From: Diphasiastrum complanatum | Lineage: Eukaryota > Streptophyta > Lycopodiopsida > Lycopodiales > Lycopodiaceae | Direction: 5' to 3' | DNA length: 64,000 nucleotides | Assembly: GCA_029204225.1 (NCBI GenBank) | Contig: CM055100.1 | Location: 24,063,106 to 24,127,105, forward strand | In this document: in pieces, positions 1 to 64,000 of the stretch | How the letters are laid out: every line of letters begins with the position of its first letter | Position numbering within the stretch: position 1 is the first letter of the stretch | Notes under the pieces: model-generated | Seen by the model: the letters and a program-made list of their open reading frames with translations, nothing else | What the model was told of the DNA's origin: nothing | The model's database searches: none | Translations under genes and position numbers: made by a program

Positions 1-1912
1 GAAGATATTTTATCTTTCCTTTCTTTCTACCTCACTTTTTAGCTTGCAAGGACTTCATGTATACAAGCTATTATTATTATTAAAGTTCTAAAAAGTTTTA
101 TGCTCCTAGATTTATTTATAATTTGAAGTTTTCGAAGACAATATGTCCTTTCTTTCTTTGTCATTGAATAATGAAAAATATTATATTCAAAGCTCACAAT
201 GCAACAAATCATAGGTAGTTTTATCAAAGGGTCAATTCTAAACAGGGCTTAATCTTAAAATGAGACATTGCAAGTAGATCCCCTTGCAACAACACTCTAT
301 ACAGAGGGAGGACATGGCTGGGTGGAGAACACTTCAGTAGTCCTGATGTTGCTCAAGGACCTTAACACTAGTATCCAAGAATAGGAAGAAGATCATATAT
401 GTGGTAGCAAGTTCCTCCATGAATTTCAGTGATCATCTCTCCTCAGCCATGGAGCAACTTCAGATTTTCAAGTTTGATTTTTTTTTTTCATCCAGCGAGC
501 AATTTAAAACAAATTTGTTGGGTACACTTTTTTTTTGTCAAATTCTGCACAATTTTCTAGCAGATTTTTGTGCATTTTGTTCAAGAAGAGTTGTAGCACA
601 ATTGGTCATCTATTTTGGGTGCCCTCAAAAGTCCACAAATGGAAGTGCTTCAGCATTGGTCAGTGACCAATTTCCAAGAATCTCTACAATTCCATTGTGG
701 AGTGGGCTATGGATTAGGTGCGCTTCTTCTTTAAAAGTTCCAACAATAATTCATGTAGTTCCAACATGGATTGAGCAAGAATTAAGCGAACATTTCCTAG
801 AACAAGGTATCTACCCAGATGGAAGCACAAAATATTTAGTAAAACAGATTTATGATCAGGGTATCATCAAGTCCGAATCAGATTGGACAATGTTTCTAAA
901 ATAACCTTTAGGACATATCAAGGCCATTATGAAGGCCTTTCTAGCTTACCAATGCTCATGCAACATTTTTTACCTTTATGTTAGAACATTTTAACATTGC
1001 TCATTCTTAGTCTGTTACCTTGAGCCTAAAGGGCCACCTAGTTTAGTACACTGCTAATGCCTATAATTAAACTTGTAGTTGTAATTTCTCATTTCATCAT
1101 GATACAATGTGATTTTGGTGTTGGTGGGTCATCCTTCTTCATAGCGTGTGTGTTGTTGTGAGTGCTATTAATTCATTGATTGATGTAGGTTTAGGATTGA
1201 AGACAATGATTGAGATTGTCCCAACCTTGTTCAAAGAGAACTATCTGAAAGAAACATTCTAATTGAGGTCATACAGTCCCCCAATCAAACTCATAAAGAA
1301 GGATTGTGGCCAAAAATCATTAATGAAACTTGTGAAGGAGCTACAATGATCTATTTGTAGCATAGACAAGTTCCATAGAGAATGATTTGGCATTTGAAAG
1401 CTATTCGTAGGATCAAACGGCTTTGATATTGGTTCACATGGTTGCAAGAACTGTGTTATTGATTTTTTTGAGAAATTTGATGGTTTAAAACAAAGAAGAC
1501 TAATTGAACACTTGGAGAAGGGCGAATTGATAGAGGACCTACTATGGAAGATTTGACAATAGCAAAAAAAATCCAAAAGTAGAGCTAGAATGTGCCCAAA
1601 ATGTGCTAATATCCAAAACTTTCCTTCAAATGGCTTATCGGTGTTCGCGTGCGTAATGAAATGGATAGCCTAGCAATAAAATGTGTCTCCTTGAATACAT
1701 GAAACCACTTTGCTATCTAGAAAGCTCAAGGTTTGTTAGATCTAGGTCAACAATTGATCGACGATTTTGATTGTCTGGATCTAAGACTAGATCAATGATC
1801 AAATTTTGTGTGGGCCCAATTTTTTCATTTCTAAAATCTAAAAGGATCTTGACACTTTAACTCCATTAAAATTCCACATTTTGAATGTCATGAAATGGTT
1901 GAAGGCCAATAT
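1..1912. other. No recognised gene
   Basis: An open frame at 401-904 (+) gives 167 residues whose last 50 are acidic and helical-looking, but I recognise no family. The rest is AT-rich and without coding or RNA features that I can support. It may be the decayed flank of the transposon relic at 1913-3768. Confidence 0.3.
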
Positions 1913-3768
1913 TCATTTTGGAATGGATGTAGACACTCTCCCAATCAACTTTTCTAGACTCGGTCCCATACCAATGTGATGGGCTTTCAAGTATGAGGCG
2001 TACCTAGTGCTTTGCAAAATGGCATTCACCATGTCCCCAACACAAGCCTCATACAACGATATTTGGGATCGATATGCCTCAGCAGCCAACCAACTACCAT
2101 GCTTTGACTCTGATAAATTCCTGGTAGGCATCATTACTATCTCATTATCATGAATCATTTGAAAACCACACAAAAAAAAAAGGATTACAAAGTTTATAGT
2201 CATGAAAAATAGTGATGAATTTTATTCCCTTGCAATGTCAAACATAAAAATCTTCAACTCAGATTATCTTAAATGATCTGAAAACCACATGCACAAAAAG
2301 ATTTTATTTTGCAGCCATCCAAAATAGCGATGATTTTTATTGAATTGCATTGTCATGCATATAAAACTCACTAATTTCATGTATCGCCCCCAATGAGAGT
2401 ATCTCACATGCCACCATGACAACCATGCCTCAAGAGCAGGAATTTGTGTAGCATATGTAGCCCTAAAACACCGAAAACTTCTCACGACATCTATTTTGTA
2501 TGTGCATCTACAACATTTTCTGCCAGACGCCAAGCTTCACACAAGGACATGTGTTCGCTTCTAAACTCTTGTAGAATGCATTGGTGTGTATGTTTCCTAA
2601 GGCTGTCTTTGAAATGAAAAAGACATTATCTCTCCCAACCTTCCATGCTTGTGATTTCCCCATCCCCATATACTTCTCTAACAACATTTTTATTGGCCCC
2701 TACCTCATTTGCCACAAATCCTTTAAACTGCACCCTGTTCTCCTCATCACCTCATTCAACATCTCCCAAAATTCGTTTGACCCATTGCATTTTCAAGTTT
2801 CATCTCACACACAGCTATTATTTGCAAGCTCTCTACACATTGACAAAGTAAATTTCAATATAAATCATGACAATAAAACCATAATCAAACACATATGAAA
2901 CATTATAGGTAAACTACCTTCGATCATAAACATGAGCAACCATGGTACTCCATTTGCGCACACTCTGTGCACATGATCAAAACATATCCAAGAGTGCTCT
3001 AAATCGCTTCCCTTTTGCGTATGCCTAACAAGATCCACACTAGATGCAGGGCCAATTGTGAACACCTTGAACACGAAACATCCCTCACTTGAGCCATCCA
3101 CAACTTGTCCAAGAAAAAGTGAACCATAAAAATAATTATATAGACAATTTTTTTCTTTCAAACTTAGGATGGAATAAATAGAATATGGTTTTGGACGATT
3201 ATCCATCTTGTATTAGTCTATCCATTTCTTGAGTCTACAACAAAACAAGACATCAAATGACAACAATTTATTTGTAAAACATAACCAACACAAAACAAAA
3301 TCTTAAATAAAAAAAATGTCAACATCATTCAAAATAATACCTCCTTTGATTTGTAAGTGGTCGGTCTAATAAGTTTTTAAAATTTTCTACAGATAACATT
3401 TCAATTTGAGAAAAATCATCACGTATCAAGTTCTTTATTATGATCTCATGAGGCACTTCCTTCTCTATTTTCTTTTGGCCAGCTCCAGGTGTTTTCTCAA
3501 TCTGCTCCTTAAGTAGACTTCTCAGAACTACACTTCTTTGATTAGACTGGCCATCAACAACATTGTGAAGGTGCTTTCCGACATGTATCACCAGCCTCGT
3601 GTATCCAATATTAGTTGGAAGAACATAGTATATTTTTGCTTTGCAGCTTTGAACAAAAGAAGGTATCTCACTACAATGAAAACAACAAAATCCACCATGC
3701 TTTTTCTCAACTTTTTTTTGATGTGGATTGAATTGATAGTCTACCGCTCCATTGCGCGGTATTTGCAC
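1913..3768 (-). pseudogene. Transposase-like TE protein relic (uncharacterised plant family)
   Basis: Four minus-strand blocks lie in the order expected of one long protein read right to left. 3768-3325 has a Cys-rich start, an HVGKHLHNVVDG-like His block and a charged helix. 3206-2865 has DLEHSWICFDHVHRV. 2533-2264 has LEAWLSWWHVRYSHWG. 2203-1913 has the SLYEACVGDMVNAILQSTRY region. From memory these blocks, in this order, match a plant repeat-encoded protein resembling MULE/FAR1-type transposases; I could not check that by search. Stops and frame changes between the blocks show it is dead, though some gaps might be introns. No terminal inverted repeats were found. Family identity is inference; that the blocks belong together is moderately supported. 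Confidence 0.45.
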
Positions 3769-4559
<791 letters not shown>

Positions 4560-4717
4560 AATTTCAAGAGATAGCGCACCATTGTGGCTTGGTAAATATG
4601 TTCATTTTGTTTGCATTTCCTTTCCTCCATGGTCGCTGCAAAAAAAATTTGCAACCAACATAGCATGGCTGCAAAAAAATTTTGCAGCATGGTCGCTTGG
4701 CAAGCTGGCGTCATGAT

Positions 4718-4956
4718 TCAACATTCTTGTTCACTTTAGATGGGATGCTATTGAACATTTTCCATTGTAGCTAGGGTCGTGATCCTGGGTGCATAAAAAT
4801 TTTGTTGGCACATATGCCCTTGATTGTTTGTCATTACAAAATTACTTTCCATTCACCTTTTCTCTTTTCAAGTTTGCTAGTATGGTTTACGAAAGTCCTA
4901 ACTTCATCATTCTTGTTCACTTCAAATGGGATGCTATTGAACGTTTTCCATTTCAA
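4718..4956. repeat. Imperfect direct repeat, about 53 bp, two copies
   Basis: Copies at about 4718-4770 and 4903-4956 share CATTCTTGTTCACTT, then ATGGGATGCTATTGAAC and TTTTCCATT. No coding role is seen. The rest of 4559-5150 holds nothing I recognise. Confidence 0.6.
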
Positions 4957-5209
4957 AATCATTTTCATCAATTTCATTGATGGTTAACTATTTGAGGAGT
5001 AGCTTTTCACTACCAAAGAAGCTTAAGGTTAGTTCCTACTTCTAGTGTATGGTATTGCACATTTAAGAGAACACTGATCTCACCTTCTACACGCCCTCAC
5101 ACTTGTGCATCATTTCAAAAGAACCAGCATGCATCATGCATTAATATACAAAAGAGGCCGTGGCACCCTTGCTTTTTCGCCTTTTTTGTGCCTTCGCGAA
5201 AAATGCGAC

Positions 5210-5605
5210 ACACTGGCCAGAATGACTTAGAAACCATTTATGGACAAAGTGGCAAGAATGCCTTAGAAACCATTTTAAAAGCACCTTTGTCTTTTTCGGC
5301 TTTTTTGCTGCCTTTAGTCTAAGGCACCTTCACCTTTTTGTTGTCTTTATTCTAAGGCACCTTCGCATTCTTCACTGCCTTCAGTGTAAGGCACCTTCGG
5401 CTTTTTTCACCTTTTTTGGCTTCTTCGTTGCCTTCAATGTAAGGCTGGCCAGAATGCCTTGGAAACCATTCTTAAGGCAACTTCGTCTTTTTTGCCTTCT
5501 TCGCTGCCTTCAGTCTACAGGCGCCTTAGGGATTTACACACCTTAAGTCTAAGGGCACCTTCAAGATTTGCATACCTTCAGTCTAAATGGCACCTTCAGG
5601 TTTTT
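5210..5605. repeat. Degenerate minisatellite
   Basis: About eight imperfect units of roughly 40-50 bp are built around the words TTCAGTCTAAGGCACCTTCG and CTTTTTTGCCTTCTTCG. A second word, CCAGAATGCCTTRGAAACCAT, recurs near 5217, 5257 and 5448. Units vary in length and base content, so the array is old. It lies just upstream of the copia 5' end at about 5800-6077. Confidence 0.75.
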
Positions 5606-6077
5606 TTGGGTTTTCTGCGTTTTTGCTACATTGGCAGATTGACGTCGTCAACTTATCATCAACCCTAAAACAGGTGGAGAAATAAATATCCAAAGGGCGG
5701 TTACCAACTTTTGTAAAGATGCAAAACTGGAGTAAATGGCAATTAAGGCATAAGATATTTTTCTCTCGACACTTGTAAATATACATATTAGTTGAATCAA
5801 GCTATGTAAGTGTTAATTGGATTTCTCTTTCAATCAGAGTTTTCTGTAGCCAGTGTTATCACGCTCAACAAGCTGAATTTATTATTTCAAACTATTGTAC
5901 TCACTGTTGATATTAATCAGAGTGCAATTTTTGTGTCGCTACTGCGTCGATCATTTGCGAATTCTGTATGAATTCTTCTACTTGAATATTTTTGCTACTA
6001 ACTATTGCATTTCCGTTCCTACACACCGCGCTCAATCCTCGAGCTTCCGTTGTCGCTCACGCCGCCACAGTTTTACA

Positions 6078-6089
6078 ACATGGTATCAG
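6078..6089 (+). other. Primer-binding site (tRNA-Met initiator)
   Basis: TGGTATCAGAGG directly follows the LTR end ACAACA. Eleven bases match the standard plant copia PBS. Confidence 0.8.
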
Positions 6090-6165
6090 AGGGGGCATTT
6101 CAGTAATCTACATTTCTACTACGGGTTATCAGTCTTGTTTCTATCAAGACGTCTTTCTAGCAAAC

Positions 6166-6826
6166 ATGCAGCCAGCAGTATTTCGACAATCATTGTTTCT
6201 ACCAACGATCTCGTTCAACCAGAATAGATCCATCATTTAGTTCATCTCTCATTGACAAACTCGATGGAGATAACCATCATCTCTGGAAATTCAAGATGAA
6301 GGTTATACTTCTAGCCAAAGGACTGTGGGACATCGTTGATGGCAAAGAGCTCAAACCAGAAGGTGATACAGCCATCATCACCAAGTGGAGACTGAGAGAT
6401 GGCAAAGCATTTGCCATGATCACCCTCAACATCAAGGATACTCAAATCAGCCACATACGTGCCGCTCAGATGACTAAGGATGCAATTCTAGCAACTCTCT
6501 ACGACATTAGAGACGTTATTTCCAAGCTTCATTTGAGGAAGAAATTCTTCACCCTCAGAGTGTCTGATGCAAATAGTGTTTCGAGCCACCTCAACACCTT
6601 CAAAAATCTTATGGAGCAGATGACTGCAACTGGCCTAGTCATAGAAGATTCCGATGCACTCATGACTCTGTTATCGAGTCTACTTGAGGCCTACGAAAAT
6701 TGGATAATGGCAATTTCTACCCAGGAGCACCTTACTCTATCAAGAAGAATTTTGCTACTCCTACAAGAGGAGATAAGAAGATTTGCATCCTCCTCAGGCT
6801 CAGGATCGGATCCTCAAGCTCTGTAA
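6166..6826 (+). pseudogene. Copia gag (UBN2-type), broken
   Basis: Translation from ATG 6166 soon meets a stop near 6238. The main frame, open to 6826, has the copia gag start LIDKLDGDNHHLWKFKMKV, then GLWDIVDG and a helical UBN2-like region ending in an Arg-rich segment (LLLLQEEIRRFASSSG). This is the virion coat protein of a copia retrotransposon. The Zn-knuckle that should follow, around 6950-7100, is unrecognisable. At least one frame change and several stops separate it from the protease region. Confidence 0.75.
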
Positions 6827-7119
6827 TTAAAAAATCAAAAGTTTAGATCCAAGAGGTCTACACATTCAGACTATCCTGACAACAAGAGCAACATGCAACG
6901 ACCTGTATCAAACACATCATCAATATCAGAGTCTTCATCCTTCCAGCCAAGACATAATTTATTCTGTAAGTACTGTAAGATGACTTGCAAAATGCTGCAA
7001 TACAACAACGAAAGGAAGCAGCAGTCTCAACAACAAGCAAATGATGATTCTACCAGTCACTCAATCCAGCAATAGGAGGAAGATGAAGCTACCTTCTTGA
7101 CCAAAGTCGAAGAACAACA

Positions 7120-7925
7120 GGATATCGATTCCTAGTATTTAGACTCAAGTGCATCATAGGACATGACTCATCATTGACACTGGTTCCATGACTACAAGTC
7201 ATACACCCATTCTACAGTTGTGCAACTTGGAGACAACTCGACTCATACTATCGAGGATGTAGGAACAGTCAAAGTCAAATTCTAGAAAGGTGATGTAATG
7301 TTTTTGTCAAATGTTCTTCACATTCTAAATCTGACCAAAAACTTACTCTCAGTCAACAAAATCACAGATTTGGGTCAGAGAGTCGAATTCGATAGACATG
7401 ACTGCACTATTTTTGATGAATCTAGGAAAGTTATCGCTTTCAGTAGGTGTGGAAATTTGTACAAAATCAATCACTCCTATTCTACAAGTAGTCAAGCTCT
7501 TTTCACTTCAACTTCTAAATCAACTGAGATGCTTTGGCATTTCAGATTAGGCCATTTAAATTCCAGTTGTATTCAACAAATGTCGAAACAGAATTTAGTA
7601 TGAGATCTACCCTTTATTAACAAATCAATTTCTTCATGTGAAAGTTGTATTTCCAGCAAGCATGCTAGAACTCCAGCTGCTTCCGATTCAGTTCGTTCTT
7701 CTAAAGGTTCATTAGATCTTGTACACATGGACATATGTGGTCCAATGTAGACTATTTCCACAGGGAGAGCTGTCTACTTGCTGACTATCATTGATGACTT
7801 TTCTTGGATGACTACAACATATTTCTTGAAAAACAAATCCGAGATTCTCAAGTTCTTCATGCAGTTCAAGGCATCATCAGAATAAATGACCCAAAGAAGA
7901 ATCAAAGCTCTACGCTCTGATGTAG
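7120..7925 (+). pseudogene. Copia protease / GAG-pre-integrase / integrase N-part, broken
   Basis: An aspartic-protease remnant (DSSAS, with a stop where the next residue should be) at about 7140 is followed by VLHILNLTKNLLSVNKITD, the LWHFRLGHLN GAG-pre-integrase block (about 7530) and the zinc-binding CESCISSKHARTP. Integrase catalytic-core motifs LDLVHMDICGPM and IIDDFSW follow, then RSDVGG near 7920. In-frame stops sit after NLV (7601), after CGPM (7747) and near 7883. The polyprotein ends at the truncation of the element. Confidence 0.75.
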
Positions 7926-7930
7926 GGGGA

Positions 7931-8060
7931 GTATTTGTACCTTAGGCTTTCCTTATACAACATCTCATATGGTATTTTTCCTCCTAGAGCAAGATTTCGA
8001 AGTCTATTACAAAGATAATTTGCACAAGAAATTGCTTCTCCCAAAAATCTTTTACAAAAG
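7931..8060 (-). pseudogene. Copia integrase scrap
   Basis: The minus strand reads ISCANYLCNRLRNLALGG then KIPYEMLYK, the integrase block that follows the catalytic Glu in copia elements. It abuts the plus-strand copia fragment head to head at about 7930, so two different insertions met here or a rearrangement joined them. Confidence 0.65.
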
Positions 8061-8753
8061 ACTTTTCATAAGTCTACAATGACGGCTAATAGGAATCTAT
8101 AAAGAAGGCTTTTGTAAGTCTATAGTGAAAGCTCAGAGGCTTCTATAAGAATTGGAAATGAGCCAAGGGATTAATGACCCCTTTGAGTCCTCTCCACCAC
8201 AATTGGGGATAAGCAACCCCTAGAAACAAAAAAAGCCTAGAAATTGATAACTCTTATGTAGGATAAGGTGGACATATACTAGACCCATACTTAGCAAGTT
8301 TGCACTTGGGGTGAATTCCCAAGTTGTGACATAGAAAGATCCAACTTCAACATGGCTAACATTAAATATCAAGACAACTACCTTCTTTTCATGTCATAGA
8401 TCACATACCTACTTTTCCACATGGCGTAAGAGCTTATGGACACCTAGGTAGGGGCACCTCACTCCTCTCACACGTGAGCAATTTCAATTCTCATGCATCT
8501 TTTTCTCACCTCTACACATCACTCTTTCACTTCACTTACCTTTACTTCAAAATGAGTCTACACCATTTTTGGCAAGCCTCTCCACTCTCTATAAAAGGTG
8601 GAGTGCAAACTCCTGCCATTTCCTAATCTTCTTAAAGCATATTGTGCTTGCTTTTTGTTTGTTTGTGTGTGTAAATGCTTTGGAGGAGATTTTGGAACTA
8701 TGGCACAAGAAAACCATGCCAAACTAATGGAAGCTCTTGGATGTTCCACCTTC

Positions 8754-8757
<4 letters not shown>
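8061..8757. other. Unassigned, possible LTR promoter
   Basis: Near 8589 is TATAAAAGG, with CACACGTGAG about 120 bp upstream, as in a retrotransposon LTR promoter. No partner LTR, PBS or PPT was found, so this is only a suggestion. The rest of the stretch is unrecognised. Confidence 0.3.

Positions 8758-8802
<45 letters not shown>
8758..8802. repeat. (CA)n microsatellite
   Basis: About 22 uninterrupted CA units. Reading frames across it (His-Thr runs) are artefacts. Confidence 0.95.
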
Positions 8803-8803
<1 letters not shown>

Positions 8804-9990
8804 TCTTTTTTATCTCCGCTTTTTCTCACACTCCCTCTCATCCTTATTCACATACCCTACTCTACCTTCTTGAATGTGCTACTCTCTTTTTCTCTCTTTG
8901 ACTTAGCCCCCTACCATTCATTTTCCAACAACTTAAACATACCATCATTTTAGATTCAACGAATCATCATTAGCCCTGACCCTAGAATCTGTACTTGCGT
9001 CGAAATACATTAAATAGACAATTACTAGCCTCCTAGAATAATCATTAAACCAATTATAAATAAATGATTAATGGATATCATTGAAAACATGTACGAGGAG
9101 AATTATTACAATCTCTCGTCCTATTTAAGCACCGTAAAGACGGAAATTTTCCTTTTGAGATAATGTTCATTCAGAACATTTTCATAAGTCTTTCATTATG
9201 CATTCAAGTATGATTTTTCTGCGTATGGGATATCAGATCAACGTACCTGGCAGACGATGGTTATGCTGCATTTGGACTGTGCGCGTCGAATGTAATTAGT
9301 AAGCCAGACAGAATGTAGAAAAGCATTGCAATATTGACACAAATCTGAACGTAGAACAAACAGAGCTGTTATCAAATTAAGTATAGCGAAATATACAGAT
9401 CAATAAGGCAGGTGAGCACAAAACAATAGCGGACGTAACTACGTGCTTCACAAAGTTAATCACACAATCTATAAAGGTGATAAACCTATTATTGAGAATA
9501 CATCTGGAAAAAAAAATCAATGTGCAAAAGCATCTACAATGTCTATCTCTGATTATCAGTGATGTTTCGTTCTCATGCCATTGTTTGAATACGCAAATAG
9601 TATTCAATATATACATAATTTTTATAGGTGTGCAGATGAAGAAGGTACAAAAGTGGATGTGCTATTTGTGAGAGATCGTAGGTGGGTGCCGTCGTTGTCA
9701 AATCTAATTGCACGGTACATGGGATGAGCGTGAGGAGGCTGGATGTCAGCCTTCGCTAAAATATTCATCCATGTATTAATTATAGTAAAAATTTGTCACC
9801 TAATTAGGTAAGTCGTTATACTTGGAAGTATTTGGCTTGTGTGACAACTGTGCATGGTCAACCCGTAAGGAATGTTGACGCGGACGAGGACGCTGCAAAT
9901 TCTCTCACTTCGCAAATTTTGGAAAGTGCCTGCAATGTTCCTCGTTGAAAATAGACGACTGGCCGATTTTTTCTCTCTCTTCAAGATTTT
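8803..9990. other. No recognised gene
   Basis: Short frames only, no domain recognised. Base composition rises towards 9660-9990 but no coding signal is seen. Confidence 0.4.
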
Positions 9991-9994
9991 GCAA

Positions 9995-10293
9995 AAAAGC
10001 CGATAGTGCCCTTAAAAAGCCGCATTGTCCTTAAAAAAAAATGTGACGGTGCCCTTAAAAAGGTGACAATGTCTTTAAAACATTTTAACTTCTTCATAAT
10101 AGTTGAAAGGAAGAAACTATCGCAGAAAGCCGGCACTGTTGAAAATGGTTGAATTGTTGAACTATGCTGAAGTGTCGCTTTTCAGGCAAAGCCGACATTG
10201 TTAAAACACATAGTTCATTTCTACAGACTGTAGCGACACTTAGAGTATTTCTGTAGACTGTCGCAGCACTTAGTGTAATTTTGTAGACTGTCG
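9995..10293. repeat. Two short tandem arrays
   Basis: At 9998-10090 the word GTGCCCTTAAAAA recurs about four times with variants (GCATTGTCCTTAAAAA, ACAATGTCTTTAAAA). At 10221-10293 there are two and a half copies of a 30-bp unit starting YTRYAGACTG and containing CACTTAG. Both look like decayed transposon subterminal repeats. Confidence 0.65.
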
Positions 10294-10379
10294 AAAAATT
10301 AATGTGGAGAAAAACCAGCGGCCTGTCCATCAAAGACAAGTCAGTGGCCCTATACATGTAGGAAAAATAGTAATTATTC

Positions 10380-10916
10380 TTCCACAGAGAACACGATGAA
10401 AGTTTGAATAAATCAAACTAATATCAGTGTCTTCAATTGGGTCTGTTTCTGATCTATGTACTAATAGAACAGTTTTACCTTGATTGAATATAGTGTGCAG
10501 AATTAATATGCGGAATTAAGAGACAAGTTAAGACAATTTTAGACAAACAGAAACTATTGATCAAAAACGAATTTTAATAACTCTGAATTTGAATCACCAA
10601 TATACATCTCTTGTTGTCTTATCTCGTTGTTGTGTCTCTGATTGAATGAGTTTGAGAGTTCCTTCAGTGTGAGAGTGTGTTTTACAACGAGTAGTGCACA
10701 TGTATTTATATTGCTACAAGACAGGTCTTTTGGCCTTTTAATTATAGGTCATTTGGCCTTTTAATTCTCTATAACAGTAGATCTAACCGTTTACGACGGT
10801 TGATATTCAAATAGACGCTCTGTTTCCAGGTTCAAATAATTTCTGTTCGTGAATATTCGCGACAATCTGTCTCTTTGTCACAGCTTTGTATGTTATATAA
10901 TATATTTTTGTTCACA
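10380..10916 (-). mobile_element. Putative solo LTR
   Basis: Read on the minus strand from 10916 the segment starts TGTGAACAAAAATATA. It then has a TATA-like AATATAAATACATG (near 10700), a CTCTCACACTG leader and a poly-T/A-rich downstream part, the usual order of a copia LTR promoter. Neither a second LTR nor a PBS was found beside it and the left boundary is uncertain. Confidence 0.45.
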
Positions 10917-11159
10917 AACTTTGAAATAAAATTTATAACTTAGGAATAGAACTTAGTTTTAAAACTTTGTAAACAAGTCAAAGTTTGTTTAGATATAGAT
11001 ACCTTTACCAAAACCATCACCTCAAGGCAAAAGGTACTTTGAAAAGTACTCTAAAAAGAGGTTTAAACTTTGAGTTTACATTCACTTAGAAAGGTAATAA
11101 AACTTTGTAAGCTTAACACAAAACCACTATGTATACTTTCTCTATCATTTAACCAACAC

Positions 11160-11360
11160 TTAGCAAATTTTTTGAACGTGAAAAAATGTAAAGAACACCA
11201 TCAAGTCTTGCTTTCCTATTAGTATAAAGACAAATAGGATTGAACCAATACCTTCAATCACACACTTAACACCATTGGCCATGTGTATCACTTTCTTGGA
11301 TCCATCATAAGTGATCACAGAAGTAAAGAATTCCTTGTGACTAGTCATAGTAGTAAACTT
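11160..11360 (-). pseudogene. Copia protease-region scrap
   Basis: The minus strand reads TSHKEFFTSVITYDGSKKV then HMANGVKCVIEGIGSI, the block just after the catalytic DSG of copia proteases (normally MTPHREWF...GIGTI). Nothing else of the element is recognisable around it. Confidence 0.65.
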
Positions 11361-11989
11361 TCAATAGCTACTTTGTGAGATTTTTGCTTTGTTATAGTTG
11401 ATGTACGGTATCTCAATTCGCGCCTTTATGGCCTTTATACTTTCTACATGCATTCCTTTGTATTTGGATAGGTTTTTCCATCTTTTATTAATGAGAAGTT
11501 TTTGCTAACAGACTTGATTACTCCGAGTAAGAGTTCACACTTGTGAGTGAGGATTATATTGATTATTTTGGAATATATAAAGCAGCCCTATGAAGTAAAT
11601 TATTTGAAAAGCTTGACAAATAAATGTTTTCTAATTATTAATCACTATTTTTGCTAGAAATTGGCATTATGAAAGTAAGCCAATCTTTCGGGAAGACCCT
11701 ACTATAAACTGTAGATTCTTTGATCTTAAAAAGGGCCGATTCTCGAAAGGTGCCAAAATTGAGCTCGATCTTGTCACTGAGATTTTGCCATGTTTTCACA
11801 ACTAATGGTTTAAGGGCGTCGGTTTAAGAGAGTTCGAGTGACAAGCATGCCATGTGGCAAAAATCCGAGTGCTGGGCCCCCCATGGGAATGGGGTGGCCA
11901 CTACCGCCCCAAGTGGGGGGACTTGTAACTTGTAAGGACGGAGGCGCGTGACCATCGCTGTCCCCCAACTCGGTATACGATGCGCATAT
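11361..11989. other. No recognised gene
   Basis: AT-rich to about 11800, then a rise in GC content towards the acyltransferase gene. Overlapping open frames at 11810-12190 on both strands reflect GC content rather than a gene. Confidence 0.4.
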
Positions 11990-12013
11990 CCGAATATTCT
12001 GAAGAATATTCGG
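11990..12013. promoter_or_regulatory. Perfect inverted repeat, 11-bp arms
   Basis: CCGAATATTCT, a 2-base spacer GA, then AGAATATTCGG. It contains GAATATTC twice, the nGAAnnTTCn half-pattern of heat-shock elements, though the spacing between pairs is not canonical. It lies about 525 bp upstream of the predicted start codon. A hairpin or a dimeric factor site are both possible. Confidence 0.45.
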
Positions 12014-12094
12014 ACATGCCAGCTCGAGTCCAAATGCCACAAAGTGCTTCGAAGCCCCCGACCGTTGGATCTCGCCCCAGCCGTTCCGATCTCG

Positions 12095-12148
12095 CCACGT
12101 GGCTCGGACTGGCCATTTGAAATAATCAAACTGAAATATTCCACGTGG
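12095..12148. promoter_or_regulatory. Two CCACGTGG G-boxes upstream of the acyltransferase gene
   Basis: Perfect palindromes CCACGTGG at 12095-12102 and 12141-12148, centres 46 bp apart, about 390-440 bp upstream of the predicted ATG in a GC-rich stretch. G-boxes bind bZIP and bHLH factors (ABA, light and phosphate responses in plants). That they control this gene is inference from position. Confidence 0.5.
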
Positions 12149-12535
12149 CTGATGCCGAGTGGTGCGGCGTAAAGAATATCGGCCTATCAATGGCCCCTTG
12201 TCGGGTCTATTAGGCTATGCCGCTGGTACTGTTTTCCTTCCTTTTCTCTTTCTGGATCTTCGTTTTTCCGTTTTGGTTCACGATCGGCGTCGATCGGGTA
12301 TGGTTTTGCGAAGGAATCGGATCGAGGATCGAGGATTTCTGCATCTGCTTCGATAATATTTTGTGTATATGCTTTGATATGGTTGGATTCGTGTATCTGC
12401 TTCGATAATATCGTCATTCGTTTTGCGGTTGACGGTTTGGATCTAGCCGGAAGCACATGGATTATGGAGCGCTTTCTTGATTAAACGTAAAATCTAGCAG
12501 TGGCACAGGTTCTTGGAATTGCATCTGCTATCACC

Positions 12536-15500
12536 ATGGGGCTGTCGCAGCTCCATTTGAGGAACCTCAGAGATGGAGTAGCCTTGGGAGGTGATGTGGT
12601 TGCCAATGAGCTCAGGTGTCGGAGCCGTCGGCCAACTGCTGTGGTAAGTTTTGGGAATTTAGAATTAAGTAGATTGATGTGTGAGTGGTTTGGAGGTCAG
12701 ATTTGTAAGCATTGTGTGCGTCGTGATGTATTTATTCGAGTCAGTTTATTCGTGGCCGCATGTGCACTTTTCTGCTTGGGAAATGATTTTGTTTTGCTCG
12801 ACCGGGGAATTATTCGCTGAGATATTGTCAATGTCATGTTGATTGGTAAATCTGGTAGTTGCTATGCGAATACGGATGTAAGCATTGCCGAGGTTTTTTG
12901 TTAGACTCGTCGTAAAATAATGATTCGTCCTGCAAAGGCCTGTCTATCTCAAGTATCCCATTGTTTCTATGGCCTTTGAAGGTGGTGACAAAGACAAAGA
13001 AACTACTATCAAAGCAAGCGCAGAAGATTGCTAAACAAGCAGACGAGCACGAAAAGTTTCTTAATAAGGTTCGTAAAGACAATAAAAAAACGGTTTTATT
13101 TGTTGTTCTTGCTATAAAAATCTAGCATAGAGATAGTAAACGTACCCGCCTTTTTTTAATATGAGAGTTTGAGCAGATTCCTTCGAGATTTAGATTAATG
13201 AGGATAATCGCTTCCTAACGCTTTTACAGGTTAAATACTGCCTGGGCGTCTTTTTTTTCGGAACATTCTGCTATCTCCTGGGTTCAAGTACGTTACTGAT
13301 TGATGCCTATGTTTTCGTGGTTGCTTCTCGTTCATGCGGATCGAGAACCCTACGTTGAATTAGAACGTACATAGTTCTACGATCTATGAGCAAGTGTTTT
13401 TGCACCTCTGACATTAGTTTCTGAGGATAGACATAAAGACAGACGATATGATTTCTCATTTCCTTTTAGATCATATGTAATCGCCATCTGTTATCCCATC
13501 TATGTGTCTTATGCTTCTGTGCTCGTTATGCATGAGGTACGTAGAGTATTAATGGATTTAAAGTGGACTTTCGTAAATTGTTTCATAAAGCGTAATAGGA
13601 ATGAGTTGCTTGCTGTTTAAGCCTAAATGGGAACTGTTGACACCTCCGAGGGGTTTGCATTGTCAGCTTAATATCTTCCAATTGTTATGTTGCTTTGCCG
13701 GCTCGGTCTGAATTCTGATTACCGTGTATGCCGCTTCCATGTGCAAGCAAAAATCCCGGGAGCTATTGCTTCCTGTCTAGATTTAACCCGCAATTTCTTG
13801 AGCTATTTCAAATGTTTCTTTGTTGCACATCTAAGTGGAATTGCTAATTTCATGTCTCGTAGTAGACTTTTTGAAGTAGTATTCTGTGATGCGCGAGAGT
13901 TGATCAAATGTTTGATGCAGGGCCTCAGGTCATTCCCAAATTATACTGCTTATTCTTTCTGACAATTGCACCTCTGCGGTGGCTATATTACCGCTCTAAA
14001 AAATGGCATTACTACTTGCTTGTAAGTACTTATTTTTTCATGTACGAGTTTCTTTATGAGCTTTTTACTAGTCTGTGTAAGCATGATATCAAGTTCTTAT
14101 GCGGAGATACTTGCAACTGGTTTGTGCATTCTATGTTTGGTGGTTGGAAGCAAGGGCTACCTTATATGCTGTTAAGCATTAACGTTCTGCTGGCATGTTC
14201 TTTTGAAAATTGCATCATTGCCTCAACTGCTTTAGCGTCTGGATCCGAATGCATCTTGAAGCTGTGAATCATGAAAATCTTGTCAGTGACAATCCAGATG
14301 ATGTAGCAGGTCAACAAAAACTTCTGAATGCTATCCGCTACTTAACTTGTTCAAGAAGCTTTTCAATTCTTCAGGAATAAGCTCCTTTGTGCTGTATATT
14401 CTCAATCTTGAAATTCTTTGATATAAGGACTGCGGACTTTACTTTCTTTCTTTAGGAATGCGGGTTCTTCTTTCTATAGTTTTCTTAGTTATGCCTGCTA
14501 CTCTTGCATGTCCTTGATTTTTGACATACAAAACAAACTTTTGGCATCACATTGTGTGGTTCTTGTCCAAAATTTGAACAGTTTTTTGTTCTGGTGTTTG
14601 ACGACTTATTTCTTGTTTCCAGACTGGTCTTATCTTGCGCACAATTTTGATTACTTAAAAGGCCATTCATTGTCTTCTATAGTGAAGAAGAATTGGATGC
14701 AAAAGATTGATGTTTTGTAAATCTTGCAGGACTTCTGTTACTATGCAAATGTTATATTCATGATTATGCTGATGTGTACTCCAAGCAACGAAAAACTCTT
14801 CATGATGTGCTTCTCCTTTTCTGAGGTGAGTTCAAGCTGCTCCTATGTGCTATCATATACCATTGTCTTTTTTTACTCAATGCGGAGTGCTCTTCCACTT
14901 ACATGGCTTGGTTGATGAGAGAACAGGGACCATTGGCTTGGGCGCTAATTGTGTGGAGGTGTAGCCTTGTGTTCAGCTCTTTTGACAAAATAGTCAGTGT
15001 CCTTATTCATTTACTTCCAGGTAAAGTTATTACCTCGGTTAATGAATCTTTCGAGCCAGTTTTATGTTTTATTGGAAAAGAAAAGCTGTTGTTGAGATAA
15101 CTTGACCAGTCATCGCACTGGACGATTTACAACTGTTCAATGTTCACTAAGTTGCCTGATTTTTCCAGGTACGGTTTTCTTCATAATACGGTGGTGGGAC
15201 CCAAGTACATTCCCACATCATTCTGCTGAAGTAATGGGACCCTGGCCAGCCTGGCCTGCTGTGCACAACAATAGTGCTTTGTGGACATGGTTGTTTGTAG
15301 TACCTCTTCTCTTTTACACTGTTTGGCAAATTTCATATTTCCTCATTGTCAATGTGATGAGGCGGCAGCGGTTCATGAACGATCCTGATGTAATGACATC
15401 ATACAGGTATATGTTTGTGAAAGGTACTAAAAATCTAGTGCTGGCAAGCTTTAGAAGCATGTATGCCATCCTTGTCTTGAGATACTGTTTCATCCTATCT

Positions 15501-16395
15501 ACACGATAAAGAATATATCACCTTAGCAGTTTACCTCGGCTTAAGGTGATGTAGACAGTTCATTTGATTGTGTGTCCATGACGTATTGTTGGGATTTGTT
15601 GATTATAACTCCCCTGTTATTTTCCAGTTTTTTTTAATTGTCAATCCTGAACTGACAGACGTCTACAATTTTGAGTTACATTCTTGTGTAACATTGCCGC
15701 ATCTGCTGATTTAGTTCAAATTGATGTTCAGGGAGCTTGCACGGAAGGCATCAAGGGCTGACAACATATGGTGGTGGTTGAGCGGTCTACTGGGAGATGA
15801 AAACCGCATTTTCATGTATGCTATTTTACAGGGTATATTTACCGTGGCTACAATGGCTCTGACTGTTCCAATGTTCAAGTCATATAAAATGCATGTTATC
15901 TTTGAACTCTTCAAGGTAACAGCTTCAATTTGGAATGGAGGGAACTTTCTGTTTGAAGTGATGCCAAAGCAAGCTGATAAAAGAAACAAAAAGGCAGAAT
16001 CAAAACAGACCCTAGTTGAGATTAAATCAAAGAAGGATCTGAATGACTTGAGACCTGGCAGTGAAGTTTTATCTTTCGATAAGCCCATTATGAATGGTAC
16101 AGTACCTTCCGATATACAAAATGTGGGCAGCGATTGTGGTACAATGATAGAAAAGGACCAGATAGTCTGTGCTGTTTGCAAGCAGTCAGACTCTCCAGTT
16201 TCAAGAATGAGGTATCTTGTTGAGGGCATCAATGATTGCATTGAAAAACAGACTCAACTGCAGGATACACCTTTAGCCACTGGGCCCGAATATTCCAGTA
16301 TATTTTCAGTAAGAAGTATGTTAGGTTGCAGCGACAAAGTAGATTCAGTGCAAACCTCTCTGACCCATTTTGATCAGATTTGTTGTGAAACATAA
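12536..16395 (+). CDS. GPCAT1: Glycerophosphocholine acyltransferase, GPCAT/Gpc1 family (8 exons)
   Basis: A membrane enzyme that acylates glycerophosphocholine with acyl-CoA to give lysophosphatidylcholine, linking phosphatidylcholine turnover to resynthesis (known for yeast Gpc1 and plant homologues; formerly DUF2838). Exons: 12536-12643, 12982-13068, 13230-13287, 13921-14021, 14730-14825, 14927-15020, 15169-15406, 15732-16395; all introns are GT-AG and phases join to 481 codons. Visible family motifs: [37 protein letters not shown] (split by intron 4), [76 protein letters not shown]. About eight membrane segments. Residues about 342-481 form a soluble tail that is unusual, since I recall homologues near 380 residues. 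The ATG at 12536 has a good context (ACCATGG) and an in-frame stop lies at 12488; the first exon is the least certain, as its sequence does not match homologues I remember. Confidence 0.88.
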
Positions 16396-18087
16396 CCTTC
16401 TAGATTGATTTAATTTGTTGGTACACGGTTCACCTAGTCATTAAAGTCTGTCAGAGAACAAGCTTCCAGAGAAGGATGGTGACCTACATTTTCTTTAGAC
16501 AAGATGCAGCGAATGCTAGCCGACCAGGTTCTTGCAGTAAAGCTCTTTGTGTAGTCTATCATATCCATAACTGACATCTCTTAAGCTGATTTGTATATGG
16601 ATTAGTAGTTTTTATGAAGATATAGTCTGGCTTCTTTTGTATAATGCAGTTGATGCTACACATTTCTGCAGCTAGAAAATATCTCCCACTGTATAAAGAT
16701 GATCATTGTTGTCTTGGAGTTGGTGCTTCTCCTGCACTTGTCCAGCTTATTTTTATTGCTGGGCTAGCAACAGGGAACTACAAAACATTCTTTCCTGATG
16801 CCCATCTACAGGAAAAAATCTTATCAGGAACTTGCACTTGTTTTTAGCATATATGCTCAGTACGAGGTACGTGCACTGTACAGAATTTGATATACATAAG
16901 TGTTGGATACAGCCAGTATGTGGTCTTAAAACTGATAAGTCTTCCAAACTCAAAGTTATATATTTCTGATGTCTCATGTCTGTTGCCCTGAATGGAACCA
17001 TTGTAGGAAAGATTTTGGGATCAGATGTTCTGAAGCTATAATGTCATGTGTAAGTGCTACATGGTTCGCTGGTGTTAGATGTTATATCTTAAGGGTGTAT
17101 GAAGGACAGGTGTTTTCAAGAATTTTTTAATATGGCTCATTGAAGTCAGATAATGTGGGTTCTGTTTTACTGATCCCAGCATAGTAACCAGAATTCCAAA
17201 ACGCTTTTTCAATATGTTACCACAAAAGTGGGAACGCATATGGCATATGCATAGGGGATACACCATGTCATCAACGTCCAGATTTTTTAACACAAACAAA
17301 TCTGTGTAAAAATATAATTACAAAATCAGGGCTCAAAAGAGCCCAAAAACGGTTCAAAAATGGTCCAGAAACAATATGGAAACTTGAAATGGCCCTAAAC
17401 AGCTTCAGGCAAACCTTTACTACGACCAAAAGACAGCTAAAATAGGGTGTTGGGCAAAAGTGTTTTGTTTGCATTTGTTGGCCTGTAACTCTTAAAAACG
17501 TTAAAATCTCACAATAGTCAGTAGAATACAATGTTTTCTAGTAGCAATGGATTCCAATGTAAGGATTCAGTCTGCCGATTTTTTCACATACTGATGGCAA
17601 ACATGTCACAGCAACAAATCGCGAAAAGGACTGAAGCAATAACAGCATTTTTTAACACCTGCAGCTTATAATTTGTTTCATCAAAATTTAAGTTCTTTTT
17701 AAGATTTGCAGTGCTAGCCTTCATGTCAGAGTCTGTCCATCGCCTCCAGAGAAGTGACAGAAACTAAGTATGTTGATCTTTGCACAAATGGATGAAAGAT
17801 GATCTGTGGATGTATGCTAGTGCATGTCAGCTGCACCCACTGAGCATGTGAGCAGGGACACATTAGCATGTAGTCTTTGCTATGCATGATCTGAGCCGAT
17901 CTAAACTTGAAATTTATAACTAAATTTTGATTCTTTAAAAAATTTACAAATCTAAAATGAAGCTGTAAGAAGTGAATTGTATTGGTCGATTTTTTGCTAG
18001 CACTAATACCTGTATTCGCCATATTTATGTGCTCCGCCCCAGGATCTTTGCCTGTAGCCATTATCGGCCAAGGTGCGGAAGGAAAGA
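16396..18087. other. 3' flank of the acyltransferase gene, no further gene
   Basis: The first part is presumably 3' UTR. Open frames at 16644-16847 and on the minus strand to 18091 have no recognisable domain. No transposon motif was found. Confidence 0.4.
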
Positions 18088-19336
18088 TCACTACTCCGCT
18101 ACACTGGACATTTTCTCATTTAATTAGCTTGATTGATCGGTCAATTCACTTGGTAATGACATAAAACAGATGATAAGTGGTTAAGTTTGTTGCTATTATT
18201 GATTAGTGTGCGAAGGACAAGCTAGCAATCGAACATTCAGTCTCTTTGTTCTGTTTTTTCATTTGCATGTTTTCCATTTGCGAGTTGAAGCTGAGTGTCC
18301 TCGTGCAATTCAAATGTCTTTTCTTTCCAGACTAGGACTGACGCTGAGTGGAGTCACCCGCTCTCTAACATTGACTATAGGCCCAAAAACATAATTGCAC
18401 TAGCTTCTTGTCTAGACTAGAACAGCGACGTCGTTTAAATTTGTTGATACGAAAGAATTTTTCTTGTAGAGGAAGACCCAATGATAAAAGAATGGCCCAT
18501 GGGAATTCATTTCAGGATACGAAGTCAAGCCCCGAGAAAAAAAAAATTCAAATTGCTGAAAGTAACGCAGTATTGGGCATATACAAGTTTTTGCCTCTCT
18601 CACATGTGCACTTTGGTGCAGACTCAAAGTTTTGGAGGGGTGAGATATTTCAGGACTTTTTAGCAGTTCGTGCACACCAGTGGAGCACAATCCAGTTTTT
18701 TCACGCAAACAGAACTGCAGAATCTTGCAAGAAACCATGGAAGGATATTGCGGAAGTTCACAACAAGAATTAGTAGAGTTTTTCATTCCTCTTATGTGTC
18801 CTAATTTGTGCGGCACAATGAACTCTTGACCTCAAGGATATTTTACAGAGTCACAAAATATTGGAGGACAAGATTAAGTGGAGTTTTTTTTTTTGCCTCT
18901 TGTATGTACTCATTTGTGCAATGGATTGAAGTGGAACTAACCTCAGGTACAAGAAAGATTTTATAACTGACTTGAACAAGATCAAATGAGTTCTAGAGAT
19001 ATTGCTCCAGTGAATTGATTGTGGACTTACTAAGGCGAAGTCTTGTAGTAAAGACTGTAGATTCTTTCGAGAAAATATAGGAGTTAATGAATTATAATGA
19101 CTCGAGAGTAGGAGCATTGTAAAATCAAGTGGTACCAATTTCAAGTCTGCGGACCACTACTCCACTACATGAGCCATATTTATAACTTAATTGTATGAGT
19201 TGACAACGACATTAAATAGATGATGACTAGTGAAGTTATCTTGAGATTTATTATTGGTTATTGATCAATATTATGCAAAGTATTCAATCCAAGATTTAGT
19301 CTCTATGTTTTGTTCTTTCACTTGATTTTCCATGAT
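18088..19336. repeat. Old direct duplication, two diverged copies of about 185 bp
   Basis: 18088-18275 and 19154-19336 share CACTACTCC, the ACAT-AAA-AGATGAT block, TTATTATTG, TTCAGTCTCT/TTTAGTCTCT and GTTCT-TT-CA in the same order, about 1.07 kb apart. In between, 18776-18855 and 18880-18968 form a second tandem pair (GAGTTTTT, CCTCTT, TAATTTGTGC/CATTTGTGC, CCTCA). No coding potential is seen. Confidence 0.5.
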
Positions 19337-22268
19337 GCATGTTTTTTTCTTATAGGATCAATTCATGTTGTCAACAACTTTTAAAATATGTTCGTTCTAT
19401 GGGGAGTGTTTTGTAAGAATTAATAGTGATGAGAGTTGCTTGGTTTTAGCACCATGCATTATGAGAAGCACATGTACAACTGGGTCATGTGACATTTTGA
19501 AGATTCCATGGCAATTGATATCTAGTTGTCAACATGAAAGCTATTCAAAGCTCTTGTACATGTATTAGAATCTATGAAGGATATATGAGAAATTGTAAGT
19601 TGCATGGTATCATGATATAACCTCTCGACTCTTTTGAATTTTGTAGTACCAATAGCTATTTGCTCAACTATTCGCTAACTAATGAACACAAATGGGCTTG
19701 AAATTTTGAGGCATACATGCTTGCAAGTAAAGTATATGCTTTCATGTTGTAAGAAATTGTATGTCTTGGAAATGGATCTTATTTGAAGAGCCCAACTTCA
19801 CCTGTATTTTGTGTAATTATCACCTTGAGATTCACACTTGTGATAGAGAAATTCATGGCATATCATGCACTATCTCATAGAAGATTTTTAAAAAATATGT
19901 AAGAAACATCTAGCAAAGACTTCTTTGCAGGCCAAGTTCCTACAATAGGTCTTTGCCTCTTTGGATACTCACAAAAACACTCCTGAAATCCTAAATCATA
20001 ACGATTACAAAATTAAAACACATTCATGGGATCAAGCTTGGGGTGGCTTGTTACTAGGTGTCTTTCTTGGAAAGTTAGTCGAATCCTTGGCCTATTGACT
20101 AGTAGTCTAATTGGGCTCAAATGCAACTAATGTGATTTTAGGGGCCAAATTTTAGTTCTAGCTGAAAGTAAATGTTGTAGAAAGAATATGTCAAATGAAG
20201 ATGGGCTAGAAAAAAGTGTAATGTTGGGAGGAGATGGGCTAGAAATAGCATAATGTTGGGAGTAGATCAAGTGACCGTAGTTGAAAGGTAGCAATAAGTC
20301 CACTTGCCATCATAAAGTACGAAAATCACACATGGCAAAGATCTTCCTATGAGTGGTGACTCATCAACACTTTGTGTATGCACTTCAATGTCATCAATCA
20401 CATCAATCATCTCGTGGGAGGTTGAGTGTGATATTGGCCATGATAATTGAGACTTGCACTCTTATGTAGGTCAATGTTTTTCAATATCATAAAGTAGGTC
20501 ACATATTAGAGAAATTTGAAGAGATTGTGTAGAAGATATGGGAAGGGTACACCATCTAGTCAAAATTATAGAAAGCTATTTTTGTGAAATGGAAAATATT
20601 TGTCTAGGAAGCTTGATGAAGGAGATGAAGGTTGCCAAGCATCAAAATACTTTTGCACTTAAATATTAGCAAAAAAATATAGCTTTTGTAGGAGGGTGTT
20701 AACATATAATGAAAAAGTATATCAAGGAGTAAAACAAGGAAATAGATATGAAAGTTCCATAAATCTAGCTCAACTTTGCTACTCTGCCTCAAACATGAAT
20801 ACATATCTTGCGATTGTGTATATCACTTCAGGCCTATCGTCACAACCCTTAGGCATTGCCTAAAACTTTTCTAGCTTGCAATTTTAAGAATATATTGGGC
20901 TTATATACTTTTCTAAATTGTTCTCTAGCATTTCAATGTTGCAACATTCAAATAAAGAGAATAAAGTGGACTTTTTTATTTGTCATCCTTTCCATGCTTA
21001 TCAAAATACACTTCCACATAAATGGGATACTGAATTGTTATGATCATAAGAACCAAAACAGATATTCTAATAGTTGCTTATCATGGAGCTCATAAGAAAG
21101 AAAGGAATGGGGCTCTAGATTTGTCGATCTAGTGTCAATATAATTGGTTGAGTATCAATCTTTAGAGCTAGAAATATGATTGACTTTTTTAAGCTAATTT
21201 TGTTGCTTAAGCAATTGTAGACTACCATCTAGTGTATTAACCAAGGCCTTTTCCCTATATTCCATGGCATGTTATTCATATTTATAGGTTTCTATTAGAA
21301 TATCATGGTTTAACATCGATTCTTTTTTTCCACATCTTCAGTCTTGTAATAAAGGAAAACTTGCAAAAAAATTCTAGCAAGTAGTAGTAAGGACAATGGT
21401 CCTAAACAATGTGCTAAGAAGTTCTAAAAACTCTCCAATTTCATGGAAAAGTAGAAAGTTCTACATACAAGTACAAATTGCTCAAAATTTGTGGAAAACA
21501 ATGTAAAGCTACAACAAAGGTACAAGTCGTGAGTAGAATGAAAAGGAAAAGAAAACTTGCCAAGTTGCACCAAACTTAGAACCATATCCATCTTATTTTG
21601 TTGAGAATGTGATGACATATACAATGATTTGAAGAATGACTTGAAAATATTTCAAATATGCTTCAAGAAACAGTAATAATAGTATGTCCTTGATAGAAAC
21701 CATTGCAAAAGGGATGTCAAATCTATTTGAACCTGATAACGGCAAAGAATCAATGAAAAAGAGGCAAAGTAGGGAAAAAGGACCATAATATATCCCACAG
21801 AGTTGGAGGATTACAAAGTAGTGGAATAAAAGGAAATGAATTGAGAAGCTATTTAAGCTTGTTACCAACAATAACTCTTACTATCAACAATCAGAACTAG
21901 AGAGTATTCTATTGGAAACCATATTCTTTTGTATGCTAGAAAAATACAAAAAGAAGATGCTTTGATGCCCTAGAATCTACATTTGTACTTAAAAGACACC
22001 ATAATTAAAAAAAAAGAAAAATGAAAATATGAAGTTTGTAGTTGTCTAATTGCATGCATGCATAATCCTTGTATTATATGATTGGTGCTTGATTCTTTGC
22101 AAGATCATTTGGGATATTAAGGCAAGAATAGAGTATCAAGTTCTTTTACATTCACGATATCCATCAACAAAAAAGAAGCTATAAAGTAAGAACATTCAAT
22201 CTAAAAAAATTGCAAGAAAAGCACTTGAAGTTTTTGGAAAAATTATGTAGTGATCCATTGGCAGTTGA
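19337..22268. other. No recognised gene
   Basis: About 2.9 kb of AT-rich sequence. Open frames are below 100 codons and carry no recognised motif. Probably decayed transposon sequence. Confidence 0.4.
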
Positions 22269-22274
22269 TTCAAC
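22269..22274. other. Target-site duplication (left), TTCAAC
   Basis: TTCAAC precedes the left LTR and is repeated at 28325-28330 after the right LTR, marking the insertion of the copia element between them. Six bases match; five is the usual copia length. Confidence 0.8.
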
Positions 22275-22547
22275 ACTTAGAATTTGCTTTGCACAGGAAC
22301 ACAGATCATGCTACACAGTAACACAGACAAAAAACACTCTCCACAACAAGCTCACATAGCAACTGTATTTCTCAAAATGAAATTACACTATACATATAGT
22401 TGTTCACTCAGGCAACCCATGCATGACCCAGGTTGTTGTTGGCGGGACGCGTGTCCCATCGACTTGCCTCGTGGCGAGGCCAACTGATCCTTATTCACTG
22501 ATAGGACCCACAGTACAGTAGCACAATGATTCTACTTTAATTCTAAC
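22275..22547 (-). repeat. 3' LTR of the copia element (273 bp)
   Basis: On the minus strand it runs from GTTAGAATT to AATTCTAAGT. The ends carry an 8-bp inverted repeat TTAGAATT/AATTCTAA instead of the usual TG...CA. The PPT lies directly on its inner side. Confidence 0.9.
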
Positions 22548-22602
22548 CCTCTCCCTTAAAGTAGAGTCTACTTTTTATACAGTCATATACATAGCTTTAA
22601 AG

Positions 22603-25600
22603 TCAACAAACTTTAAGTACAGGATGCTTTGATCTAAACTTATCAAACTTTTCTCCTGTAAGTGGCTTAGTGAAAATATCAGCTAGTTGTTCTTCTATGC
22701 TACAATGAACAACATGAATTTCATGACTCAGCAGTCTCTCACGTATAAAGTGATACTGAATCTCAATGTGTTTAGTTCTCGCATGGAACACTAGATTCTT
22801 TGCTAGCTGAATGCCACTCTGACTGTCGCTATGTAAAGTCATGGGATTTTTCTGCTTCATTCCAATTTCTTCCAAGATTTGTCTCAACCATATAGCTTCC
22901 TGTGCTGCACTACACATTGCCTTATACTTTGCTTCTGTGGTGGAAATAGCAATTGTACTTTGCTTCTTACTAGACCAGGAAAAGCAACTACCACAAAACT
23001 GGAATACATACCCTGTGGTGAATCTACGATCATCATAGTCACCTCCCCAATCTGCATCCACATAGCCACACAACTCAAGTAAACCATCATGCTTCCTGTA
23101 AATCAAGCCATACTCTGAAGTGCCTTTCACATAACGCAAAATGCGTTTAGCTGCCTTCCAATGCATTTCCGTAGGTGCTGCCATAAACTGATTTATAATG
23201 CCAGCAACATAGCATATATCTGGTCTAGTCGTTGTAAGGTAAATCAAGCTCCCTACTAATTGTCTATACAGCGTAGCATCAAATGACTGTGACTCATCAA
23301 GCTTAGAAAGCTTTTTACCTAGTTCAATAGGAGTGTTTACTGGTTTGCAATCCTGCAACCTAAACCTGTGCAGCAACTCTTTGACATACTTCACCTGTGT
23401 TAAACCCACTTCATGTCCTTTTTGCCACACTTCTACTCCAAGGCAGTAATGCATCAGGCTGAGATCTGTCATCTCGAATTGTTCCATGAGGTCTTTCTTG
23501 ATCATGTCTATCATCTCTTGATTATTTCCCGTGATAATCAAGTCATCAACATAAAGAGCAATCAAAGCAACCATACCATCAAAGCATAAGACATATAGAT
23601 TTGGATCAGAATGTGTTCTCACCATCCCCTTTGAACAAAAGTAGGCATCAATCTTGCTATACCACGCAAGTGGTGCTTGTTTAAGACCATAAAGCGCTTT
23701 CTTCAAGCGATATACTTTATTTTCCCGTCCCTTCACTACAAAGCCTTCAGGTTGATCCATGAACACTTCTTCTTCTAACTCACCATTTAGAAAAGCAGAT
23801 TTCACATCCATCTGATGCAAAGGTCAACCAAAATGTGAAGCTAAAGCGATAAGTAGACGTAGAGTATTCCACTTACAAACCGGCGCAAAGGTCTCCTCAT
23901 AGTAGATGCCTTTATTTTGTGCGTACCCTTTGATCACCAATCTTGCTTTGTGCTTTGCTATACTTCCATCTGCATGGTACTTAGTCCTGTATACCCATTT
24001 GCAACCAATGGGTTTCTTGCCAACTGATGGTTCTACTAAGTCCCATGTGTTATGCTTAGCAATTGACTCCATCTCCTCTCCCATGGACTTGACCCAAATG
24101 TCACCATCCTTCGCTTCACCATAAGTCGAAGGTTCTTTGCTTTGAATAATGCTAGATAAGAGAGCATAATTTGCTTCATACCTTTTAGGTAGTGTCTTCT
24201 CTCTTGTTGATCTTCGTAGCTCTCCCTGGTTAGATGATCCTAGAAAGTCATCTATGTCGCAGCCCTCCAACAATCTCTCAAACCACTTAGGGAGCTTCCT
24301 GTCAGGTGATCGGCTTCCTGGTGAAAATGTATCCCACGGTACATCCTTCTCCTTGCATTTGTCACATGCAACTTCAATCCTTCTTGCACCAAAAGGTTTG
24401 TCCCTACCTCTCCAACCTGTCTCTTGAGGTTGAGTAGTAGTATCTTGAGATGTATCCTCATGTTCATCACTCGGAAGGTCAATGAATGGATCATCATCAG
24501 GTGGTATCCTCACTATACCATCTTTCCCATTGGATGTGTCTATCTTCTCAGCATCCTCGTCTTCATACATCTTGGATTCATCAAAGGTAACATCACGGCC
24601 TATATGGATTTTGTTTTCGACTGGATCAAAACATCTATAGCCCTTCACACGATCATCATTTCCTAGGAATATGCACTTGATAACTTTTACATCAAGTTTA
24701 CGTCTCTCTTCCTTAGGAATGTGTACAAAGGCCTTACATCCAAAGATTCGCAAGTGGTTCACCTTTGTCTTCTTTTTTGTGAATGCTTCCTCAGGTGTTA
24801 TCTTTGGTATGGCAATGGTAGGACTTCTATTTTGAAGATAGACTGCCGTACTACATGCTTCTGACCAAAAATCTTTTGGTAGTTTCATCTCAGCTAGCAT
24901 AGATCTGGCACTTTCCACAATCGTACAATTCTTGCGCTCAGCTACACCATTGAGAGTAAGAGTATGAGCTTGCGTAGATTGTCTTTTAATCCCACATTGT
25001 TTCAAAGATCATTGAAGTTATTAGACTTGTACTCACCTCCACTATCTGATCTTAGGACTTTGATCTTCCTATCTGTTTAGTTTTCAACCAACGCTTTGAA
25101 GCTCTTGAAGTTATCAAATGCATCTGATTTTTTCTTCAAGAAGTAGATCCACGTCTTACATGACATATCATCAATAAAGGTCATGAAATAGAAGGCTTTA
25201 CCTGAGGACATGGTCCTCATAGGCCCGCATAAATCTATGTGGATTAAATCCAAGATGTTCTTTGCTCTTGCAACACCCCCTTTATTGAACTTCTCTTGAT
25301 GCTGCTTCCCATATACACAAGATTCGCACATCGATTTCAAGTGATCTTCTATGGTAGGCAATCCTGTTACCATCTCCAATTTTCTTATCAAACTGAGGCT
25401 TCCCAAGTTCAAGTGACCAAGCCTCTTATGCCACAACTTAGTTTGCAATGGAATGGACGATACAAGTCCATGTTGCCCCTTAATTGTAGCATTCAACCTA
25501 TACAATTTTGTATTGGGCTCTCTTACTCCATCCGCAATAACTTTGAACTTTTGGTTCACATTTTTCACAAAGCAACGATCATGGGCGAATTCTACTTTCA

Positions 25601-25871
25601 AATTTTGATCAGTAATGACTCCAACAGAAAGTAGATTTTTCTTCAAACCTGGTACGTAAAGTACCTCCCTGATCATCCTGCTTTTGCCATCAGGTAGTTG
25701 GATTGAAACGGTGCCTATCCCCTTGATCTTGCACACCTCACCATTTGCTTGTGAAACAGATGTTCCATTATCCAACACCTTCAAACTATTGAACCAATTC
25801 TTGTTACCTGTCATGTGTCTTGTGGCTCCCGAGTCAATATACCATGCTTGATTATCTTGATTAGATGACAA
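22603..25871 (-). pseudogene. Copia pol: protease, integrase, RT, RNase H (broken)
   Basis: Read leftwards: protease AWYIDSGATRHMTG (about 25840), GAG-pre-integrase LWHKRLGHLN and CESCVYGKQH (about 25440-25310), integrase core with LIHIDLCGPM, RSDSGGEYK and NGVAERKN (about 25230-24940), RT fingers IGCKWVYRTKYHADGS (about 23990), RT catalytic YVDD (about 23545), KHIEIQYHFIRE and the RNase H end ADIFTKPLTG (about 22670). Breaks: TAA at about 25078 after LVEN, a 1-base loss near 25010 just after NNFND, and TGA at 23824-23826 where copia proteins have Trp, just before LHQMDVKSAFLNG. Otherwise the frames are long (393 and 405 codons), so decay is limited. Confidence 0.9.
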
Positions 25872-25899
25872 TGCAGATATGAAGATTCTAGAGTCTTCA

Positions 25900-26739
25900 A
25901 TCTCACCCTCATCGACAAGATTACCTGCTTGTTTTGGTTTTCCCTTGCCTTGTTCCGCCAGGAATTTGCAACATTCACTCTTTCAATGGCCCTTTTTACC
26001 ACAATGAAGGCACTTGCCTTTCTTCTTAGTTTTACTAGAAGATCCCTCATCCTCCTGAGACTTGGCAAATTGCTGCTTAGACTTCTTCTTGCCCTTGCCC
26101 TTGCCTTGTTTTTGGCGTGTCGCAAGTGCTTGATCGTCAGTATTTTGATGTCTAGCTTTAACCATTTCTCATCGTTGCTCTTCTTGCATCAAGATTCCTG
26201 TGAGCTGGTCAAAGGTTGGCAATTTTTCTCTTGATGCTATTCCGCTCACAAACATCTGATAGGGTTCTGCAATGCCGCACAATGCATTGTGCACTAGCTC
26301 CACATCACGTATGCGCTCACCAATAGAATGCAGTTCATCTCTCATTGTCTTGATTCTGGTCGTGTATGTCTGAATGTGCTCTCCTTGCTCCATGCGGGCA
26401 CTATTCAGCTTTAACTTTAGAAACATGATTCTTGACGGATTCGACGTCTCGAACTGCTCCTTTAGCACATCCCATGCCTGTCTAGGTGTCACAGCATCAC
26501 AAATGTGGGTAATGATGTGATCCTTCACTGACAAGTTAATGAAGGTCAAAGCTTTCCTCATCTTTTTGTCGAATACTTTGATATTGGCTTCATTTGGCGG
26601 CCTTCTCTCATCACTTGTGACAACTTCTCACACGTCTTTCTCCATCAGTATGTTTTTCATTTGAATTCCACACTGCATAGTTGAAAATCCCGTCCAATTT
26701 GCTACTTTCACTCAAAATGGACTCTCCCATGTTTGCCAT
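25900..26739 (-). pseudogene. Copia gag with zinc knuckle (broken)
   Basis: The start codon is probably the minus-strand ATG at 26739 (MANMGES). The UBN2 gag core lies at about 26561-26169 (AWDVLKEQFETSNPSR, IKTMRDELHSIGE). A Lys-rich linker precedes the CCHC zinc knuckle, which reads CLHCGKKGH, stop, KSEC at about 26007-25968. TGA codons at 26628-26630, 26169-26171 and 25983-25985 replace probable Trp codons; the last lies inside the zinc knuckle. A frame change near the N-terminus (WNSNEK region) also occurs. Confidence 0.85.
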
Positions 26740-28037
26740 CGCAAAACTGCTTGAAACTTTTGTCTTAGGCTAAGAACAGTATGCCGAGGCCAACAGTGAT
26801 GTCAGAAGTTGAAAATAATGACCTGCACTTTTTCCCTCACCAGGCCACTTGCTGCTTTTCCACCAATTTGAAAGCCAAATCGGCGTCGTCTTCCGAAATG
26901 CACTCAGTCGTCAACTCCCAACACCGTGCCCAGTGGAATGGTGAAATCACTTCTGGTGTACTCCGAACACTTTCTCCGCTGCAATCACTCTGTTTTGTTG
27001 TACCGTACTTGTAGGTATAGTCCGGGTGCCCTTCGTTTGGAGGTTATAGCCTTTCGTTTGGGTCAAAATGGGCAAAGGACCCAAAAATAGGGACTTTTCT
27101 AGTTTTTGAACTGTTTCTTCACCTTGAAGAAACTTCACTCTTCACTTGTGAAGGGACCCAACTCAACTTTCAATATGAAAATTTTTAATGAAGTTGAAGG
27201 CCAGAATGCACTTCACTTCTTCAAGGCCCTGTTCAAAGCCCATCCAATGGCTGAACCAAATCTTGTGGTCCACGTTTCTCTCCCATCACAAGTTCTAGAC
27301 CATCAATGCATCTGACACCTCATCCAAAGGTCCAAACTGCATATGGGCGTTGAACCACACTCCTATAATCGCTATGGCCTTCCAGACGCTACGCTCTCAC
27401 CCTGGTTCCATGCGCGAACTGCCCGTGACCTCCCTATCTGCGGCCGCGCCTCCCCACACTGAAATTTTCTTGATCTAATTCGCCTGTGGATCAATTTGAG
27501 CACGATCTGAGGCCTGGAGCAGAGTCGCCCTACTAATTCCAAGACTGTAGAGTGTTCACTTAGGAAATTCCGTGGAGAAATGGTGATTTTAGCTCAACTT
27601 GACAAAGTGGCTTTTTTCACCTTTTTACCGCAAATCTGCTAGGTTAACTGTCTGGAGACAAATCTCTGACATAAACCTCAGAATCTCTCCATGCTGGTTG
27701 ACAATGTGATTAGCTTCCTTCCTGTCCTCACGGCATCCAAAACGGTGCACAAACAGCGAAGAAATCACCAGTTATGTATAAAAATCGTAACCCCAAGCCC
27801 GGTTTCAATTTTTAGCTGGCTTCAAAATTGTCAAATTTTCACCAAATTTTTCCCTGTCTGATGCTATGCACATGCTAATAATCCCGCTGTTGAGCTTAGC
27901 AAGCCTCTATAAACTAGAAACCGTGCACTAGTGCTTCTCTTTCCGTCTTCAACCCGCAGTAAACCCTGAACTCTCAGAAGACAATTATCTCGAAGCTCTC
28001 TTCAATGGCGATGTTGTACTGTGTACACTCCTTGTAC
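26740..28037 (-). other. Copia 5' leader
   Basis: About 1.3 kb between the PBS and gag with no long frame. Part of it (about 26990-27100) is homologous to 63300-63470 on the plus strand, which therefore comes from a related element. Confidence 0.7.
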
Positions 28038-28050
28038 GGCTCTGATACCA
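28038..28050 (-). other. Primer-binding site (tRNA-Met initiator)
   Basis: The minus strand reads TGGTATCAGAGCC directly after the 5' LTR end AATTCTAAGT. Confidence 0.92.
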
Positions 28051-28324
28051 ACTTAGAATTTGCTTTGCACAGGAACACAGATCATTCTACATAGTAACAC
28101 AGACAGAAAACACTCTCCACAGAAAGCTCACATAGCAACTGTATTTCTCAAAAATGAAATTACACTATACATATAGTTGTTCACTCAGGCAACCCATGCA
28201 TGACCTAGGTTGCCGTTGGCGGGATGCGTGTCCCGTCGACTTGCCTCGTGGCGAGGCCAACTGATCCTTATCCACTGATAGGACCCACAGTACAGTAACA
28301 CAGTGATTCTACTTTAATTCTAAC
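28051..28324 (-). repeat. 5' LTR of the copia element (274 bp)
   Basis: Homologous over its whole length to 22275-22547. It is followed on the right by the second TTCAAC target duplication (28325-28330). Confidence 0.9.
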
Positions 28325-28330
28325 TTCAAC

Positions 28331-29645
28331 CACCTATTTTGAAAATTGAATTGGGATTTAATCAAGTATCATGGCATAAAGAATTTTATCCATGTCAAAA
28401 TTTTATCCCAAAAGCATGTCAAACTTCGTTCCAAAAGCAGCTAAAACTATATAAAAGAAAGCAACACACACATGCGCGCGCTTATGTCCATGACTTCTAA
28501 CATCTATAACAACACTTTTCACCGAGCATGACCTAGAATCAGCCTTCTTCTTGGATAAATCGAGGCCATGTTGGCTACGAGAGATGAGAGGCAATGGCAT
28601 AAGTGACAAACTTTTTGATGTTAAAAAGGCTATTTGTTCAAGTGGAAATTCGGTGCTACGTAGAACATAGTGAAAGCATTAACATTTTTTTGGTTATTTG
28701 GTTAACACCAAGATTAAAGATAAGTCCTTTGATATGTATCAGATAAGAAACAAGCCAACATAGATTATTTTGGCAACCTCAAGCTTATTTTTTGTCCACA
28801 ACCTATTTCACTTCAGATTTCTAGGAGACATTGAATAATTCACAGGTAAAAACTTATCAGTCAAATGGAAACTTTATCCACAAACTCTTATCTGGATGAA
28901 TGTGTTGTATAGTTTTAATTACGTGAGAGAAACTAAAGAATATAATAATTTATCAAGATACCAACTTTTGAAACAGTAGATTGAACACAACTTTCTTGAT
29001 GTTGAAATATTCGAAATCATAAGAAGATTCAATTTTATGAATAAAAATGTAGAAAACTACATTGAAACTATCATATAAAAATGAAATAGTGTACCCCTAT
29101 AGTTTGAAACTTATGACCATTACATTGTCATTTAACATCCTTTTTAACAATGTTGCAAGTTGCATTTCCTTCAATGATACATAATTTTTATTGATTCTAG
29201 AATTTTCTCCATTAGTCCTTTTCCTAAAAGTTTATGTTTCAAATCTTGGTTCGTTATCACATTCTACTCTTGTATGCATAAATGTAGTGGAAATGTTTGC
29301 CATCAACAACACTTGTAAAATAACTTCTTTTTTTTGCTTGTGAAACAATTTTTAGAACCAAAAAAAAATTTGATGATAACTTTAAAATCACATCTTTCAC
29401 TAGCACTTCTATATATAAGCTTGTGTCATTCTTCACCACCTTAAGCTTGTAAAGCAATTTTCAAAACCAGCAAAGAAAATCATGATAATTCAAAAATCGT
29501 ATCTTTCTTGACTCAAGTTCGTTCTTCACCTTCTTGGATTGACTTTAATTGAATATAATCTATCCTCATACTTTAGATTTCATGATATATTTGTAATTGC
29601 AAATGTTTTATATGTAAATGAAATCTTTTTTAGTGAAGTTAGAGT
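28331..29645. other. No recognised gene
   Basis: AT-rich, short frames only. It includes a TTTT-rich region near 29320. Nothing further is supported. Confidence 0.4.
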
Positions 29646-29889
29646 CAACAAACTAACAACAAAATCAGAAATGCCCTACAGATTATCATAATCACAGGAA
29701 GGAAAAAGCATAGGGACTACTTCTCAAAAGCAACATAGCAACTGTATCAAAACCAAGCCATAACTAAAAGCTAAATATTGATTAGGGCTTCATTAGATAG
29801 TAGCGCATTAGTCTAATAGTGTAGAGAGAGAGGTAGAGGAACCGTAAAAGAAACAGTTATTGTTTGTCATTTTAACTCTCTCCCTTAAA
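29646..29889 (-). mobile_element. Copia LTR with PPT (3' end of a minus-strand element)
   Basis: Homologous in inverse orientation to the LTR at about 62300-62483 (shared blocks around CCATAACT/AGTTATGG, GCAACATAGCAACTGTATC and ACAAAATCAG). At its right edge CTCTCCCTTAAAC is a polypurine tract on the minus strand (GTTTAAGGGAGAG), which makes it a 3' LTR. The internal region to the right is not recognisable. Confidence 0.6.
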
Positions 29890-30400
29890 CATTAATATTT
29901 CTAAAAAATCGATAACCGATGGCGACTGCCAACAATACGTAGTGCCTTAACCTAATTGTAAACTACAGATTAACCATTCTTCTAATTAGCTTAGCCATGT
30001 GTATATATCCAGCAACTTATCAGTTGCTTGGTTAGCTGAATCATCTAGTTCATTCACGATCAATCGATCATTCAGAGTACAATTGTATTGTTCTTTCTCT
30101 CTGTTATCACAGTGCATTGTCTTTGAAAGAACGCGTCTCTATTTGCATTCAGACTATATTTTTCTACAAGAACTAATCTATTAAAATTCCAGAAATCTAG
30201 GTTGTGTATGTTGAATGCTTATTTCATTTTACTGTCATATAGATTCATGCTCGCAAATAAACTTATTTGTAGATTAAATAGTTTCATATGACTGATAGCA
30301 GTGTTCAATTTGTCGCTCTAATAACCGCACATAAATCACTTCCGCAAAGCTAAATCTGAAACTAATGTAACTTGTGCATGGCTATGGAATCGACTGTCTA
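29890..30400. other. No recognised gene
   Basis: Probably the decayed interior of the copia element whose 3' LTR is at 29646-29876. No motif was seen. Confidence 0.35.
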
Positions 30401-30639
30401 GATCAACGACTTTGGAACTGATCAAGTAAGACAAACTCTAGATTATTGTTGTCTGCCTGAATCCGATTGACATAGTTACATGCACCAAGGATTTCGTTGC
30501 GCCTCTGCGTTGTCCCGATATCACATATAAGTAGTAATCTAGGGTGAAGGGGAGTGAAATATGATGAGTGACATATGAGCCCTCAATCTTGATTGGACCA
30601 TTTAGATAGATTCTAGAATTTTGATTGGTCACTAACTCT

Positions 30640-32368
30640 CATGCCAACACATAGGGATGACTCACTCACCAAATCTCAGCTTGAAAAAGTAAGTAGCCTA
30701 ACCTAACTTGAGCTGCATTAATTTCTACTTTTGGCCGAATCAAGCCTTTACATGTGTACTTGCCTATTTTGCCTGTTATGCCAAATATGGCCTAACCAAT
30801 ATCAAACACTTGGCTAGATCTCTACTAAAAACTTGAGTACCCCTTACTCAACATGACTAAGAATATTCTGACTATTTTCCACACGTGGGAACATGATCCA
30901 CACGTGTGATATTTTTTCATAAGCGATAATTGTAAAATAACCAAGCTAGATTTTGCCAATTTCTCACACGCCTCCTCAAGAACTAGCTTGATTAGGTACT
31001 AGATCAAACAAGGAACTTGTGAAACTTGTTGAGTGGATAGTTTGGTATGCATATCATCTGAAAGCCATCCAAGGAATCCTCCATAGCAGCAAATTCACCA
31101 TATCCATGATAAGACTTCTTTGGTAGAAATCACTTGCTAATTCCATTGAAGAGCATTCCACCAATTTGCCACTATATCCTTGTGTTCCCTCCTTTCTTGA
31201 TGATGACTTTGACTTGAAAGATCCACTTGCATGAATATGGATGCACCATAAAGAGTGAAATCGGAGGCTTCCATGCCTCATAAAGTTCATAAAGATCAAG
31301 ATCATAAGATGAGCAAATGTGATGATAATCAAGGTTTTCAATTCTAGCTTGACCAGTTCACATACTATGAACTTTTTCCATGATGAATCTAATCTTGAAA
31401 TCAAACACTATCTTGATCTTCTTGAGGCTAAATACTTGCTCAAGGATGTAAGTTTCCTTCATGGATGATTCACAAAATCTCAAGAGAATTCTACAAAATG
31501 CCTCACAAAATGAAAGAACATGATTTTTCAAACTCTGAGTAACAAACTCATTCTTGCTCTTACTAGATCCAAGAGCATACACTTTTTGACACAACCACTT
31601 GCTTTCAAAATGCTTTGGAAACATATCTAAGCCATTAGAGACAAAAAATATGTCCATACAAAAGGCATCACACAAGACTAGTATTGCCTTACTTGAACTT
31701 TGAGATGTATAAATCTCAATAAAGCAAGATGGTATGTCAAGTAATGGAAGAGAAGAATAAGTGAGAATATTGGAGTAGATACCACCTAGAACTTTCCTCT
31801 CTTTTCCATGAAAAGTGAGCCACATAGATTCGGCCTTGCCTCTTAAAGGTCCCCTTGAAACCATGTGTTGATAAGACTCCTCCTCAAGCCTTGGCAAATC
31901 TCCATCATGCACTTGGATTCTTGGTAGATTTGAGAATCCTACCATCATTCTCTTGATTGAGATTAGATCCCCTGTACTCCTTATATGCAAAGGAATATTG
32001 ACAAAGCATATGGATTTAAAGATCCCCAAAATATCAACTATTGCAATCTGCTTATCAAGTACCATTTATAAAAGATACCTCCATTTGAAGTCTTCAAGTA
32101 AGAAGTCACATGAAATAGCACCATATTTGATTCTACATGATGAAATGAGATCATCCAAATAAAAAAGATAAGAGAATTGATGAGAAGTAGACCTCCTTGG
32201 CACTACCTTTCCATGTGATTTTGCCAAAGCACCATCTTGGAACATAGGTTGAGGTAGATCACTTGCCTTCTCCTCCTTGAGATGATCCAAGCTCCTCTTG
32301 GCCACACTTTCACAATGATTAGCATCAATCTTGAAAAGATTACCACATCTAGTCCCACTTGCTACCAC
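30640..32368 (-). mobile_element. Relic of a gag-only family element, copy B1
   Basis: An LTR starts on the minus strand at 30968 (TGTGAGAAATTGGCAAAATC) after a GAGGAGGCG-type polypurine tract, and contains CCACACGTGG and CCACACGTGTG at 30879-30907. Its left end is not defined. Upstream on the same strand is an internal region with reading frames and no pol motifs. The right edge at 32368-32370 is an abrupt join to a ty3/gypsy gag fragment. Confidence 0.6.
31054..32368 (-). pseudogene. Tail of a gag-only element protein, no pol motifs (broken)
   Basis: Frames 32368-32066 and 32065-31358 are continuous apart from one in-frame TAA; a shifted frame continues to 31054. No protease, integrase or RT motif is present. 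SSKAILVL....DI near 31700 resembles SSRSSILVL....DI in the tail of the intact 1030-residue protein, and YQRSLIMDMV near the end resembles that protein's EKRSILMMEII. I infer distant homology. The function is unknown. Confidence 0.5.
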
Positions 32369-32369
32369 A

Positions 32370-32709
32370 TCACTCCCACACTTGTTGAGGCGATGTCTCT
32401 TGCCAGTACTTTACAACATAAGTACTCTTATACCCTTAGTTCCCGCTTCTCCCGACCCCGTCCTTCTGCTTCATCTTCTCCCGCTACGTCCACCCCTACA
32501 CCTACCCCTTCTGTTCCAGTTCTCTCCATTGTCCCTTCGTCTCCTCGTCCTCCGACTCCTCGACCTACTTTTGTCCAATGTTACACATCTGCAGAGTTCG
32601 CTGACCTTCAGCAGAAGCGTCTTTGCTTTCGTTGTAAGAGACCTGACCATTTTGTCTGTGATTGCCGTCAGCCTCTCCCTACTACTACTGCTGTTTTTTA
32701 CCATGAGGG
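32370..32709 (+). pseudogene. Ty3/gypsy gag, C-terminal part with zinc knuckle
   Basis: LVEAMSLASTLQHKY (end of the retrotransposon gag domain), a Ser/Pro-rich linker and the CCHC knuckle CFRCKRPDHFVCDC at about 32620-32660. The frame is interrupted at 32709/32710 by the LTR of a minus-strand copia element and resumes at about 44076. The 5' part of gag and the 5' LTR are missing. Confidence 0.8.
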
Positions 32710-33130
32710 TGTCACGGGAGCGCGTGCGTGGGACTGATTCGTGTTTGTCCTCACTTCGTCTTCTTTTATCGCAAACAATTTTTTGTCTTTTAATTTTCTT
32801 TTGTGCTGAAGCCCTTACAGGATCTCAGACACTCGACTACGCATCACAAAACATATTCTATTCTAGCAATCATGATATACAACACAAGACAAAACGCATG
32901 AAAATAGAGTGACTGAATTATCAATTTTAGTTTAGAGTGAATTTGTCAGTGTCACGCTCGTTGGCAGAATGACATTCAACTCTTTTGTTGTGTTCTGCTC
33001 ATTGGCAGACTTTCATGCACAACTATGGTGTCATTTCTTTCTTACTCTATTCGCTACGTCTCTCTCTGTCTCTTATAGATCTCTGTATTCTCTTCTTATA
33101 TTATGATCCAGAGAGGATCGTTTCTACCTC
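32710..33130 (-). repeat. 3' LTR of the copia composite (left copy)
   Basis: It starts TGTCACGGGAGCGCG on the plus strand and is homologous to the segment from 42996. Because both copies are followed by the same pol-end sequence, the inner boundary cannot be set by comparison; 33130 is an estimate. Confidence 0.7.
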
Positions 33131-33220
33131 CACTATGTGGAGTTTACAAGATAGCTAAACATAGAATCACATTGCTAGTTAATGCTAATCAACTAGTTAG
33201 TTAGTCTATGTCATTGCTAC

Positions 33221-35685
33221 TCATTTCAGCTGGGCGTGAAGCCCGTTGAACTGCCAACTGGCAGCGCGAAAGATTTTTCTTTGTCTGTTTTGTAATCTCC
33301 CGTTTGCTTTCGTTCTTTTTGTAGTTTTCGTTTCGAATCGTTCGTGCTTCGAGTCAAAGTCATGCTGACTGTCATGAATTGTTCGACCTTCGTGTCTTGT
33401 TCGTGCTGCGACAAAGTTGTAGGAGTTCACCATTTCTGACACTCCCTCTTGAACCTTGCAGCTTTGTTCATTTAATCTAATTGCCTCTCTTTGCTTGGTA
33501 AAGAGTGGCTTGTCGAGCAGTTTCGTGAGGAGATTGGCAATCATATTTTCTGATTTTATGAACTGGATCTGGAGCTCTCCTTTCGAGATCAAATCTCGAA
33601 TATGATGGTACTTCAGAGGAATGTGCTTCGTCTTTGAATGGAAGACAGGATCCTGGGACAGATAGATGGCACTTTCAGAGTCCATCATCATCGTGCTTGG
33701 CCCCCATTGTGGTATCCCGATTGCCTCCAACATCATTTACAGCCACACTACCTCATTCGCCACTTTTGAGACTGCGACATACTCAGCTTCGCAAGAGGAT
33801 TGAGCTACCAAGGTTTGCTTTTTGCATATCCAGCTGATTGCAGCTCCACACGCTATCGTACATCCTCCAGTAATGGACTTGTTGTCATCTTTGCAGCTCG
33901 CCCAGTTCGCATCACTATAGTGATGCAGCTCGAATCCTTTCTCTTCGTTTCTAGTTTTGTAGGTAAATCCAACATTCTGGGTACCCTTCAGATACTGTAG
34001 AATTTGTTTGGCCATTTTCCAATGTGCTAGACCAGGATTGGAACAAAATTGGCTCAATGCGTAAATAGAGAAAGCCAGATCGGGTCTGGTACAAATTGTT
34101 AAGTACATCAGACTACCGATTAAGTTTTGGTAGGGTATACCTGCCATCTTCTGTTTTTGGGTAATCGTATTTCGTGAGCTTGGCTCCAAATATCATTGGT
34201 GTGGCTTTCTCTTCACAGTCCATCATGTGGTACTGCTTTAGCACTCTTCTGGCATATTCTGACTGACTCAAGTGCATTTCACCATTTGTTCAATCTCTTC
34301 TGATCTCCAGTCCTAGGCATTTTGTTGCTTCTCCAAGATCTGTGATTTCATAGTTTTCAGAAATCTAACTCTTTGTGTCTTTGATCAACATCAAGGAATT
34401 TTCTATCATCAGCGAATCATCAACAAAAATGGTCAGTATCACAAAATCCTTTCCTACTCTTTTGATGTAGACATTACAGTCTGGTTGAGTAGGATTGAAG
34501 TCTAGAGACTTCAGAAGACCATCAAGTTTTTTGTACCAGGCTCGTGATGCCTGTTTTAGACCGTAGATGCACCTTTGCAATCGACAAACATATTGTCTGT
34601 TGTTGGGGTCTTCATAGTCTTCAGCTTGCTTCATGGAAATTTCCTTCTCTATGTGTCAAAATAGTCGACACCATATCTCTGCGTGTAGCCCTTCGCGACA
34701 AGCCTTGCTTTGTAACGGCCAATGGTGCCATCTGATTTCAGCTTCTTCTTGTACACCCATTTGCAGTCGACTACTTTTCTGTTTTCTAGCAGTGGCTCTA
34801 ATGTCCATGCCTCGTTTCGCCTCATCGACTCGATCTCTTCTGACATTGCCTATTTTTTAAATTTCTCTCTCTGGACTCTGGATAGCTTCTTGGTATGTAG
34901 CTGGCTCTTTTGTGAAACTGCAGTACTCAAACTGTGTGTCTTCGCTCCATTGAAGATTGTCAAAATAGCGGTTTGGAGGTCTTCTTTGTCTTGTTGACCT
35001 TCGAGGTTCGTTTCGTCGCTGCTCAAACATTTCTTGTTCGTGGGGTTGATCCTCTGCTTCCTGCTGCTCTGGAGTCTAGGGTCCTGCATTCTAATTTGAT
35101 GAATGTCCTCGATCTCCCTCTTGAATAGGCAGAAGTGTGAAGATCTCATGGCCTCTTTCGTCTTTCAGTCCAAGGAATGTGGACTCGTCGAACTTCACAT
35201 CTCTGCTCGAAACAACCTTCTTCGTGGTTGGATCGTAGAGTCTGTACACATGTGTTCCATTCGAGTAGCTGACCATGATTGTTTGCTCGGGTTTGACGTC
35301 GAGCTTGCTTCTCTTTTCTTTTGAAATGTGCTTGTATGTTGCACATTCAAACACTCGTGCGTATGACAGATCAGACTTTCTGCCTGTCCACATCTCGTAT
35401 GGTATTTCATTCTCCAGTGCTGTCGTTGTTGATCTGTTCTACAGATGTACTGCTGCAGCTATTGCTTCGGCCCAGAATTGGTCTGGCAATTGAGCTTGTG
35501 CCATCATGCATCTGGCTCCTTCGACTAGTGTTCTATTTTTTCTTTCTGCCACACCGTTGTATTCTGGTGTATATGCAAGAGTAAACTGGTGTTCAATCCC
35601 TTGTTCTTCGCAGAATCTTGAGAATTTTGTGCTTTTGTATTCACCTCCATTGTCAGATCTAAGGATCTGTATCCTTTTTGAGGTG
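33221..35685 (-). pseudogene. Copia integrase C-part, RT and RNase H (broken)
   Basis: Read leftwards from the gag-only insertion: IQILRSDNGGEYKS and NGVAERKNRTLVEGAR (integrase), [20 protein letters not shown] (RT fingers, about 34760), then an abrupt loss of roughly 60 residues of the RT palm between YFDT and the MKQAEDYE region (about 34650), CIYGLKQASRAWYKKLDG, IFVDDSLMI (RT catalytic, about 34420), YLTICTRPDLAF, RNase H with AEYVA, and KHIPLKYHHIRDLI. The tail ends in LNGLHAQLK-like sequence at about 33225. Stops lie near 35436 and 33737-33739; the second is a CAA in the other copy of this region. Confidence 0.85.
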
Positions 35686-35690
35686 TGTTG
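35686..35690. other. Target-site duplication TGTTG (left)
   Basis: TGTTG before the left LTR recurs at 41263-41267 after the right LTR. The target lies in the integrase coding region of the minus-strand copia element. Confidence 0.93.
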
Positions 35691-36337
35691 TGTGAAAATT
35701 GTCAACATTTCCTTGTCTAGTTTTAGGCCAAAATTGCTAAAAATGGCACATAGTTTAGGATCTGACTTTTCACACGTGTGAAACAGGTCTAGATATTTTT
35801 AGTAAGTGTATTTTTTCAGTATGAAGAAGTGTCAAACTTCAAGACCTTCGAAATGAGTCCATTTTCATGTATTTTGGACATATATGCCAATTTTACCTAT
35901 ATAGGGCATATTTTAGGTAAGGAGGGTCTAGAGAGAGGAGAGAGAGTCATCTCTCTCAGCTATATATAGCAGGTAGGCCGTGGAGAAACAGGTTGGAGCA
36001 GATCCATTGTATTCATTTGCTTAATGAGAGATTTTTCTATTGGGTTCTCCTTCCATTGTTGGCATTGTGTAGTGATTGAGTTCAAGCTTTGTGTGTATGA
36101 TCTTAGGTGCTTTCCAAAAGTGATAGGCTGATGTATTATGGACTGTATAATGCTATTTTGGGCCGCACTTGATGTTTATGGAAGTTTCCATTTGTGATAA
36201 ATGCTTTTTGATCAAGTTCTTTGCATTCTAGGTAGCATAGAATGTGTTGCCAATTCCTAGCTTATGTAGTTTGGAGTGCAAGCATTCAAGCCAATGATCT
36301 TGGAGTTTAGATCCACTTAGGATCTGTATTTTTCACA
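35691..36337 (+). repeat. 5' LTR of the gag-only element (647 bp)
   Basis: It starts TGTGAAAATTG and ends TTTTTCACA. It contains a palindrome TTTCACACGTGTGAAA (35768-35783), a GA-rich block with the hairpin AGAGAGTCATCTCTCT, and a TATATATA box at 35961-35968 that probably drives transcription. By eye it differs from the right LTR only at GGGCATATTTT followed by AG versus CA (with one more base shift-free match afterwards). Confidence 0.95.
35768..35783. promoter_or_regulatory. LTR palindrome TTTCACACGTGTGAAA
   Basis: A perfect 16-bp palindrome with an ACACGTGT core (G-box/ABRE type, a bZIP or bHLH site), about 190 bp upstream of the LTR TATA box. It is repeated exactly at 40693-40708 in the other LTR and at 52231-52246 in an old relative. 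Confidence 0.7.
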
Positions 36338-36348
36338 TGGTATCAGAT
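36338..36348 (+). other. Primer-binding site (tRNA-Met initiator)
   Basis: TGGTATCAGAT directly follows the LTR end CACA. The first ten bases fit the initiator tRNA-Met 3' end, as in the copia elements nearby. Confidence 0.88.
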
Positions 36349-37509
36349 CTGGTTGGCTTCTATTTACAGTAAGTATTCCATTTTTGGTGATATTTGGATG
36401 TTTGATCAAGTTCTAGCATGATTTTGCATTGCTTTGTTGATCAAATCTTACTAACCTTTGTTTTGTGAGTTGAACTTGTGGATCAAAAGCATATTTCAGG
36501 TCTATTGAAGATCAGAGGCTGAAAAGAAACTATTTTGGATCAGATCATAACACCTAATCATTTGTGATTGTGAGGCTTGTGCATATTCAATACTAACAAT
36601 GTTCTTTTCAATCCTATTGTTGACAATCTCCATTCTTGGATGAACACTCTCCTTAAGTGGATGAAACTTCTCCTTAAGTGGATGACAAATGCTCTTTTGA
36701 GTGAGTTGTAATTCTCCTAAAGGCTGAGCAAAGCTCCCATTTGGATGAAAGATCCCCTTTTTTGGGTGAACATATTGTAAGCTCCATTGTGAAGAGCATA
36801 TTGTAAAGATTGTCATCAATTTTGGCATAAATTTTGGTGTACTTTGTTGAGCATGTAAGTAACTCTCCTTATGTAATTTGATTGGAGCATTTGCTGGAAG
36901 GTGTTAACCATTATGCAAGTGTGTTTTCAGGTTCTTAACAGGTTGAGGAACATTCTCATGTGAAGTGATCTTAGATCTACATCTAAACACCAAGATTTGA
37001 CAAGATAGTGAAGCTAGTCTTGTGATTCACTAAGTGTGCTCATTCATTCACCTCTAAATCTTGTATTTATCACTTGCTGGAGTTTATAAACTTTTAGAAG
37101 TGTGGTTTACATGTGGTTTTACAGGTTGAATCAATATCTTAGTGTGTTGATCATATGTTGATCAAGTTTGTTCATTACTAGGTAATCTTGGCATCCTAGT
37201 TTTGGGTATTTTCTAAGAATGCAAGTAACTCTTCACACCATAACTTGATTTGGTCACTTGCTGGAAAGTTTGAGAGCTTAAGCAAGAGTGTGTTCAGGTT
37301 GGTTTGATTTTGTAATCCATTCTTAGTGTGTGCAAAGTGTTGCATGTGTTTCAATCTTCCTTTCTATGCTTGGAAACCATCTAGGTTCAAGATAGAAGTG
37401 TTTTAGGGTCCTAAATCTTCATAGATTTCTTTATCTATCATTTGTTGAGAGAAAAGTGAGTGCTAAGTGCTTTAGGACAGAACCTAAAAGTTGAAGAAAC
37501 ATTAGAATC
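36349..37509 (+). other. Leader of the gag-only element with internal repeats
   Basis: 1.16 kb without a long plus-strand frame. Three imperfect repeats share the words AAGTAACTCT, TTGATTGG or TTGATTTGG, CACTTGCTGGA or ATTTGCTGGAA and TTCAGGTT or TACAGGTT (about 36852-36945, 37065-37130 and 37216-37303). CTCCTTAAGTGGATGA is repeated in tandem near 36648-36685. Packaging or dimerisation signals are possible but not shown. Confidence 0.6.
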
Positions 37510-40500
37510 ATGGCTTCCAATGGTGGGATCATGCTAGAGTCTAGTGAAAGGTTGAGTTCATCAAACTACTCTACTTGGAAAGTGAGGATGGAGTCCTTAC
37601 TTGAGTTGAATGAACTCATGGACATAGTTGCAGAAATTGAAGAGAGACCTCTCACACTTCAAGAGCAACAAAGGTTTGATAAGAAGGCCAAAAGGGCTCT
37701 TCATATCATTAAAATGAATGTTACAAATGAACTTCTCAAGGAAGTTGGAAAGTGTCAAAGTGCAAGTGAGGCATGGAATGCCTTAAAGAAGCTCTTTGAA
37801 TCAAAGTCCACATCTAGGGTATTGACCCTAAGGAGACAAATATTTTCTAGTAGGCAAAGAGAGGGTGAAAGTGCTCATGCATTTATCTTGAGAGTTAAGT
37901 CCCTAAGTGATGATTTAGCATGCATTGATGAGAACATAAAAGATGGTGAAATAGTCCAAGTTATGTTGAATGGTTTGCTAAATGAACATGCTAACCTTGT
38001 GCAAAGTTTTGCCATTCAAAGAGTCTTGCCAAGTGTGGTTGACTTGCAAGAAATCTTATTGGCTGAAGAACATAGGTTGCAATCAAAGCTTGATGGTGCA
38101 TCCTTGCAAGGTGGAGGTGAAGAGGCTTTCTTCACAAAAGGCAAATTCAAGGGCAAAGGTAAAGGCAAAGGGAAATGGTCCAAAGGTGGTAACTTTGATC
38201 ATGATGATCACTCTTCCTCTTCCTCTTCTACTAAGAACAATAAGTCAAAGTTCAAGTGCTTTTATTGTGGGATAAAAGGACATTTTGCAAATGAATGCCA
38301 TAAGAAACAAAATGCTAGATCTAGGTTGAGATCTAATGTACTTCTTGGAGATGATAATTGTTGTGCTAACTTGGCAAGCTTTGGTGAATCTATGGTCAAT
38401 TTTTTGGATCCATTGGATCTTGAAGATGCACTAGTGTTACCTACTAGTCATATGGAGTCATGTGGAGCTAAATTAGCATCATGTTTGTACTCTTCTACTC
38501 ATGGACTTCCAAGGCTTGTTGGTTCTTCAATGGTGCTAGATGGCAAGTGCAAAAATGGAAAAGGTAAGGAAGGAGCTAACTTCATCAATGGAGTTGATGA
38601 AGATTCTTCTTTGGAAGTGATTGTTGCTAATGACTTGTTTGTTCATATGGAAAAAGATGGAGATGCTAAGTGTCATTCTTTGCAAGAAGATGGTTGTTCT
38701 TCTAATTCTTTTCATATTGATGTATGTAATCATGTGGGAAAAGATGATGGTGCTTTGAGCATGCTTGAAGGAAATGGTTCTTTTACATCTTTTTGTGATA
38801 AAGTCATTTGTGCAACAAGTGGTGTCACATTTCTTCATAAAAAGAGTAGATCAAAGGTTTCTATCATGAGACTTGGTGAGGGAGATCACAAGTCAAAAGG
38901 AAGAGAAGTATGTGAAGTGTTCAAAGTAGGATGTACTTTGAATGATGTTTTTATGAACGATAGTGAGGAAGAATCATTATCATATGACTCATTACCTAAA
39001 TCATTGAGTAGAAGTTCATGTTTGAAAAGAGAGAGTACTTCAATCACTCTTATGTTGAAGGTACTAAGGATTCTTTTCTTGGCTTCTAATATTCAAGAGT
39101 CTTCTACTTCTTATGGTGCAACTATCAAGAGGGAGGTTTCTAACTTTTGTGGTGCTAGCATTAAGAGGGAGTCTTGTGAAGGAAAGGGCAATGGAAGAGT
39201 GGTTCTTGGGAAGATCCAAAGCATGGATCTAACATCTCTTCATCAACTCAAAGCATTCTATGATTGTGGTGGATTGTTCATTCATGGTCAAGATGGCAAA
39301 AGGTTGGTTGAAGAAGACTACATGGAGCAACTCAAGTGGCAACTTCTTCAAGGCAAGGGAGATATCATTGGTGAGCTTATTGAGGTTTGTTATGAACTCA
39401 AGAGGGCTGTTTTGATTAGGTTTGATACTCATCTTCACCTACTCTACTTCATGTTAAATGGAAATGTTGGAATCTATCTTTTGGTTTATGATGGTGGCAT
39501 TGTTTTCACTAACTATAGTGAAGGGTCAAATTTGAGCATTGATGAGATCTTGTGGGATCTTAATCATGTGTTTGAGAGGGAGTATCTTCAGAGTTTCAGA
39601 TCTGAAGATGTTCACATATGCAATATCTTTGATGTCTTATTGGAAGATCAAGAGGTTGATCTTGGATTGCTTCATCAACACCAAGAGACAAGTGGCAATT
39701 CGAAGCTAGTGAAAAGCATCAAAGAAGAGACAAATGGTCAAGGCATTTTGGATCTGTTTTTACAGGTTCTTGAAGGTTCAAGTAAGGTCTTTGGAGCTGC
39801 AAGGAAGTGTCTTCTTACTCTACCTCACTTGCCTAATCTCATGTATGAACATTGTTATGTCAATGTGTTGAAATTGTCAAATTTCAATAAAACTAGTTCC
39901 ATAGTTTTGCATCCTTTGGATCTTGGAGATGGAATAGTTATCATTGCTGGTTTGTATGATCAAGTACATGAATTCATTCAGATCTTGAAAGGTATTGAAG
40001 TGGTCAATATGTTTTCTTTTGAACAAAGTTCAAGATCTAGTATTCTAGTGTTGGCAAATTGGCAACTTGTTGACATTGTAGGATCAAGCGTTGTGTGCAA
40101 ATCTTGTGGAGGTACTTCAAGTATTTCAAGTTCAGGTTTTGGTCATTCAAATGGAGTAGGGAACACATCTTTTTGGCATTCATTCACTCAAAGGCTTTCA
40201 TGGATTGAAGATCTACAAAGGCAAGGTGGTGATGGAAGTTCATTCATGGAGATACATGTTGCATTCACTATATGTATAGTGAAATGTGGAGGAGGCATGC
40301 AAACACTTGTTGATCACTTTCATTTACAACTTGTTTGCTGCTATTTTACAGAGAAACCAGAGATGGATACATGGAGGAATTCATTAATTGAGATTCTATG
40401 TTCTTTTACATGTACCATTTTTATGATTCTATGTAAAATTGATGTAAGAAATAGTGAAGCATCCTATATGGACACTATTATCTATATCAATTATGTTGTG

Positions 40501-40602
40501 TCCTATTTTGTACATATTAGGATCCTTGAGAAGAGATCTATTCTGATGATGGAGATCATTCTTAAGTTGGAACAAAGTAGTGTTGTAAAACTAGCAAGTT
40601 AA
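37510..40602 (+). CDS. Gag-tail protein of the gag-only element, 1030 aa, intact
   Basis: The start codon has a strong context (ATCATGG). Residues 1-200 are a copia-type gag (DUF4219/UBN2): SSNYSTWKVRMESLLE, AWNALKKLFESKSTSRVLTL, EGESAHAFILRVKSLSDDLA. A Lys/Gly-rich basic linker follows at about 210-240, then the CCHC knuckle CFYCGIKGHFANEC at 250-263. From 264 to 1030 I recognise no domain: no DSG protease, HHCC or DDE integrase, or YVDD. That region has low-complexity Ser/Asp stretches, then hydrophobic segments (for example around 945-980) and ends EKRSILMMEIILKLE....VVKLAS. The frame has no stop in 3.09 kb, unlike every other TE protein here. The first part probably forms the particle and binds RNA. 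The tail's role is unknown; captured host sequence or a structural spacer are possible. Confidence 0.9.
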   Translation: MASNGGIMLESSERLSSSNYSTWKVRMESLLELNELMDIVAEIEERPLTLQEQQRFDKKAKRALHIIKMNVTNELLKEVGKCQSASEAWNALKKLFESKSTSRVLTLRRQIFSSRQREGESAHAFILRVKSLSDDLACIDENIKDGEIVQVMLNGLLNEHANLVQSFAIQRVLPSVVDLQEILLAEEHRLQSKLDGASLQGGGEEAFFTKGKFKGKGKGKGKWSKGGNFDHDDHSSSSSSTKNNKSKFKCFYCGIKGHFANECHKKQNARSRLRSNVLLGDDNCCANLASFGESMVNFLDPLDLEDALVLPTSHMESCGAKLASCLYSSTHGLPRLVGSSMVLDGKCKNGKGKEGANFINGVDEDSSLEVIVANDLFVHMEKDGDAKCHSLQEDGCSSNSFHIDVCNHVGKDDGALSMLEGNGSFTSFCDKVICATSGVTFLHKKSRSKVSIMRLGEGDHKSKGREVCEVFKVGCTLNDVFMNDSEEESLSYDSLPKSLSRSSCLKRESTSITLMLKVLRILFLASNIQESSTSYGATIKREVSNFCGASIKRESCEGKGNGRVVLGKIQSMDLTSLHQLKAFYDCGGLFIHGQDGKRLVEEDYMEQLKWQLLQGKGDIIGELIEVCYELKRAVLIRFDTHLHLLYFMLNGNVGIYLLVYDGGIVFTNYSEGSNLSIDEILWDLNHVFEREYLQSFRSEDVHICNIFDVLLEDQEVDLGLLHQHQETSGNSKLVKSIKEETNGQGILDLFLQVLEGSSKVFGAARKCLLTLPHLPNLMYEHCYVNVLKLSNFNKTSSIVLHPLDLGDGIVIIAGLYDQVHEFIQILKGIEVVNMFSFEQSSRSSILVLANWQLVDIVGSSVVCKSCGGTSSISSSGFGHSNGVGNTSFWHSFTQRLSWIEDLQRQGGDGSSFMEIHVAFTICIVKCGGGMQTLVDHFHLQLVCCYFTEKPEMDTWRNSLIEILCSFTCTIFMILCKIDVRNSEASYMDTIIYINYVVSYFVHIRILEKRSILMMEIILKLEQSSVVKLAS

Positions 40603-40615
40603 GTTGAAGAGGGAG
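40603..40615 (+). other. Polypurine tract
   Basis: GTTGAAGAGGGAG lies between the stop codon and the 3' LTR. It is the start site of plus-strand DNA synthesis. Only 13 bases separate the stop codon from the LTR. Confidence 0.85.
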
Positions 40616-41262
40616 TGTGAAAATTGTCAACATTTCCTTGTCTAGTTTTAGGCCAAAATTGCTAAAAATGGCACATAGTTTAGGATCTGACTTTTCACAC
40701 GTGTGAAACAGGTCTAGATATTTTTAGTAAGTGTATTTTTTCAGTATGAAGAAGTGTCAAACTTCAAGACCTTCGAAATGAGTCCATTTTCATGTATTTT
40801 GGACATATATGCCAATTTTACCTATATAGGGCATATTTTCAGTAAGGAGGGTCTAGAGAGAGGAGAGAGAGTCATCTCTCTCAGCTATATATAGCAGGTA
40901 GGCCGTGGAGAAACAGGTTGGAGCAGATCCATTGTATTCATTTGCTTAATGAGAGATTTTTCTATTGGGTTCTCCTTCCATTGTTGGCATTGTGTAGTGA
41001 TTGAGTTCAAGCTTTGTGTGTATGATCTTAGGTGCTTTCCAAAAGTGATAGGCTGATGTATTATGGACTGTATAATGCTATTTTGGGCCGCACTTGATGT
41101 TTATGGAAGTTTCCATTTGTGATAAATGCTTTTTGATCAAGTTCTTTGCATTCTAGGTAGCATAGAATGTGTTGCCAATTCCTAGCTTATGTAGTTTGGA
41201 GTGCAAGCATTCAAGCCAATGATCTTGGAGTTTAGATCCACTTAGGATCTGTATTTTTCACA
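40616..41262 (+). repeat. 3' LTR of the gag-only element (647 bp)
   Basis: Same length as the 5' LTR and almost identical to it. It is followed by TGTTG (41263-41267), the second target duplication. Confidence 0.95.
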
Positions 41263-41267
41263 TGTTG

Positions 41268-42180
41268 CTATGCGAATGCCACGACCTTCTTGAAAGAATC
41301 AAATACTTCGGATTTCTTCTTCAAGTAGTAGATCATGGTCATTCGACTATAATCATCTATGAACATTAGAAAATATTTCAAACCTAAGAGCGAATTTGTT
41401 TTCATCGGTCCACACACATCAGAGTGGACAAGCTTAAGAACTTCCTTGGCTCTTCGTCCTTCGTGTGTAAATAAATTCTCATGTTGCTTGCCTTTCTGAC
41501 AAGCTTCGCAGATGTCAGCCTCGGGCCTTGATATTTTGAGACCTGTGACAATGTCCTTTGTGCTCATGTCGTACAGGCTCCGCATATTCAGATAATACAA
41601 TCTCCTATGCCAGAGCTGATCTTCGTTTTTTGAAGCATTTAATATGCTATCAGAGTTGCTGATTATTTTGGCCTGGTAGAGGTTTCCTTCTCTGCATCCG
41701 ACCGTCAACAACTTGTTTGTCATCTTCTCGATCATACGACAAGTGTTGCCATCGAACAAAACTCGAATGCCTAGATTTGCCATCTTGGAAACAGATAGCA
41801 GATCTTTTCTGAGTGAGGGCACATAGAGTGCTCCTGGCATCTCTACTTGGCCTGACAGTGTTCGTAGCTGTAGAGATCCGATGCCTTTGACATCGTGTCT
41901 GCTTCCATTGCCTAGAATCACCGCTCTGTTGTTTTCGAGTTCGCGAAAGTTGATCAAGACGTTTGTTGCAGGTTATGTGAGATGTTTCTCCTAAATCGAT
42001 GACCACATCGTAGTCATGTTCGGAGTAGCTTGTCGAAGCTTCGTCGAGTATCGTGAAAGCTTCATCTCCTCTTTCTGCATCTTTGGAAGATTCTGCAACG
42101 TTTGCTTTTTCAGCTTTGTTTTTTCTTTTTGGGTTGAATCTGCAGTCGTATGCAGAATGCTCTTTCTTCTTGCAGTGCAT
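41268..42180 (-). pseudogene. Copia protease and integrase N-part (broken)
   Basis: Continuation of the minus-strand copia element right of the gag-only insertion. Protease motif VVIDLGETSHIT: the catalytic DSG reads D-L-G here. A frameshift near 41950 separates it from INFRELENNRAVILGNGSRH and VPSLRKDLLSVSKMANLG. Then LWHRRLYYLNMRSL, CEACQKGKQHENLF and the integrase core KLVHSDVCGPMKT and FIDDYSRM. The frame ends at VVAFA where the gag-only element sits; integrase resumes at 35708 with IFTQHTSKRIQILRSD. Confidence 0.85.
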
Positions 42181-42930
42181 GCAAGGTATTGCTGGATTGA
42201 ACTAGCATTTGTTGGCTGTATGGCCTGGTTTGTGGCAGTGATCGTAGGAAGAAGATTGTTGATTCGAAAACCTCGTCTTCTTGAATCTTGGCTTGCTTTT
42301 GTTCTTCTTCTTGCCTTTCGTGAAGAGAGCCTTCTCTTGATCACTGCTTTGCTCTCCTTCATCTCTCATTAGTTTCTCATCAGTGACAAGACTGACTGCT
42401 TTGTCGAATGTCATATCTGGTAGACTCAGTATGAGCATTCTCAGCGGCTGATAGGACGTCGGTAGAGATTTCATGAAGCACATCAGTTGCTGTGGTGCTG
42501 GGACCTGGTGCTCCTGTCCTGATGCAGCGAGTTGAGCGAAGATCGTTCTGATCTTCTCAACGTGCTGATCCAACTGGTTGCCATCCCACCATATTGATTG
42601 CAGCTCATTGTGAAGGTGCATGACTGAAGCTGCAGTCCTCACTTCATACTTCTGCTTTAATCTTTCCCATGCTGCATGGCTGCTTTCGCAGTCTTCAATC
42701 TGCATGAGAAGATCTTCATTTATGGACGAAATGATGATCGCCATTGCGTGCTCAACATTTCTAATCCATTCAGCTCTCCTCGGGTCTCTCTCTGGAGGTT
42801 GCACCTCTGAGAGCTCGGTCACCGACCAGATGCCTTCGCCCTTCAGGAGTGTTTTGATTTTGAATTTTCAGATTCTGTAATTTGCGCCATCGAGACTGAT
42901 TGCTACTCTGGACTGGATTGTCGTAGCCAT
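42181..42930 (-). pseudogene. Copia gag with zinc knuckle (broken)
   Basis: The probable start is the minus-strand ATG at 42930 (MATTIQSRVAISLDGANYRI), followed by a TGA at 42868-42870 where the gag family has Trp. The UBN2 core at 42822-42300 includes AAWERLKQKYEVRTAASVMH and CFMKSLPTSYQPLRMLILS. A basic linker and knuckle residues near 42230-42205 (DHCHKPGHTANKC) are followed by TAG at 42202-42204. A second Cys-His block, CMHCKKKEHSAYDC, follows in the next frame. Confidence 0.82.
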
Positions 42931-42982
42931 ATTATGTTGTCTGAAAGAATTACTGCTGGGATATCAGTAGTGACAACCTGGG

Positions 42983-42995
42983 GGCTCTGATACCA
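42983..42995 (-). other. Primer-binding site (tRNA-Met initiator)
   Basis: The minus strand reads TGGTATCAGAGCC directly after the LTR end that reads CTCCCGCGATA. Confidence 0.9.
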
Positions 42996-43425
42996 TATCG
43001 CGGGAGTGCGTGCGTGGGGCTGATTTGTGTTCACCCTCACTTCGTCTTCCTTTATCGCGAACAATTTTTTGTCTTTTAATTTTCTTTTGTGTTGAAGCCC
43101 TTACAGGATCCCAGACACTCGACTACGCATTACAAAACATATTCTGTTCTAGTAATCATGATATACAGCACAAGACAAGATGCAAAAAACTAGAGTGACT
43201 GAATTATCAGTTTTAGTTTAGAGTGCATTCGTCAGTGTCACGCTTGTTGGCGGAATGACATGCAACTCTTTCGCCGTGTTCTGCTCGTTAGCAGACTTTC
43301 ATGCACAGCTATGGTGTCATTTATTTCGTACTCTATTCGCTACATCTCTCTTTGTCTCTTATAAATCTCTGTATTCTCTTCTTACATTATGATCCAGAGA
43401 GGATCGTTTATACCTCCACTGTGTG
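42996..43425 (-). repeat. 5' LTR of the copia composite (right copy)
   Basis: Homologous to the LTR from 32710 across its length (shared AGGATC-CAGACACTCGACTACGCA and ATGATCCAGAGAGGATCGTT blocks). Its terminal CA has become TA here. The inner limit is estimated. Confidence 0.7.
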
Positions 43426-43504
43426 GAGTTTACAAGATAGCTAGACATAGAATCACATCGCTAGTTAACGCTAATCAACTAGTTAGTTATTCTATGTCAT
43501 TGCT

Positions 43505-44075
43505 ACTCGTTTCAGCTGGACGTGAAGCCTGTTGAGCTGCCAGTTGGCAGCGCGAAAGATTTTTCTTCGTCTGTTTCATAATCTCCCGTTTGCTTTCGTT
43601 CTTTTCATAGTTTTTGTTTCGCGTCCCTTTTTCGGCTTTGCGGTCCTGGAGGTGTGTTTGCGATTCACGAATGATTCACGAATCATTCGTGCTTCGAGTC
43701 AAAGTCATGTTGACTATCACAAATTGTTCGACCTTCGTGTCTTGTTCGTGTTGCAACAAAGTTGCAGGATTTCACCATTTCTGACACTTCTTCTTGAACC
43801 TTGCAGCTTTGTTTGTTTAATCCAATTGTCTCTCTTTGCTTGGTAAAGAGTGGCTTGTCAAGCGGTTTTGTGAGGAGATCTGCAATCATATTTTCTAATT
43901 TTATGAATTGGACCTAGAGCTCTCCTTTCAAGATTGAATCTTGAATATGATGGTACTTCAGAGGAATGTGCTTCATCTTTGAATGGAAGACAAGATCCTG
44001 GGAGTCCATCATCATCGTGCTTGGCCCCTCTTGTGGTATCCCGATTGCCTCCAACATCATTTGTAGCCACACTAC
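43505..44075 (-). pseudogene. Second, partial copy of the copia pol 3' end
   Basis: Homologous to 33221-33768, including IADLLTKPLDKPLFTKQRE, SCKVQEEVSEMVKS and ARTRHEGRT. It lies outside the 5' LTR and so belongs to a second element copy of the same family. It ends within RNase H at 44075, where gypsy sequence starts. The Gln codon that is TAA in the left copy is still CAA here (44063 region). Confidence 0.8.
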
Positions 44076-47000
44076 TCCAGATGATTCCGATATCTACATT
44101 CATATTTCTGATGAGCCTGACCTATCCTCTGAGCCTTCCACTGATTTACTTCCTGCTACTTGCCATGCTCAGCTTGCCTATGCTACTTGGACATGGCATC
44201 CTGGTCCTCGCTCCATTCGGTTATGTGTACGTATTACAGGTCGTGAGTATATTGCTTTAGTTGATACTGGCAGCACTCATTCTTTTATTAGCAGTTATAT
44301 CACTAGTCGGATCCGTGCTTCACCTGTTCCTGCTTCACAGCCTCTCATAGTTGAGGTTGCCAGTTCCCATTCTTTTCCTAGTTCTCACATGTTTCATCAT
44401 TTACCATACCGCATTGGAGATTTTTCTGGACTGGCAGATCTTTACATTATTCCTATGGAGCATTATGATCTTATCCTTGATGCTGATTGGTTTGCATCCC
44501 TTGGAGCCGTTACACTGGACTTGACACAGCAGACATTGACATTTGTACATGATGCAGTTACACACTCACTTATTGGCATTGATTCTCATGGAGACTTCTA
44601 GTTGATTACTGGGAAGCCGTTAATTCACAGCCTGCGAAGTTCATTGTGCAGTCTTATTATGTGTTCAGCGGGCAGCACCAGTTTCTACTCCAACAACTGT
44701 TCCTCAGGTGATCTTTGACTTATTACATCAGTATGCTTTTGTCTTTTCAGAAGGCTACGACGCTACCACCATTACGTGACGTGAACCATCATATTGACTT
44801 GCGTCCTGGTTCTGCTCCTCCTTCCCGTCCCCCTTATCATATGTCTCGATCTGAGCGTGATGAGCTTGAGCTCCATATTATTGCCTTGTTAGATCAGGGT
44901 CTCATTGTTCCTACTCACAGCCCTTTTTGTGCCCCTGTTCTCCTTGTTAGTAAGAAAGATGGTACCAAACGTCTTTGTATTGATTATCGTGCTTTAAATA
45001 AGTTGACTATTCGTAATCAGTACCCTATTCCACACATGGATGACCTCTTTGACTAGCTCGGTACCTCTAAAATCTTTTCCAAGATAGACCTTCATTCTGG
45101 ATATTACCAAATCAGGATGCACCCTTCTGACGAACATAAGACTGCTTTTCGTACTCATCTTGGTTTATATGAATTTTGTGTGCTTCCTTTTGGTGTTACT
45201 AATGGCCCTCCTACGTTCCAGAATGTGATGAATAACGTCATGCATCCACTTCTTGGTCATTGTGTCTTGGTTTATTTTGATGATATTCTTATTTTTAGTC
45301 AGTCTCTTGCTGAGCATGTTTCTCATCTTTCCTCTATATTTCAGTTACTTGTACATCACCAGTTATTTGCTAAGTTGTCTAGATGTTCTTTTGCTGTTTC
45401 TGAGATCGAGTTTCTTGGTTTTCTTGTTTGTAATGGACACATTTGTCTGGACCCTCATAAGGTTCAAGCCATCTAGGATTGGCCTATACCAACTAATATA
45501 CATCATGTTCGTATGTTCCTTGGGTTAGCCACTCACCTTCGTCGTCCAGTTTCTCATTTTGCCAGTATTGCAGTTCCTCTTCATGCACTTTTGAAGAAGT
45601 CTAGTACTTTTCTTTGGACTTCTAATTGTCAGTCAGCATTTGATACTCTTCATCATGCTGTTGTTGATGCTGCTGTTATGTGTTTACCACAGTTTGATCA
45701 GAAGTTTTGTGTTGAGACTGATGCTAGTAATGTTGGTTTGGGTGCTTTACTTCGCCAGTCACAATGTATTATTGCTTATGAGTCGCGTCGTCTTCGCTCT
45801 TATAAGCAACGTTATTCTGTGCATGAGAAAGAGCTTCTTGCTATTATCTATGCTCTTAAGAAGTGGCGTCATTATCTGTATTGAGTTCCATTTGACATTA
45901 TTACTGATCACTAGTCTTTACGTTATCTGTTTTCTCAATGTGACCTTAGTGATAATCAATTTCGTTGGTTGCAGTTTTTACAATCTTTTAATTTTTTCAT
46001 ATTGTATCATCCTGGTCGTGCTAACACTGCTGCTGATGCATTATCTCGTCTTCCAACTTTGTTGAATACACTCGTTTCTACTATTCCTCCATGGTTTGAT
46101 GATCTACCTGCAACATACCTTACATGTTCTGATTTTTGTGATGTTTATAGTTCTGTCCCACCTGTTTCGTCTCGTCCTCATCAGGTTTACTCCATTGTTG
46201 ACAATCGTCTTTATCGTTATGATTCTCTTTGTATTCCTAGTTCCTTGGGTATCCGTTCCCAATTGTTGTCGGATGCTCATTCCTCTCCTGTTGGGGGTCA
46301 CTTTGGTTTTCAGAAGTCTTATGCTCGTCTCAAAGACCATTTCTATTGTCCCTCTCTTCAATTTGAGCTTGTTGTACTTATTCGTACCTGCCCTTTTCGT
46401 CTTCGTAATAAGTACTCCCGTGTTAAATCTGCTGGTTTGCTCCAGAGTTGACCTATTCCTCATCGCCAGTGGACTGATATATCTATGGACTTTATCCTTG
46501 GCCTTCTCCATACCCAGCGTGGTCACGATTCATGTATGGTGGTAGTTGACAGGTTCTCGAAACAGGCACATTTTATACCAGTTCGCAGTACTATCAAGGC
46601 AGAGCAGTGTGCACTTTTGTTCCTATCAGAGGATTTTCGCCTGCACGGATTTCCTCGTACTATCCTTTCTGATCGGGATAGTAAGTTTCCATCTATATTC
46701 TGGATAGAGCTTATGCGTATATTGGATGCACAGCTTTTTATGGGTTCTACTTATCATTCTACTTCTGATGGGCAGTCTGAGGTCCTTAACAAGATCCTTG
46801 AGGATTATTTATGCCATTTTGTTACTCCTTCAAGGAAGGATTGGGATCAGCATTTATGTTTAGCAGAGTATAGCTATAATAGCTCTGTTAGTACCAGCTC
46901 AGGTGTCTCACCATTTTTATTATCTCATGGCTATGCACCTCTTTTACCTGGCATTCCTCTCCCTCCTGAGGATACACTTGTCACACTTGCATCTTTTCTA

Positions 47001-47560
47001 TCAGGTGTTCAAGAGCTTATTACCCGGGCCAGTTCTCATTTACAGCATGTTCAGCAGCGTTATCAGACCTTAGTTGATCGTCACCGCCGCCGTGTTGAGT
47101 TTCAGCTTGCAGATATGGTTTATCTACGCCTACGTTTTCACGTCATCATTTTGTCCAGGGCCATGTTTCTACCGAGAAGCTTGCACCATGTTATTATGGG
47201 CCTTATCACATTTTGGAGGTTCTTAGTCCAGTTAAATATTGCTTACAGCTTCTTGCTTCCACACGCGCCTGTGATGTATTCCATGTCAGTTTATTACGTG
47301 CTGCTATTAAGGATGACGCCCCTTGTGATGCTGAGTTTCCTACTGCTCCAGAGTTATTTCCATTTTTATCTGCTGCTATATTATAGGTTCGTCTATACCA
47401 TAGTTGACACCATCGGCAGATTAAGTTTTTGGTCCAATGGGATGGTCGTCCTATTGAGGAGGCCACATGGGAGCCTATTGATGTCTTTTATCATACACCA
47501 TCACTTGCGGATCAGGCTCGTGCTCTTGCTGCTCTACAACAGATGTTGTTCTAGCTGTTG
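44076..47560 (+). pseudogene. Ty3/gypsy pol: protease, RT, RNase H, integrase, chromodomain (broken)
   Basis: Retropepsin YIALVDTGSTHSFIS (about 44250-44290). [42 protein letters not shown], and catalytic YFDD at 45272-45283. RNase H: FCVETDASNVGLGALL, YSVHEKELLAI, ADALSRLP. Integrase: VVVDRFSKQAHFIP, SDRDSKFPS, STYHSTSDGQSEVLN, WDQHLCLAEYSYNSSV. Chromodomain: IKFLVQWDGRPIEEATWEP (about 47420-47475), placing it among chromoviruses. From 44715 to about 47130 one frame is kept with only point stops (45054, 45474, 45882, 45912 and 46449 regions). A frame change lies between protease and RT and another near 47140. Confidence 0.9.
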
Positions 47561-47830
47561 ATGCACCAGGGCTTGCTGCTACTTGATCCAGTTTCTTTTC
47601 GGCAGTTGGGTCTTTTTCTTTTGTGCCAGAGAGAGTTATGGACTTGGCTCATTACATTCGCCGTGTCCATTTACATTTACTTTACTTTATGCATAAGCAG
47701 GCCTTGGGACCTTTTTTATTCATTAGTGACACTTAGACTATATGGTTGGCCTTTGGCCTTATTACTCATTATTAGGCCATTTGGACATATTACTGGAGAG
47801 TGGGGGCCTTCTTGGAGGGCGCACAGGTCT
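44076..47830 (+). mobile_element. Ty3/gypsy chromovirus, 3' portion
   Basis: Together with 32370-32709 this is one plus-strand gypsy element split by the copia composite. The 3' UTR runs to about 47830, where a GA microsatellite begins. No LTR pair could be recognised, so both ends appear lost. Confidence 0.8.
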
Positions 47831-47840
47831 TGAAAGTACA

Positions 47841-48718
<878 letters not shown>

Positions 48719-48742
<24 letters not shown>

Positions 48743-50650
48743 ATGGATTTCACTTAAAGAAACTTTCACAACTTGCTCCATAGGAGTTTCAATCCCTTTA
48801 CAATCTTTCATTCCAAACTTTTCTAATATGGAAGCAGCATATTTTAATTGACAAATGAAAGTAAAATCATTGCTTCTAGAGACTTCTATACCAAGTATGA
48901 AATTAAGAAGTCCTAGATCTACCATCTTGAATGTGAAAGTACTGTACTTTAGGACCATAAATGGATCTACAAAAGATCCACAAGAGTGATTGGATGCTTG
49001 TTTAACAATCTATCAAAAAACTAGTCATCAAAAAGTTGATCTAGATTGGCAATTTCAAACAACAAGCATTAACAATCAAAAGCATTGATCAACATTGAAA
49101 TCTGAGCCCACACATGTGTAATACAGGCTGTAGTACGGCCTTCAAGCTGAGAAATAAGTAGAAATTGATTTGGTTTCATTTGGATCACAAAAACTCAATG
49201 TACATAGTGAACTAGCTTGAGATTGCCAATGAGCTCCAAAAATATTCTATCTTCGCACTATGGGAGCTTGGAATACATAGCAAATTTGACTTCCTTCTTG
49301 AAGTTAGGTGGATTTCCAGCATGTAATAAGGAAGTTAACTCACTCTTCTTGCCCTAAAATGAAACCCTAGCCTAGATTGTAGGGTTATTTGCTACAAGCC
49401 TTTCTTTGTACTTATTAATGGATCCGTCTTGATTGTACTTCAATCTATAAATCCACTTAAAAAAAGTGGTTTCTTCTCATGTGGAAGATTTACAAGCTCC
49501 CAAGTTTGATTTTCCGTTAGCATCTTCCCAAGCTAATGACTTAATAGCATCTTCAAAATAAGATGGTTCTTCAAGCATAGTAGTCAAGAAAGTGTAGGAA
49601 GTGATAGGATTAGAATCTTCCCTTTGCTTGTCCTTCTCAGATATAGGTGAGCCTAGATGTCTCGACCTTGTGCCTTGTACATCTTCTTGGCCTTCTTGGA
49701 TCTTCAGATAGATCCTCAAAGTCTTTATCATCTTGAAGCTCCTCCTCGACCTTTGCAAGATTTTTGAAAATATGAGAGTTAGACAAGCTCTCATTCACTT
49801 TGGCATTGTGAGATTCATCAAAGAGAACATATCTACTTACCTTAACTTTCTTAGAGATAGGATCATAAATCCTATATCCCTTGCTACATTCCCTATAGCC
49901 AACAAAAATGCCTTTAAATGAAGTAGCATCTTCTTTCTTCCTTACTTCTAAAGGAATGTGGACATAACAAATACATCCAAAAACTTTCAAATCTTTTAGA
50001 TTTGGATTTTTGACATACAATTCTTCAAAGGGTGTGATTCCACCAATGGCACTATTAGAAGCCTATTACATAAACAATTGGCACAAGTAATGGCTTCTAC
50101 CCAAAATGAAATAGGTAGAGAGACACTAATATTAATGCTTTAGCACATTCGCATAAAGGTCTATTCTTTCTCTCGGCCACCCCATTTTGTTGGCAGGTGT
50201 AAGTACATGTGCCTCACAAAATCTCTCATTCTATTGGAGATGTACTCTCCTCCATTATCACATCTTAACACTTTGTTGCCAGCATTAAGTTGCTTTTCCA
50301 CAAGAGATGTAAACTTTACAAAGGAATCATACACTAAGCTTTTCTTACACAAAAGATAGATCCATGTGTCTTGTACAATCATCTATGAAGGTTACATACA
50401 TCAAAGCACCACTATTAGATTCATGTGAGAATGAATGTACATCTGAATGAATGTACATCTAAGTGAATAAGATCAAGAGGAGAGGTAGATCTATTCATAG
50501 ATCTCTTGAATGGTTGCTTATGTGTCTTGGATAGACCACAAGCTTCACAAAGCGTGCCACACTTGGATATGGATTTGGGAAGCCCGAATGCTAGCTCCTT
50601 GGAAATCATGGATAGTTAGGATGGTCTAACCTTCTGTGCCATAACTCCAC
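48719..50650 (-). pseudogene. Copia relic: pre-integrase, integrase, RT fragments
   Basis: Read leftwards: HVELWHRRLDHPN and CEACGLSKTHKQPF (50640-50520), LIHLDVHS, KVLRCDNGGEYISN (about 50270), VFGCICYVHIPLEVRKKEDA, GIFVGYRECSKGYRIYDP (about 49880), KWIYRLKYNQDGSINKYKER (RT fingers, about 49440), then FKMVDLGLLNFILGIEV and CQLKYAASILEKFGMKDCK (RT, 48930-48790). The middle of RT is replaced by an LTR-B fragment (48932-49372). Several stops and frame changes are present. It may represent the autonomous partner type of the gag-only family, but that is not shown. Confidence 0.75.
48932..49372 (-). repeat. Truncated family-B LTR (distal 440 bp) inside copia RT
   Basis: Nearly the same sequence as 50659-51108. 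On the minus strand it ends ...CAGTACTTTCACA at 48932, a proper LTR terminus. The promoter-proximal 260 bp of the LTR are missing. CACACATGTGT at 49110 replaces the palindrome. Confidence 0.7.
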
Positions 50651-50658
50651 GTGAGAAA

Positions 50659-51358
50659 TGTGAAAGTACTGTACTTTAGGACCATAAGTGGATCTACAAA
50701 AGATCCACAAGAGTGATTGGATGCTTTCTTAACAATCTATCCAAAAACTAGACACAAAAAAGTTGATCTAGATTGGCAATTTGACAAACAACAAGCATTA
50801 ACAATCAAAAGCATTGATCAACATTGAAATCCGAGCCCACACGTGTGTAATACAGGATGTAGTACGGCCTTCAACCTGAGAAACAAGTAGAAATTGATTT
50901 GGTTTCATTTGGATAACAAAAACTCAATGTACATAGTGAACTAGCTTGAGATTGCCAATGAGCTCCAAAAAGTTTCTATCTTCTCACTATGGGAGCTTGG
51001 AATACATAGCAAATTCGACTTCCTTTTTGAAGTTAGGTGGATTTCTAGCATGTAATAAGGAAGTTAACTCACCCTTCTTGCCCTAAAATGAAACCCTAGC
51101 CTAGATCCTAGACTTATGCTTGGTAGGTAGCTAGTTGGTCAAATTTTCACCTTAAACTTAGGTGTAGGTCCTATAAAGTAGGGATGACCACAAAATAGAC
51201 ATACCAACTCTCTTGAATTGACCTAACCTACATTAGGAGTGGGTTGACACGTGGAATCTTGGCCTCACATGTGTGGAATCCACTTATGTACAAAATTTAT
51301 ATTATACTACATAGTTTTTGATCAAGCTAGATTTGCCAATTTTTGACAATTCTTCACA
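50659..51358 (-). repeat. Complete family-B LTR (about 700 bp)
   Basis: On the minus strand it runs from TGTGAAGAATTGTC (51358) to TACTTTCACA (50659), with TGTGAA/TTCACA inverted ends like the family-A LTR. CACACGTGTG lies at 50838-50847 and GACACGTGG near 51246. The tract TTTGAGGAG lies just upstream on the minus strand, so this is a 3' LTR. It sits between the pre-integrase HVELWH block and a B-type internal region. Confidence 0.7.
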
Positions 51359-51369
51359 CTCCTCAAATA

Positions 51370-51900
51370 TAGCTTGATCTATTTACAACTCTCTTACTAG
51401 ATGAATGAAAGCTTTTAGAAATGTCTAAAAAGTCCAGCTACAAACAAGGAACTTTTGAGACTCCAATAGAGAATGATGTCCATGAAGGATCTTTCACCAC
51501 CTCTCAAAGGATCCCTTACAAGATTTTCCATAAATGTGTCATGTAGCACACTTCAAAAACTGTACATCATGCCAAGCCATGGATTTTAAGGCATTTTGTG
51601 CACTTGAAGATACATTAATTAAACTATTAAGTGCATACACAATGTTGCCAAACACAGTTTGTCTTGCTTGATCCATATGATTGAGCCTAGATGGCTCCAT
51701 CTTGATACTCAAGATTCTTCTTGGAGTCCTCAGGTCTTGAGCTTGATCCTCCACTTGACTTGACTCCAAAACATCAATGAATTGAATAAGGTGTTGATCC
51801 AAAGGTGCTTCTTCAAGTTTACAAATCTTCCACTCTTGAAAGATCACACTTCCACCATTGACAAATTCTTTGGTTGAAAACAACTAAATTCTACAATCCA
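51370..51900 (-). pseudogene. Internal end of gag-only family element, copy B3
   Basis: The minus-strand frame 51883-51539 and a following frame end with GERSFMDIILYWSLKSS (about 51510-51460), matching the C-terminal motif of the intact gag-tail protein. The LTR with PPT follows at 51358. Part of the longer frame (SQVEDQAQDLRTPRR, MEPSRLNHM) rather resembles the linker of a copia polyprotein, so the origin may be mixed. Confidence 0.5.
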
Positions 51901-51949
51901 TACTTGAAGAGCAAAACACTACCATTATTCCTATCATTGAAATAGGATA

Positions 51950-52572
51950 ATCTTTGGTCCTTACATTGGAATGATCATGCACAAATCTCTCAACAATAAA
52001 ATAAGTTTCTCCAACCTGTTCTCCACGAATTTAAGTCTAATATAAGTGAGAGAGATGACTCTCTCTCCTCTCTCTAGAACTTAGGACCCAATTTAGGGCA
52101 TCAGTAGTCTAAAATAGCCAATTTTGGCCTATATGTCCAAATAACATGATTTTGGTGTCATTTCAAAGGTCCTAAAGTTTGAGACTTTTTCAATATGAAA
52201 TATATACTAAAATAAAAGTATCTAGACCTCTTTCACACGTGTGAAAGGTTAGATCCAAAACTATGTACAAAAATTGCCAATTTAGGCCTCAAACTAGCTA
52301 GGAAATGTTGACAATTTTCACACTCCCTCTTCAAATTAACTTGCTAGTTTTACAACACTACTTTGCTCCAACCTAAGAATGATCTCTATCATGATAATAG
52401 ATCTCTTCTCAAGTGTTCTAATATGTACAATATGAAGTACAACATAATTGATATAAATAATAGTGTCCATATAGAATGCTTCACTATTTCTTACATCAAT
52501 TTTACATAGAATAATGAACAAGATACATGTTGGGAAAATGGTTTTTTGAAGTTTTGTTTTTAGGTTTTTCAA
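51950..52572 (-). mobile_element. Old relic of the gag-only family A (LTR plus protein C-terminus)
   Basis: The minus-strand frame 52572-52336 gives ILCKIDVRNSEAFYMDTI and EKRSIIMIEIILRLEQSS then VVKLAS, the last 60 or so residues of the 1030-residue protein with scattered substitutions. A tract GAAGAGGGAG and an LTR from 52322 (TGTGAAAATTGTCAACATTT) follow, with TTTCACACGTGTGAAA at 52231-52246. The LTR is cut at about 51950 and the body at 52572. Confidence 0.85.
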
Positions 52573-52822
52573 AAAAATTATTTCTCATTCTATTTAGCAT
52601 GCAAAGATGATCTTCTAACTTAACTAGTCATGCAACTATGATAAATAATTAACACATTGAAACCTTATTTTCCTTTTATGGTCTCACATCCTTATATTTT
52701 AGTTGTTAGTTTGTTATGGAAGGTAACCAAGAGGGAAAAAAATTGGGAAAATGGTCTTTTGAAATTTTCTTTTAATGTTTTTCAAAAAAATTATATTTCT
52801 CATTCTATTTATCATGCAAAGA
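52534..52822. repeat. Direct repeat of about 80 bp, two copies
   Basis: 52534-52612 and 52744-52822 share GGGAAAATGG, TTTTTCAAAAAAATTAT and TTTCTCATTCTATTTA. The left copy overlaps the break point of the family-A relic. Confidence 0.65.
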
Positions 52823-52829
52823 ATATAGT

Positions 52830-54362
52830 ACTTGATAGTAAGCATATGCTTAGGGCACTCTACAAACAATCAGTAGAATCAGGTGAAAGCGTAGAGTTGA
52901 CCATTAAACTAGTTGGGCTCAGTGGGTTTTTTCTTTGATGTTTTTACGCCCTTCACAACTTATTCTTTTATTTCAGACCTATTCCATTTATTAGAAATTT
53001 TGTGAACCAAATCCCAAACCTGAAATAAAGAAGCAACTACAATGAATACTCAATTAAAAAAAAAATTCTTCGAAAAAACTAGATAAAAGATACAAAGAAC
53101 AATGAAGAGGAAGGACAAATAATAGGACATGAGATTGTGCTCTATCAACCTCCTAATACTAAGATAGCACAAGAGAAAGCAATTTTACCAAAAGCTTCTC
53201 TTGCTATAGAAGAAAATATTGAAAAAATACTGAATAGAAATTTTAATCAGTTGCATGTCTAAAGTTCTAAAATCTAAACCTCATTTCCTTGTTTAGTTTT
53301 TTGTTATTTCCACTTTGTAGCCATTCTCGTGCATGCTAGTTACGATTAAATGCTCTTCATGAAAGCAAGACTCTCTGCCTCTATGTCAAAGGTTAATGCA
53401 ATATCCCAACTTTGTGCTCCATTGCATAGTTATAACTGGGAATGATAGAACTTGGCTCATAAGAAGTTGGGTAAAACACTTCTCGAACTATGGAGATTGG
53501 AAGGTTTTTTTGTTGTTTGCAAGCATGAGCATGATGGTGACTAACCATTTGGGGAAACATGACCTATCAAGCTCCAGCTGTTCTCAAACTACAATCTCTA
53601 TGAATGCACTTTAAATTGTCTGTGCAGCAATTTAAACTCTTTATTTTCACCCCGCACGGCTAATTTGTAAGTCACCCTTTCCCCCCCACATGAGAATATC
53701 AATAATAATAATAAGAATAAATTCAATTTTTCAAAACATTCTGATCCGAAACTCTATAACTCTGAAACTGATCGAGAACACAGTGCACCTATGATTGGGA
53801 TATATCCAAATTCACAAATTTAATTTGAGAAGTTGGAGATGTTACTAGGTGATGCAAAGAGAAAAGTCAAAGGATCCATAATAAGACATGCCTTGCTAAT
53901 CAATGGAGAATTGTCATGATGTATCTGGCGATTCATTGACATGATCCCTCAAGCATAGTTGTTTCTTAAGTTTCCTGATGATAAACATATAATCGAATTT
54001 TAATGATAGGACAAATGAGAAGCGATTTTTTCTAAAGAGCCTGTCATTTCAGCAGAAAATTTAAACAAGTACCCTAGATTGTATTTATACAAGTTAACGT
54101 TTCTGTTTATGTTCATATGCACATAGGAGGCATGTGCTTTGACTTTGACTTGCCTCACAGACTACCTCCAACTTGAATGCATAGTCTTGCCTTTGTAAGG
54201 CAAGGCCAAAATTGAAAGGATGAAAATGCAGAGCAGTCTAAATTTTAGACGGCAAGCCTTTAGAATAAAGGCAGCATAAAAGGAAACCATGAATTCTTCA
54301 TCAGAAACGTGCAAACCAGAGCATCGGTATATATATAATTTTTTTGATATGATTTCACATGA
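52830..54362. other. No recognised gene
   Basis: AT-rich and without recognisable coding sequence. The last part is presumably the 3' UTR/flank of the small minus-strand gene. Confidence 0.4.
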
Positions 54363-55216
54363 TCACCTTCTTTTTCTTTTTCTGTTCTCATTTTCACGGT
54401 TGATTAGCGAAAACTTATCAAGCACAGCTTGTCTTCCTTTTCTCTGGAATGCAGATGCTCTGCTGTCGCCGAAGTCCTCAATCGCTTCTTCAATGTCTTC
54501 TTCATCGTCACCTTTATTTCTTTTTAAGCTCTTCTGAGAAGCAGTTGAAACGTTGCTGTTGTGGTTCTTTACCTGTTTGGCAGACGGTAGCTTTGCTCTT
54601 AAGGTTTTCTCTAAAGCACTCATTGTACGTGTAACTTGGGAATGAGGCACGTACTTTGCTCCCAAACCTAACCTGCAACATGAAACAATCTGACATCAAT
54701 TGTGCAAACTTGGAACTGCATGGCCAACCAAGCAGAAAAATCTACAATCCTCCAATATCAATTCTGCCTGTTTTGAAATCCATTGTTTGGAAACTTTGCT
54801 CAATTTTGCTAACACAGCTAATTCAGATTTTGAATCATGCACACACATATGCTGACATCTGTGAATTTGATATACCAAGCTGAACAGTGGCAAGTCGACA
54901 GGGATATCAGACACTGCGTGAGCTTCAACTTTCTTATCTCTATCACACCTGGATAGGAGTTGCTGATAGTACAATATACCAGTGGAGGAACTTTGGCAGT
55001 TTATTGGACTTCCAACTGCTCCAACATTATAAACATAAACGCTCTCATGGTTCTTGGCACATGCCTACAACTGTGCAAGCTCATAAAAATCATGATAAAT
55101 AGTTAAATTAGTGTGCAAGAAAATCACCTGGAAGGACGTATCTCCTGCTCGCCCAACCCGTCTTCTATTTCCTCGCCTTCATCTCCGCCAGTCATATTTC
55201 TAAGCCATCCCTTGGC
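54363..55216 (-). CDS. Small charged, probably nucleolar protein, last two exons (5' part missing)
   Basis: Exons 55216-55128 and 54672-54363 join across a GT-AG intron in phase 2 to 132 residues plus stop. Visible: AKGWLRNM, an acidic stretch, the motif RPSRLGLGAKYVPHSQ created across the splice junction, a basic helix (ALEKTLRAKLPSAKQ), DDEEDIEEAIEDFGDSRASAF and a Lys/Arg-rich end (RENENRKRKRR), a likely nuclear/nucleolar signal. The R-LGLGAK followed by acidic, ESR-like and basic blocks recalls eukaryotic DUF3245-type proteins; this is from memory and unverified. The acceptor before 55216 (GATACAG) shows at least one upstream exon, which I could not find; TIR and LINE insertions lie upstream. 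Confidence 0.65.
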
Positions 55217-55360
55217 CTGTATCAAAATATTTTCTAAAATAGCTGCTATAATTTAAATCCAAGGAGAGCCACTAATTTATTATTGCTTCAACTATAACAA
55301 CTATACTCTGCATCAAGGATTGCAGACAAGCAGTATCTTCCTAGCCAGCCAACAAAAATA

Positions 55361-55383
55361 AAGAGAGAGAGAGAGAGAGAGAG
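55361..55383. repeat. Short (GA)n microsatellite
   Basis: About 11 GA units upstream of the small minus-strand gene. Confidence 0.85.
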
Positions 55384-55602
55384 CTTTATTAACGTCTTTT
55401 CCATGCCAAAAGGCATATAACATAAAAGAGTACATGTATTTCAAGTACGTGGTGCAAATAGGGGCATGTGAAACATTTCCAATAACAGTAAAGAAAAACA
55501 TATATGAAGAATAACTGCTAATAACAAAATGGATATCGAACAAGAGTAGCTGAATACATATGTAAGTACGATGGTAATGGTATATATATGATATATGTAT
55601 AG

Positions 55603-56412
55603 CTTAGTTGCCCGTTCTGGAACGGAACGCGTTCTGGATCGCGTTCCGTTCCGGAACGATGCCCTCAAAAAAAATAAATACGTTTTTTTACAAAGGGTTA
55701 ATTATCACTTCCGTAAAATAGAGGAACTGCCACGCAGTGCTCATAAGGTATTCAAAAGGTATTCTCCATAATAGTTTGATCAAAAAAAATTGTTACGACT
55801 GCCAAGGAAAGTTTTCTTCCTCATTCCCCCTAATTCAGAGAGGCACCGCTATTTTCTCATCGTTGTATATCATTTTTTCTTTCTCATTCTCCAACACACA
55901 AACTGTAAACGCCCCAGGGTTGAAAAATCCAAAGGTAACAGCACTAAGAGCAAGGGGGGCTCCGCTCTACGTCAATCAAGATCAAGGGCACTTGAAATTT
56001 CTCAAAGATGATACTTCCCAGTACTCAGCGAATGATATGCACTATTTGAAAGTTATATCCTCAGCAGCATACTCCAGAAAACAAAGCAATAAATTGTCAG
56101 TTGAGTGAGGATCTCATGCTCATCTTTTGTCCGTGGGTAAGATGAAAAAACTTCCACTCTTCTGCTGATTCGCACCATAAATTTTTATGTTATGAGCCAT
56201 CCAGGATGCGCAATGTTCATTGTTCAGTTAAGTTTCTCCAACACACAAACTGTAGACGCCCCAGGATTACAACCGCCATTTACTCATCGTCATATATCAT
56301 TTTTTTTTAATTTACATTAACAGTTATTCGTTCCGACCCAGTACGTTCCGGAACGTACGGAACGGACGGAACGGAATGTTCCGACCCATTTTGGTCGGAA
56401 CGGGCTTCTAAG
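55603..56412. mobile_element. Non-autonomous TIR element, about 810 bp (hAT-like)
   Basis: The left end reads CTTAGTTGCCCGTTCTGGAACG; the right end on the opposite strand reads CTTAGAAGCCCGTTCCGACC. GGAACG/CGTTCC words are clustered next to both ends (55616-55660 and 56330-56400), typical of subterminal binding repeats. Flanks ATGTATAG and ATGTAGAA could be a worn 8-bp target duplication. Inside, CTCCAACACACAAACTGTARACGCCCCAGG occurs twice (about 55889 and 56237). No transposase is encoded. Confidence 0.6.
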
Positions 56413-56429
56413 ATGTAGAAAGATATAAT

Positions 56430-59350
56430 GGAGACTATAGCTGGAGGTACATCTGATACATGCTGAGGAATTCGTCGACGTCGTCTATCACCATGTGTCT
56501 CCTCATGTAGGTGGCTCTACAAACAAAAGAAATCTGGGTAGGATGTCATCTCTGGTCTCTATGTCGAGAATCATCGTCAACCCCATTGTCCTCTAAGTCT
56601 ACATCAAATCTGTAATCTCCTACGAGAGAAGGATGTGATCTGGAGTTGTGTATCAGGGTGACTCGGCTGAACTAGCTGACATAGATTCCGTCGTAGTAGT
56701 GACATCTCCCCGATCATGAGTGCAACATGGCGTGGATCCTCATACGTTATAATGGACCTCAGTGTGATAGGTGCATCTCGAAAAAGACTGATATCTCCCT
56801 CTACTCTCATAATATAATGGGGATCTAAATAAGATGTGCTCCTCAAATTTGAACTCAGAAAGTGAACACGTCTAGCAAATCCGCTCCTCTTGTGGAGTAC
56901 TATGAAATCGTCCAGTTTCAATGACAAGCTGATGTGATGAAACTCGGCACTGGCCCAATATGAATCTCAGACCATGTGATATTTCTGAATCCAAATAGCG
57001 TGGTAGAACTGGGAACCCTACTACCGAGGTAGCCTTGCCATGCTCGACCCAAATATGCTCTATATAGGAACCGTCTGATGTAGTCATGAATGCCCAACTG
57101 AAGGTCCGTGACAAAAATGCCAAGTGTGTCAAGTAAATAAGAGGCCTAGAAAAACCATGATAGTTGAAAACCTTGACTATGAAGATGTTGAGATGAGGTG
57201 AGTGTTACTTGTGTATCTCTGCTCATCCAGGGGAGGCAATCTAACTGTTCGAATATATGTGATGAGATGAAAGATGCCATCAAGTTGCATGGGTAGATCG
57301 ACAAACTTAGCCAAAATGACATGATGTGGGAAGGGGTTAGCCCCATATGTGATAACATAAGGATCTGCAAGCATGAGATACTAGACCAATCAAATGAAGA
57401 AAGACCTATATACTATGCCTCTGTTGCATAGAATATAGTGGGGGTAACAAGAGTATCAAAGAGACGACACTTACTCGTGACATCCCGAATAAACCTTCGA
57501 AGATAGAACCTCTCTAGTTGGACAAGGGAAGCATGACCCTTCCCAAGTCTAGATATAGCAACATGTCTCATACCAAATACAAGACCAATAAAGAGGACTC
57601 CTAAGTAAGTGTAGGATGATACAACCTCTAGTGGCTATCTGTCGAAGATAAGCTCTTGTCTTCGCATGAAAGGCCCTAAGACCACAATCCTGGTCTTTGT
57701 AGTATTAACCCCCAATCCCCATCTGGTGCAAAAAGTATGAAGACTATCTAGTTGTCTTTGTAGGCCCTCTCTAGTCATAGAGACTAGGGACACAACATCT
57801 ACATAAAGGAGGATGGCAATCAGAATGTCTCCAAGTCTGCAACCTGTAACACCGCACTACTCAATGACTCTCTCAAGCTCATCAATATACAGTCCAAAGA
57901 ATGTGGGGGAGAGTGAGCAACCCTGCTTCAACCCAATGGTGCTCCATATGTGGTCTGAGATGCTGGCGCCCCTCCAAAAGCAACCAAGGACTCACTCCTA
58001 AAGTGCCATCACTGCTAGGATTGTATCAGTGAAGAATCCAAAATCACATGACCGTTGGATGAGAAGGGAACATGGGACAGAGTCAAAGGCCTTCTGAAGT
58101 CAACAAAATAACATCAAACCATTTGTCTCCTATGTCTGGCTTCCTTGATGATAATAGCACGAAGAGTGAAGACATGGTCTGTAGTGGACCAGCGATTGCC
58201 GCGACCCAAAGCATGCAATCTCCTGATCTTTGCCTCAGAACTTACCGCTAATTGAAGAATAGTGCCATACAGCTTTGCGATAACGTGCCCAATCAGGTTA
58301 CCAGCCAATTCAAATCAGCCGATCCATCTAGCTTGAACCGATTCGAATTTCGAACCAGCCTGCTTGTTCAAATCGGGGAAAAAAAAGATTTAATGTTTTT
58401 TTTGGTTTTTTTAGTTCCTAAGCCCTTCTTATAAAAACAGTTTTTAAATGCTATTTACAACGCTCTATATAGTACTACTAGTAGCTATTGTGTTCGTGAC
58501 ACATGCATCAATTTGTCTACATGTTGAGCAATTTGAGTTTTGAACAAAAACTTATGCAATTGAACAAATATGAATGATGTATTCTGAAAAAGGCCAAAGT
58601 CCAACTTCATGAATCATTAGCGGACCAAAAGTGATAAAAGTTCAAATACAAATCAGAATACTCAAAATTCTTATCCCTATAAACAATTAAAACTAGTAAT
58701 CAACAATGAATCAATTTTTTTGCCAGTTCAGACTGGCTCCAAACGATTCAAACCGCAATTCGAGGTTCAAACCGTGGTTCGTGGTAACTATGCCGATCGT
58801 GATAATACGATAGTTACCAAGATTCATGGGTCACCATTTTTGTGAATAGGATGGATAATATTAGTACACCAGGAGGATGGAAAAGCAAACAGCATGATTG
58901 AGTAAAGTGGCTACGAGGGGAGAAAGTGGGGTAGCAGCATGAATCAACAATTTGGCCTCAAGGTCCTCAAAAAGTCTTCAACCTCTTGATGGCCACGCAG
59001 GCCATGTCAGAGGTGAAGGTGAATTCATATGGACTTGGAGAGATAGAGATAGGTGAATGACTGGGTATAGTGTATAATGAAGTAGCATATGTCATCCAGA
59101 AGTGTAAGTCGTCAAGGAGGGGAGGTGAGGCGCAAGGAATGAACACACACCAAAAGGCACCTGTGGAAGAAATATGTAGAGAGTCAACAAGGTGTTTCCC
59201 TTCTTGTTCTTCGAAGGCACGCCTTTTGCTGTGAAGTGTACGGTGGAGAGATTGACAAGCAGTATCAAGGGGTGGACAGGTAGGTTGGGTTGAGGGGGAA
59301 GCAACGGATGAGAGTTGGATGGGGGAGGGGCAGCGTAGGAATATTGTCAA
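56430..59350 (-). pseudogene. LINE (non-LTR retrotransposon) ORF2 relic
   Basis: Minus strand, read right to left: ACVAIKRLKTFEDLEAKLL (about 59000, endonuclease-RT linker), TNIIHPIHKNGDP (about 58850), then a TIR insertion, IGHVIAKLYGTILQLAV and STTDHVFTLRAII (58290-58150), FVDFR (RT palm A), GAPASQ/HSPPHSLDCI (RT domain 5 region, about 57950-57880), LQRQ-like and DGDWGLILQRPGLWS region (57740-57660), and C-terminal LRFILGQCRVSSHQLVIETGRF then EERIC (about 56960-56875), the Cys-rich end of plant LINEs. Multiple frameshifts and stops. No poly-A end or target duplication was identified. Confidence 0.75.
58294..58790. mobile_element. Non-autonomous TIR element inside the LINE, about 500 bp
   Basis: Left end CAGGTTACCAGCCAATTC; right end on the opposite strand TAGTTACCACGAACCACGG. 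Words like GATTCGAA, TTCGAACC and GGTTCGTGG are repeated near both ends. LINE coding stops at ...NYR on the right and resumes at IGHVIAKLY on the left, and TGCCCAAT versus TGCCGATC flank the element as a worn 8-bp duplication of the LINE codons. Related in its end (TAGTTRCC) to the elements at 55603 and 60636. Confidence 0.65.
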
Positions 59351-59389
59351 CGCGGTGGGAGGGCTGGACTAAAAACCAGGTGGAGGACC

Positions 59390-60169
59390 AAGATGCTACA
59401 AGGAGGTAGAAATGACCCCGACCAGTGAGCCACAAACAACGGACAGGGAGGAGGTAGGATGAAAAAATAAGCTATGTTTTGAACAGTAAGGAGTAGGCAA
59501 AAAAGAGGGAAGTGGAGGGTCGATCATATAGTTTCAGGTAGGGGAATGGATCGAGTATTAGAATTGGGATAAATGCACGCTGGCCGAGGCGAGTTGCTGT
59601 GCAAGAGGAAAGAAGGTCCAGGGCTTTTTACAAGGCTGTATAAAGATTATAGTAGGCAGCAAAGGGCAGGTTACAATGTGTAAGAGGGAATGTGTGCAAA
59701 TGGAAGCTGAAAATGGAAATAGATGACAAGAGCAGCAGGTTTACTGTAGATGGACACAAGAGCAGCAGATTTACTGTCGATGGAGTCGATAATCGTGATG
59801 AAGTTGACAGCCAGAAAAAAGGTTCACAATAAGGTAGGGGGAGATCTGTAAATAGTCAAGGAGTAAAATAGCAGCAATGGAGGAGAAAAAAAACGAAAAT
59901 GCACAAAATGGGAGGAAAAAGAAATGTGAATCACAAAAGGACACATTGAACAAATCACAAGAGGATGGAAACACAAAATGGGTGGGCCAAAAAAGAAGGC
60001 ACGCAAGTAGTTATGGATTAGAGAATGGGCAGCAAACAAAAATGAGTAAGAGTAACAATCAGCAACAAGAGAGGCAATGATGAAGGGAAGACAAAGAGAA
60101 AATTGGGAAAAGATAACAAATGGACAAGAAAGAGGAAGAAAAGTAAATGAGCTAGGAAAGCCCGGGAAT
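59390..60169 (-). other. Probable copia leader, no gene
   Basis: It lies on the inner side of the LTR/PBS at 60170-60523 and is purine-rich on the plus strand. No gag motif was found. It borders the LINE relic near 59350. Confidence 0.35.
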
Positions 60170-60523
60170 GTACTCTGATACTATGAACTCGATTGAAAAC
60201 TTGGCATCACATCAAGCACAACATAGATAGTGAATGATGATTTTCATGACATATTATTAGAGAACTAATCCCCTATGAAAAAGAGTAATGCCTCTCCTAC
60301 AAAGAGACCCTAGCACACTGATCAAGGGCACCCTGTGAGTTGGTCAACACCATCTAGTCCATCTGTGCCACTTCTTGAAGAGACTAAAAGTGAAACTTAA
60401 AAACATCTAAAAATGAGCTTTTAAACAACCGTGGGTCCCAAATTACATAAGCAAGACAAGTGCCTGTAACGTGAAATGATACAATGTTGTAGCATACATC
60501 AAAAATATTTGGTAGACCCAACA
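60170..60523 (-). mobile_element. Copia 5' LTR with worn PBS
   Basis: On the minus strand the LTR runs from TGTTGGGTCTACC (60523) to CGAGTTCA (60184), with TG...CA ends. It is followed by TAGTATCAGAGTAC (60183-60170), a primer site with one early mismatch. No second LTR was found. Confidence 0.5.
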
Positions 60524-60635
60524 CTAAGGAAGAAACTTAGATTACCTCCACAAACTTTCACACGAAAACAAGAATTACAAAAAATAGATTGCATCCTTTG
60601 ATTTTGCTTATTTGGTAACCAATATAGCCTATCAG

Positions 60636-60971
60636 CATAGTTGCCCAAAATCGCAATTCTGGGAAAAAATGTTCCCAGAAACGCGTTTCTCAGAATCACG
60701 ATTCTGGGCACAGAATCATTGAGAAAAAAACAAATCTTTTTGCCCTAAACTGGACCTAAACAGGGATTGATGCACCTAAATTGGACTACATTGTAACCGA
60801 AACATTCTGCAACCTACAAAAATGTACTGCCGTTAATTAGAGCTTTAATCTGGTACCCATATTGCTCACCCCAAAAAAAAACAAACATCTCTGAGAGACG
60901 CTGGCCCAAACCAGAAACTGTGTTCAGAAACGTGTTTCTGTACGCGTTTCCAAAAACGCTGGGCAACTATG
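60636..60971. mobile_element. MITE with perfect 12-bp TIRs (hAT-like)
   Basis: CATAGTTGCCCA at 60636-60647 and its exact reverse complement TGGGCAACTATG at 60960-60971. Total about 336 bp, without coding capacity. Subterminal words CGATTCTGGG, CGCGTTTCT and their complements recur near both ends. AGCCTATC (60626-60633) and AGCCTATG (60972-60979) look like an 8-bp target duplication, though two extra bases (AG) stand before the left TIR. Confidence 0.75.
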
Positions 60972-60979
60972 AGCCTATG

Positions 60980-62290
60980 TTTCTACTGCAACCACACTTG
61001 TAGACCAGTTTCTTCACTCTGAAGGTGAAAATTCATTATTATCACTACAAATTGTTAACCTAATCATGTTGAAAGATTTACCAACTGAAACGCTTTTTCT
61101 GAAACCACCACCTCCTTGGCATGGACAACTTTTGTTACTTCAGCACTAACTTTTGAATGTGAAATGGAAGAGCTTGGAGATTTGCCCAAAGGCCCAAGTG
61201 AGTTATGTTCCATTTCAACTCCAACTCACATTGTTGAAGGAAACAACGCTTGTTACACCACCCTAATTTGATCGATGTCGATGACCTGCACAAGTTAAAT
61301 GCAAAATAGGGTGAGGGTGATCAAGGGAACATAATTAACTACAAAGGATCAAAACTTATTCAGCCTATGAAAAGATACCCTTCCAAAAAACCTTGTGTTG
61401 CATAATAAGAAACTTCCAATGAAGTTTTTTCGTTGTAGTGATCTTGGCTCAACATTCTATCATCTTGGCTAGGACAGCCTTCTTCTAGCACATGTACAGG
61501 AAAAACATACACGGACAAAGAATACCTTCAATTAAGAAGATGTCTACTATGGGTCAAGAATAATGGAAGAGCACCATCTAGTCACTGTCAAAAACCCATG
61601 ATCCAATCAGGCCTAAAGCAAAGTAGATTGTCAAAATCTCATTTTCTACAAGTTAACTTCTTCACAGAAGTAGCAGAACCCTAAACGAACTCAGAGAAAC
61701 CCTAAAACATAGCAGGCTGAATCGAACTTTTCACAAACGGACGTCTGCTGGTACTTCAAAAGATGCTTCAACTAACTTGTGAGCACATTTTTTCTAGCAA
61801 CTTGGGCACACATTTTCCACGGCAGCAAGGTGCACATTCTTCAGTAAAATAAGTGCACTTTTCCATTTCCGAGGGCATTGATTTCTAACAAGCAGATGGG
61901 TACATAGTTTCATGGCAGTTAGAAACACTTTTTCATACAGAATTTGCCCTATTTCAAACATCTATTGCGCTGTCAAATCCCTGCTATAGTAAATACCTGC
62001 GTTCAGAAAGAGTTACAGCAAATTATGGCAAAGGCAGAATACCTCCGTATTGTGCGCACAAACTCTGGACTTGTACCACTCCCTTAAAATGAGAAGACTG
62101 TTATAATCGTTTTCATTTCTGATGCCTATGGTCTGAAAGAGGTGAAGGACCGATTGTCTCTGCCTCTGCTAGGAGCTCTCTGTCAAAGAGCAGGGTTGCA
62201 GTATTTGTCATCTTTTCTCATGCTTCACACCGAATTGAAGATCAAAGTGCTGGAGCATTTACCTGCGCTTTCCTTTTCTCTCTCTCTCTC
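60980..62290. other. No recognised gene
   Basis: Short frames only. A TC-rich run at about 62277-62292 precedes the LTR. Confidence 0.4.
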
Positions 62291-62294
62291 TCGC

Positions 62295-62483
62295 TAGACT
62301 GTTGGGACTAGACTGTTGGGACTGATGGGTTAATACCTAATAAAAGCCCTAATCAGTATTTAGCTTGTAGTTATGGCTTGGTTTTGATACAGTTGCTGTG
62401 TTACTTGTGAGAAGTGATTCCTATGCTTTTCCCTTCTTATGATTCTGATGATCTGTAGGAAATTGCTGATTTTGTTGTTGACT
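62295..62483 (+). mobile_element. Copia 5' LTR (partial), followed by PBS and leader
   Basis: Inversely homologous to 29646-29876. It is followed directly by TGGTATTAGAGCC at 62484-62496, the tRNA-Met primer site with one C-to-T change. The leader continues to about 63540; 63300-63470 matches the leader of the copia element at 22275-28324. The left LTR limit is not certain. Confidence 0.65.
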
Positions 62484-62496
62484 TGGTATTAGAGCC

Positions 62497-63535
62497 TCGG
62501 TGGCAGGGAGAATCATCGTTGGCCAATAGATTCATGGCTTTAGGCTGAATAGGGATTACCAAAGCCAAATCATAGACAATAAAAAATAATCTAGACAATT
62601 TCTGGACAAGCTGAGCGGTTTCTTTGCTAAAAGCGGGTTTAATAGTCTTGAAAACTACGAATCACTCATTCTTGCTTGATACTTACTGAAATTTGGTGAA
62701 ATTTGAGTCAGAACAATTGTTCCCAGCTAGAGCAGGGTATCTACATAATTTCCCAGGGTGCTGGGAAGCATTATAGCTGATTTGAAGTAGCAAATATCTG
62801 TTGTAAGGCACACTTTTAGAATTTTCAAGAAAAAGTGCTTCAAATCATCTTCTTTCAACAAGTCTGCTGGTAGAAATTATACATATCCCTCAGACAGGCC
62901 AGCGCGACCTCATAACGTAGAAGCCCGGCTCATGGAGAGAGAAAAGAGAAAGCGTTGTGGAGCCCTAACCCTAATCACCAAAGGGAAAGAAGAGAGAGAA
63001 GCAGCCGGGCCTCGTGCAAGCCCAATTGAGCTATGCAATCTGTGAAAGAGTGTCTCGTGCCTCTAAGAATCCAGCTCGACGCACAAGATCTTTGTGGACC
63101 GCTGGATTGAGGGTTATCGAGATCAATGGCCATGATCGAGAAAAAATAAACCCTTGGATCAAAATCAACGGCCAAGAAAGAGGTGAAAGGGCCCAAAGGC
63201 TAATGAAGGCCATTCCAGCCTTCAATTTCATTGATAAAAGTTCCATGAAGTACAGATTCATTTGAAGAGTGAAATTTCTTAGCCATGAAAAAATAGTTTA
63301 AAAACTCAAAAAGCCCTTATTTTCTTGTTATAGCCTATTTTGACCGAACAAAGGGTGGTGACCTCCAAATGAAAAGCGCCTGGATTGTACCTACAAGCAC
63401 AATGTGCAAAAATGGAGTGATTACCATGAAGAAAGTGCTCAGTGGACTTCCAAAGTGATTTGCCCCTTTTAGAGAGGACTTGGTTGCAGATTTGCCACCT
63501 AAGCAACTAGGGGGGCATGGTAAGAAAATTTATCA
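62497..63535 (+). other. Copia leader, no gene
   Basis: No coding motif. The blocks GACCTCCAAATGAAAAGCGC, GTACCTACAAGCACA and GGAGTGATTACCATGAAGAA correspond to the leader of the 22-28-kb element (27100-26950, minus). The element ends abruptly at a minus-strand integrase fragment. Confidence 0.55.
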
Positions 63536-63539
63536 AATC

Positions 63540-64000
63540 ATTATTATGAGCTTCTGACATCACAACTGTACTCGCTTATATGAATCTTCCGTGTCGTAGG
63601 ATTCAAACACCTATGTCCTATGATTCTTTTTGTCATGGCCAAAAAATACACATTTGATGGAGTTTTGCCTCCACGTTGTTTCTCTCTTCCTTTGGCAAAT
63701 ACACATAGGCCTTGCAACATAAGATTCAAAACTTTTCAATTTTAGGCTTAACACCTGTGAACGCCTCTTCAGGAGTCACATTGGGAAATGCAAGAGTGGG
63801 GCTACAATTTTGCAAGAAGGTTGTAGTGTTACAAGCTTCATACCAATAGAAGTTTCATAGATTCATCCGCTTTCTCACACTTTCTACTATAATGCGATTT
63901 TCCTTTTTGCAACTCCATTACTATGAGGAGTATGCGCTTGTGTAAGCTGCCTCTTGATGCCATTTTCCTTGCAAAAAGCTTCAAATTCATCTCATTTGTA
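63540..64000 (-). pseudogene. Copia integrase fragment, runs off the window
   Basis: Read leftwards from the edge: DEFEAFCKENGIKRQLTQAH, HSNGVAKRK (catalytic Glu region with a change in NGVAERK), EACNTTTFLQNCSPTLAF, VTPEEAFTGVKPK, AYVYLPKEERN, then a RFHRR-like C-terminal block. Several in-frame stops (for example near 63990, 63890, 63725 and 63640). The rest lies beyond 64000. Confidence 0.75.

Follow-up and report, generated by a model that had tools for sequence, protein, structure and literature searches.

How gag-only retrotransposons remain matched to their partners, and why some of them retain long open reading frames (ORFs), are open questions that both arise at positions 35691–41262 of the window, the 64,000-nucleotide stretch of Diphasiastrum complanatum DNA analysed here. 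An original prediction had described the element at this locus as a recent gag-only retrotransposon with an intact frame, whose long tail might be a new domain helping a non-autonomous element or else captured sequence. In our judgement it is very probably a young non-autonomous TR-GAG element of the Ty1/copia type, with enzymes supplied by a partner, a gag matched by recombination and a tail that is carried sequence.

The whole element is 5572 bp long, and its parts can be read in the order LTR, PBS, leader, gag, tail, PPT, LTR. The forward-strand 5′ LTR (35691–36337, TGTGAA...TTCACA) and 3′ LTR (40616–41262) measure 647 bp each and mismatch only at 35915 and 35916, adjacent positions that possibly record one event. 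The target-site duplication TGTTG lies to the left (35686–35690) and right (41263–41267). The primer binding site (PBS, 36338–36355, forward strand), presumably of the initiator-Met type, carries a single G-to-T substitution that is absent from the 29 other fetched copies, and it opens a leader of 1172 nt with 17 ATG triplets (36338–37509, forward strand). A single ORF of 1030 aa (37510–40602, forward strand) follows, its stop lying 13 nt upstream of the 3′ LTR, and the polypurine tract (PPT, GAAGAGGGAG, 40606–40615, forward strand) adjoins that LTR. These features bear out the structure originally predicted, namely 647-bp LTRs with about two differences, the TGTTG duplication, the PBS, the PPT and an uninterrupted 3.09-kb frame. 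Scanning the window for Rfam families and tRNAs gave no match.

Codons 1–263 (37510–38298, forward strand) encode gag. Pfam assigned the ORF to Retrotran_gag_2 (1.1e-22), a copia-type gag; the matches to DUF4219 and to the zinc knuckle lay under their cut-offs, and sub-threshold matches to ubiquitin and KH were taken as chance. When the whole protein was searched against a protein database, three plant gag-pol proteins were found, covering 16–25% of the query. By period-3 mutual information, gag and leader could not be told apart. The LTRs, short target duplication, PBS and PPT are those of a Ty1/copia element, and, as in a TR-GAG element, the two LTRs flank one gag-encoding ORF in which no pol domain was found besides a 48-residue RT remnant that lacks the YVDD motif. 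The TR-GAG definition also includes a short element size, with an upper limit.

The 767 codons of the tail frame contain no stop, whereas the two alternative frames of the forward strand contain 36 and 82 and the three reverse-strand frames 44, 45 and 71, and in first-order Markov simulations (n = 2000) the stop-free run reached at most 192 codons. The contrast originally drawn with the broken frames of other transposable elements in the window seems fair, because the next-longest stop-free run there is 406 codons.

At least 45 near-identical copies with an open frame are present in the genome. In all 45 copies scored, from 124592 first-look candidates, codons 1–1030 were matched at about 100% and contained no stop. 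The 30 copies fetched, including that of the window, occupy 29 distinct insertion sites as judged by the 3′ flank, which L015 and L016 share. Across a 328-bp part of the LTR, these 30 copies showed 17 mismatches in 9551 bases compared, and 19 of them showed none. At codon 705, the window copy has a residue unlike that of all 29 others. Judging from the 29 sites and the near-identical LTR parts, the element appears to be mobile though non-autonomous. It is recent, gag-only and non-autonomous with an intact long ORF, as had been proposed: Pfam finds only gag, the LTRs are near-identical and 45 copies are open. The window also holds a truncated relative from an older branch (52009–52530, reverse strand), comprising the last 64 tail codons, the PPT and the start of an LTR; this LTR part is 95% identical to the old copy L041 and 76% identical to the window element.

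Which element could supply the missing enzymes? A junction pattern of the candidate partner gave 2108 exact matches in the genome, against 0 for the reversed control. Two of these loci (L068 and L069) were read out, and gag and leader were taken from L070. Both L068 and L069 can be translated as far as the pol end, through RT with its YVDD and through the RNase H motifs, and Pfam recognised pre-integrase, integrase and a complete RVT_2 in L068. Read in parts, including a small share of the protease, the three loci together contain gag and integrase as well as RT and RNase H motifs. The integrase-before-RT order was seen by Pfam in L068 and in the recombinant sister L061, the window element having no pol. 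Over 954 bp of leader and gag (37353–38306, the leader comparison beginning at 37353) the partner and the window element are 99.37% identical, whereas their LTRs are 80% identical over 308 bp. Therefore, gag was exchanged recently and set before an old, family-specific tail; the recombination boundary, the final base of detectable partner similarity past gag, lies at 38306. This RT- and integrase-bearing copia element is the likely partner, and we infer from the common gag and structure that it would mobilise the window element.

Recombinants join a 5′ part of the partner, reaching half of RT, to a window-type tail at TACATGGAGCAAC. In the window this site is TACATGGAGCAACTCAAGTGG (39319–39339, forward strand), which opens with the short identity to partner RT (TACATGGAGCAAC) where the sub2 recombinant (L061) has its breakpoint. 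Up to the joint, L061 is 99.7–99.8% identical to L068 and L069 across 1522 bp; between its tail and that of the window, identity is 88.7%. L062 combines a partner-type 5′ part with a tail 99.4% identical to that of the window, and L066 has a sub2-like start followed by a window-type continuation. In the mechanism that we propose, one particle of near-identical Gag would pack both RNAs, and protease, integrase, RT and RNase H would come in trans from the partner. Template switching between the co-packaged RNAs would yield chimeras and keep the non-autonomous gag matched to that of the partner.

What, then, is the tail? In residues 264–1030, neither Pfam nor NCBIfam found a conserved domain. Searches of about 5.8 billion proteins, covering candidates that share short words with the tail (E up to 1 and E up to 10), gave no relative; sequence comparison with PDB chains gave no match, and viral and prokaryote contigs contained no relative. 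The AlphaFold model from the single sequence (pLDDT 31.8) was uninformative on the fold. The original prediction of a tail with no protease, integrase or RT motif agrees with the lack of a Pfam domain but not with residues 643–690 (39436–39579, forward strand), an RT palm remnant in which YVDD has become YDGG. The profile search that had been recommended missed it; direct comparison with the partner revealed it. Against partner RT, the remnant gave a Smith-Waterman score of 80, reached by none of 1000 shuffles, and the test was significant for the window tail only, since in sub2 and in the old copy L063 the score was reached by 33 and 26 of 1000 shuffles, respectively. An HMM built from four RT sequences scored window residues 560–1030 above all 400 shuffles, by just 2.7 bits, and scored sub2 from residue 925 within its shuffles. 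Comparison of the tail profile with unrelated RTs by hhalign gave 19.5, within controls (of 60 column shuffles, 7 or more scored as high). Residues 266–600 were not significantly similar to protease-integrase-RT (131 of 1000 shuffles as good). From the alignment to partner RT, we conclude that the tail holds a short dead RT remnant missed by profile search.

Outside the remnant, the proximal tail (38307–39318, forward strand) is family specific, with no homolog found outside the family, and the distal tail (39580–40602, forward strand) shows no detected relation to partner RT or RNase H except at the extreme end beside the PPT. That most of the tail is like nothing detectable in the partner would fit a captured host gene fragment, but the protein searches, among candidates sharing short words, returned no similar protein. 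The RT remnant and the common end beside the PPT place at least parts of the tail within the original pol region, and we find such a capture distinctly improbable. Most likely the tail serves not as a folded enzyme but as carried sequence through which the ORF extends to the element's 3′ end.

The window and sub2 tails, representing two mobile lineages, differ by 66 nonsynonymous and 19 synonymous changes, and singletons in dead copies comprise 162 and 47 (Fisher p = 1.0). The dead set comprised 15 of the 30 loci L031–L060, after leaving out duplicates (L038, L050, L052 and L053) and loci with coverage under 1050 of 1083 bases (L031, L032, L036, L039, L040, L042, L047, L048, L055, L056 and L059), plus L063, L064, L065 and L067; multi-hit codons were omitted (15 in old copies, 11 between the mobile tails). 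Between mobile lineages, the tail amino acids are thus under no constraint detectable in these alignments, although a moderate one is compatible with the 95% range of the odds ratio (0.55–1.85). The NG86 dN/dS of 0.64 between the two mobile tails (bootstrap 0.44–0.99, and 0.44–0.96 in a second run), taken alone, would suggest weak constraint. In the 30 young copies, 18 nonsynonymous and 14 synonymous tail changes gave a ratio below expectation (p = 0.05) and below that in dead copies (p = 0.015), but these young copies are a biased sample because they were ranked by protein score. Majority rule among old copies placed 72 of 85 single-change differences on the sub1 branch; we rejected this assignment, since sub1 falls outside the star formed by the old copies and is nearer partner RT.

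The proposal of a new helper domain is not supported by these data, as amino acids in mobile tails change in proportion to those in dead copies and, within the 361 tail codons compared, the frame is broken by a stop or frameshift in 13 of the 15 old copies that could be used. A real but fast-evolving accessory protein, acting for example in packaging or anti-silencing, with positive and purifying selection cancelling on average, would account for 767 codons open in every scored copy, for an NG86 upper bound barely below 1 and for 110 differences between the mobile tails with no stop or frameshift. The ratio equal to that of dead copies, and the lack of any homolog or domain in the protein, PDB, Pfam and NCBIfam searches, make it unlikely.

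Neutral filler, with open frames owed partly to chance and partly to the selection of cases, fits the neutral substitution ratio and the broken old copies, and the window element was indeed picked for openness and L061 for its long frame. L061, however, is typical of its burst, in which the 1347-codon frame occurs in 79 of 150 copies among the matches listed (hand count), and neutral evolution would leave 110 changes free of stops with a probability of about 0.005, indels not counted. Some independent insertions have an identical stop, which would suit filler, but recurrence is likely because no further variant is common to the entire group, and these stops do not by themselves establish that broken tails moved. 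Among the 19 old copies, any given tail stop occurs in at most 3, in a set whose stop counts are biased low because four of them (L063, L064, L065 and L067) were fetched for long frames; the source of the burst was therefore probably open too. We regard filler as possible, though rather less probable than otherwise. Of the neutral decay originally named as counter-evidence, the substitution ratio comes close to the signature, but the frame stays open in mobile lineages.

A further, doubtful reading is that selection holds the frame open whatever amino acids it encodes; what would matter is that translation runs through to the element's end, rather than the product. The likely reason would be escape from nonsense-mediated decay, because with a stop after gag the genomic RNA would have a 3′ UTR longer than 2 kb. 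A placeholder ORF that changes freely would then suffice, with recombination renewing the gag ahead of it. If this were true, a long intact transposon ORF need not be a functional protein, which bears on annotation. Because one genome contains a likely partner together with chimeras, dead copies and more than one burst, gag renewal by recombination becomes directly readable, and selection on the frame can be tested separately from selection on the protein.

Known systems offer partial parallels. The TR-GAG element AT5TE33540 of Arabidopsis ATCOPIA63 resembles the window element in having two LTRs, a single gag ORF, no reported pol, mobility and a related, potentially autonomous element in its own genome (PMC8704663). 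Its protein has 562 aa, versus 1030 aa with 767 residues beyond the zinc knuckle here; unlike it, the window element has a diverged LTR and tail, a gag that is nearly the partner's, and identified recombinants (PMC8704663). In the wheat RLG_Sabrina/RLG_WHAM system, Sabrina variants carry unique segments replacing gag-pro, and template switching or gene conversion is proposed for partner moves; Sabrina is of gypsy type, whereas the window element is of copia type (PMC9744471). In RLC_Angela pairs the LTRs group with each other and the coding part of the non-autonomous member has degenerated (PMC9744471); the window element instead has an intact frame and a gag matching that of its likely partner, from whose LTR its own differs by 20%. 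Additional ORFs of plant LTR retrotransposons are mostly located downstream of pol and before the 3′ LTR, in sense or antisense (PMC7264820, PMC11963269); like the tail, they are extra coding sequence of obscure origin near the 3′ LTR, but the tail is fused in frame to the gag of an element that lacks pol. Rous sarcoma virus faces the same decay and counters it by an RNA stability element located after its gag (PMC2925335); by analogy, a placeholder ORF would serve instead in the window element.

The element at 35691..41262 (+) has 647-bp 5' and 3' LTRs (35691-36337 and 40616-41262) with two differences, adjacent to each other, and is flanked on either side by the target site TGTTG, with a PBS directly after the 5' LTR, a PPT directly before the 3' LTR and a single ORF of 1030 residues (37510-40602); coordinates and sequence confirmed the original prediction on all these points. 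The expected gag-only coding content was also borne out, as gag was the sole domain recognised by Pfam in this protein. The tail frame (residues 264-1030, after gag and the zinc knuckle) contains 0 stops over 767 codons, compared with 36 to 82 in the remaining five frames and a longest stop-free run of 192 codons in 2000 Markov simulations. In the leader, from 36369 onwards, a GTAAGT occurs shortly downstream of the PBS, and the ATG is preceded by several pyrimidine-rich CAG sites, so that the 17 upstream ATGs of the leader might be removed by splicing.

The element is nested inside an older minus-strand copia, whose ORFs for a Retrotran_gag_2 gag and Pol_BBD/pre-integrase lie right of the insertion (41268-42822, minus strand). 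A second copia (22275-28324, minus strand) has 274-bp terminal repeats that are 95% identical and a gag-pol in several pieces, including RVT_2. Paired direct repeats surround the nest (32712-33751 and 42998-44075, 87-91% identical) and, since the latter is followed by a retroviral protease ORF (44080-44598) and a sub-threshold integrase-core ORF (46485-47558), they are perhaps the LTRs of a gypsy-type element. Further direct repeats (48930-49388 and 50657-51117) are 94% identical and 1.7 kb apart.

We searched the 1.74-Gb genome (5176 contigs), and all 45 protein-matching copies scored, the best of 124592 first-look candidates, span codons 1-1030 at ~100% identity without stops. Thirty of them, including the window copy, were fetched by rank of protein score, which biases the sample to young and intact copies. 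They represent 29 distinct sites; the flank, 838 bp long, is identical in two copies, which may be a single insertion that was duplicated or entered the assembly twice. When 328 bp of the 5' LTR were compared with the 3' LTR (33 bases only in one copy, and with gaps in two copies), 17 mismatches appeared in 9551 bases, with zero in 19 of the 30 copies. At a substitution rate of ~1.3e-8 per site per year, this would place the insertions of the order of 0.1 million years ago. The window copy and copy L008 are inserted at nearly the same place within related older elements, and a target preference is possible. The 3' flanks of these two copies (41263 onwards in the window) show 82% identity over 481 bp.

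We reached a second subfamily, sub2, which is very abundant, through a 64-codon fragment of a truncated relative (52339-52530); an 80-bp direct repeat (52530-52607 and 52743-52822) begins exactly at the end of this tail fragment. L061, a sub2 copy that we selected because its frame is long, encodes 1342 residues in one ORF: gag as in the window element is followed by Pol_BBD, which represents the protease region, by integrase and by RVT_2 up to position 101 of 244, where the sequence switches, at YMEQ, to the same tail. With a 100-residue query across this joint, a 1347-codon frame was found in 79 of the 150 matches listed. The ordinary-RT joint pattern, YMEQP, has 2108 exact matches in the genome (reversed control, 0), of which we read two, L068 and L069, from a partner copia. 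Both extend from integrase through an RT with YVDD and motifs that we take to be RNase H to the PPT, with no stop until the end of pol, and for L068 Pfam recognised pre-integrase, integrase and RVT_2, the last of these complete. Up to the joint, L061 is 99.8% and 99.7% identical to L068 and L069, respectively, over 1522 bp. In the copy to which L068 belongs, gag and leader were read as a separate stretch, with ~300 bp (most of the protease) lying in between, and are 99.37% identical to window positions 37353-38306 (6 mismatches in 954 bp), and the similarity ends at 38306, immediately past the zinc knuckle. The partner LTR, compared in its first half over 308 bp, shows 80% identity to that of the window element; the LTR of an old copy, L041, reaches 72% over its length. 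The sequence thus shows that the window gag was recently exchanged in front of an old tail, and now adjoins a diverged tail and LTR.

Two other chimeras were found: L062 combines a partner-type 5' part with a tail 99.4% identical to that of the window element, and L066 has a sub2 start and, judging from translations, a window-type continuation ~30 codons further on, with its breakpoint inside the tail. The route of the gag exchange is one that we infer: such chimeras are known to arise when reverse transcriptase changes template between two RNAs packaged together. Alternatively, gene conversion may have made them, both processes having been proposed for LTR exchange in wheat (PMC9744471).

Tail residues 643-690 align with the partner RT palm (HSLYFRLNEND... 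with HLLYFMLNGNV...), with YDGG at the YVDD position, and 0 of 1000 shuffles scored equally high. At the DNA level, a colinear match covers 65 bp at 69% (E 5.6e-6; best E 0.002 among 60 codon-shuffled versions of nearly the same query), and a second DNA match lies at the extreme tail end including the PPT (E 7.8e-7). In the same protein test, 33 of 1000 shuffles scored as high for sub2 and 26 of 1000 for the older copy L063, so the RT remnant is clear in the window type only. No likeness to partner RT or RNase H was found at the protein level for the middle and end of the tail, and none to protease-integrase-RT was detected for residues 266-600. Several older copies carry tail residues ~460 to 1030 at 74-77% amino-acid identity, so the module predates the present bursts.

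Between window and sub2 tails, NG86, which disregards transition bias, gave dN 0.102 and dS 0.160 (ratio 0.64, 0.44-0.99); the neutral N fraction predicted from the tail sequence is 0.72-0.77 for kappa 4.3-1.5. As a neutral standard we used singletons in dead copies (162 N/47 S, ratio 3.45). Single-change differences between the mobile tails gave 66 N/19 S (ratio 3.47; Fisher p=1.0; odds ratio 1.01, range 0.55-1.85), which makes strong amino-acid constraint unlikely, although moderate constraint may exist. Young copies, ranked by protein score, were opposite in direction (gag 4 N/8 S, tail 18 N/14 S). The reading frame behaves differently from the amino acids.

Over 361 codons, the mobile tails show 110 base differences and one in-frame indel, with 0 stops and 0 frameshifts. 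A random change in the tail sequence creates a stop in 4.7% of cases (kappa 2.3), and the probability of 0 stops in 110 is 0.005, although the window element and L061 were each picked for being open. The 15 usable old copies contain 23 stops and 20 frameshifts alongside 705 differences, and two are open. As the old copies branch in a star-like pattern, with mean distances of 54.6 within a set of 19, 51.1 to sub2 and 137.3 to the window type, and each stop is present in at most 3 of the 19, the source of the old burst was probably also open-framed. Against a frame that is kept open stand, besides the choice of open copies, three stops common to two or three independent insertions, although these stops come with no further variants common to the whole group. 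Most of the data fit both a tail that is neutral filler and a frame whose openness serves the RNA; a folded accessory domain is not supported.

From the structure and the shared gag we infer that the LTR would drive transcription, that the Gag-tail protein would be translated from the element RNA and co-assemble with the Gag of the partner, and that the partner would provide the enzymes. Among the literature matches listed (titles and abstract starts, incomplete in coverage), none described a gag-only element that carries a long tail in frame and preserves the frame but not the sequence of this tail. TR-GAG elements and partner systems as such are already known (PMC8704663, PMC9784723, PMC7765848, PMC11728184, PMC9744471).
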